A stretch of 36,388 nucleotides of DNA from a virus: the IMG/VR virus record IMGVR_UViG_3300008516_000636, positions 1 to 36,388 of that record; one strand, written 5' to 3'. Below, one piece after another: positions 1 through 36,388 of this stretch. The position numbers and the translations under genes are program-made. The notes below the pieces were generated by a model that was given only the letters and a program-made list of their open reading frames with translations, was not told the DNA's origin and ran no database searches. How positions within the stretch are numbered: the stretch's first letter is position 1; every line of letters starts with the position of its first letter.

Positions 1-413
1 CTCAACCACGGGCTTGTGCAGATTACTACGTCGTATTTACCCCAGTCAACTTCGTTTTCTTTGGGATAGGTTTCAATACGCTTCCGGTCAATCTCTGCAT
101 CTACCGGGTCTATTGCGCGCGCCTGTGCGTGCTTCCTGTAAAACCCTGTATTGTCAAGCATTATTTCCGGCCACAAGGCTTTCTTTTTGTCCCACTTCAA
201 TTTATCTTCGTGGCTCTTGGCTCTATCTTCATACCATTGCGCGGGGATATTAAGTATGATTAGGTCTGCGCCGTCTCTCAGCAATCCCCACGCTTGCACT
301 CTCGATTCAAACGTAGCTAATGCATCAAGCGGTTCGATGCCCGATTCCCATATAATGGGTTCTGGCCCCCAAATGTCCTTGTCGCGGGCATCTTTGGCTA
401 TAGCTATTTTCAT
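1..413 (-). CDS. Partial unrecognised protein, N-terminal 137 codons
   Basis: ATG 413 overlaps the methyltransferase stop as ATGA, and the frame continues off the left window edge. Visible parts are an N-terminal strand (MKIAIAKDARDKDIWGPEP), a segment resembling a Rossmann strand (GADLIILNIPAQWYEDRAK), a charged helix, and a further strand at the edge (KYDVVICTSPWL). The alternation could suit a GT-B glycosyltransferase start or another alpha/beta enzyme; the clip prevents a call. It extends the glycan operon to the left. Confidence 0.6.
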   Translation of the reverse strand, partial: MKIAIAKDARDKDIWGPEPIIWESGIEPLDALATFESRVQAWGLLRDGADLIILNIPAQWYEDRAKSHEDKLKWDKKKALWPEIMLDNTGFYRKHAQARAIDPVDAEIDRKRIETYPKENEVDWGKYDVVICTSPWL

Positions 414-1240
414 TTCGGCACCGCCTTAATTAAAAGATGCCAGCCGAACGTCCTTTCCAGTAATCTGAACGCAAATCGCGGCACAAGCCGCCAGTACCAT
501 TTTTTCTTATACTCGCCCTGTTTATACGGCGCTATCTTATAAGGAAATATATGGTCAACGTGAATACTTATCGGTTCCCACCCGTTTTCTTGAAGCAGTT
601 TCTTCGCCTGCCGCTTGCTATAAGAATACGCAACAGGACAGTTCGCGTTTGCTTCCGATTGCCGTTCTATGCATTTCTGCGCACTTCTGAACGGCCAGCC
701 GCCCGTCAACATCAGCCATATAGCCTTCGTACTCCATTTATGGTAGAGCATGATACGCAGTTCACCTATACCCCTAATAAGTTTGCGTAGCTCCCTTAAC
801 GCCTTCGCCGGGTCTGGCGTATGGTGTATTACCCCGAATGAAAATATCAGGTCATATTTACGGTCGTTTATTATCGGCGACCGGCTGATTCTCTCTAAGT
901 CTTCGCAGATAAACCGAATGTAATTTGACCTTACGCCTTCAGCTAACGCCCGGCGTGCAGCTACCCTTATTGACACAGAAGATAAGTCAACCGCCGTAAC
1001 ATCCGCCCCGGCCTTCACAAAATCAATTGCCATTGTGCCAATCCCGCAACCGGCATCCAGTACGTTCTCGTTTTTCCACTTATCGTATTCAGCAAATGAA
1101 GGGATATGCGGCTCAACCTTGTATTTTTTTGTACTAACTTCACGTGAATAGTGAAGCGTTAGCGGCGACCAATCTGAATGTCCGAAATTACAAGGAAATG
1201 CGTCCCACCATTCCCTAACTTTGTCTATTCCGCTACCCAT
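410..1240 (-). CDS. Class I SAM-dependent methyltransferase, 276 aa
   Basis: Motif I NVLDAGCGIGT at 59-69, post-I VTAVDLSS at 79-86, and YDLIFSFGVIHHTPDP with ALRELRKLIR are typical of UbiG/SAM methyltransferase-11 folds. The rest has a C-terminal lid with a Tyr/Lys-rich end (KQGEYKKKWYWRLV). It overlaps the deacetylase and, by ATGA, the next gene. O- or C-methylation of a sugar or polyprenyl carrier is the contextual guess. Confidence 0.8.
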   Translation of the reverse strand: MGSGIDKVREWWDAFPCNFGHSDWSPLTLHYSREVSTKKYKVEPHIPSFAEYDKWKNENVLDAGCGIGTMAIDFVKAGADVTAVDLSSVSIRVAARRALAEGVRSNYIRFICEDLERISRSPIINDRKYDLIFSFGVIHHTPDPAKALRELRKLIRGIGELRIMLYHKWSTKAIWLMLTGGWPFRSAQKCIERQSEANANCPVAYSYSKRQAKKLLQENGWEPISIHVDHIFPYKIAPYKQGEYKKKWYWRLVPRFAFRLLERTFGWHLLIKAVPK

Positions 1241-1850
1241 ATATCCTCATTTCTCGCGGTATAACCCTTACTACTTCAAACGCTTCCGCGAACTTACTAC
1301 ACGCTTCCGGCCCCCAATAAAGCGATGCCGCCTTTGTCTTTTCTAACCACTTGTCCGGTTTCTGTGATTTATGACATGCAATCGCCTTGACTTTCATTTC
1401 AACGTGAAACTCACTAAGCGTTTCAAGCCATTGTGGCCTGAAAGTACCCGCCTTATAGCCGCCGTAAAAGTTGGGCTCATAAAGTAATACAGAAGTAGCT
1501 TTGCCCCCGCACGCAACCAGCGTATCGTAGTAAGCCATCCTGTAGTCTTGGCGCAAATCCGCATAGTGATGCGTAAATACAATATCCGGTTTCGCCTCGT
1601 TAATTGCGGCCTCAATCACCTTAACCACCTGCCGAGAATCGTACATGTCTTTTTTGGACAGGTTCGCATATAATGGTTTTGCCAGCCCCAATATCTTCAT
1701 GGCGGCTTCAGATTCCTTTTTACGCACCTTGTTTGCCTGCGAAAGTATCAGCGTGTATACGCCGCATTGCCGGGAGTGGTATTTATGCAGCGTGCCCCCG
1801 GCGTGGATTTCACAGTCATCTGGATGTGCGCCTATGGCTAAAACGTTCAT
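1233..1850 (-). CDS. PIG-L/LmbE-type deacetylase, 205 aa
   Basis: The metal-binding motif AHPDDCE (residues 8-14) and a downstream FTHHYADLRQDYRMAYYD segment are the hallmarks of LmbE-type zinc-dependent N-deacetylases, which remove acetyl groups from N-acetyl sugars. The gene overlaps the preceding one as ATGA and the following by 8 bases. Combined with an acyltransferase-like LbH neighbour, the pair suggests acetyl editing of a glycan. Exact substrate unknown. Confidence 0.85.
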   Translation of the reverse strand: MNVLAIGAHPDDCEIHAGGTLHKYHSRQCGVYTLILSQANKVRKKESEAAMKILGLAKPLYANLSKKDMYDSRQVVKVIEAAINEAKPDIVFTHHYADLRQDYRMAYYDTLVACGGKATSVLLYEPNFYGGYKAGTFRPQWLETLSEFHVEMKVKAIACHKSQKPDKWLEKTKAASLYWGPEACSKFAEAFEVVRVIPREMRIYG

Positions 1851-2695
1851 GTTTTTATTATGCTCCTGAACGGCCTATCCGAATAGAACCGCAGCCCCCA
1901 TTTCCGCATGTAGTCCCTGAAGTGGTCGGTTTCTACGTCTTCCGGGCCTTCAAATGTTAGGTATTCTACACTGAAAATGCATTCCCTGAAATAGACAAGT
2001 GGATATTCAACCTCTATAACCGGATTATACCCGTGATATTTCGCTATCTTTATGTATTCGCTTATAATGTACGCCAGTTTTTCTTCCTGTTTCGGCCTTG
2101 GGAGTGGGCATTCGATATACCTGATTAGGCGGCACGGGTTTCCTGCGCATACCGTATTTGTCAATAGGATATTTTTCGTAACTACGCTGCACGCGCCGAT
2201 GACGTTCCGCGCCCCTATCGTAACGCCCGGCAGAATCGTTGTCCTGAACCCCACAATTACACCGTCATCTATTGTTACGCCTGCAAATTTCGCCGGGAAA
2301 CCTTCTAATACGGAAAGCCAATATCCATGCGTTTGTATAGATACCTCGCGACTTAAACCTACGTCGTTACCAATAACTACCGGCTCTGCGATATTGATAT
2401 AATTGTCGTGTATGGTGCATCTATTGCCTATTGTTAAGTTTGCCTGTGGGTTCGTATTCCCGCCGCCGCCTACATTAAGGCCCCTGCTGTGATATAAATA
2501 CTTCCCGAACAGAACGTTGTTACCGCGAATTTTTATGTCATTTCCAAGGTGGCTGTAGTCCCCAATTGCGAATTCACCCCGCACCTGTATATCGATGTTC
2601 TTGCCGAACGTGACCTTCTTGCCGACCGAAATCTTATTGGCGCGGATAACAATATTGCCTGGCATTTCCCTTTTAATCAAGGCGGTATCCCCCAT
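1847..2695 (-). CDS. Left-handed beta-helix (hexapeptide) transferase-like protein, 282 aa
   Basis: Repeated hexapeptide-type turns run through residues 15-185 (for example IVIRANKISVGKKVTFGKN, IDDGVIVGFRTTILPGVTI), the pattern of LbH acyltransferases that O- or N-acetylate sugars. Residue H124 in the THGYW segment may be the catalytic base. The last 90 residues are an additional domain. The ATG at 2695 overlaps the SDR by 23 bases; ATG 2665 (MPGNIVIRANK) is an equally plausible start. It would act in the same glycan pathway as its neighbours. Confidence 0.76.
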   Translation of the reverse strand: MGDTALIKREMPGNIVIRANKISVGKKVTFGKNIDIQVRGEFAIGDYSHLGNDIKIRGNNVLFGKYLYHSRGLNVGGGGNTNPQANLTIGNRCTIHDNYINIAEPVVIGNDVGLSREVSIQTHGYWLSVLEGFPAKFAGVTIDDGVIVGFRTTILPGVTIGARNVIGACSVVTKNILLTNTVCAGNPCRLIRYIECPLPRPKQEEKLAYIISEYIKIAKYHGYNPVIEVEYPLVYFRECIFSVEYLTFEGPEDVETDHFRDYMRKWGLRFYSDRPFRSIIKT

Positions 2696-3371
2696 TCACA
2701 TTTAAGACTTCGCCCGTAATAAACGATGCCCTATCTGACGCCAAGAACATAACCGCATCTGCCGCTTCTTCTGGCGTTCCAAATCTGCCCATCGGGGTAT
2801 CCTTAACAACCCGCCCTTTGATGTTATCTGTTAGCCTATCGCACATACCCGTTCCCATAAACCCAAGAGCTACGGCATTGCAGGTGATTCCCTTGTATGC
2901 ATTTTCCAATGCTACCGACTTGGTAAGTCCTATTACCCCGGCTTTCGATGCCGCGTAGTTCGCCGCACCTGCGCATCCCGTATGCGCTAAGACGGAAACA
3001 ATATTTACAATCCTGCCATAGCCCTTTTTTCTCATGTGCGGCAGGGCTGCTCGAATACAATTGAAGACGCCGTTGAGATTAACATCAACCGTATTGCGCC
3101 ATTGCGCACCTGTCATCTTATGAACGGTAGCATCATCTGTTATTGCGGCATTGTTGATAAGTATATCCGGTTTCACACAATCAATAACATGGTTTACTTC
3201 TGCGGGTACTCTTGCGTCCATTCTGTGTAAAGTAACATAACTGCGATATTGTGCCGCGCGCCTACTTGTTCCGTGTACTTTCGCATTTACATCTGAAAGT
3301 ACATTCGCCAATACGAATCCAAGCCCGCGATTTGCACCCGTTACCAATACGGTCTTGTTAGAAAAGTCCAT
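2673..3371 (-). CDS. Short-chain dehydrogenase/reductase (FabG-like), 232 aa
   Basis: All classical SDR features are visible: the cofactor loop TGANRGLG at 11-18, NNAAI at 73-77, N98, S126 and the YxxxK pair Y139/K143, and an SDR-like C-terminus (GEVLNVNGGYRLD). It likely oxidises or reduces a sugar nucleotide or related substrate with NAD(P). An AGGAG sequence lies 9 bases before ATG. SDRs in phage genomes are uncommon; next to glycosyltransferase genes a sugar-modifying role is the most plausible. Confidence 0.82.
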   Translation of the reverse strand: MDFSNKTVLVTGANRGLGFVLANVLSDVNAKVHGTSRRAAQYRSYVTLHRMDARVPAEVNHVIDCVKPDILINNAAITDDATVHKMTGAQWRNTVDVNLNGVFNCIRAALPHMRKKGYGRIVNIVSVLAHTGCAGAANYAASKAGVIGLTKSVALENAYKGITCNAVALGFMGTGMCDRLTDNIKGRVVKDTPMGRFGTPEEAADAVMFLASDRASFITGEVLNVNGGYRLD

Positions 3372-3389
3372 GCGTTTACTCTCCTGTGA

Positions 3390-3680
3390 TTATTCGGTTG
3401 CTGGTTTCAGAACGGCTTTGGCTTTTTCGGCTTCCTCGGTCAGCCATTGTAATTGTAACTTTTCTATTTCTGCCGGGATGCTTATACCACAACACGATTT
3501 TACCCAAGACGCGGCTTGGCGGTAATTTTTGGCCTCCGCATCGCGCCCATCTGCAAACGCCTCTTTGGCCGCACCCATTAGCTCCCGCTCAACCCGGTCT
3601 ACTGCCATTTTGGCAGAATGTTTGCAATACCATACTACTTGGCTTTGCGGAAAAACGGCTTCTTCTGTATTCTCACTCAC
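3390..3680 (-). CDS. Small hypothetical protein behind P2, 96 aa
   Basis: GTG 3680 follows AAAGGGG with 5-base spacing, right after promoter P2. The protein is soluble, mostly helical and charged, with RVERELMGAAKEAFADGRD, a CC pair (KSCCGIS), and LQWLTEEAEKAK near the end. No domain is recognised. As the first gene under P2 it may be a regulator or a moron-type protein, but nothing in sequence shows which. Confidence 0.6.
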   Translation of the reverse strand: MSENTEEAVFPQSQVVWYCKHSAKMAVDRVERELMGAAKEAFADGRDAEAKNYRQAASWVKSCCGISIPAEIEKLQLQWLTEEAEKAKAVLKPATE

Positions 3681-3707
3681 AATATCCCCTTTCAAAGAAT
3701 ACTATGT

Positions 3708-3735
3708 ATTATATACCCTTTTCTATCTTTGTCAA
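3708..3735 (-). promoter_or_regulatory. Consensus sigma70-type promoter P2 inside the giant gene's end
   Basis: On the minus strand TTGACA (3735-3730) and TATAAT (3713-3708) are separated by 16 bases, the same spacing as P1. The -10 box overlaps the stop codon TAA (3711-3709) of the giant gene. A start near 3701 leaves about 20 bases before GTG 3680. It would let the downstream cassette be expressed independently of the upstream operon. Confidence 0.85.
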
Positions 3736-6700
3736 GACCCTCTGCGCAAATTTCGGATGTTTCCCTAAATATTCCATTAGTTCTGTTTTCTCCTGCCTAC
3801 CCGGCTGAACGCCCCGCCCCAAATCTATCCGGTTGTCTTCTGACCACGCACACCAAACATCTTCGTACCAACTCGCCGGTTCTTTGTGGTAGTGCCTCTT
3901 GTATTCTGCGTCTTTTGCCATGACGTAATTGTAGTGATGTACCCTGAAAGGCAAATAGGCAACCTTGTCATTTATCGGCGGCTCCGCGTGGCGCGGCCTG
4001 TGTACCAATACCATGCCCGGACGCCACTTGAATATCCATGGCGCATCACACCACCAACAACCATCGCCCTTAACAGCTTTCGTATGCCAGCGCCCGCCCT
4101 TCCAGAAGTTTAACGGCTTGCCCCACCAAGTAGCTATTTCGGGCCTTTCTTCTAATAAACCCCGGATAGAATTCAAGTCCTTTTGGAACCAGAATTCATC
4201 AATATCTACCTCAAAGACATAATCAGAATTACAATGCTTGCTTAATTCCGCAAACATCGCATTCTTAGATGGCCAAAATCCGTTTGACTTAGTAATTAGC
4301 GTTAGGTCTGCATCCGCGTTTTTGAGTATGTCAAGTGTATTGTCAAGGCTATGGCCGTCCTTCGTAAAGCATTTTTGCCTTATATTGTCTGGCACCGTAT
4401 CGAACCGCTCTGAATCGACGCCCTCTACAACAATAATCCTATCGGCAAAATCCCGGTAGGTTTTCAGCCACGCCTCTAACCACGGCTCACCGTTAAGTAC
4501 GATTAAGGCTACGTCGATTGTAATGTGCCGCTTCTTTATTGTTGGCTGCCTAACCATCTTCGCCGCCACCTTTCTTGCCGCTTCTGGCGTTGTGCTGTAG
4601 GGTAAATCTTTAGCTGCGCCCCTTACCCTACCTTCATATCCTATCGGTATCTGGTTTCTGCCCGGCCCCATGAAACATATCTTCGGCGTATCCGTCAGAC
4701 AGGCCAACCACGAAACGCCCGTATCCGGCCCGATATATAGAGATGCGCCCTGAATAATCGCTGCCGTTTCTAATAGTGGCGCATCTATCGCGCCCGTGTG
4801 CGCACCATCAATTACATGCGCCCGCTTACTACTGCCCACCAAAACCGTACTATACCCGTTCTCGCTTGCCCATTCGGCGAGATTGCACCTACTGTCCCTT
4901 GGCCAATCGTTACAACTACCGCAGATATTTGGGCAGAGCGCAACGTACCTATGCGGCAAGTGATATTCAGATAAATTGACTTGTGGCAAATCCATTTTTA
5001 AGCTTCTGGTGCGCTTATTAAGGGCTACACCGGCCCAAGAAGCAATGCAGTCTACCATATGCAGCCTATAGTGTGTCCTTGAAAAATGACGGTGTACGGC
5101 CATAAGGATTAACACGTGGTCATAATCATTGCCATGCTTATGCAACCAGTCATTTAGTAATGTTTCGTCCCGGTCAAAGTCTACGCCGATAGCCGTTATT
5201 CCAGAAGGTACAAACGGGATGCATTTAGAATTGATGAGCCAGTTGATTTCCGCGTCTGGATATTTCTTACGTAGCGCACTGATAGCCGGAAGCCCTTCTA
5301 ATATATCCCCAATACCGCCCGTTAAAACTACAAGCATTTTTTCAATCGGTTTATTGTCCAGGTCATCATATTTCAGACCCCAGTTCAATCCGTTCTTGGC
5401 GCCAAAAAGCTTTATCGCGTCTTGCTCCCTGCCTTCGTGCGAATCGCCGTCTACGACTACAGGCGTGGACAATACCGACTGATAATTGCTTACCGATACA
5501 CCAATGCTTTCAAGCCGCTGCGCAAATTGCAAGTCTTTGAATGCCTCGCAGGTTGCCGTTTCGATAAATCCGCGTGCCTTACAAAACGACTCTTTCTGTA
5601 TAACCCAACCAAATTTATATAGAGCCGCATCGCGTATCCACCCGCCAATGTCTTTTAGTGAAAGCTTATTCGAGTCTGTTATTAAAACCAAATTATTATA
5701 TTTGGCTCTAACCGCGCCGATATTCAGCCCGGTTCTTAGCCACGCCGGGCCGTTATCATATAGGCATTCCCTGAATCTGTTTGGCACTACAACATGCCTA
5801 ATTGAAACCGCATCGCTTTGTATAGATATTTTCTGGCTTCCCACAATAACTATTTCTGCTTTGCGGTTATTATCTTTTATCCACGCTGTTATTTGGCCCA
5901 CTACACGCCTTGCTTTTGACTTTGACGGATACGACAACACGAAACTAATGCCTTCGCTAATAGTAAATAATCCCTTGCACTTAGTAATAATGTCATCAAA
6001 GGGCATGTCGTATGTCACGTCTCTAATTATACCTGTTGTATAGTCTTCAAATCCTACTGGTATCTGATTTCGCTTAGGGTCAATGAAGCATAGTTTTGGC
6101 GTATCTAATACGGCACACGCCAGCCATGAACAGCCGTTGTCCGGACCTATGTATAATGCCGCCTTTTTAATGACCGCCATAGTTTCTTTAGGGCTTGTTT
6201 TACCACAAAGGTTCAGCGCGCCTGAAACTTCCCGCCCGTCCTTGCCGCCGACTGTGACTATTTCTAATCCCTGTTGACGTATCCAGCTAATAATCTTGTC
6301 CCTTAGTTCTGTTGGCCATGCATTACAACTGTAACAAGGGCTTGTGCATACAGCCGCGAAACTACTGGGCAGGTCAAGTTTTTCTATGTCCATTTCGGCT
6401 ACATCTACATCTATCGTGCGGTTAGCAAGTTCGACGCCACTCCAAACCGCGACACAATCCATCATATGCGAGTTATAAAAGGCGTTGATAATACGTCTTT
6501 GGAATGCCATCGCAATATGTATTTCATCGTAATTTTTAGCGTGCACCTGAAGCCATTGTTCTAAATGGCCAAGCCCCCTTGAAAACGGAACAGCTACCGG
6601 GTTTGCATATTTTGTAGGTACAAGTTCGGCCCAGCCTTCGTATGTAACCCAGTCTATTGTTGCGTCTGGATACTTCTTGGCGAGCGCCTTCACTGTAGGT

Positions 6701-9700
6701 ATTGATAAAAGCATGTCGCCCATGCCTGCGGTTAATATAAACGCAATGCGTTTGGGCGGAGGCTTTGTGCCGTCTTTCTCATTAGAACAATCTATCATAG
6801 GCAATGCATCGTATCGCATCCCCCAATTCGGCCCGTTCTTGGCTCGCTTATCGCGCCTACGGTTAGTTAATGCTATTTCCTTATCCGCTTTAGTTGGTTG
6901 TTCGGTATAGACATCTTTCCGCATAGCGCCTATATGTTTGCTGCCTCGGCCCACAAGAAGCATATCTATTTCCCATAAGAGTTCTTTTAGCCACCTTATC
7001 TGATTATCTTCTTGTGCCAATTCAATAAACCCGCGCGCGCGTACAAACTTCTTCCTGTCTATAATCAAACAATTGTCATCGCACCAAAACGCCGTCCTAT
7101 CAAGTTTATCCCATATGCTCACTATTCTTTTAACGTCGGTTGGCCCGCTTATGTCTTTAATCAAGAATAGCTTTGACTTTTCTGCGCGCGCAGCGCCAAC
7201 GTTCAGCGCCATATAGTGATGTATATTACGCGGTTTATCTGAAAAAATTATGTCGTGGGATGTCTTAGGTACAGTAACCACCTTTACCTGTAACCCCGCC
7301 TTGCCTATCTTGCCCACGTTAATTGCGTCACTAATACTTTTCCTGTCTTTTGGCGGGTTCCACTCGACAATGATTATCTCGCCCTTGATTTTAAGTTTTG
7401 AAGCCTGCCGCGCCAGCCCGTTTATAAATCCACCTAACGCCCTTATGTTCGTATCGGATTCGTTCCTGGCTGGAATTACAAAACTTACTTCGCGTGGTTC
7501 TAATGTAACAGGTAAGACGCGCGCGTTTTTACTTATAGGCTTGCGTGCGGCGATATGAAAACTCTGGTATGTATCCGGCCCGGCATTAGAACCAAGTATT
7601 TCGAACCCTATGCTTTTTAAGTGTTCGCAAAGCATATCGTGTTCCGGCTTCCACATGTGCCCAGATACCCATGCGCCGCCGGGGTTCCACGGCCTGAATG
7701 ACGGATGCGGGAGATACAAAAACATCATCCCGCCCGGCCTTAAAACTTCCTTCCAGCGCGTAAGCGCATCCTTCCAACCAGAAAGATGCTCAAGGCAATG
7801 ACTTGAAAAGATAAAATCTTGCGAGTTGTCCTCTACGCCCGGAAGCGTAACGGCATCATTTATCGGCCTGTCTAAATCTACCGGTGTAGCCAACCCGTGA
7901 TGTAGGTTTATCGGCCACCTGCCTGCGCCAATATCTAATCCTTTGCCAATACAATACCGCGTAGCCATGTGTTCTATAAACTGCTTTGCGTTACCCTTAT
8001 TCAAATACGCCGGATATTCTTCTCCGTCTACAATAACAGTCTCTTTTGATTCCGGCCTATACGCTCTCGGTAAAAATTTTAGATTGTTATACGGCGCCGC
8101 TTCATTATAATATAATTCGTTAGATTCTAATCTGTGGGTTGCGTGCTCTATCATCGCCCAGCAAAAACCAGTCATGCTCCTGTTGGCCTCAGCTTCCCTG
8201 CTTCTCCATATATCGCGCGACCGCAATTCGCCATCTACGCCGTAATTGTGATTCTGGTGTACTGCGGTAGCCGAAGGGGTTATGTCTACAAGCGGAATTC
8301 CTTTTGTTAGCGGGTAGTTAGCGAGCCAATTATCCCACGCTACCCTCCCAACCGCAAATGGCGGCATGTCTGTATATAATCCTCTTGTAAACGCGAAATA
8401 ATCAATGCCTGATGTTGAATGCAGTTTGTCCGGGTCGCCCTTTGCCCTCTGTGCAATGCGTTTTAACCCGCTTGCCGAAAGCACGTCTGGCTCTGTATTG
8501 TCCCAGTCCCACCGCCTACCAACGGCAAGGAATTCCGGTAGGTCAATAGACAAAATTGCATCAAGCCAATCTTGTAATAGTATAATGTCCGCGTTCACGT
8601 AACATAGTTTTTTATGCGAACCGTGCCTTTCGGCTTGCTCCCAAAGTGAATTAACAAGCGGTGTGCCATGTTTATTATATTCTATGTCCGGCATATGCCT
8701 GCAATGCATGTCAATGGCCGCTTCTGCTACGCCGGGGTCATCTCCCATTAGAATTATTTCTGGCGTAGGTTTTAATTGTAGCCAGCTTTTTATCGCGTTC
8801 GTTTGTGCTACGCGATACTTCCCCGTAAATGATTTCGGGCAGGTAAATATAGTTAGTCCGGGCGATACGCGGCCATCTGCGGGCGACTGCCATTCAGCTA
8901 ATAACGTGCCACCAATCCCCCACCTTATCTCATTGGTTACGGTTGCTTTTTTCTTATATTCCATCAATAATGGTATGCCGTTGTGCTTGACTTCTTCTAA
9001 TAATTCAATGCTATATTTGTCCTTGTGGTCAATATGATATATCGGATATGGTAGTGTTTCTTGTTTACAACCAAATATATCTACAAGTCTATAACACAAC
9101 ACGCCATCTATGTGAGCTGAAAAACCACCAAACTCATAATATCCGCGTGCGTCAATTATGTTTTGCTTGGCGGCCATCGTGAAATCGCCGCAAGCTGGCG
9201 TATGTAGCTTATTATCCGGTTGCTGCCTCCATACCTTAAATACTTCTTCGTTACATAATTCAAGGCGTTCTTTTACCGGAATATACATTGACGGCATCGC
9301 GCCGGTATCATGTCTATTGGCGCGGTACATTTTTTTCTTATCCAGTTCGGCGGTCGCTAAATACTTAACCATTTCATCTGAAAACAAGATGTCAATATTA
9401 GTAAACAACAAGAATCCCGCGCGCGCGCGCCTGGCGCCAACGTTCTTCGCTATCATCTGGAAGAAGGGTAACTTATCTGCGCTACCATATTTTTTGTGTA
9501 ATTCGTTCGGTACTGTTATTATTCTTACCGGAAAATAAGGTGGCGTTGCGGGCCATGATAATTCTTCAGACAAAGGCTTTTTGTCCGGTGGCGGGTTCCA
9601 CTCCACTATTATTAATTCGCCGTCAAGCTTGAATTTTTCGGCTTGCCTTACCAGCGTGTCAACAAATAGGTTTGTTCTCTCTGTTAAAAACTCCCCGTGG

Positions 9701-9738
9701 TCGTCGTTTCGACTGGCAACAATGACGCTTAGTTTCAC
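3709..9738 (-). CDS. Giant modular glycosyltransferase/methyltransferase, about 2009 aa
   Basis: One uninterrupted frame contains eight modules. GT-A I (1-258; TNID at 113-116), GT-A II (289-550; NAD at 382-384), methyltransferase (581-743; GLDIGAGRW at 600-608), GT-A III (751-985), GT9 I (997-1260; TAGMGD 1003-1008, YIGPDNG 1196-1202), GT-A IV (1263-1462), GT9 II (1467-1730; TGGIGD 1473-1478, YIGPDTG 1668-1674) and GT-A V (1739-2009; DID 1845-1847). GTG 9738 is preferred because it has an AAGGG site and overlaps the previous stop by GTGA; ATG 9774 would add 12 residues. No TM segment or signal peptide is seen, so it is probably cytosolic. It may assemble a heptose- or hexose-containing glycan. 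Acceptor unknown; modules III and IV lack a DxD, so they may be non-catalytic. Confidence 0.87.
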   Translation of the reverse strand: MKLSVIVASRNDDHGEFLTERTNLFVDTLVRQAEKFKLDGELIIVEWNPPPDKKPLSEELSWPATPPYFPVRIITVPNELHKKYGSADKLPFFQMIAKNVGARRARAGFLLFTNIDILFSDEMVKYLATAELDKKKMYRANRHDTGAMPSMYIPVKERLELCNEEVFKVWRQQPDNKLHTPACGDFTMAAKQNIIDARGYYEFGGFSAHIDGVLCYRLVDIFGCKQETLPYPIYHIDHKDKYSIELLEEVKHNGIPLLMEYKKKATVTNEIRWGIGGTLLAEWQSPADGRVSPGLTIFTCPKSFTGKYRVAQTNAIKSWLQLKPTPEIILMGDDPGVAEAAIDMHCRHMPDIEYNKHGTPLVNSLWEQAERHGSHKKLCYVNADIILLQDWLDAILSIDLPEFLAVGRRWDWDNTEPDVLSASGLKRIAQRAKGDPDKLHSTSGIDYFAFTRGLYTDMPPFAVGRVAWDNWLANYPLTKGIPLVDITPSATAVHQNHNYGVDGELRSRDIWRSREAEANRSMTGFCWAMIEHATHRLESNELYYNEAAPYNNLKFLPRAYRPESKETVIVDGEEYPAYLNKGNAKQFIEHMATRYCIGKGLDIGAGRWPINLHHGLATPVDLDRPINDAVTLPGVEDNSQDFIFSSHCLEHLSGWKDALTRWKEVLRPGGMMFLYLPHPSFRPWNPGGAWVSGHMWKPEHDMLCEHLKSIGFEILGSNAGPDTYQSFHIAARKPISKNARVLPVTLEPREVSFVIPARNESDTNIRALGGFINGLARQASKLKIKGEIIIVEWNPPKDRKSISDAINVGKIGKAGLQVKVVTVPKTSHDIIFSDKPRNIHHYMALNVGAARAEKSKLFLIKDISGPTDVKRIVSIWDKLDRTAFWCDDNCLIIDRKKFVRARGFIELAQEDNQIRWLKELLWEIDMLLVGRGSKHIGAMRKDVYTEQPTKADKEIALTNRRRDKRAKNGPNWGMRYDALPMIDCSNEKDGTKPPPKRIAFILTAGMGDMLLSIPTVKALAKKYPDATIDWVTYEGWAELVPTKYANPVAVPFSRGLGHLEQWLQVHAKNYDEIHIAMAFQRRIINAFYNSHMMDCVAVWSGVELANRTIDVDVAEMDIEKLDLPSSFAAVCTSPCYSCNAWPTELRDKIISWIRQQGLEIVTVGGKDGREVSGALNLCGKTSPKETMAVIKKAALYIGPDNGCSWLACAVLDTPKLCFIDPKRNQIPVGFEDYTTGIIRDVTYDMPFDDIITKCKGLFTISEGISFVLSYPSKSKARRVVGQITAWIKDNNRKAEIVIVGSQKISIQSDAVSIRHVVVPNRFRECLYDNGPAWLRTGLNIGAVRAKYNNLVLITDSNKLSLKDIGGWIRDAALYKFGWVIQKESFCKARGFIETATCEAFKDLQFAQRLESIGVSVSNYQSVLSTPVVVDGDSHEGREQDAIKLFGAKNGLNWGLKYDDLDNKPIEKMLVVLTGGIGDILEGLPAISALRKKYPDAEINWLINSKCIPFVPSGITAIGVDFDRDETLLNDWLHKHGNDYDHVLILMAVHRHFSRTHYRLHMVDCIASWAGVALNKRTRSLKMDLPQVNLSEYHLPHRYVALCPNICGSCNDWPRDSRCNLAEWASENGYSTVLVGSSKRAHVIDGAHTGAIDAPLLETAAIIQGASLYIGPDTGVSWLACLTDTPKICFMGPGRNQIPIGYEGRVRGAAKDLPYSTTPEAARKVAAKMVRQPTIKKRHITIDVALIVLNGEPWLEAWLKTYRDFADRIIVVEGVDSERFDTVPDNIRQKCFTKDGHSLDNTLDILKNADADLTLITKSNGFWPSKNAMFAELSKHCNSDYVFEVDIDEFWFQKDLNSIRGLLEERPEIATWWGKPLNFWKGGRWHTKAVKGDGCWWCDAPWIFKWRPGMVLVHRPRHAEPPINDKVAYLPFRVHHYNYVMAKDAEYKRHYHKEPASWYEDVWCAWSEDNRIDLGRGVQPGRQEKTELMEYLGKHPKFAQRVLTKIEKGI

Positions 9739-10313
9739 TTTGTTACCCTTGCCGCCTGTTTTTTTATCAACCATTTCCAGGCTATTATGTTGTTTTGCAT
9801 TGGTGCTGCATGCCTCTGGCCTATTACTTCAGTGTTGTAATCTTTGTCTAAAAAATATCCCGGCTCCATGTCGTCTATGTGCGTTTCGTAAATATTGCCA
9901 TAGTCAGTGCCCTGCTTGCTTTCGCCCCACGGTGCGCCCAATACCACAAGCTTGCGCGTTGCATATTCTATAGCCTGCAATGTTCCCGCAAGCTGCGTTT
10001 TCGGAATATGCTCTGGGCCGTGCCACCAGAACGTAGCATCAAATTGTTTAGGGTAAAACATAACCGAACATGCCCGCACGTCACCAAGCAGTACATGATG
10101 CCCCATTTTCAGCAAAGCAACTACGTTGTCGCAGAACGGCTCCAGAATCGTTACCGCAATACCCGCATTGATAAAATCGGGCAAATGACACTGCCGAAAC
10201 TTATTAGCCCCCACGTATAAAACAGACTGTATAAACCTGCTATCAAAAATTTCGGGTACGCAGCGCATTATACTTTGCCGCCTTTTAGGGTCTTTGTTAT
10301 ACCTACTTATCAT
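9735..10313 (-). CDS. Methyltransferase-like protein, 192 aa
   Basis: SVLYVGANKFRQ (about 30-41) is a SAM-binding-like glycine loop after strand 1, followed by TILEPFCDNVVAL as strand 2 and FDATFWWHGPEHIP as a later strand. It reads as a divergent Rossmann-type methyltransferase. It overlaps the upstream gene with ATGA and the giant glycosyltransferase gene with GTGA at its stop. Its role probably lies in the same glycan pathway. Confidence in the fold is moderate. Confidence 0.62.
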   Translation of the reverse strand: MISRYNKDPKRRQSIMRCVPEIFDSRFIQSVLYVGANKFRQCHLPDFINAGIAVTILEPFCDNVVALLKMGHHVLLGDVRACSVMFYPKQFDATFWWHGPEHIPKTQLAGTLQAIEYATRKLVVLGAPWGESKQGTDYGNIYETHIDDMEPGYFLDKDYNTEVIGQRHAAPMQNNIIAWKWLIKKQAARVTK

Positions 10314-10927
10314 TTAGCAAGCTCCAGCACGAACATTCCAAGCCCATAATACCTATCTGTAGGTTCGTGTTCAACCGCTTCTTTCCGTGTGGCTTTCCTG
10401 TAAATGTCTATGCCCTTATCTTTGATGTAAAACTTCTGCTCAATCACTTTCCATCCGCGCAATAAATTGTCAAGCCGCTTCCCGTAAATCCTGTGGTATG
10501 GCCTTACGATTCTGTCTTTTCCTATTGGGATAGTAAGTAACATTTGACCGTCCGGCTTCAATAAATTACCAAGTTCATGCATTACTTTCAAGTCCGCTTC
10601 AAGGTCTTCAATCTCTACCCCGTATCTACCGGCTATCCCGACGTGTTCCATTGTAGAACAATTTAGAATGACATCAAAGCTATGCGCGCCCAACTGAAAT
10701 TCGGGATTAAGAATATCGCCCTTTAATACCGTTAGGTTCGGCATTAACCTCTGCTTTGCATCCTGCAAGTCAACCGCTATAAGCTCTTTGCAGAAGTGGC
10801 AAGCCTGATAGGTTAAAGGTGAAGCGCCACAACCAAAATCCAACACCCTGCCCGGCACTGAATCCAAATGTATCAAAATCCAAGGATGTTCTATATATCT
10901 ATCGCCGAACAATGTACGTTCAATCAT
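10310..10927 (-). CDS. Class I SAM-dependent methyltransferase (DUF268-like), 205 aa
   Basis: Motif I is visible as GRVLDFGCGASP (about 26-37), followed by an acidic end of strand 2 (LIAVDLQD) and FDVILNCSTMEHVG (motif IV region). The section LTIPIGKDRIVRPYHRIYG is like those in DUF268 proteins of surface-glycan clusters. It overlaps the peptidase stop and the next start by ATGA. Substrate is probably a sugar or lipid; alternatives are other small molecules. Confidence 0.75.
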   Translation of the reverse strand: MIERTLFGDRYIEHPWILIHLDSVPGRVLDFGCGASPLTYQACHFCKELIAVDLQDAKQRLMPNLTVLKGDILNPEFQLGAHSFDVILNCSTMEHVGIAGRYGVEIEDLEADLKVMHELGNLLKPDGQMLLTIPIGKDRIVRPYHRIYGKRLDNLLRGWKVIEQKFYIKDKGIDIYRKATRKEAVEHEPTDRYYGLGMFVLELAK

Positions 10928-11532
10928 TTTACCCTCACCGTTACCACGTTCACAATATCATTTGCGAATACCGTACTCTTAGAGGCTATTTTTACCGCCT
11001 CCCTTGCGATGCGCGCGGCTGTCCATTTTGGTTTCGTTTTTATTAGTGCGCTCGCGGCACCTTCTGCATAGTCGCCGCCGCATCCGCCACCCAAAATAGT
11101 CATATCGCATCGACCGAATTCACCTGTTGACAGAATCTTAAAAATGCCTTCGGGCGCAACTATTATTCCCATCGCCCAGTCAGATTCTTTGTTTAATAAC
11201 GACTTGGCTACCCCTTTATGGATAGGGTCATCTGCAACTTCTGTCCACGAGCGCAGTAGCATAAAATACCCCATACAGGCATCTATCCATGTTGCATATG
11301 CGCCTATGTCCATTACTTCAGTAAGTAGTTGCGCTACCGTTTCGCCAATCGCCGCGTCGCCTGTCCACCCGGCATATACACACGCTTTGAGTTTTATTAT
11401 TTTCAGATTTGTTTCGTTGGTAGGATGATAACCCCATGATTCAAGCGAATCGGCGGCAAGCGCAATGCGGCCTTTGTGTTTTACGGCTACCAGTGTTGTC
11501 CCGCGCCTCGCCTTTTTTTCAATCAGCACCAA
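10924..11532 (-). CDS. HslV/20S proteasome beta-like Ntn hydrolase, 202 aa
   Basis: The N-terminus (KARRGTTLVAVKHKGRIALA) has the propeptide-Gly/Thr junction and first strand of T1-family peptidases. With T12 as Thr1, D28 falls at proteasome position 17 and K44 at position 33, as in active proteasome beta and HslV subunits. Glycine-rich LGGGCGGDYAEGAA (147-160) matches the family GSGG segment, with Cys in place of Ser. Length 202 is slightly more than HslV (about 175). Start could be TTG 11532 or GTG 11529. It would need an ATPase partner (HslU-like), which is not in this window. It begins a run of ATGA-coupled genes with two methyltransferases. Confidence 0.8.
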   Translation of the reverse strand: MVLIEKKARRGTTLVAVKHKGRIALAADSLESWGYHPTNETNLKIIKLKACVYAGWTGDAAIGETVAQLLTEVMDIGAYATWIDACMGYFMLLRSWTEVADDPIHKGVAKSLLNKESDWAMGIIVAPEGIFKILSTGEFGRCDMTILGGGCGGDYAEGAASALIKTKPKWTAARIAREAVKIASKSTVFANDIVNVVTVRVK

Positions 11533-11806
11533 TGCCGCCTTCCTTTAGCACGAACACCTTTGTTTTTATGCGCTTCAACGTATCTATCCTGCTTTTCAGT
11601 TCGGTAATATCTTCCTCGATAGCCTCTATCCTGTCGTCTATTACTTCACCGGCGCAGCCAAGACAGTAGCAAGTGCTGTCCGGCGCCTTTATCGTAACGT
11701 GTTGTTCGCGGTCAAGCTTCTGCTTGCATTGTTCGCATTCGACATGTCGCGTCTTTTCGTTTGCGTGCTTGCGCGGATTCCTGATTCCCCATACGTTAGT
11801 TGGCAT
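11519..11806 (-). CDS. Zinc-knuckle plus coiled-coil small protein, 95 aa
   Basis: The N-terminal part carries VECEQCKQKL and YCLGCAG, two CxxC pairs that could bind one zinc. Residues 56-80 form a coiled coil (DDRIEAIEEDITELKSRI), and the protein ends GGIGAD. No family is recognised. It overlaps the following peptidase gene by 14 bases, so coupling is likely and a functional link to the peptidase (for example adaptor-like) is worth considering, though there is no direct evidence for this. Confidence 0.62.
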   Translation of the reverse strand: MPTNVWGIRNPRKHANEKTRHVECEQCKQKLDREQHVTIKAPDSTCYCLGCAGEVIDDRIEAIEEDITELKSRIDTLKRIKTKVFVLKEGGIGAD

Positions 11807-12135
11807 TACTTAATTACCTCCAGCACGGCGTTATAGATTGTAAGGGCGGCTTCAGAGGCAGTGTGGCAAGGCAGAAAATAGGTTTCGTCTCGCCACGCCT
11901 TGCGGATAGCTGAAAATGCCTCGGGATAAGCAAAGCCGTCTCCGCACTTCTCCACCAGCATCCACGCATCGGCAATTTCTTCGTTCGGACGCCACGGCCT
12001 GAACATATGGCCTTCCTGCACCCACCATACCGCGTCATCGTTATCCTCGTCACCTAAGTCTGGGCGATAAACAACGGTTTTATTCGGAAGGTCGAGCCAC
12101 TTCGCCAACTTCTCTATATTCTCAGCGTCGGTCAT
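11806..12135 (-). CDS. Phage ABA-sandwich-like protein, 109 aa
   Basis: The C-terminal part contains WRPNEEIADAWMLVEK followed by HTASEAALTIYNAVL. This is the pattern of the phage 'ABA sandwich' domain ('W.PS..I.DAW.v.eK...t.a.AIc.AaL'). Such small proteins of about 100 residues are widespread in tailed phages with unknown role. The stop codon and the next gene start overlap as TAATG. Confidence 0.68.
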   Translation of the reverse strand: MTDAENIEKLAKWLDLPNKTVVYRPDLGDEDNDDAVWWVQEGHMFRPWRPNEEIADAWMLVEKCGDGFAYPEAFSAIRKAWRDETYFLPCHTASEAALTIYNAVLEVIK

Positions 12136-12139
12136 AGTA

Positions 12140-12313
12140 TCATCTCCGATGGAATTTCGGCGTCCCGCCCTTTACCTTGAATCCCGGCGTCCCTATTTTC
12201 GGGCGACACCGAGCCTTGCATTTCGGGCATACCGAAACCACAGACTGCTTCAGTAGTTTTGTTCGGCTAAATTTCTCGCCGCACTTTTTACACTCGTAGC
12301 TATAATTTGGCAT
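12140..12313 (-). CDS. FmdB-like zinc-ribbon protein, 57 aa
   Basis: ATG 12313 follows an AGGGAAGACG ribosome binding region and the frame stops at TGA 12142-12140. The protein begins MPNYSYECKKCGEKF, with a second knuckle CPKC at 29-32, and ends in a Lys/Gly/Pro tail (FKVKGGTPKFHRR). Start, spacing and tail match the FmdB-type putative regulatory zinc ribbon family, although in that family the start is usually MPIYEY. Function is not known. Confidence 0.7.
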   Translation of the reverse strand: MPNYSYECKKCGEKFSRTKLLKQSVVSVCPKCKARCRPKIGTPGFKVKGGTPKFHRR

Positions 12314-12478
12314 CGTCTTCCCTTTCTATGCATATATAATCTCTCTTCTTATCTTCTGTATTATGTCTTTCTCCTAATAGAAAGATTCTTGGCTGTATTA
12401 AGATATATATAATAATACTAACGTCGCAACATGCTATCGCATGCGTTCGCATGCAACCGCATACGTTCGCATTTAAGT
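12314..12478 (-). promoter_or_regulatory. AT-rich non-coding spacer with tandem decamer repeats
   Basis: Between the kinase and the FmdB-like gene is a 165-base spacer without a supported ORF. Near its upstream end are the decamer repeats at 12431-12470, followed by a very AT-rich tract (TATTATTATATATATC on the minus strand). The AT tract holds TATAAT-like hexamers (for example TTGCGA then a TATATA-like -10), but no consensus promoter can be defined. A TTAGGAGAAAG sequence also occurs. It may be a promoter/operator, or a replication origin. Confidence 0.45.
12431..12470 (-). repeat. Four tandem 10-bp repeats, consensus ATGCNNNCGC
   Basis: On the plus strand the units atgctatcgc, atgcgttcgc, atgcaaccgc and atacgttcgc follow each other without gap. 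Bases at positions 1-2 and 8-10 are constant; 4 of 4 share AT...CGC. A period of 10 bases puts each unit on the same face of the helix. Iteron-like DNA sites for a replication or regulatory protein are possible. Confidence 0.8.
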
Positions 12479-13015
12479 CTAATCTTCGCATTGACTTGCG
12501 CCCTTCAGTTTCCGTAAAACGGCTATAGCCGATACCGCAAAATCTTCAAGGCTGTTTTCGTTGCCGATAACGTGGTCTGGTTCGATTTCGTCAATCTCGA
12601 TTTCTGTGGCATCGCCATCGCCCAAAAATCCTGGCCGCTCGATTTTGATGATGGTGAATCCGCGCTCCCTTAATGCCGCCGCTTCGTTCAAAAGCCGCAC
12701 GTCATCTATTGTGGCGTTCATTTCCGGGCCTATCTTGGTGTCTATCTGCTGACAAATCGGGCGCAGGAAAACGTCAGGGTCAACGCTTCTCGCGTAGTTT
12801 CCAAACGTCTGCATAAGCCTACGCGATTCTTCCGTCTTTTCAATATATAGGTGTCTGTAAACCGCGCCTGCGTGGCACCCTATGTCTATAAGCACCCGCA
12901 TAAGCGCCTTCTTCATAGGTGACGTGAAGTGTAATTCCACATCTGGCTTAACGAGTTTTGCGCATGTCGTCTTGCCCGCTTGAAGATGTCCCGTGAAGGC
13001 TATTCTTGTTCCCAT
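12479..13015 (-). CDS. Deoxynucleoside monophosphate kinase-like P-loop protein, 178 aa
   Basis: The Walker A loop GHLQAGKTT (G9 to T17) sits at the N-terminus. A helical lid-like region (FGNYARSVDPDVFLRPICQQ) and a Walker B-like strand (NATIDDVRLLNEA) follow. These are features of phage dNMP kinases (T4 gp1-like), which phosphorylate dNMPs before DNA synthesis. Length 178 is short but within the family. Adjacent genes belong to the P1 operon. It could be another adenylate-kinase-type NTPase, but the DDVR strand and context favour dNMP kinase. Confidence 0.75.
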   Translation of the reverse strand: MGTRIAFTGHLQAGKTTCAKLVKPDVELHFTSPMKKALMRVLIDIGCHAGAVYRHLYIEKTEESRRLMQTFGNYARSVDPDVFLRPICQQIDTKIGPEMNATIDDVRLLNEAAALRERGFTIIKIERPGFLGDGDATEIEIDEIEPDHVIGNENSLEDFAVSAIAVLRKLKGASQCED

Positions 13016-13115
13016 TTTTCCTTTCCTTTTTGGGAAGTTCCCATGTTAATAGCAGTGTAGCTAATCCGCCAAGAATCAGCCCGGCCATAAACCATCCAAA
13101 TTCTACTTCCGGCAT
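12948..13115 (-). CDS. Small single-TM protein overlapping the kinase start, 55 aa
   Basis: ATG 13115 follows the 13-bp duplication, with AGGTG as ribosome binding site, and the frame ends at TAA 12950-12948. A hydrophobic helix (GWFMAGLILGGLATLLLTW) is followed by a basic, Lys/Asn-rich tail. The last 68 bases overlap the dNMP kinase start in another frame. The arrangement resembles nested small membrane proteins in phage operons, but there is no direct evidence of function. Confidence 0.42.
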   Translation of the reverse strand: MPEVEFGWFMAGLILGGLATLLLTWELPKKERKNGNKNSLHGTSSSGQDDMRKTR

Positions 13116-13138
13116 TATACACCTACATTATACACCTA
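13113..13138 (-). repeat. Two tandem copies of a 13-bp unit
   Basis: On the minus strand the unit TAGGTGTATAATG occurs twice without gap (13138-13126, then 13125-13113). The first copy contains the stop codon TAA of the upstream small gene; the second ends in the ATG of the next one and supplies its AGGTG ribosome binding site. The duplication may have created the stop/start junction. Confidence 0.8.
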
Positions 13139-13298
13139 ATAGTTCACAAAGTAAACCGCCAAGCTTGATTATTAGGTAAATTTCTGCAACAAATCCGATA
13201 GTTACAGTAGCATAGGCATACCACTTGATAACCCCCGCTAACCGCGCGTGAGGTTGTCCGTTCTTCTTCGATAGCCCGGTCAACACATCTTTTTCCAC
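13128..13298 (-). CDS. Small single-TM protein, 56 aa
   Basis: GTG 13298 begins a frame to TAA 13130-13128. The last 30 residues form a hydrophobic helix (TVTIGFVAEIYLIIKLGGLL); a basic cluster precedes it. No family is recognised. An unusual G-run (GGGGGGGG) and GTAAG lie just upstream of the start. Start and stop fall inside a compact gap between the phosphoesterase and the kinase, with the next small gene beginning at the duplicated 13-mer. Confidence 0.45.
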   Translation of the reverse strand: MEKDVLTGLSKKNGQPHARLAGVIKWYAYATVTIGFVAEIYLIIKLGGLLCELLGV

Positions 13299-13311
13299 CT
13301 TACGCCCCCCC

Positions 13312-14226
13312 CTAAATAGTACAATTGAGTTCTATGTAAAACCCACGCCGTAAAGAATCGCCGTAACGAGGCGTCATTTTTATCGTGGCTAATCTAAGCG
13401 GTACAGTACCCTTGCCTTTTTTGGGTATATAGCCCGGCTTGTTCTTTTGCACCGATTTCAACATCCCGCCTGTCCGGCATAGGATTTGGTCTGATGCCAC
13501 AAGTTCCAGCTTGCCGTCGATTTCTTCTAATCGCAAAATAGTATTTACGCCGGACACGATTTTGTGCGTATGCGCCTCTACATAAATATCCGCCCACGCT
13601 TGCACTAATTTCCGCTGTATCATATTCAACTGAGAACCGAGTAGGTATCCGCCACCGCCGCCAGATGAATGGCAGGCATAGATTTTTACAGGCGCAACCA
13701 TATCTTTATAGAAAAAGCTTATCTGAGAAAACGTCATAGCACTTAGATAGCTTGCGCCTAACCGTTCGCAAATGAATTGCGTTGACGTTTGTTTTAGTTC
13801 GCCCTCGCCGCTTGGGTTGTCAAGTTTTAACACGGCGTGATGGTTGCCTTCAAGCAACCCAAATATACTGCCCTTCATAAAGGCTATCTGGTCAGCGTAT
13901 TGTTTTGCTTGCCAGACATGCGCGTCGTTTATGGAAATACCTTCATCCATATGAAGCGTAAGGCCAGCCTTGATTAGTGTTTCCCGTTCCGTGTCAGATA
14001 TGGCTTCAAGATAATCACCTAACCCAAAATACAGAACGCGCCTATCATTGACGCGTTCGAGTTCCTTAGAGTGCTCTATCCATCGGTTCCAGTTGTTTTC
14101 GGCGTGAAGGGCCGCAAACGAGTGTGTGTCATTAAAGAACCTGAGATACCACGGCTTGTTCAGTTCTTCTATGTCTATTCGGTAGTGCTTTACGCGAAAT
14201 TCTGCCGCGCTCAATAGCGTATTCAA
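13312..14226 (-). CDS. Calcineurin-like metallophosphoesterase, 304 aa
   Basis: The metal-binding motifs of the calcineurin-like superfamily are in order: NDTH at 32-35 (D33/H35), GDYLE at 70-74, GNHH at 127-130, H176 and AHTH at 218-221. Length suits a single-domain phosphoesterase. Phages often encode such enzymes, which may act as phosphatases or nucleases. It follows the HTH gene by 10 bases and is presumably transcribed from P1. Substrate unknown. The GNHH in place of the usual GNHD/E is a small deviation. Confidence 0.8.
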   Translation of the reverse strand: MNTLLSAAEFRVKHYRIDIEELNKPWYLRFFNDTHSFAALHAENNWNRWIEHSKELERVNDRRVLYFGLGDYLEAISDTERETLIKAGLTLHMDEGISINDAHVWQAKQYADQIAFMKGSIFGLLEGNHHAVLKLDNPSGEGELKQTSTQFICERLGASYLSAMTFSQISFFYKDMVAPVKIYACHSSGGGGGYLLGSQLNMIQRKLVQAWADIYVEAHTHKIVSGVNTILRLEEIDGKLELVASDQILCRTGGMLKSVQKNKPGYIPKKGKGTVPLRLATIKMTPRYGDSLRRGFYIELNCTI

Positions 14227-14236
14227 TACAATCCCC

Positions 14237-14710
14237 TTACTGCAACTGTTTTACGCATGGATGACCACTTTGTTTGTTGCGGTCAGAGTTTATCCCAAGC
14301 GCCGATGCTAACCTCTCATCGTACCACATCCCGTTAGCTTTTGCTACTTCTACTATTTCGCGTGCGCTATAAACCTTCGCCGCCGATGCAGCCCTTCCGA
14401 TAGGTTGCGGGAAGCGCCCCTTTTTGCGAAGGCGTTTTATTTGATAACGCGAAACGCCGATTAACCTACCAGCCGTTTCGGCCAAAACCAACGTAGTGTC
14501 TTTACGAATTATGCGAAGCTGTTCTATCTGGGGCTTCTTCAGAAACTTCTTGGCCTCTGCAATTTCACTATCGGGCAATAACCGCAGTTGGTCGCCGACA
14601 ACCTTTGTATTGAACAATCCGTCTTTGATGAGACGGTTGACTATGTCCCTGCTTATGCCCAAGGCTATAACCGCATCTTTTACGGTATGATAACCGGGAT
14701 ACCTTGACAT
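14237..14710 (-). CDS. Double helix-turn-helix DNA-binding protein, 157 aa
   Basis: The gene is first behind promoter P1. It contains two MerR/excisionase-like HTH units: residues about 8-45 (TVKDAVIALGISRDIVNRLI) and 75-110 (AETAGRLIGVSRYQIKRLRK). The second is followed by a PQPIGRA segment. Such double 'helix-turn-helix_17'-like proteins bind DNA and often regulate excision or transcription. As the first gene after a consensus promoter it is a candidate autoregulator. No integrase or terminase motif is present; a small-terminase role is possible but less likely at this locus. Confidence 0.66.
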   Translation of the reverse strand: MSRYPGYHTVKDAVIALGISRDIVNRLIKDGLFNTKVVGDQLRLLPDSEIAEAKKFLKKPQIEQLRIIRKDTTLVLAETAGRLIGVSRYQIKRLRKKGRFPQPIGRAASAAKVYSAREIVEVAKANGMWYDERLASALGINSDRNKQSGHPCVKQLQ

Positions 14711-14742
14711 ATGCTACCCCCGAAAAATAGCTTGTTACGTGT

Positions 14743-14770
14743 ATTATACGCCTTCTTCTTGGTATGTCAA
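14743..14770 (-). promoter_or_regulatory. Consensus sigma70-type promoter P1
   Basis: Reading the minus strand, TTGACA (14770-14765) and TATAAT (14748-14743) are separated by 16 bases. Both hexamers are perfect matches to the bacterial consensus. A start near 14735 would leave a leader of about 25 bases before the ATG at 14710, with GGGGG as the ribosome binding site. It lies in the gap after the lipoprotein gene and probably drives the operon from 14710 leftward, at least to the dNMP kinase. Confidence 0.85.
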
Positions 14771-14793
14771 GCGCCTAACGCAATATTTTTTAT

Positions 14794-15456
14794 TTAATCG
14801 TCAGGTTTTTCAGCTATTTCTGCCACCGCTATCCGCGACCCCATTTCTGCGCGCAGGTCAGTTGTCGCCTGCTGTACTATTTCGTGCTGCCGCGTGCCAG
14901 AAAGTAGCTGGCTCCTTACTTCATCTTTTATAAGGTCGCCGATGATAGGGTCTTTTATGGAGCCAAGTTCAATTGCAGATGCCTGTGCGTACTGCACTTT
15001 TTCGGAAGCCTCTACCTTCTGCTCGGCCTCTTGCGTTTTTTTGGTTTGACTGAGATACTTCTTGGCGAACGTCCCGGCAATAGTCAACAGGGTCAATAAT
15101 AAGCCGCCTCCAACCGCCGTTTGTGTTCCTGATAATCCCAGATACCCGCCGATTGCGCCCATAACCATCCGCCCCAATCTAAACGTAGTATCGTTTTGCA
15201 TTCTAAAAAGCGCGATGCCTAATGTTTCGTCTGTGGCTTCTTCCGTGGTTTTGCCATATACAGACTTCCAGCAGCCGGTTAGCTGAAGTATCCGCTGAAA
15301 TCGTTGGTCTGCGGCCTCTATATTGTTTTGTTTTAACTCTTCTCTCCCCATTTTGGCTTCGTGTTCTACCTGCTGATTCTCAAACTTCATAGGTGCCGTG
15401 ACACAGCCGGTACACATCAAAAGGGTCAACATGATAGTTAGCAATACCGCCTTCAT
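14794..15456 (-). CDS. Lipoprotein-like membrane protein, 220 aa
   Basis: ATG 15456 is preceded by AGGAG with 7-base spacing, the best ribosome binding site nearby. The N-terminus (MKAVLLTIMLTLLMCTGCVTAP) is a lipoprotein-type signal, with C18 (CTGC) or less likely C15 as the lipidated cysteine. Residues about 118-158 hold a Gly-rich hydrophobic stretch, then Lys (FAKKYL) and a coiled coil (TQEAEQKVEASEKVQ). A membrane-bound lysis or spanin-type accessory is possible but not demonstrated. The gene ends just before the strong promoter that opens the next operon. Confidence 0.6.
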   Translation of the reverse strand: MKAVLLTIMLTLLMCTGCVTAPMKFENQQVEHEAKMGREELKQNNIEAADQRFQRILQLTGCWKSVYGKTTEEATDETLGIALFRMQNDTTFRLGRMVMGAIGGYLGLSGTQTAVGGGLLLTLLTIAGTFAKKYLSQTKKTQEAEQKVEASEKVQYAQASAIELGSIKDPIIGDLIKDEVRSQLLSGTRQHEIVQQATTDLRAEMGSRIAVAEIAEKPDD

Positions 15457-15511
15457 CTCAATTCTCCTATATCGGCCCGCATAGTCTACGAGGTTGTGCC
15501 AAGGGCGCGCG

Positions 15512-15537
15512 AGGTTGGCCCGTGGCGCATCCAACCT
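15512..15537 (-). other. Inverted repeat (hairpin) ahead of the lipoprotein gene
   Basis: On the minus strand AGGTTGG (15537-15531) and CCAACCT (15518-15512) form a 7-bp stem with a 12-base loop, in the 105-base gap before the lipoprotein-like gene. No U-run follows, so it does not look like a terminator. It may be a pause site or an RNA structure, or chance. Confidence 0.3.
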
Positions 15538-15561
15538 TGTTTTGCCGTAGTTCTATACCCA

Positions 15562-15705
15562 TTACAACATCCATCCGAACATCCGCCGTATTCCCCTACT
15601 TGACAATTCTAATAGGGCTTGCACTATATAATAGGATTCCGCCCCTATCCAGATTAAGGCTGTCATCAATATTATCGCTATGCCGCTGAAACCGAGCTTC
15701 GCCAT
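15562..15705 (-). CDS. Small single-TM protein, 47 aa
   Basis: ATG 15705 lies nine bases after the protease stop and the frame ends at TAA 15564-15562. The protein begins MAKLGFSGIAIILMTALIWIG, a hydrophobic helix long enough to cross a membrane, and ends in a basic amphipathic segment (SSRGIRRMFGWML). No strong ribosome binding site is visible, so expression is uncertain. It is preferred over a competing frame at 15814-15596 that overlaps the protease by 100 bases. A small lysis accessory is possible. Confidence 0.45.
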   Translation of the reverse strand: MAKLGFSGIAIILMTALIWIGAESYYIVQALLELSSRGIRRMFGWML

Positions 15706-15713
15706 ATTTATAC

Positions 15714-16574
15714 TCAACGTCCGTGAAAATCAGGGATATGCTCCAAGACATCTTCTTCTTTAAACCATCTATGCACATACCGGGGCCTCGCCGCTTCGTT
15801 TCTCGATTGCGCAAAACCGATTTCTTCCAAGAACGATTTTACCGCCGGGTACGAAATTATACCCGATTGGTCGGTCATATACTGCCTGTAATATCCTTCT
15901 TGGATTACGCGCAGGCAGGATATAATACCTATCAATTGGCCCTCTTCACTCCACGCGCCGCCACCGGACATCCCCTTCCATACACTCGCATCGGTCATCC
16001 ATATATGCAACGCTAAAGGCCAGACGGCCCGCTTCGAAGTTATTGTGCCCTTGGTAGTATATGCCGTAAAATACGAACCATGTCCCCTTAGTCGTATGTC
16101 AGTCAATTCGTTTGGCTCTTCCGGCGCGAATTCGGCGACAGGCAAATCAATATCAGGAACGGTCATTATCAGCATCAGCAAATCGTGTGGTTCGCGTCCA
16201 TACAGGACGAACGCGGGCACCTTTTCTACCAGGTTTTCGTGCTCTATATAGAACCGCCACGCACCCATCTTATATTGTTCAACATCTAACATGTGATGTG
16301 CCGTTAGCACAAAATAGGTAGCGCCTTTTCTCGCCACTATAACTCCCGAACCGTGGCCCGCAAGACGCTCTGTTATTGTCTCTGTGCCGTCTTCGGCTGT
16401 ATTTGAAACAGGTACATACACTACCACCTTGACGGTCGGCCCGTTTATCTTTTCAATAATATTCAACTCGGCCCTTTTGGTATGAGTGTCGTATTCGTAT
16501 ACACCGTACATACCGGCGAAGAAGCCTAAAAATATCAGCAAAACCCACAGGTCACGCCTCATCCATATCTTCAT
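15714..16574 (-). CDS. Membrane-anchored trypsin-like serine protease, 286 aa
   Basis: ATG 16574 follows an AAGGGG site two bases after the previous stop; the longer frame overlaps the holin-like gene. Residues 1-8 are basic, and 9-27 form a strong membrane anchor (LWVLLIFLGFFAGMYGVY). The rest reads as a chymotrypsin-fold domain: TAHH (H94 likely catalytic), D131 in HDLLMLI and S203 in GMSGGG, with a GSGVIV entry strand at 75-80. All three triad positions are present in order. It presumably acts on the periplasmic or outer side of the membrane. Target unknown; lysis assistance, host-protein cleavage or superinfection exclusion are candidates. Confidence 0.8.
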   Translation of the reverse strand: MKIWMRRDLWVLLIFLGFFAGMYGVYEYDTHTKRAELNIIEKINGPTVKVVVYVPVSNTAEDGTETITERLAGHGSGVIVARKGATYFVLTAHHMLDVEQYKMGAWRFYIEHENLVEKVPAFVLYGREPHDLLMLIMTVPDIDLPVAEFAPEEPNELTDIRLRGHGSYFTAYTTKGTITSKRAVWPLALHIWMTDASVWKGMSGGGAWSEEGQLIGIISCLRVIQEGYYRQYMTDQSGIISYPAVKSFLEEIGFAQSRNEAARPRYVHRWFKEEDVLEHIPDFHGR

Positions 16575-16576
16575 CT

Positions 16577-16780
16577 TTACTGTTCCCCTTTTGACTTGTC
16601 GCGCTTTGCTACTATTACCATAATCGTTGCGGTCGCTCCCGCGATTGCGCCGAACGTCCCATAACAGGCTGCCGTAACTACACCGTCTATGCCAGCGATA
16701 AACGCAATTATTTGCAGCACAAAAACAGCAGATACGATATAAAAGAAGAGGCTTTGCCACGTCATTTTGATGTTTGCCAT
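16577..16780 (-). CDS. Two-TM holin-like membrane protein, 67 aa
   Basis: The protein has two predicted membrane segments: about 10-29 (LFFYIVSAVFVLQIIAFIA) and about 36-58 (AACYGTFGAIAGATATIMVI). A short turn joins them, and a charged C-terminal tail (AKRDKSKGEQ) follows. Size, hydrophobicity and basic tail match class II holins, which form inner-membrane lesions at lysis. Proximity to tail genes fits. No endolysin is encoded beside it in this window, so the holin role is inferred. Confidence 0.6.
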   Translation of the reverse strand: MANIKMTWQSLFFYIVSAVFVLQIIAFIAGIDGVVTAACYGTFGAIAGATATIMVIVAKRDKSKGEQ

Positions 16781-16801
16781 AATCCTTGCCTTTCTATTAG
16801 T

Positions 16802-17083
16802 TTAGACGTTTTCGGAACCCTGTTTGTTACCGCTTTCCTTCTCGATTTCCGTAAATTTCCAGCAAGCCAAGCAGGTGTACGCGAATACGACCTGCCGGTG
16901 GAATTTTCCTTCATGCCTATGGGGTGCGTGCGGCGTTCTTTTACCGCAGGTATTGCATTTACGCAGCGTTACGTCAACTGGGAACTTATGCCCGCACGAC
17001 GTACACTGAATTTGTACCGTCATGGAATCCAGCAGGCTGAACCCTTTTGATTTATGGCAACTTGGGCAATAATGGTTTGCCAT
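16802..17083 (-). CDS. Multi-zinc-ribbon protein, 93 aa
   Basis: The protein has four CxxC knuckles: C6/C9, C27/C30, C43/C46 and C71/C74. Two zinc ribbons in series, or a treble-clef plus ribbon, are possible. Between them lies a His-rich stretch (HAPHRHEGKFHRQ). It ends in a charged tail. It separates the tail genes from the membrane-associated genes. No specific family is recognised; RNA- or DNA-binding regulation or virion zinc proteins are possible roles. Confidence 0.66.
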   Translation of the reverse strand: MANHYCPSCHKSKGFSLLDSMTVQIQCTSCGHKFPVDVTLRKCNTCGKRTPHAPHRHEGKFHRQVVFAYTCLACWKFTEIEKESGNKQGSENV

Positions 17084-17103
17084 TGATTTTCTCGCTTTCC
17101 TAT

Positions 17104-17943
17104 TTATGCGGGCTTAATCCAAACAGCTTCTATGTTGACGTTTATAGATACCAATCTGGCATCACCCGTAAAGTCATCGGCTACGTTATCTGCATCCCTG
17201 TAAATTCTTACAAGGAAATAGTCGTGGGGTAACGCCCCCGGCGCAGCGAATAGGGTTGGGAACGTTGTTCGGTGTAGCTTCTTGTCGTTTGCTGGCGTCC
17301 CGGCAGTTACAACTTCTGTGTCCGTAGCTGTAGTTGTTCCCGCGCCGAAATCGAAGTTATCACCTTCAGACTGCTTCTTATATTCCAGCCCCCAAACAAC
17401 GCTTTCAACTCCTGCGGGCGCGGTATCTACAAACCATGTTAGTTCTACGGCGATATTCCCGCCTTTGTAGAACTCTTCTGGCAGCTCGTAGAGAAAGAAA
17501 ACAGACTCGTCTGTCCCGTCATCAAAATCAAGCGTCGGGAAATTATCCTCTACGCCTTCGCCCGGCGGGTTTGCGGCAGGTCTTTTGGGGATAGCAATAT
17601 CTACGTGGTGGCATAGGTTAGTTAAGCCGCCGGACACAATACGCCATTCTGCCGCATCCGGGTCTGCATACAGAACTACTACATGGCCTAACCGCTTTAG
17701 TATAAATATCACAGAGCCATCGATTGTTTCTGCGCCCTCTCCGTCAAGGATACCCGTATTCGTAGCGTCTGTAAGGTGGAACGTAAGCAATCGCCCGTAG
17801 TTATCTGCAAGCGTCGGTAATGTAGCCGTAACATCGCCGCCCGACGAATCTATGTCAAAGAAATTCGGGCCATAATCTAATATAGTGTAACTGGCTGTAA
17901 GTATCTTATATGCGTCTCTGTAGCCACTTCGCCAAACAGGCAT
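17104..17943 (-). CDS. Tail fibre-associated protein, 279 aa
   Basis: ATG 17943 overlaps the upstream stop as TAATG. The N-terminal 100 residues have a beta pattern often seen at the ends of phage tail proteins (YTILDYGPNFFDIDSSGGD; LLTFHLTDATNTGILDG). The C-terminal half is another beta sandwich (KGGNIAVELTWFVDTAPAG; VVWGLEYKKQSEGDNF; RLVSINVNIEAVW). It likely completes the adhesion complex encoded by the previous two genes. No enzymatic motif is visible. Confidence 0.62.
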   Translation of the reverse strand: MPVWRSGYRDAYKILTASYTILDYGPNFFDIDSSGGDVTATLPTLADNYGRLLTFHLTDATNTGILDGEGAETIDGSVIFILKRLGHVVVLYADPDAAEWRIVSGGLTNLCHHVDIAIPKRPAANPPGEGVEDNFPTLDFDDGTDESVFFLYELPEEFYKGGNIAVELTWFVDTAPAGVESVVWGLEYKKQSEGDNFDFGAGTTTATDTEVVTAGTPANDKKLHRTTFPTLFAAPGALPHDYFLVRIYRDADNVADDFTGDARLVSINVNIEAVWIKPA

Positions 17944-18977
17944 TACGCCTCCACATCTGAAAGAACTGCTATCCTTGTAACATCGTTCCAAGGCCCCGTC
18001 GCGCCCGCCATCTTGCCGCCGTAAACCCCTATAAATCCGGGGCTTGCGTTCTGGATGTTGATTCCATATCTTGTTTTTGTAGCCTCATCCTGCCAGCAGT
18101 CAGTAATGCGTATATCTTTACATAAGCCGGAATTGTCTATGTAGTAGGCGTCGTAGGTGTTTGCGTTCCCGTAGCCAGCCAGCCAGCCACAACGATTAAA
18201 TGTAATATCCTCCCCCCAAGCACCGTTTGAGCCGGTTATGCGAATTGCGTGTCCATTGCATCTACCACGGCAATTATCCAATTTGACATGCGAAACATCG
18301 TACATGTAAACGCATGAAGCGCCCACCGCATTATTATAACGTCCTATTTGACAATTCTCTAATAGCCAATGCTTACAGGCATAATTGAGGTATACTATAT
18401 TTGTGCCATCATATCCGCCACTCATATAACAATTACGAAAATGGACAAATGCGGCATTGTAGCCGTATATCAGAACGGCAGAATGATTATTAACCCCGAG
18501 GAACTGAATGCCCTCAAAGCCGATATATCCCTTGGAAGTCAAGTCAATGATATAAGTATTGGTCGCGCCCTGAGTAAATTTGGTTGGCAGATTGCTGCCA
18601 CCATTGACGTTACCCGCAGGGCTATATGATGCGGCGCCTTTTACCAATACATAGTTAGTCGCGTTCGCGGGCGCTATCGAGGTCGTTATCGTGTGGTTGC
18701 CTTCTGGTACAATAACCGTGCCGCCGCCGAGACCCGCAAGGTAGTCTATGGCGGCGTTTATCCTGATACCCATGTCACCGCCAACAAAATCCATCGCGTT
18801 CACAATACCGCCAACGCCGAGTAATTGTACGCCATCCGTTTCCACAGTTACTGGTGCCCGCGTATCGCTTTGGTGTTTACGTAGCATGGACTTTCCGAAT
18901 ACAGAATTGCCATCCGGCGTAAATAATTTCACGCGCCCTATGTCTTTTGGATTGTCTAATTCGCCCGTTCCGCTCAT
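17943..18977 (-). CDS. Tailspike-like protein with right-handed beta-helix, 344 aa
   Basis: ATG 18977 shares bases with the stop of the upstream gene (TAATG); longer in-frame starts are rejected. After a short N-terminal part comes INAAIDYLAGLGGGTVIVPEG, the classical entry into a pectate-lyase-3-type beta-helix, followed by regular rungs (YIGFEGIQFLGVNN, VYMYDVSHVKLDNCRG, ITFNRCGWL). Many phage depolymerases and tailspikes share this fold. A catalytic residue cannot be assigned. It probably binds or trims a host surface polysaccharide. Confidence 0.72.
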   Translation of the reverse strand: MSGTGELDNPKDIGRVKLFTPDGNSVFGKSMLRKHQSDTRAPVTVETDGVQLLGVGGIVNAMDFVGGDMGIRINAAIDYLAGLGGGTVIVPEGNHTITTSIAPANATNYVLVKGAASYSPAGNVNGGSNLPTKFTQGATNTYIIDLTSKGYIGFEGIQFLGVNNHSAVLIYGYNAAFVHFRNCYMSGGYDGTNIVYLNYACKHWLLENCQIGRYNNAVGASCVYMYDVSHVKLDNCRGRCNGHAIRITGSNGAWGEDITFNRCGWLAGYGNANTYDAYYIDNSGLCKDIRITDCWQDEATKTRYGINIQNASPGFIGVYGGKMAGATGPWNDVTRIAVLSDVEA

Positions 18978-20404
18978 TATGTATAGTCCTTTGCCCTTAG
19001 TCTGATTCCGTCCGCCGCATCCCAATATGTGGTACCGCCTTCCGTGTTCCCGCCATAGCGAATTTCAACGATAGCACATCCAGCCGGAGCCGTGAAGTAG
19101 AACGAGAACTTCACAAAATCAGCCGATTGAACTGACAGCTTGGAGATGTCTATTTCGGCAGCTCCCGTTATGTCATACGCCTGAAGGTAGAAATATCCCG
19201 CGCTTGGCGCCACGGTGCAAGACCCATGGATTTCTACATAGTAATCTTCGCCCGGTATGACGCTTATCCGTTGGGCATAATAGTCATCCGCCTGCGCGAT
19301 AGGCCCAACCTGCTTGTGTGAATAGGTGCCTTCTTTTGCTTCCGTATCGCTTTGCGTCCAAGTATGCGTAGGCGAACCAGCCGTTCCTGAAATTGTAAAA
19401 CTTGTAGCATTTACATTCTGCGTCCCATCGCTATTGCCCTGCCACTTGACATACAAGTACCTGTGCCCGTCATAATCGCCATTACCTGCATTTGTGTTGA
19501 CCTCTGCGATAGTTCGCCATGCAGCATCCCAAGTAATGCCAGTACCATCGGCAGCGTCCGAAAATCCCACTTTCCACTTGTTAGTTCCGCCATCACCATC
19601 TTCTACAGATGAAGCGCCAGTTAGTGACCATGCATTATCAACACCAGCATCATAAGCGTAAGATTCTCCGACTCCAGTGTGTGCCGAATCTACAATGTCT
19701 GCTTCTGGTGAATCGCTCCAGTAATAATTCGAACCGTCAACTAAAACCTCATTAACATCAACAGATGCTGTGTTTTTATCCCCATATAAGGAAATAAATA
19801 TTCGACAATCCGCACCGATAGCAGCGGCGAATTGTACGCCAAACTGAACCCAACCTGCACCGATGTCGTAGTAGCAATCCCAATTGTCACCGCCCCGTAC
19901 TATCTTGAATTTGAAACTTGTAACGGCAGTATTTATTCTTTGTATTAAAGTCCATACGCTACCAACTCGTTTATGGCATTCTACAATATCTAATCCTGCG
20001 GTAAAATCCCAGTATCTATTAAGTCGAATGCAGTTGTTGACATCCTTGAAAATAAAAAACCAAAGACCATTTGCTGCAAGAGGTGTGGCATTGCGCGTGA
20101 AGTTTGCACAATCTATCTCTGTAGTAATGTCATTAAAAACCAGACCAGTATAGGCACCCTTTTCCCTTGCCGCTCCTACATTCGGAACTGTTATAGTCCA
20201 TTTGCCATCGGATTCCACTAAAGTACCGGCTTCAGGCAGAGAGGTCGCGCCTTCTGTCCAGTGTGCATCAAGCACATCACCGAATAAATCTTGGAACTCA
20301 GCCACCTGAACCATAGGCGGCTCGGCACCAGCCTCGGCCTTGTCGTTGTTATCAACAGGCGTTATGGATGCATCGGCTGCAAGTTGTCTGGTATAGTCGG
20401 CCAT
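18977..20404 (-). CDS. Tail fibre/receptor-binding protein with beta-sandwich modules, 475 aa
   Basis: The protein has a short leader, then a LamG/concanavalin-like beta-sandwich pattern at about 35-215 (FQDLFGDVLDAHW; ANGLWFFIFKDVNN; SFKFKIVRGGDNWDCYYD). A middle segment (about 225-330) resembles a small beta module (YLYVKWQGNSDGTQNV). The C-terminal 130 residues look like a carbohydrate-binding (CBM4_9-type) jelly roll (YSHKQVGPIAQADDYYAQR; ISVIPGEDYYVEIHG). A role in attachment to host polysaccharide fits its position after the hub. The stop overlaps the next gene start (TAATG). Family calls are by fold pattern only. Confidence 0.6.
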   Translation of the reverse strand: MADYTRQLAADASITPVDNNDKAEAGAEPPMVQVAEFQDLFGDVLDAHWTEGATSLPEAGTLVESDGKWTITVPNVGAAREKGAYTGLVFNDITTEIDCANFTRNATPLAANGLWFFIFKDVNNCIRLNRYWDFTAGLDIVECHKRVGSVWTLIQRINTAVTSFKFKIVRGGDNWDCYYDIGAGWVQFGVQFAAAIGADCRIFISLYGDKNTASVDVNEVLVDGSNYYWSDSPEADIVDSAHTGVGESYAYDAGVDNAWSLTGASSVEDGDGGTNKWKVGFSDAADGTGITWDAAWRTIAEVNTNAGNGDYDGHRYLYVKWQGNSDGTQNVNATSFTISGTAGSPTHTWTQSDTEAKEGTYSHKQVGPIAQADDYYAQRISVIPGEDYYVEIHGSCTVAPSAGYFYLQAYDITGAAEIDISKLSVQSADFVKFSFYFTAPAGCAIVEIRYGGNTEGGTTYWDAADGIRLRAKDYT

Positions 20405-20413
20405 TAGTTATCC

Positions 20414-20680
20414 TTAGAATCCAAGTCCATCAGGTGCTTCAAGTATTATCTTGTTGAGCAATTCTTGACAGTCGTTTTTCCATGCCGTCAGTTTGTCTTT
20501 TTCCTCTTGTGTCAAATCCGCGTACCACGGAATCATCGCCATGTTAGCCACGATTTCCGCGTGGAGGTTTACCGACGTTTGCAGCTGCGACTTCAGGCGG
20601 TTGATGCCGTCCAAGTCTTTCTGCATCCTGTTCTTGAGTTCGTCATGCCTATACTGCTGATTCAAAATGTCATACGCCAT
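20414..20680 (-). CDS. Small helical tail protein, 88 aa
   Basis: The protein is predicted almost wholly helical with a coiled-coil pattern (YRHDELKNRMQKDLDGINRL), then a loop (MIPWYADLTQEEKDKLTAWK) and a final helix. Such small helical tail proteins often form assembly or connector helices for tail fibres. No known family is recognised and the call is based on context. An AGGAGG stretch upstream of ATG 20680 is a good ribosome binding site. Confidence 0.58.
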   Translation of the reverse strand: MAYDILNQQYRHDELKNRMQKDLDGINRLKSQLQTSVNLHAEIVANMAMIPWYADLTQEEKDKLTAWKNDCQELLNKIILEAPDGLGF

Positions 20681-20693
20681 CTCTTAATCCTCC

Positions 20694-21140
20694 TTACGGT
20701 TTGCGTGTCCAGAACTCAGGTTCGCCGCCCTCGAAGTTTTCAAACGAGCTATTCAAAAGCACGTGCCTTTGGTTCGTTTCCTGTCCGTCTGTCGTCTTGT
20801 AATACCAAGCGCCTTTATGGTAAACCATGTCTTCTGCGGATATGTCTGCAAGTGCGTTATCCAAATCTTCAGAATTGTACCTGTCCGAAAACACTACCGA
20901 TTTACCATCAGAACCGCCCAGCCCCTTGATGTTCTTTATTAAAGCATCAAGCATCTCAAGATACAGGTCGGTTCCGTCGCTTAAAATTATCAGGCCGCGA
21001 TTCGCCACTGGGGTATTAGTGAACCCCTTCGCCTTTTCCCGCTCTACCCTCTGTAACGCCGCCTGCAAACCCCTTAACAATCTAAGCGCACCCGTAAACC
21101 TGCTATCGCCGCCGGGGGTCATGTTTTCGTTTATAGCCAT
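20694..21140 (-). CDS. Tail-tip accessory protein, 148 aa
   Basis: The protein has a helical N-terminal half (LLRGLQAALQRVEREKAKG), a beta segment (GLIILSDGTDLYLEMLDALI), and a C-terminal part with several aromatic residues (YHKGAWYYKTTDG). It is coupled to the hub gene by TAATG and followed by the 88-residue protein. No family is recognised. Context suggests a tail-tip or fibre-linking component. Confidence 0.58.
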   Translation of the reverse strand: MAINENMTPGGDSRFTGALRLLRGLQAALQRVEREKAKGFTNTPVANRGLIILSDGTDLYLEMLDALIKNIKGLGGSDGKSVVFSDRYNSEDLDNALADISAEDMVYHKGAWYYKTTDGQETNQRHVLLNSSFENFEGGEPEFWTRKP

Positions 21141-22420
21141 TACTTCTTCCCCTTCTTGGCCGCATCAACCATAGACCAGTAGTCTTTCGTGTAATATCTA
21201 CCACCCGGCCCCTTCCTGCCCCAGTCTACTTCGTTGAAATTAGGATTGAGTGGGTTATATCCACCCCTACCATAATACGGAGTATAGTTCCTGCTCGGTT
21301 GCCCGCCCGGTGCGCCCGCTTGTCCTGGCGGATAAATCTGCCTAACCCCTAATTTTTCGCCAAGGTTGACGTACATATCCAGTCTACCATCCGATTTTGC
21401 TACGTAAGTTACTGAATTGCAATGCCAACTTTGATTATTCGCGTCTGCAAATACGTCCCATACTTTACTTACGCCAACAGCAATATTCCGCTCTAACCGG
21501 TCGCCAACCGTTTTGTTAGATAAAGTGAACCCTAACGACCTGCCTGGATTCTTCAGGACGTTTTCTATCGCAGCAAGGTACGTTTCCGCATCGGTAGGAT
21601 TGTCAATATAACAATTATCAATGACTTCTTCGCGCTTACCGTAACTTGTTTGTGAAGTAGAATCGTCGCCAGTTGTATCTAATGTATCGCCGTCATCTAA
21701 TTGATAATCGCCCCGCATTCTATAGCTGTTCTTTATCCTGTCTATATTGTAATCGTATGCAATATTCGACATGTCGGACGCGAAGAAATGGTTATTGACC
21801 GTTGCGGAAGTATCCACAAAATAGAACTTAGCCGAATACCACGCACCACTTATCAACTGCGGGATAACGCCCCATATTACGCTGCCCTGTTCCTCGGCAA
21901 GCGAAGCTATTAGGTCGTATACTACCCCATCGAATTCAAGGTTGGTTATTGTGGTTCCTGAACCAGCCGTAGTTTTTGCCGTCCACCGCGAAACATCAAC
22001 ACCCGTCCAGCCCACAACGGTATTATCAATAACATCTTCTACTACGGCGTCAAGGGTCGTACTATCCCATGTCGAATCAATGTATACCCATTTTAGCTGT
22101 TGCAAAAACCCCGCGCATACAAGGGTTAGGGTAGGCAACCTGCCAGATTCAATCATGGGAATTAAGTGTAATGCGTGCCCGGCGCATACCATTGTCCATC
22201 CGTTATCCGCGTCTTGGCACCATATTTCTACTATAGGACAAATGAATCCGCTTAACCCGGCGGATGTACGAGCAAGCACAACTTCAAAGGATTCTATTCC
22301 GCCGTGCGCTTTCCATGTCCATTGCGCTTGTATAAGGTCTGGCGTCACATCTTCGACGTACTCGCCCGAAGCGTGTTCCTTTACCAATACCTTTATTCTG
22401 TTGCCTATTATGTCAGCCAT
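21140..22420 (-). CDS. Tail hub / tail-associated protein (Tal-like), 426 aa
   Basis: The protein follows Dit and starts like a gp27/Tal-type hub protein (GNRIKVLVKEHASGEYVEDV), with a barrel-like region at 1-110 and a central alpha/beta segment (SLAEEQGSVIWGVIPQ). The C-terminal tail from about 365 is Gly/Pro/Tyr/Asn-rich (GQAGAPGGQPSRNYTPYYG) and probably flexible. No peptidase or lysozyme motif is seen, so it looks like a structural hub rather than a cell-wall enzyme. Its stop overlaps the next start (TAATG). Confidence 0.6.
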   Translation of the reverse strand: MADIIGNRIKVLVKEHASGEYVEDVTPDLIQAQWTWKAHGGIESFEVVLARTSAGLSGFICPIVEIWCQDADNGWTMVCAGHALHLIPMIESGRLPTLTLVCAGFLQQLKWVYIDSTWDSTTLDAVVEDVIDNTVVGWTGVDVSRWTAKTTAGSGTTITNLEFDGVVYDLIASLAEEQGSVIWGVIPQLISGAWYSAKFYFVDTSATVNNHFFASDMSNIAYDYNIDRIKNSYRMRGDYQLDDGDTLDTTGDDSTSQTSYGKREEVIDNCYIDNPTDAETYLAAIENVLKNPGRSLGFTLSNKTVGDRLERNIAVGVSKVWDVFADANNQSWHCNSVTYVAKSDGRLDMYVNLGEKLGVRQIYPPGQAGAPGGQPSRNYTPYYGRGGYNPLNPNFNEVDWGRKGPGGRYYTKDYWSMVDAAKKGKK

Positions 22421-22426
22421 GATTCC

Positions 22427-23224
22427 CTACGGATTAAAGTTTCTTCCCGCAAACGTAATTGACATGGCTGCGTCGTTTGCGCCGCCACCAAAATCCAACT
22501 GTATTTCGTTCGCCACTCCGCCTCTTAACATCCACCAGTCCGCATCTGGATGGTCTGTATTGTTCATCACGCTTGTCTTGTCATCGGTTACGGTATGTTC
22601 TTCCATGTCTACTATCAAAATATGCCCCGCTGCGAGATTCGCGCCGTATGTCCAGATTGCGCCGGTCGTATTGTTGGTCAACACTATGTCTGCGTCCAGT
22701 TGCGTTATCGCGGTTACGGTAATCGTGGGCCATGATGGCGCGTCCTCTACTTCATCGGCATCGTTGCCATACGTAATAGTTACCTTGTCACCCGAAGACA
22801 AGCTCGCACCGCTTTTGTTGACATTCATTACCCTTTCCCAATATGCGTCATCCGACCGGAACGATATAGAATAATCCGCCGTCTGCATGCCTGCGTCGCG
22901 TTGGTTGTAACTATAGGCGTGATTGATTACCTGCGCTGTTATTTGCCTATCCGAAAATGACCTTAAATATGCCTTCGTATTGCCGCCGTCATCATCATAT
23001 AGCGCAGCCAATACCGCCGCCCACGCTGTTCTTACCGCGTCGTGGTCTGCGCCTGATATTTGGCCTCTAATATTTATCGCGCGCGCGCCTATCTTGCCCG
23101 TATTGGATTCGGCGCCGTCACGGCCTATCCTTACAAGCGAATCCACGATGCTATTCACGTTTTCGCTATAACCCCGTATATGGGGTAATTCTACGCTATT
23201 GAAATAAAACCCTATCGTAGACAT
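22427..23224 (-). CDS. Distal tail protein (Dit-like), 265 aa
   Basis: The gene starts 10 bases after the tape measure stop, the usual position for the hub protein Dit. Its N-terminal half contains RAINIRGQISGADHDAVR, then a helix and TDYSISFRSDD-like strands, consistent with the Dit split-barrel. Its C-terminal half is a beta sandwich (SWPTITVTAITQLD; IWTYGANLAAGHILIVD) ending in an 'R.F.P' tail (FAGRNFNP). This matches siphovirus tail component proteins that form the hexameric ring at the tip. Confidence 0.64.
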   Translation of the reverse strand: MSTIGFYFNSVELPHIRGYSENVNSIVDSLVRIGRDGAESNTGKIGARAINIRGQISGADHDAVRTAWAAVLAALYDDDGGNTKAYLRSFSDRQITAQVINHAYSYNQRDAGMQTADYSISFRSDDAYWERVMNVNKSGASLSSGDKVTITYGNDADEVEDAPSWPTITVTAITQLDADIVLTNNTTGAIWTYGANLAAGHILIVDMEEHTVTDDKTSVMNNTDHPDADWWMLRGGVANEIQLDFGGGANDAAMSITFAGRNFNP

Positions 23225-23234
23225 TCAGTTCCCC

Positions 23235-25913
23235 CTATACTACCGGAGCGCCCTGCGTAGCTTGGCTATGCGGCTCCCAAAACGTTGTCGGCACCTTGTC
23301 TTGTCTTGGCGTTACGTTAGTATGTTCTTCTACTCTATTTCCTTCCGCAATTGCAATCGCAGTCGCCTCGGCCTTGTTCTTCTTCATGGCATCGATTAGC
23401 GGGTCAACAATACCACTCTTGATATAATTTTTTATTGCGGGCGCCGCATTTTTTACCGCAGTTTCCGCTTTTTGTTTGAGCATATCGGCGTCTTTTTCCT
23501 TTTGCTTTTCTTCATCTGCTTTCGTTTCTTCCGCCTCTTCTCCGATGGCCTTTTGAAGTCCGGTTATTTTTTTGCCCAGCTTTTCGGGTATCTTCTTGCC
23601 CGCGTCCTTCATTGCATCGCGTACTTTTTTTAGATGGTCGAGTTGCGATTTCAGTCCGGGCGTGATACCGGCGCGTGCTTCCTGCAGTTTGTCTATCTGC
23701 CCCTGTATAGCCGTTATGCGGCCCTGCTTTCCACCCATGATAGCTTCCGTTAATTGCCCCCGTAGTTGACCTATCCGGCCCGTTATCCTACCCGCGAATT
23801 CTTCTGGACGTTGCTGCATCATTGCCTGTTGTACCGCCTGTTGACGCATCCGCTGTCGAGCCGCAGGCGTTATGTCCCTGAAGAACCCAACTCCCGGCGC
23901 CAACCGCTGTTCACGCGCCATCTTCTCGCTAAACTTCTTCATGCCTTCTTCTGGCCCGAATTGTCTAATAAACCGTGCAGCTCGGCCAGCCTCTAAACCA
24001 CCATACTTCAAACCGAATCCGCCAAGCGCCTGCGCGGTAGTTAGCTGCCCCATCATCATTTCGTAAGCATCCCTTATCACCTTCCTTCTTTTTCTGCTGG
24101 AGGGCGGTGTTGGCGGCTGCTTGCCATATTCTGGGCCGAAGCGTTTTGTATCTACCGGCGTAGTACCCATGCCGGGTCTTCCAAATGTTTCATGCCACGC
24201 GGGCCTCGTTGCGTGTATAAATTGTTTACCCAATACGTCAAACCACCCATCTACCTTTTTGCCGGTCTTGTCTATGGCGCTACTTGCTACGCCCTCTAAT
24301 TCTTTTATGAAATCTTCGCCTGAACCAAGGGCATTATCTTTCAGGGTCTTAGCCTTGTCGGCCCAGAAATTTACGCTGTTATCAATAATACCGTTAATCT
24401 CTTTGATAATAAAGCCCGCGCCGTCAGCTATCGCCCTGCCGCCCGCAGTAAAAACATCCCCAATCCAGCCAAAACCGGTCGGCAAAAACGCCTTGATTGC
24501 CGCGCCGATTAGGCGCATCCCCATAGATGTTGCTGCCACAGACATACTTATGGCCGTGCTTATCGTGACTTTCAAAACCTGCAAGGCGATAACGCTAAGT
24601 TCGATTATCTTGCTGTTCAGATAATCCCATGTAGCATCGGTGCTTTGGGAAACGAAGTCCAGGAACGAACCGTATTTTTCAATACCCATGCCGATGAGAC
24701 CGATTATCTTGAAGACGTTAGATATAACGGAACCAAGCGTTTGACCGATTGACTTCAATGCCTTTTGAATCCAGTCGGTCTTCAGCAGTTTACTTACAAC
24801 GCTTAGGGCTTCCAGTAATCCCGGCAATAACGCTTCGCCAACTGTGCGTTTTACCGCAACAAGTTCTTGCCTCATTTGCGCCAGCCTAAACGCGGGCGTT
24901 GCAATCATCTGTTCGAATTTTCTTTGGCTCATACCTGCTGAATTTGCGGCCTTGTCAATAGAGGCAGAAAGGGCATCGACGTTGCCGATAACCTGCCCAA
25001 GCGCAATCTTGGCCCTAATGTTCGGGAATAGTCTGGATAATTCTTCCGCTGAATACCCAGCTTCCGTAAGCACTCGCGCAAACTCCTTAATGCCGCCGGT
25101 TGCCAGTGCATCCTTAAATACTTTCATAGCGCCCGCTGCTTCTTCTGCGGGGTTAGCCATCTGGTTCAGCACAGCCCTAACGCTGGTTAGGGACATAGAT
25201 GTACCAACGCCAGACCTTGTAACTTGTGCAATAAATCCGGCAAGGTCTTGCATTGATATGCCCATCTGACCCGCCATCGATGTTACCATACCAATTGTGG
25301 GTGCCAGTTCAGACATGGTTGTAATACCGTCTTCTACGGTAGCGGCAAGTATATCGGTTGCCTTTGCCGCCGTCATGCCGTCCTTTTTATATGCCACCAT
25401 AATGGCAGATACCGCCCTCGCAACTTCCCCAAGCGGCGCAAAACCGCCTACCGCTGCCTTATTAACAACGGTAAGGTGCTCTATTGCGTCTGCTGCGGGA
25501 ATACCGGCAGATAAGATGTTATATAAACCCTGAGACAAGTCTTCTGTTGAGCGCCCAAACTCTACCGACATCTTCTTTATCGCACTGGTAAATTTATTCA
25601 TGTAATTTAGTGACTGTCCGGACAGCATTGTAGACACCTTTGCCATCTGGTCAGTGAATACAGATGCAGCCTTGGTCGCAGAAATGAATCCATAGGCAAG
25701 GCCGCCAACCGTTAGTAACGGCAAGAATGTTGTTATTGAGCGCGTTATGCTCTTAAATACGCCAGTAATTACACTGCGCATCTTTGTAAATATACCGCTT
25801 ACGCCTTTACCCATTTTCGTTGCCGCATTACGCATCTTCGCGGCCATCTGCTGGAACGGCCCGGACGCCTTATCCTGAAGTGATATTTCTGCCTGCGCTT
25901 TGTATAAGCTCAT
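23235..25913 (-). CDS. Tape measure protein, 892 aa
   Basis: This is the longest gene of the tail block. It sets tail length and is ejected with the DNA. The N-terminal third is a typical TP901-type tape measure core: an amphipathic start (KAQAEISLQDKASGPFQ), a hydrophobic segment (TTFLPLLTVGGLAYGF, about 62-77), then Ala/Gly/Met-rich helices with LSQGLYNILSAGIPAADA and MVTSMAGQMGISMQDLA. Further hydrophobic segments occur near 390-410 and 450-480. The C-terminal part is highly charged coiled coil. By the common rule of about 1.5 angstrom per residue, the tail would be near 130 nm long. Confidence 0.9.
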   Translation of the reverse strand: MSLYKAQAEISLQDKASGPFQQMAAKMRNAATKMGKGVSGIFTKMRSVITGVFKSITRSITTFLPLLTVGGLAYGFISATKAASVFTDQMAKVSTMLSGQSLNYMNKFTSAIKKMSVEFGRSTEDLSQGLYNILSAGIPAADAIEHLTVVNKAAVGGFAPLGEVARAVSAIMVAYKKDGMTAAKATDILAATVEDGITTMSELAPTIGMVTSMAGQMGISMQDLAGFIAQVTRSGVGTSMSLTSVRAVLNQMANPAEEAAGAMKVFKDALATGGIKEFARVLTEAGYSAEELSRLFPNIRAKIALGQVIGNVDALSASIDKAANSAGMSQRKFEQMIATPAFRLAQMRQELVAVKRTVGEALLPGLLEALSVVSKLLKTDWIQKALKSIGQTLGSVISNVFKIIGLIGMGIEKYGSFLDFVSQSTDATWDYLNSKIIELSVIALQVLKVTISTAISMSVAATSMGMRLIGAAIKAFLPTGFGWIGDVFTAGGRAIADGAGFIIKEINGIIDNSVNFWADKAKTLKDNALGSGEDFIKELEGVASSAIDKTGKKVDGWFDVLGKQFIHATRPAWHETFGRPGMGTTPVDTKRFGPEYGKQPPTPPSSRKRRKVIRDAYEMMMGQLTTAQALGGFGLKYGGLEAGRAARFIRQFGPEEGMKKFSEKMAREQRLAPGVGFFRDITPAARQRMRQQAVQQAMMQQRPEEFAGRITGRIGQLRGQLTEAIMGGKQGRITAIQGQIDKLQEARAGITPGLKSQLDHLKKVRDAMKDAGKKIPEKLGKKITGLQKAIGEEAEETKADEEKQKEKDADMLKQKAETAVKNAAPAIKNYIKSGIVDPLIDAMKKNKAEATAIAIAEGNRVEEHTNVTPRQDKVPTTFWEPHSQATQGAPVV

Positions 25914-25923
25914 TACCCTGCCT

Positions 25924-26118
25924 TTACTTCAGCATTTTACTTAGCGCACCGCCTATGTAAATTGCCCCTTCGTCTGCAAGATTTTCAACAGCTATGTCAT
26001 ACCAGTGCATCAGATACACCATCGGCACGCCTTCCATTTCCCATGGCGGCCTTCCGTATCGCGCCGCCATAGCTTCTATTATCCTTTCGTACTTGTCGGG
26101 CTTTTCTGGCCTGGGGTT
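25924..26118 (-). CDS. Frameshift extension of the tail assembly chaperone (gpGT-like)
   Basis: In the -1 frame relative to the chaperone, codons stay open from the A-run (GGAAAAACCCC, 26123-26113) to TAA 25926-25924, giving 64 residues that include KPDKYERIIEAMAARYG, RPPWEMEGVPM and a hydrophobic-charged end (GALSKMLK). A shift at the lysine codon AAA (26120-26118) would make a 294-residue fusion. This is the lambda G/GT arrangement: a shifted product lying directly upstream of the tape measure gene. If not frameshifted, the same frame could start at ATG 26070 as a 48-residue protein, since an AGGA lies 11 bases upstream. I prefer the frameshift reading. Confidence 0.66.
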   Translation of the reverse strand, partial: NPRPEKPDKYERIIEAMAARYGRPPWEMEGVPMVYLMHWYDIAVENLADEGAIYIGGALSKMLK

Positions 26119-26807
26119 TTTCCGAACAACAGTCCTATTGCCGGAAAAAATTCGCTCATAAAAGGGATGATAAAGTCCAGTCCGTTCATGTCGATGACAA
26201 GCCCGATAAGTGCCTTCAAGAACGGCACGTTCAGGTTGTTTTCTATATACTGTTCTGAATATCTCTCTTTGTCATCCGGAAATAGTATCTTGAGAATTTC
26301 TGCAGCATTGCCCCAAATGACTTCCTCAAATGCCTTGACTATTTCGCCTTCCGCCGCCAGCTTTTTGTTGACCAGCTTGCGCGGGAATTCCTGATAGTCG
26401 TTAGGGCCAAGTTCGATGCGGATATTGGGAAATTCCCGCATAACAGGCTTGCCTTCATCGTCTAATTTAGGTACTTTCAAACCGGCTTCGTCCGTCTTTG
26501 GCTTGTTGTTTTCATCAAGTTCCCAGACTTGTTTCGCGGCAGGGGTCACATCGCGGGCCGTAACGGTATCTATCACGGCGCCCTTGTCGTCAAGGATTTC
26601 GAATGTCGGCAATCCTACGTTGCCCAAAGACTTAAACACATCTTCGAACGTCCGCATGAATTGTTTGTACTGGCGCGGCTTCATTGGCCGCAGGATTGAC
26701 TTGTCGCCGTTAGGAAATTCGACCCCGAAGGAAAGTTCTTTCAGGTCGGTAAAGCATGTCCCGTATTTACTGGCCAATTCCTGTTTCGTCGGTATGTTCT
26801 TCATCAT
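26079..26807 (-). CDS. Tail assembly chaperone (gpG-like), 242 aa
   Basis: The gene immediately precedes the tape measure cistron, the location of tail assembly chaperones that coat the tape measure before tube polymerisation. The protein is acidic with a tail-chaperone-like helical body (RPMKPRQYKQFMRTFEDV; LAAEGEIVKAFEEVIWG). It ends GKTPGQKSPTSTKG in its own frame. A slippery-looking GGAAAAACCCC run at 26123-26113 permits a -1 shift that would replace the last 12 residues with 64 others. ATG at 26804 is an alternative start; both follow AAGGGG. Confidence 0.66.
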   Translation of the reverse strand: MMKNIPTKQELASKYGTCFTDLKELSFGVEFPNGDKSILRPMKPRQYKQFMRTFEDVFKSLGNVGLPTFEILDDKGAVIDTVTARDVTPAAKQVWELDENNKPKTDEAGLKVPKLDDEGKPVMREFPNIRIELGPNDYQEFPRKLVNKKLAAEGEIVKAFEEVIWGNAAEILKILFPDDKERYSEQYIENNLNVPFLKALIGLVIDMNGLDFIIPFMSEFFPAIGLLFGKTPGQKSPTSTKG

Positions 26808-27072
26808 CTTTCCCCTTATTCAATTCCCGTGCCTCTGCAATCTTTTCAAACGCATCGCCGTAAGCCATAACCGGTATTATTTCCCCGTTTACTTCGCGTT
26901 GCGCCTGAAAATTACACTTGCCACCCACTAATCTTCCGTGCATCCTTCTCGGGATAGCGGCGGAAAAGTTTATTTCCTTGACTACCCACTCCTTGCCGTC
27001 CACGTAAATTCTCGTGCCGTCAAAATACCCATTAGTAATTATGCGTATTTCAATTTCCTTCTTATTCGCCAT
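26767..27072 (-). CDS. Hypothetical tail-operon protein, 101 aa
   Basis: The protein has an N-terminal beta-rich part (IEIRIITNGYFDGTRIYVDGKEW), a central basic segment (RRMHGRLVGG), and an acidic tail that overlaps the start of the chaperone gene by 41 bases. No known family is recognised. A GGGAGAATTGCG stretch before ATG 27072 supplies a good ribosome binding site. Genes at this place between tube and chaperone are sometimes small tail-tube accessory proteins, which is only contextual inference. Confidence 0.6.
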   Translation of the reverse strand: MANKKEIEIRIITNGYFDGTRIYVDGKEWVVKEINFSAAIPRRMHGRLVGGKCNFQAQREVNGEIIPVMAYGDAFEKIAEARELNKGKDDEEHTDETGIGQ

Positions 27073-27115
27073 CGCAATTCTCCCATAACACTTACCCGGA
27101 AACGAAAGGCGATTA

Positions 27116-28108
27116 TTAGAGTCCGCTTGCGTCTACCGTGCTATACGCAGTAACTTCCATCTCAAGGTTAGATGCGTCTGCCGCGTAAGCCTTGAATTCA
27201 ACATCCACCACAATCCGGCCCTCATCGTTTACCGCTATCGGCACCGCCCGCATCCTGATTGCGTCGAATAGCCACTTGGTAGCGTACTTGTAGTTGGTGT
27301 CGATTGTTGCGCCTTCAAATTCGATTTCCAGTGTTCGCTCCTGATGCGCCACGAAGTCATCGTACTCCGTAGTGGCATCGAATTCTATCTGGAACGAACC
27401 GCCCACGTCAAGTTTTCCTGCCCGCTGCGGCTGACTGATAAGCCGTGACCCTAAGAACCTGCGGTCAACGTCAAGACTGTTGTCGAAGTACCAGCGCAGG
27501 TTGGATACTTCGATGTCAGTGTTGTTGTACTGTACAACGGCGTTCGATGTAGGCTTATGCGCGTAGTTCGCATATGCCGCCGTTGGAAAGCTCAATGCGC
27601 CGGTCGGCGAAGTAGTTAGGTTCATGTCCTCGCCTACGATGCTCATTGTGCAGATAAGCATCCCGTTTATATCGCATGCCCATTCCATACGGACTATAGT
27701 ACCACCCTCTACAACCTTCTCGTGCGTATCGCAGTCAATTTCAAACGTTACGCCGTCGGGCGCCGCCGAATCGCACGTATAGGTATTCAGGTACGTGGTT
27801 GCGTCGTTTGTCGGGTCTGGCTGCGTGCTTGAAACCGCGCCCAACAGGTTCTTTAAGAGTAGTTCGTATCCTTCATATTGCCAATTGAATATCAGCCCGC
27901 CGGATACCATTACGTTACCCAAGATGCTTTCGGAATCATCCGTATAGTAGTTAGGTATTTCTTCCGAAAGGATTTCGTCTACGGTTTTAACTACACTATC
28001 TCCACCCGTGCGCAGCTTTAATTTCTGCGTGCAGGTGTCGGCGCCGCCCCAAGTGCCTTCTTCGCCAAAGCAAAAGTGACCGCCAAGATGTCCGAGTGCC
28101 AATGCCAT
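27116..28108 (-). CDS. Major tail (tube) protein, 330 aa
   Basis: The protein starts MALALGHLGGHFCFGEEGTW, an N-terminus typical of phage tail tube subunits that begin with a strand and a 'GEE/GT' turn. The remainder is beta-rich with many Thr, Asp and Gly residues and repeated strand patterns (LTTSPTGALSF, VGGSFQIEFDATTEYDD, ALEIEFEGA-like). Position before the tail assembly chaperone and tape measure genes is the canonical one. The length is in the upper range for tube subunits, so an extra surface domain may be present. Confidence 0.68.
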   Translation of the reverse strand: MALALGHLGGHFCFGEEGTWGGADTCTQKLKLRTGGDSVVKTVDEILSEEIPNYYTDDSESILGNVMVSGGLIFNWQYEGYELLLKNLLGAVSSTQPDPTNDATTYLNTYTCDSAAPDGVTFEIDCDTHEKVVEGGTIVRMEWACDINGMLICTMSIVGEDMNLTTSPTGALSFPTAAYANYAHKPTSNAVVQYNNTDIEVSNLRWYFDNSLDVDRRFLGSRLISQPQRAGKLDVGGSFQIEFDATTEYDDFVAHQERTLEIEFEGATIDTNYKYATKWLFDAIRMRAVPIAVNDEGRIVVDVEFKAYAADASNLEMEVTAYSTVDASGL

Positions 28109-28374
28109 TACTTACCCCCTTTTCGTTTCCGGGTTTTCCGTTTCTTCGTCCTTTTCGTTACCTTTATATCATCTTCGTCTTTTGCTTTTGTCGGTGTTAC
28201 AACCGCTACTTTCATCGGGCTATCCGGGTCAAGCCATTGCTTCGGTAGTTTATCCATCGATTTGGCTTCTTCTTCTGTTACCCGTATCTTCGTCCATCGT
28301 TCAATTACGCCCTTGAAGTAGGTTAAATACACCCTACCCTTCAAAAACGGCCCTGCGTATATCCTGTAAAGCAT
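28108..28374 (-). CDS. Small basic protein, 88 aa
   Basis: ATG 28374 lies right after the stop of the preceding gene (TAG 28378-28376); longer in-frame starts overlap coding sequence and are rejected. The first 50 residues look like a compact alpha/beta domain (YRIYAGPFLKGRVYLTYFKG), and the last 20 are extremely basic (RTKKRKTRKRKGGK). The stop overlaps the tail tube start as TAATG. I do not recognise a family. The basic tail could bind nucleic acid or acidic partners during tail assembly. Confidence 0.6.
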   Translation of the reverse strand: MLYRIYAGPFLKGRVYLTYFKGVIERWTKIRVTEEEAKSMDKLPKQWLDPDSPMKVAVVTPTKAKDEDDIKVTKRTKKRKTRKRKGGK

Positions 28375-28375
28375 G

Positions 28376-28882
28376 CTAACTCCCCGAACTTTCAACCACC
28401 ACCAAGACATTCAGGGCAGACACAAGCAAGTTTTGGCCCGCTTCTTCTAATGCGCCCTGTTCCGGTGCTACATACTCCAACCCATCTAATCTCATGTTGA
28501 CTACTTGCCCTGCCGTTAATGATAATGCGCCAGTACCGATGCCGTGGAATAACCCCTGGCTGTCCTGTAGATAGTTCGCAAGCGTTTCCAGCGCCTCCAT
28601 CTTGTCCTTGTGCGCCTCTTCGCCCGATGCAAACTGCCGCATATAAACTACGCGTATCCGGTACATTGTCTGTAATGACTGCATTGTAGCTAAGTCCTGT
28701 GGCGACGGTTCTTCTATGTCAACCATTACAAACGGCACGTCGCTTGATAGCGCGGTATTCATAACGAGCTTGCTTAGATTGCCCACGGATACATATTTTA
28801 GCCCCATAGACGTTTTGAGGTTTGTATGTATCAAATCCCGCGTCCAGTCAGCTATGCTATATCCGTGTACCCACGTGCCCAT
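28376..28882 (-). CDS. Tail terminator-like protein, 168 aa
   Basis: The protein follows the gp10-like gene directly and precedes the tail tube gene, which is where siphoviruses keep the tail terminator. It shows alternating helices and strands (VPFVMVDIEEPSPQD, IRVVYMRQFASG, LLVSALNVLVVVESS), compatible with the small alpha/beta fold of terminator proteins that cap the finished tail. No diagnostic motif is visible, so the call is mainly positional. Confidence 0.5.
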   Translation of the reverse strand: MGTWVHGYSIADWTRDLIHTNLKTSMGLKYVSVGNLSKLVMNTALSSDVPFVMVDIEEPSPQDLATMQSLQTMYRIRVVYMRQFASGEEAHKDKMEALETLANYLQDSQGLFHGIGTGALSLTAGQVVNMRLDGLEYVAPEQGALEEAGQNLLVSALNVLVVVESSGS

Positions 28883-29349
28883 TATGCCTGTTCCATTTCT
28901 CTCTTTACTTCGTCATCGAGCCTGCGTTCCGCAACCGGGCGCTCTGCCGCCAACGCCTTTGTAAAGTATCTTTTCGGCTTCACTCCCCGGACGTATTTGG
29001 CGAACACAAACCCGCCACCGCGTTTCTTCCACCTTAGAACCTTCGCGTTTTTCGGTCTTATCAATCGTTTTCTCGGCCCGTATAGCCCCGTCCCGAATTC
29101 CTGATAAGCTGCATAATGAACGTTAGTACCTGTTCGGGCTATCACGTTACCGGGCATCTCTATTACCTGGTGTGTAATAGAGCTTTTCAGCCTGCCTACG
29201 TCCACGGGCGCGAACCGCTTCGCCCTCAATTCGAGCGATATAGCAGTCTTGTTACCCCAGTTCCTTGACGCGTGCTGGAATCGCGTGTTCCCCATCTTGC
29301 GGAACATTTCCTTCGCGTCAAGTTTGAATGAAACCGTTATCCCGGCCAT
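28882..29349 (-). CDS. HK97 gp10-like neck/tail completion protein, 155 aa
   Basis: ATG 29349 is chosen because it begins the conserved N-terminus (MAGITVSFKLDAKEMFRKM); in-frame extensions to 29385 lie within the previous gene. The protein has the features of the HK97 gp10 family: a helix with RAKRFAPVDVGRLKSSI and then the motif YAAYQEFGTG. It ends in a long charged helix (RRLDDEVKREMEQ). Family members act at the head-tail interface or in tail completion. It couples to the next gene by a TAATG overlap. Confidence 0.8.
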   Translation of the reverse strand: MAGITVSFKLDAKEMFRKMGNTRFQHASRNWGNKTAISLELRAKRFAPVDVGRLKSSITHQVIEMPGNVIARTGTNVHYAAYQEFGTGLYGPRKRLIRPKNAKVLRWKKRGGGFVFAKYVRGVKPKRYFTKALAAERPVAERRLDDEVKREMEQA

Positions 29350-29570
29350 ATCACATATCCTTTTTCGACGCCATGTCCGCAACATACACTTTTCGCGCCC
29401 GGTATTTTACCCACGCAAGCATCGTATCCTTCGGGCGTTGGTACTTTTCCGCATCGAATACAGGGACGCGGATATGCATCGTCTTTAATTTTACCGCTAT
29501 CCACGAAACACCATGCCAGGCGAAAATAATCATAAAATATCTTGTGTCCTCTTGAATGTCCCGTTGCCAT
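29337..29570 (-). CDS. Conserved phage Cys/His-rich small protein, 77 aa
   Basis: The start shares bases with the upstream stop (TAATG), and the end overlaps the start of the gp10-like gene by 13 bases. The protein carries PCIRCGKVPTPEGYDACVGK followed by a second cluster, CCGHG. I recognise this general pattern (a CxxCG pair, 'PTPEGYDAC', then 'CCGHG') from small uncharacterised phage proteins encoded in neck regions. Six cysteines and a His suggest a zinc-binding mini-domain. No biochemical role is known to me. Confidence 0.68.
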   Translation of the reverse strand: MATGHSRGHKIFYDYFRLAWCFVDSGKIKDDAYPRPCIRCGKVPTPEGYDACVGKIPGAKSVCCGHGVEKGYVIWPG

Positions 29571-29899
29571 TACAGTACCTTTACCGCCCTTACTTCCACG
29601 TGGTCAATCGTACTCATCCCGTATGCGTCTGCTATCGATAACACCCTATAATCTACCGAATCGCAGCTAATCAAATCCCTTTCCTTTATCGTCGGCGTAC
29701 CCGGTATGTAAAACAAGTATATAGATTGCACCATCAGCCCGCCGCCGCCCATGTCCATCGGGATGTCTTCTATATGTTCTATCCTCGCGGGCATCGCGGT
29801 TCCTGCATCCCCTATCGTCTCTATGGGCTGATTATTCAATTCGCCCCGGCTGGCGCTTTTTATCTGAATAGTCGTATTACATAAATCGGTCAAGCCCAT
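29570..29899 (-). CDS. Head closure (stopper) protein, 109 aa
   Basis: The protein is small and mostly beta. It opens with a strand that includes TTIQIKSASRGELNNQP, has a Gly-rich loop (DMGGGGLMVQ), and ends IDHVEVRAVKVL, a layout like SPP1 gp16-type stoppers that close the capsid after DNA packaging. Size and position between the connector and HK97 gp10-like genes agree. It is coupled to both neighbours through TAATG overlaps. The assignment relies on size, predicted fold and gene order. Confidence 0.58.
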   Translation of the reverse strand: MGLTDLCNTTIQIKSASRGELNNQPIETIGDAGTAMPARIEHIEDIPMDMGGGGLMVQSIYLFYIPGTPTIKERDLISCDSVDYRVLSIADAYGMSTIDHVEVRAVKVL

Positions 29900-30549
29900 T
29901 AGTGTATCCTCATTACCCTGTACGGGTCAAGTGTCGCGGCTATTTCGTTGGGTAGCCCGTTCCGGTAGTCACCGGCCCCGCCTTTGGTATAGCTATACGT
30001 CTGCGTCCTCTCGGATTTCATCGATGCGTCCGTATGTAAATGATAATGCTTACACAATAGGCAACAGGCATATATCAGGTCTTCGGGTATCGGGTATCGG
30101 TCAGTATCATCGTTGTATCCGAACCGTCCTACTAATTGTACGTTCTTGAAGCCCTTTGACCATTTCGTGGTTGCAAGTGACCTTATTACAGTGGGAAAGT
30201 CCTCGCCATCATCCTTGTAGCTTGAACCCCGGTCGCCACCCATTATCGCTATGTCGTCAAGGCTAAGTTCCGAGCCGCTATCAAATGTCCTGTCGGTATC
30301 TACTTTAGCCGTAGTTAATACTGTTATTGGCCCCTCTGAACAGAACAGGTCTTTCGCGCCGTTACCATGCTCGTAAACCGTTACGTCTGCTTGCGTGTCT
30401 ATCAGTAGCCTTCTGCCCGTGTATTTCCTGATAGCCGCCGACGCCCGGTGTATCAACGCTTCCGCCTGCCCCGTGGTTAGTCCGGATAGACCGGGGATGG
30501 CCTGTAGTGTTGCAACCGCCTGTATTATAGCATTCGCGGCCAGCGCCAT
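29899..30549 (-). CDS. Head-tail connector protein (gp6/gp15-like adaptor)
   Basis: This 216-residue protein begins with a helical segment and contains LTTGQAEALIHRASAAIRKYTGRRL near residues 20-46, the helical signature of phage connector proteins that dock under the portal. It continues with a beta-rich region (ITVLTTAKVD, LSLDDIAIMGG) and a helical C-terminus (YACCLLCKHYHLHTD). Its position just before the head-closure gene fits the standard order connector, stopper, gp10, terminator. The stop overlaps the next start as TAATG. Confidence 0.7.
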   Translation of the reverse strand: MALAANAIIQAVATLQAIPGLSGLTTGQAEALIHRASAAIRKYTGRRLLIDTQADVTVYEHGNGAKDLFCSEGPITVLTTAKVDTDRTFDSGSELSLDDIAIMGGDRGSSYKDDGEDFPTVIRSLATTKWSKGFKNVQLVGRFGYNDDTDRYPIPEDLIYACCLLCKHYHLHTDASMKSERTQTYSYTKGGAGDYRNGLPNEIAATLDPYRVMRIH

Positions 30550-30552
30550 TTG

Positions 30553-31065
30553 CTATTCCTTTCGTAAGGCCAATAGAGCCAATATATAATCCTGCTTAGT
30601 AGCTTTACTTGGCAGTACGGTTGTTTTCTCTCGCTCGCGGTCTATTTCATATAGTAGCTTTTTTAGTGACCGTTTCGTTTTGCGCTCCAAATCTCTAACG
30701 TCTGGTATTTGGGTTTTGGGCGCCGTGCTTTTGCACTTGCGGAAAACAATAACGTCATCTTCGTTTGATTCTTCTGCTTCAATCGTGGTATTGAAACTTA
30801 CCTTGTCCGGCTCTGGGTTTACGGCCTTTTGGGCCTTATCTGTATCGGCTATATCATCTTCTGGTTTTTCGTCTACTTCTACTTCTACCGGCGTATAGAT
30901 TTCCCATGCGCCCGGATAGTCTCTCATTAGCCCTTCCGCTGTGCCCCAGTCTAATGGTGGCGTAATACCGCCGAGACTTACCTTCCATCCGCCGCAACTG
31001 TAAACCGGGTCGATGTTCTCGCCAATCTTAATCCCGTAAAACTTCAAAATTACCGCATCTTCCAT
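30553..31065 (-). CDS. Hypothetical protein, 170 aa, head operon
   Basis: The protein has a compact N-terminal part (about 1-60, YGIKIGENIDPVYSCGGWKV) with many Gly, Trp and Pro residues. An acidic, low-complexity linker of about 60 residues follows, then a basic helical C-terminus ending SKATKQDYILALLALRKE. That ending is reminiscent of small HeH/LEM- or SAP-like helical modules found at the ends of some phage head proteins, but I cannot confirm it. It sits between the glycosyltransferase and the connector gene, starting 11 bases after the former stops. A head decoration or accessory role is possible. Confidence 0.6.
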   Translation of the reverse strand: MEDAVILKFYGIKIGENIDPVYSCGGWKVSLGGITPPLDWGTAEGLMRDYPGAWEIYTPVEVEVDEKPEDDIADTDKAQKAVNPEPDKVSFNTTIEAEESNEDDVIVFRKCKSTAPKTQIPDVRDLERKTKRSLKKLLYEIDREREKTTVLPSKATKQDYILALLALRKE

Positions 31066-31076
31066 TCCGAATTCTC

Positions 31077-31718
31077 CTATAATCCGTTTGCGCTACGAAA
31101 TTCACGCTCCGATGGCGCAAGTGATTCCCTGTAATATGTACCCTTGCGTTCGGCGCGTTTCACATCTCTTGATTGACAGTGGTGTAAAAGCTTTACGCCC
31201 GGATAAACGGGCTTTACTGATTTAACGAGTATTTCATCGTTAAGGTGCACCGCATGGTGCGTACCGTGGTATCTGCTTGAAGGATGCTTTTTGAATAGCG
31301 CATGTACCGGATACGGGTTATTTGACCCGTCTGTTCGCTCAAGCATTACCATATAGCAATTCCCATCAAGCGGTTCTGTGAATTCGCCCTGTAGTTCTTC
31401 GTCGGCATCTATCCTTAACCACCATTTGTTGTTCGGGACATGCGGAATGTATGCGTTGCGTTTGACGATTTCGTTAGGCCATGCTGACTTGCGGGTTATT
31501 ACTATATCAGCAACTTCCTTTGCAAGCTCTATCGTGCCGTCCGTGCTGTACGGTATTTCGTGCGGAAAGCCCGCGTAGGCGCCATCTACTACTATGATGG
31601 CCTCTACCTTACCGTCCAATGACCATAGGCATCTTTCCAGCCACCCCGCATCGTCGTACACATTGATGCACGCATAAATCGGCGGGGCGGCAGGGAAGTT
31701 GTTAGACTTCCCTACCAT
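31077..31718 (-). CDS. Glycosyltransferase, GT2-like (GT-A fold), inside the head operon
   Basis: This 213-residue protein has the layout of a short GT-A enzyme: an initial strand YACINVYDDAGWLERCL, a nucleotide-sugar region (EAIIVVDGAY), and a metal-binding DAD at 104-106 in WWLRIDADEEL. Similar residues occur in the C-terminal module of the giant glycosyltransferase at 9738-3709. It follows the capsid gene by 20 bases with a GGAGG ribosome binding site, and the connector block follows it. Placement hints that it may glycosylate the capsid or another virion protein, but acceptor and donor sugars cannot be read from sequence. Host glycan modification is the alternative. Confidence 0.7.
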   Translation of the reverse strand: MVGKSNNFPAAPPIYACINVYDDAGWLERCLWSLDGKVEAIIVVDGAYAGFPHEIPYSTDGTIELAKEVADIVITRKSAWPNEIVKRNAYIPHVPNNKWWLRIDADEELQGEFTEPLDGNCYMVMLERTDGSNNPYPVHALFKKHPSSRYHGTHHAVHLNDEILVKSVKPVYPGVKLLHHCQSRDVKRAERKGTYYRESLAPSEREFRSANGL

Positions 31719-31738
31719 ATCCGCCTCCGCTTATTATG

Positions 31739-33208
31739 CTACGTTGCGTACAGGTTATAGCCGAGTGCTATGACTGTCTTGGAAGTCGTGACAACGCGCG
31801 GCAAGAAGTCTGCCCGCATATTGCCCACAATGTGGAATACATTGTATTCTGGTCGTTCCACAACTTCGATTGACAGACCTTCGTACTGGCCGAACACGAA
31901 CGCATTGTGGTTGAATAGCAGTATGATACCACGGTCGCCTACGGAAGCATCATAGATGCCCGATGCGCCAAGGTTCTCACGAACCTTTTCTGACTCGAAG
32001 TATGCAACGCCCGCTATAGTCGCCACTTGGCCGGTTAGCGCGTGCGCGCCTGGGCCGTAAACATCAAGGCCGCTGAACTGGCTCAGTGCGCCGATATACC
32101 GCGTGGTCTTTGGTGCGCTAACATAGGTCAGTGCATCAAGGTCACGGTAGCCGACTGTTAGAAGGTCACGAAGACCCACAAGGTTAGCATACGTAAAGTT
32201 CGTGCTACCCATAGCGGTTCTCGCTGTGACGCCATCATCGTTCTCGTACCTACGCAGACCCTTCCACGTGAACAGCCGGTGGGTCGAACCCGTGATGTCG
32301 GTGTCCATATGGGTTGAAGTCGTGTCGCCGTTGATAACGAGGTCTTCCGTATCCATTACGGCTGCCTTCTGCAACTTACCGCGAATTTTCACAACCTTAT
32401 CGAAAATTGCGTCCATCATGAAGTCTCTCGTGATGGTTACTCTTAACACAAGGTCTTTCGCAGCAAGGTTTACGTCGTCGGTTGCCGCATTACCGGAGGT
32501 CAGCCTGCTTAAGCTGTCCGCATCCGATGCTTCCGAGCCCTTTGTGAAGTGCAGGTCTGCCGTGTAGGCCGGAACGTTCCACTCCCGCATTGGCATGTTC
32601 TCGCGTGGTATTCTTGACATCAACCTGAACTGAAGGTGCTGAACGTCAACAAGGTCTGCTGACCAGCCCTGCGGAATCCACTCATCGCCCACGGTAGAAC
32701 CGGTCGAGTAATAGGTACTCGCTTTGACTACCGCTTCGTGGTCGGCTTTCCTGAACGCATAAAACTCGCGCATACCGTTGTCGATATACCTACGCCACTT
32801 GCCGAACACCGATTCCTGTTTGAGCATTTCGACGGTTGCCTGGGGTGCCCTGCGCGCGCCGTACTGCTTGTTCAGTTTCATCTGAAGAATGTCAAGGCCG
32901 ACGTTGATGGAGTCCGTCCAGTCGTGGTAGCGAAGCAGGTCTTCGTTTACCTTTGGCTGCATGGTTTCCGAATCGCGTGTCACGGCCAAGACGTTGCTCG
33001 GCCCTGTACCTGCGAATTCAGCCTTTGCGATGGTTTCCTTGATGCTGTCGTTAGTAAACTCTGGCTCCGCCTGAAACGCCTTACGGGCCTTAACCCTTTC
33101 GGCATCAAGTTCCGCGCACGCATCTTCGTTGCCAGCCTCATGCGCCTTGTTTAAATCAGCAAGGTTCTTGAGGATTTTTTCCTTCGCTTCTTTCGCTTTC
33201 GCGTTCAT
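31739..33208 (-). CDS. Major capsid protein, HK97-fold type
   Basis: ATG 33208 is preferred over an in-frame upstream start because it lies 25 bases after the preceding gene, follows an AAAGGA-type ribosome binding site, and begins a normal helical delta-domain (MNAKAKEAKEK). The 489-residue protein has an N-terminal charged helical arm (to about residue 90), a middle section with DEWIPQGW and a beta-rich body, and a C-terminal end of the type AFVFGQYEGLSIEVVE followed by RADFLPRVVTT. These features and its place between scaffold and connector genes fit a phage major capsid protein. It probably forms the icosahedral shell. Exact subfamily is not determined. Confidence 0.77.
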   Translation of the reverse strand: MNAKAKEAKEKILKNLADLNKAHEAGNEDACAELDAERVKARKAFQAEPEFTNDSIKETIAKAEFAGTGPSNVLAVTRDSETMQPKVNEDLLRYHDWTDSINVGLDILQMKLNKQYGARRAPQATVEMLKQESVFGKWRRYIDNGMREFYAFRKADHEAVVKASTYYSTGSTVGDEWIPQGWSADLVDVQHLQFRLMSRIPRENMPMREWNVPAYTADLHFTKGSEASDADSLSRLTSGNAATDDVNLAAKDLVLRVTITRDFMMDAIFDKVVKIRGKLQKAAVMDTEDLVINGDTTSTHMDTDITGSTHRLFTWKGLRRYENDDGVTARTAMGSTNFTYANLVGLRDLLTVGYRDLDALTYVSAPKTTRYIGALSQFSGLDVYGPGAHALTGQVATIAGVAYFESEKVRENLGASGIYDASVGDRGIILLFNHNAFVFGQYEGLSIEVVERPEYNVFHIVGNMRADFLPRVVTTSKTVIALGYNLYAT

Positions 33209-33233
33209 TCTGTTTGGTTCCTTTCCGTCCTGG

Positions 33234-33857
33234 TCACTTGGTTTCGGCTGGATTTGTCTCTGCTGCCCGTGCAGCCGCTTCTGCCGCCTGCCGTTCTTCG
33301 ATTTCAACCAAGGTATTGGTTAATTCATCGATTTCGGCTTTCTGTCCGGCGTTTTCCGCCTGCATACGTTCCTTTTCCTGTGCATGCGAAACGGTCATTT
33401 CGCCAATCCTGCGTTCGGCTTCAAGAAGTTTGTCCATTACCGGGTCTGTTTCTGCGGGCTTTTGACCGCTTTCGTCTGGTACTACTGGGGTTGTGTCTGA
33501 TGTTTCTTCTTCGGCCAGTTTACTCAATTCGGATTCGATTTGCGCCACTTCTACTAATGAAGGCGCTATCGCCGCCTTGAGACTCGCTAACCGCTTTTTC
33601 AATTCAACTACATGTTTAGACGTCATTTCTTCTCCTTTGTCAACCAAATTCTCTGTTTTTCCCAAAACTTTTTCACTTTTTTCCCGCTCTGCTGCCTCGG
33701 CGCTTTTCATCAACAGCACGGTATCGCCGTCCTTCTGCGTATAATTGGCGCCCTTTGGTACTAATGACATGAAATCTATTTCCATGTCAAGCAGTTCAAA
33801 TTCGTCATCCTCCCCGTCTTTAACAAAGCCCTTTCGTATAGTAACCTTACTTTCCAT
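33234..33857 (-). CDS. Scaffold-like protein, 207 aa
   Basis: The gene overlaps the protease stop by 11 bases and lies immediately before the major capsid gene. Its N-terminus contains MEIDFMSLVPKGANYT, a motif shared with many phage proteins encoded next to XkdF-type proteases ('ISLVKKGAN'). The rest is strongly charged and predicted helical: a Lys/Glu-rich stretch near 50-115, an acidic Pro/Thr linker near 117-140, and a coiled coil at about 142-200. That composition and position suit an internal scaffold that the protease degrades. The assignment rests on context plus coiled-coil character, not on a recognised family. Confidence 0.6.
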   Translation of the reverse strand: MESKVTIRKGFVKDGEDDEFELLDMEIDFMSLVPKGANYTQKDGDTVLLMKSAEAAEREKSEKVLGKTENLVDKGEEMTSKHVVELKKRLASLKAAIAPSLVEVAQIESELSKLAEEETSDTTPVVPDESGQKPAETDPVMDKLLEAERRIGEMTVSHAQEKERMQAENAGQKAEIDELTNTLVEIEERQAAEAAARAAETNPAETK

Positions 33858-35493
33858 CTTCAGCCTCCGAAATCTTGCGTTTCCGCCTTACTGCCCGGCC
33901 ACCTATCGATACGGCTGATAGTTCGCCGCGCTTTACCTTGTCCCATAACTTTTCATCATCAAAGCGTAGTCCTACTAACCACGTGCCATCAGGAACGCCG
34001 TACGCCTTGCCCATGCCTTTTCGCAAGAACGTATTCTCTACTACCGATACGCCCTTGTATTTGTATGCGCGTTCGTCATGGTTCACATCTACGTGCCCGC
34101 CCTTGTCTTTGTAGCACTTAGCGCCGAAATCCCAACACGCCTTCTCAATCTCCCTTTCGTTTGCCCATTCGTTCTGCGAGTCTAACTTGTTAGGCGCATA
34201 TACCATATACAGAGCAAACCGGTCTTCGTCGTCTTCGGATGTCTTGATTAGGCGCGCTTCCAGTTCTACCGTTTCCATGTCTGATTTCGCGGTAGTGTAG
34301 GTTGTACGCAACTCAAGTTCTTCTTTCGCTTCCATGTCCAGTTTCAGCCCCCCGCCTTCGGTTATACTAAATGGTATACGGAAGGTCTTCATTTCGTTTG
34401 AATCGGGGTAATAGACGTTCACGATGGCGGCTGGCCCGTCCACATCTATTTCGGATAAGCCCGCGCTGCCTTTACCGAAGGCTTCATCAAGCACAAGCCG
34501 CATATTCTCCAACAAGAACCACTCCTTGTTGATGGTTATCCTTGTAAGCGGTGCTGCTTTGACTACATAGTATGATTGCCGTTCGACTTCTTCCTTGGCG
34601 CCCAAGTCAAGCTCTATATCCCCGGTTTCGTTGATGACAAACGGGATACGGTAATAGATGGAGCCTTCATCGTGGCGCCCGTAAACGCATGCTATTACCG
34701 CCGGGCCGTCAAGGTCATATTCTTCGGCGTATGCAAATTCCGTAAACGCTTCAGTTAGGGCATCCCCTATATTTTGGAATAAGAACCATGTCTTACCCAA
34801 TGTTATCCTAATGCCCTTACCAACGCCCGGCCTTGATTTCCTGCGCATCTCACCCCCGCATTTCGGGCATTTAATATCCTTGCAATGTTCTTCCGTCTTC
34901 AATACGTGGCTGCAATCAAGGCATTCGCACTCGTACTTTTCCTGCTTTTCGGCTGCCGCCTCAAACGGCTTGCAAGTATAATCGTGGTCTTTTGCCCACG
35001 CCTTAGCTTCCTTGGCCGTAAACTTGTCCTTGTCAAACCTTAACGCCTGAATTTCCGCCTTGTCATCCTTAACGCCGTAGATAACATGGATGCCCTTGCC
35101 GAACTCGTTGTTCTTGCGCCTTACCTTATCGTACCCACCTGGCGCCTTGATGCGGCATGCATGCTCGGTCGGGTACGGCTTGCTAACCGGCTCCTTGCCG
35201 GACACATCCCCGTCAAGCCCCTTTATGCCTTGTTTGGCTTCTGCCTCTTCTGCGTTGTTGTCTGAACCGGCGGGGATTTGCCCGGACTCTTTACCTAACG
35301 GCGAATCGTGCTTTTGGTTACGCATTTGCATTTCGGCGGTAACGATATTGTGCATCTCCCAAAGTTCCTTTTCGCGCTGCCCGTTATCGCGCTCAAGGTT
35401 CTTGTCTGCGCCATGTAGTTGACTATGGAGTTTAGCTAATTCGCCGTCTGCCATAGCGCTCACGTCACGTCTGGTTATACCCTTCAATTTCAT
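33847..35493 (-). CDS. Prohead protease, XkdF-like (Peptidase S78_2 type), with inserted zinc ribbon and duplicated domain
   Basis: This 548-residue protein probably cleaves scaffold and capsid during procapsid maturation. The C-terminal domain (about 415-540) has the look of XkdF-like phage proteases: YAPNKLDSQNEWA, then HVDVNH at 467-472 and GELSAVSIGG at 523-532, likely holding the His and Ser of the active site. Residues about 105-180 resemble the N-terminal segment often found in phage prohead proteases (EHACR, VIYG, EIQALRFDKDKF). Unusual additions are a rubredoxin-like zinc ribbon (C191/C194 and C209/C212, plus C189 and C204) and two similar domains of about 84 residues at 228-311 and 317-401, each with WFL, DGPA, RIPF and a closing AKEE. 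It lies just upstream of the scaffold-like and capsid genes, the normal place for this enzyme. Confidence 0.78.
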   Translation of the reverse strand: MKLKGITRRDVSAMADGELAKLHSQLHGADKNLERDNGQREKELWEMHNIVTAEMQMRNQKHDSPLGKESGQIPAGSDNNAEEAEAKQGIKGLDGDVSGKEPVSKPYPTEHACRIKAPGGYDKVRRKNNEFGKGIHVIYGVKDDKAEIQALRFDKDKFTAKEAKAWAKDHDYTCKPFEAAAEKQEKYECECLDCSHVLKTEEHCKDIKCPKCGGEMRRKSRPGVGKGIRITLGKTWFLFQNIGDALTEAFTEFAYAEEYDLDGPAVIACVYGRHDEGSIYYRIPFVINETGDIELDLGAKEEVERQSYYVVKAAPLTRITINKEWFLLENMRLVLDEAFGKGSAGLSEIDVDGPAAIVNVYYPDSNEMKTFRIPFSITEGGGLKLDMEAKEELELRTTYTTAKSDMETVELEARLIKTSEDDEDRFALYMVYAPNKLDSQNEWANEREIEKACWDFGAKCYKDKGGHVDVNHDERAYKYKGVSVVENTFLRKGMGKAYGVPDGTWLVGLRFDDEKLWDKVKRGELSAVSIGGRAVRRKRKISEAEDGK

Positions 35494-35508
35494 CGCCGCC
35501 GTCCTTTT

Positions 35509-35709
35509 CTATGCCTGCTTATTCCTTTTTCGTTGCCCCAAGTACATTGGACACCTGCCGTCCTTATCCGGCTCCTGCTGTTTCTGGCAGGTGCACGCAT
35601 TGCAGCCGCGCCGCAACGCTTCCATGTATATATATCTGCATCCGTAGCATACATCGATTCCGATTTCTTTATTGTATGGGTCTTTGCTTTCTTGTGGTTT
35701 TACCGCCAT
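35509..35709 (-). CDS. Cys-rich small protein, 66 aa
   Basis: Start ATG 35709 overlaps the upstream stop as TAATG. The protein has six cysteines: a CYGC pair at residues 21-24, a CNACTC cluster at 36-41 and a single Cys at 53. It ends in a basic tail (GQRKRNKQA). The spacing suggests a zinc-binding or disulfide-stapled mini-domain rather than a classical ribbon. No family is recognised. It is the last of four small genes between the minor head protein and the protease. Confidence 0.6.
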   Translation of the reverse strand: MAVKPQESKDPYNKEIGIDVCYGCRYIYMEALRRGCNACTCQKQQEPDKDGRCPMYLGQRKRNKQA

Positions 35710-35852
35710 TACTTACCCTTCTTTTTCGTTACCAACAACTTGCATTTCTCGCAATGGAATACATCGTTTTCCTTGCCGCGCCAGGCCCTTTGTATAGATT
35801 CATTGCACTCCGGGCAGTCGGTTGTCACTACTTCGGGTAACTGTTCAGCCAT
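35709..35852 (-). CDS. Small zinc-ribbon protein, 47 aa
   Basis: ATG at 35852 overlaps the end of the preceding gene by 8 bases and the frame stops at TAA 35711-35709. Two knuckles, CPEC (about residues 13-16) and CEKC (about 34-37), enclose roughly 17 residues, and the protein ends in a Lys-rich tail (VTKKKGK). This is a typical stand-alone zinc ribbon. The stop shares bases with the start of the next gene (TAATG), so the two are probably translationally coupled. Role unknown; nucleic-acid or protein binding is the usual guess for such a fold. Confidence 0.6.
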   Translation of the reverse strand: MAEQLPEVVTTDCPECNESIQRAWRGKENDVFHCEKCKLLVTKKKGK

Positions 35853-36081
35853 TCAAATTCTCCATCATCATCTTGACTTCGCCATCCACTATGCATTCCT
35901 GCAATAGCGATTCAAACACAAAAAACGCCTGCTCTACGCTTTCGCACCCGGCTACTTCTATCAGGTCACACGTAATACCCCAACCCGGAGCATCGCGTTT
36001 AACTTCGCATTCCAACGGCGGCTGCACATCGTAGTACCTGCCGTCCTTTTCCACCCGGTCTATTACCAGCCACCTTTTCAC
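35845..36081 (-). CDS. Hypothetical protein, 78 aa
   Basis: The frame starts at GTG 36081, sharing bases with the stop of the preceding zinc-ribbon gene (GTGA), and ends at TGA 35847-35845. It is an acidic, soluble-looking alpha/beta protein without signal peptide or membrane segment. It contains a PPLECEVKRDAPGWGI stretch and an Met-rich C-terminus (VKMMMENLNG). I do not recognise a family. It lies inside the coupled chain of small genes between the minor head protein and the prohead protease, so a head-operon accessory role is the only contextual hint. Confidence 0.6.
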   Translation of the reverse strand: MKRWLVIDRVEKDGRYYDVQPPLECEVKRDAPGWGITCDLIEVAGCESVEQAFFVFESLLQECIVDGEVKMMMENLNG

Positions 36082-36224
36082 TTAGCCTTATCCTTTTCTA
36101 AGTCATCTGCCATATTCATTAACGCCCGCCAGCACTTACGGCAATAATAATTACTTGCGCTAATCCCGTCCTTGGTACCCTTTATCTTCTTGCCGCATAC
36201 GTAGCATTTCTTTTGCTTGGTCAT
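36078..36224 (-). CDS. Small zinc-ribbon protein, 48 aa
   Basis: ATG at 36224 begins four bases after the minor head stop codon, and the frame runs to TGA 36080-36078. The protein has two CxxC knuckles, CYVC near residues 7-10 and CRKC near 28-31, followed by a charged tail rich in Lys, Asp and Glu. This is the layout of a minimal zinc ribbon. The stop overlaps the GTG start of the next gene (GTGA), which suggests translational coupling. Function is unknown; such miniature zinc proteins are common in phage head operons. Confidence 0.62.
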   Translation of the reverse strand: MTKQKKCYVCGKKIKGTKDGISASNYYCRKCWRALMNMADDLEKDKAK

Positions 36225-36227
36225 TAC

Positions 36228-36388
36228 TTACGAAGGCTCCAATCCGATTCCGCAACGACAATTACATACCTGCTCGCCCCCGCCCGCCGGGTCGCCCGGA
36301 TGCATCATGTCTACTGCGCCACTTGGCCCGTATATCGTGAACGGCGTTTCGCGCCCCTTTACCGGCTGTACGGCCAAGTGCCATTCCC
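36228..36388 (-). CDS. Minor head protein, C-terminal fragment (SPP1 gp7 / Mu gpF-like)
   Basis: The reading frame enters from the right edge of the window and ends at TAA 36230-36228, so only the last 52 or so residues are present. They contain the stretch HPGDPAGGGEQVCNCRC. The pattern 'PGDP...E..NCRC' is characteristic of the end of SPP1 gp7 / Mu gpF-type minor head proteins, which sit near the portal in the procapsid. Position also fits: in many siphoviruses this gene follows the portal and precedes the protease and capsid genes, as here. The upstream part, and whether it is fused to a portal or ADP-ribosyltransferase domain, cannot be seen. Confidence 0.72.
   Translation of the reverse strand, partial: EWHLAVQPVKGRETPFTIYGPSGAVDMMHPGDPAGGGEQVCNCRCGIGLEPS

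Follow-up and report, generated by a model that had tools for sequence, protein, structure and literature searches.

The window analysed here, a stretch of 36,388 nucleotides from an uncultivated tailed phage, encodes a protein of 2,009 amino acids in which eight sugar-handling modules are carried by one chain. The gene for this multi-enzyme (P0001, 3709..9738, minus strand) is a single open reading frame with a GTG start, and the ORF listing gives 2009 codons without interruption, as a sequence-only reading of the locus had proposed. A longer stop-free frame on the same strand (3709..9774) would give 2021 amino acids if an ATG start were used. The GTG at 9738 is nevertheless the better candidate from the sequence context, because it shares a GTGA with the stop codon of the upstream gene (9735..10313), because a GGCAAGGG-like stretch lies immediately upstream of it, and because homologues of the N-terminus begin at the same point. 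The modules are arranged in the order GT-A, GT-A, methyltransferase, GT-A, GT9, GT-A, GT9, GT-A, and most of them are backed by Pfam/NCBIfam, by AlphaFold/Foldseek and by family alignments.

The multi-enzyme gene sits in a coupled operon, entirely on the minus strand, together with methyltransferases, a PIG-L deacetylase, a hexapeptide acyltransferase and a short-chain dehydrogenase (SDR). The SAM methyltransferase at 410..1240 (phrog_22502) has 40-46% homologues in L004 and in many of the bacterial loci that carry relatives of the first two modules, A1 and A2. It is accompanied by a PIG-L family deacetylase (1233..1850; PF02585, 2e-16), a hexapeptide (left-handed beta-helix) acyltransferase-like protein (1847..2695) and the short-chain dehydrogenase (2673..3371), a 32% homologue of which is found in the glycan cassette of L116. 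The gene directly upstream of the multi-enzyme (9735..10313) has no family match and is methyltransferase-like by eye only; it is preceded by a DUF268/Methyltransf_11 protein (10310..10927) with homologues in L118 (33%) and L081 (44%). A deoxynucleoside monophosphate kinase gene (12479-13015) is located near this cassette. A separate GT2-like gene (31077..31718, minus strand; phrog_7009, 1.3e-4; weak Glyco_tranf_2_4) is flanked by the capsid gene and the head gene that follows it.

Module A1 (residues 1-284; 8887..9738, minus strand, as for all modules) is a GT-A domain of the 'ELIIVEWNPP' family, homologues of which were found in 57 bacterial loci and in L002-L005. Its motifs are intact (N114-x-D116, GDF at 184-186, H209-x-D211, H235/H238), the N-x-D, GDF and H..H residues being invariant in the conservation alignment of the family. 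Module A2 (residues 285-560; 8059..8886), of the 'YVNADIIL' family, keeps all the residues invariant across 16 aligned sequences; it has no Pfam match and its profile matched none of the PDB sequences, its assignment to GT-A being made by fold. The AlphaFold model of A1-A2 matches tandem double-GT-A enzymes in Foldseek, namely K4 chondroitin polymerase (6e-15), LARGE1 and heparosan synthase. The third module, MT (residues 562-742; 7513..8055), is a class I SAM methyltransferase which passes the Methyltransf_11 cut-off (32.3 bits vs 21.2, E 1.6e-7) and is 31-45% identical to single-domain methyltransferases of phages and bacteria.

The following region consists of a tandemly duplicated [GT-A+GT9] unit, whose copies match at 34% over about 510 residues, linker included. 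The first copy is made of A3 (residues 746-993; 6760..7503) and GT9a (residues 994-1258; 5965..6759), the second of A4 (residues 1259-1462; 5353..5964) and GT9b (residues 1463-1735; 4534..5352). Against shuffled sequences, the two GT9 paralogues are related with a z of about 100 (39%, E 6e-56), A4 is related to A3 with a z of 17 (26%, E 2e-11), and A3 to A1 with a z of 28 (34%, E 9e-15). Both A3 and A4 are shrunken, and D116, GDF and H235 are absent or altered in each of them in the A1-family alignment. These two modules are, on this alignment, A1-related GT-A remnants devoid of the metal-binding DXD and GDF motifs; A3 is probably non-catalytic, and both look catalytically dead. The chain ends with A5 (residues 1736-2009; 3712..4533), a Glyco_tranf_2_4-like GT-A module which passes the Pfam cut-off of that GT2 family by itself (30.8 bits vs 27.5, E 4.1e-7), in which the DXD can be read as DID, and which has homologues on a plasmid, in Planctomycetota and in L116. 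The five GT-A-like modules, two GT9 modules and one methyltransferase of the sequence-only reading are therefore all present in the proposed order, but its 'eight enzyme modules' overcount the probable activities, A3 and A4 having lost their catalytic motifs. The active set likely comprises three GT-A modules, two GT9 modules and one methyltransferase.

The GT9 modules belong to the GT-B fold and pass the cut-off of Pfam PF01075 (51.3 bits vs 22), GT9a by itself reaching 30.3 bits and GT9b matching the family at 1.3e-13. The model of A3-GT9a resembles WaaF, WaaC and TibC (Foldseek E about 1e-8, TMt about 0.5, pLDDT 65), and a GT-B fold like that of WaaC/WaaF is thus predicted for GT9a, which retains the GD and GPDxG motifs. 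In the module-by-module checks suggested earlier, domain searches back the GT9 modules, MT and A5, A2 is recognised by fold, and the A1-A2 and A3-GT9a models both match glycosyltransferase folds. The GT9 score falls below the equivalog cut-off for ADP-heptose:LPS heptosyltransferases (TIGR02193, 74.5 bits vs 185.3), and GT9b matches the model of the TibC/Aah protein O-heptosyltransferases (2e-7) at 30.2 bits, under its cut-off of 200. The donor-binding lysine before WP (K192 in WaaC) is replaced by N in both modules, within a CX3CX2CNxWP loop, and ADP-heptose is therefore doubtful as donor. This C-x3-C-x2-C-N-x-W-P motif lies in the donor-loop region of GT9b (4901..4935, minus strand), with a chance expectation of 0.00, and recurs in GT9a (6314..6348, minus strand). 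A DNA pattern for it, searched in viral contigs and 294 Planctomycetota genomes, gave matches at control level, outside a GT9 context where these were read, so that the motif is not traced beyond this protein.

The same modular order was not encountered elsewhere, the whole-protein search of viral contigs having returned no relative; in phage isolates, nothing was found apart from the methyltransferase part. GT9 searches of the viral contigs gave no relative with a first set of patterns and only the GT2+GT9 protein of L099 with a second set. A profile of the GT-A+GT9 unit detected GT9-like or A1-like pieces only in 392 Planctomycetota genomes, the best match being a GT-A-like+GT9 ORF at 27%. 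The A1-A2 pair is collinear with part of a Planctomycetota ORF of 1844 aa (L007/L063; 41% over residues 3-537, E 9e-112), and trees leave the phage and L007 fusions without a supported common origin (A2 support 0.5). Homologues of A1, A2, MT and A5 are, by contrast, separate and often adjacent genes in bacteria and phages. Those of A1 and A2 are neighbouring yet distinct genes in L076, L077 and L080; those of A2, A5 and the SDR are separate genes in the L116/L117 cassette; and those of MT stand alone in Mel-JY01 and in phage S-T4. These free-standing homologues agree with the earlier suggestion of a fusion of genes that are separate elsewhere. By sequence comparison, the multi-enzyme is a glycan cassette of bacterial type that has undergone both fusion and duplication.

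An assembly artefact, in which separate genes from one or more organisms were joined in silico and their stops erased by error, could in principle produce such a chain, and no independent contig over the multi-enzyme gene was found among the viral contigs searched. Such an origin is extremely improbable, however, and mis-assembly of the gene is unlikely in general: the 2009 codons are stop-free, GC3 is even across all eight modules (0.43-0.53), which gives no sign of a chimera, the linker is included in the internal duplications, and contig L098 is 99.98% identical where it overlaps the window, at 23241-36388 only, outside the gene. The loss of the catalytic motifs from A3 and A4 could also be taken as the mark of a decaying polyenzyme, shedding its modules and left with little function. 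This is quite unlikely, as A3 and A4 are still in frame with their shared linker kept, and the motifs of A1 and A2 and the GD and GPDxG motifs of the GT9 modules are intact.

The reading that we favour, with somewhat better than even confidence, is that of a real phage gene for a 'beads-on-a-string' glycan assembler, born by fusion and duplication, whose acceptor is likeliest a virion protein. Glycosyltransferase and methyltransferase genes, each coding for one domain in a surface-glycan cassette of bacterial type, would have been fused, and the [GT-A+GT9] unit doubled by tandem duplication. A1, A2, A5, GT9a and GT9b would each perform one sugar transfer, using nucleotide sugars from the host. 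The internal methyltransferase may cap or decorate the sugar chain. A3 and A4 would have given up catalysis and may serve instead to hold the acceptor, or to position the GT9 modules. It counts against this reading that the window has no recognised genes for making donor sugars. The operon neighbours would de-N-acetylate, acylate and methylate sugars, and the sequence of activities in the chain may differ from the domain order. TM prediction gave no clear membrane segment in any operon gene, and the window shows no recognisable gene for a flippase, a polymerase or an oligosaccharyltransferase, which points to a cytoplasmic protein, most likely of the virion, as acceptor; the host surface or DNA are possible targets. 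The link with the virion comes from the GT2-like gene beside the capsid gene and from related contigs: the glycan genes of L003 and L005 lie between capsid and connector genes (gene identities partly by eye), and those of L118 adjoin head genes, the capsid protein of that contig being a relative of the one here (27%, 5e-29). The sub-threshold match of GT9b to the protein O-heptosyltransferases also speaks for this reading. A bolder version is a template-like assembly line of the phage, on which one polypeptide performs a methylation and five or more sugar transfers while non-catalytic GT-A domains carry the acceptor for a new Cys-loop subtype of GT9. This is unlikely; if true, it would constitute a modular glycan synthase with a layout comparable to polyketide synthases.

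Alternatively, the multi-enzyme could modify a host surface glycan (O-antigen, capsule, S-layer, LPS core) in infection, for example to block superinfecting phages. This is a possibility of lesser but real weight. The GT9 modules are similar to LPS heptosyltransferases, homologues of A1, A2 and the 410-1240 methyltransferase co-occur repeatedly in bacterial loci, and the S-T4 methyltransferase homologue is located in a heptose-synthesis cluster. The operon position and the missing TM segments would suit soluble enzymes of O-antigen type too, and, the record being a fragment, genes for transport or ligation might be situated beyond its ends. On the other hand, none of the searched genes was recognised as an integrase, flippase or polymerase or as a membrane anchor, the relatives carry such glycan genes within head/connector regions, and classic serotype-conversion modules are much smaller than this gene set. 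Glycosylation of modified bases of the phage DNA is unlikely: the kinase gene near the cassette would suit such hypermodification, but the window has no recognised gene for a hydroxymethylase or a thymidylate-synthase-like enzyme, and the relatives of the modules are glycosyltransferases of protein/envelope type. DNA glycosylation by phage-encoded glycosyltransferases is itself known, as cited in PMC12619734.

If the favoured reading of a virion glycan assembler holds, multi-domain viral glycan synthesis, so far proven in chloroviruses, would extend into the tailed phages. The multi-enzyme exceeds the precedents cited here in number of modules, and as a single expressible protein it would allow one to ask if domain order fixes sugar order. 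The chlorovirus PBCV-1 encodes the multidomain glycosyltransferases A064R (638 aa) and A111/114R (860 aa), which add several sugars to capsid glycans without the need for host organelles (PMC9614988, PMC7826918). Like the multi-enzyme, they combine several glycosyltransferase activities in one viral polypeptide, and A064R also methylates. They differ by their three domains, their eukaryotic virus and their established product, whereas the present case involves eight modules, two of them GT9, in a phage; the likeness is one of layout. The trifunctional WsaE of Geobacillus stearothermophilus, which builds an S-layer glycan, similarly fuses a methyltransferase with two glycosyltransferases (PMC2943079), but has three domains, an N-terminal methyltransferase and export through an ABC-transporter pathway. 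The giant Planctomycetota protein L007:3-5537 (JAGLHQ010000107.1, a MAG) shares the collinear A1-A2 and in-chain methyltransferase domains; its A1-A2 is flanked by TPRs, its methyltransferases are of FkbM and other types, the GT9 unit is absent and the genome is cellular. The tandem GT-A enzymes E. coli K4 chondroitin polymerase (2Z86/2Z87), LARGE1 and heparosan synthase 2 resemble A1-A2 in fold only, with about 10-14% identity and a low whole-chain TM (0.3), and are repeating-disaccharide polymerases. This resemblance of folds is the link to the processive synthesis that the sequence-only reading had raised as a possibility. Finally, the view that phage glycosyltransferases are usually single-domain holds for the cultured phages inspected, where the proteins of L003 and L005 had no match, but not for four uncultivated viral contigs: L003 (GT4+GT-A+MT, 1018 aa), L005 (GT4+GT-A, 689 aa), L099 (GT2+GT9, 563 aa) and L118 (A2-A2, 518 aa). 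These proteins have two or three modules instead of eight, mostly of other families, and L099 shares the GT-A-then-GT9 order while those of L003, L005 and L118 are encoded near capsid genes. Together with the multi-enzyme, these fusions of glycosyltransferase and methyltransferase modules suggest that glycosyltransferase gene fusion recurs in phage glycan cassettes.

The window constitutes the entire IMG/VR virus record (36,388 bases, linear), a fragment of a long-tailed phage in which PHROGs recognise major capsid protein, head maturation protease, head-tail adaptor, neck, tape measure and Dit genes. A minus-strand open reading frame extends over 3709-9774 (2021 residues counted from ATG). 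The GTG at 9738 is the likelier start, since it overlaps the stop of the upstream gene as GTGA. The single frame of 2009 residues (3709-9738) proposed by the sequence-only reading is thereby borne out, and codon-position composition is even across its modules. An independent contig (L098), 99.98% identical, spans the head/tail part only (23241-36388) and so provides no second assembly of the multi-enzyme gene. About 222 bases of the tape-measure gene (24308-24529; 74 codons, apparently in frame) are absent from this contig; no direct repeat is found there, and the gap reflects either a tail-length variant or an assembly difference. Both sequences share the same terminal base, and the open frame at the record end (36228-36388, minus strand) resembles by eye the C-terminal end of a head protein of the Mu gpF type (HPGDP...NCRC).

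The protein comprises A1, A2, MT, A3, GT9a, A4, GT9b and A5, and the assignment of these modules to GT-A, GT9 and methyltransferase types was upheld. GT9a and GT9b are identified as GT9 by Pfam, MT (residues 562-742) is a class I methyltransferase, and A5, in which a DID motif is present, is GT2-like. A Pfam search of A1 (1-284) and A2 (285-560) returned nothing above cut-off; both are GT-A by fold and relatives, with homologues of A1 in 57 bacterial loci and fifteen or more aligned relatives of A2. The AlphaFold model of A1-A2 (pLDDT 78.5) matches tandem GT-A enzymes, with K4 chondroitin polymerase at the top (E 6e-15), followed by LARGE1 and heparosan synthase 2. The whole-chain TM is only 0.3, so that this kinship concerns domains and layout rather than any proven arrangement. 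Every family-invariant residue is present in A2, and the N-x-D, GDF and His motifs of A1 are intact.

Eight modules had been taken for eight enzymes; the count stands, but catalysis by A3 (746-993) and A4 (1259-1462) is improbable. These are paralogues of each other and of A1 (identity A1/A3 34%, A3/A4 26%). Read against 49 family sequences, both have lost His 235, the GDF motif and the metal-binding aspartate D116, which is replaced by N in A4 and falls in a gap in A3. A3 additionally lacks His 238, and A4 lacks N11, N48-P49 and H81. The exact columns of these losses are alignment-dependent, whereas the absence of the GDF stretch is not. The best view of A3 and A4 is that they are GT-A remnants without catalytic activity. 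Each immediately precedes a GT9 domain, and A3-GT9a aligns with A4-GT9b (34% over about 510 residues), 'AKNG-NWG--YD' linker included, which shows that the two-domain unit was duplicated whole.

The top fold matches of the A3-GT9a model include WaaF, WaaC and the iron-containing GT9 enzyme TibC. Both GT9 modules contain C-x3-C-x2-C-N-x-W-P (minus strand, 6314-6348 in GT9a and 4901-4935 in GT9b), at the place where a lysine precedes WP in WaaC and WaaF. These two occurrences in the window compare with a chance expectation of 0.00, and the pattern used to search elsewhere did not recover the loop. Because it replaces the donor lysine, the donor is probably not the standard ADP-heptose/LPS case; matches to NCBIfam equivalogs fall below their cut-offs. 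Metal binding by the loop is speculation.

The proposed fusion of genes that are separate elsewhere is substantiated by the relatives of the modules. A1 and A2 are separate genes side by side in three contigs (L076, L077, L080); in two viral contigs (L116, L117), A2, A5-like and SDR genes are distinct members of a single cassette that lies downstream of tail genes; and the methyltransferase is free-standing in phages Mel-JY01 and S-T4, amid glycosyltransferase or heptose-synthesis genes. A search of 50,697 phage records returned a relative for the methyltransferase module only. A Planctomycetota contig (L007) encodes a protein, 1844 residues or longer, in which A1-A2 keep their order (41%, residues 3-537, E 9e-112), flanked by TPRs and located after methyltransferase domains; the tree leaves the two A1-A2 fusions compatible with one event or two. 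This giant protein (L007:3-5537) and its equally giant neighbour (5571-8495) combine transglutaminase-like, methyltransferase, GT and TPR domains. Smaller glycosyltransferase fusions recur in phages: GT4, GT-A and methyltransferase in 1018 residues (L003:5618-8674), a 689-residue protein whose C-terminal GT-A was read by eye (L005), and GT2+GT9 in 563 residues (L099). In the viral contig L003, the fusion gene directly follows a probable capsid gene and is part of a large glycan cassette flanked by capsid and connector genes. In the phage contig L118, whose capsid protein and protease are related to those of the window's phage, two of the four A2-type modules in a cassette near the head genes are fused in tandem (L118:15328-16884, 518 residues).

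The multi-enzyme gene belongs to an operon, a minus-strand run (3-12135) whose genes mostly overlap their neighbours by 1-23 bases, the remaining gaps being shorter than 20 bases. The order is methyltransferase (410-1240), PIG-L deacetylase, hexapeptide acyltransferase, SDR, small gene, multi-enzyme, a gene without assigned family, DUF268-type methyltransferase and HslV-like peptidase. Homologues of the 410-1240 methyltransferase (40-46%) occur in many bacterial A1/A2 loci, and the phage therefore carries a recurrent bacterial glycan gene set. Hydropathy revealed no clear membrane segment in any cassette gene. The HslV-like peptidase (10924-11532, minus strand; NCBIfam 2e-14, phrog_1040) shares the run with the glycan cassette.

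The modules, their homology, duplication and motifs, and the operon are established, while the activities and their order, the donors, the acceptor and the purpose are inferred. Up to five sugars, from donors supplied by the host, would be added sequentially by A1, A2, A5, GT9a and GT9b to a cytoplasmic acceptor, methylation accompanying sugar addition and the non-catalytic A3 and A4 acting as positioning domains. A virion protein is the favoured acceptor, given the positions of the related cassettes in L003, L005 and L118 and, in the window itself, a GT2-like gene adjacent to that of the capsid. Modification of the host surface by the multi-enzyme is a serious rival. Modification of DNA is a minor one; a gene for deoxynucleoside monophosphate kinase close to the cassette (12479-13015, minus strand) could hint at modified DNA.

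Multi-domain glycosyltransferases are already a known kind. PBCV-1 A064R and A111/114R are viral examples that act on capsid glycans; a predicted four-GT-domain protein has been reported in one giant virus (PMC9614988). WsaE is bacterial and trifunctional, whereas the present protein is from a phage and has eight modules. The new elements are this number of modules, the tandem of GT9 domains and the occurrence in a phage.
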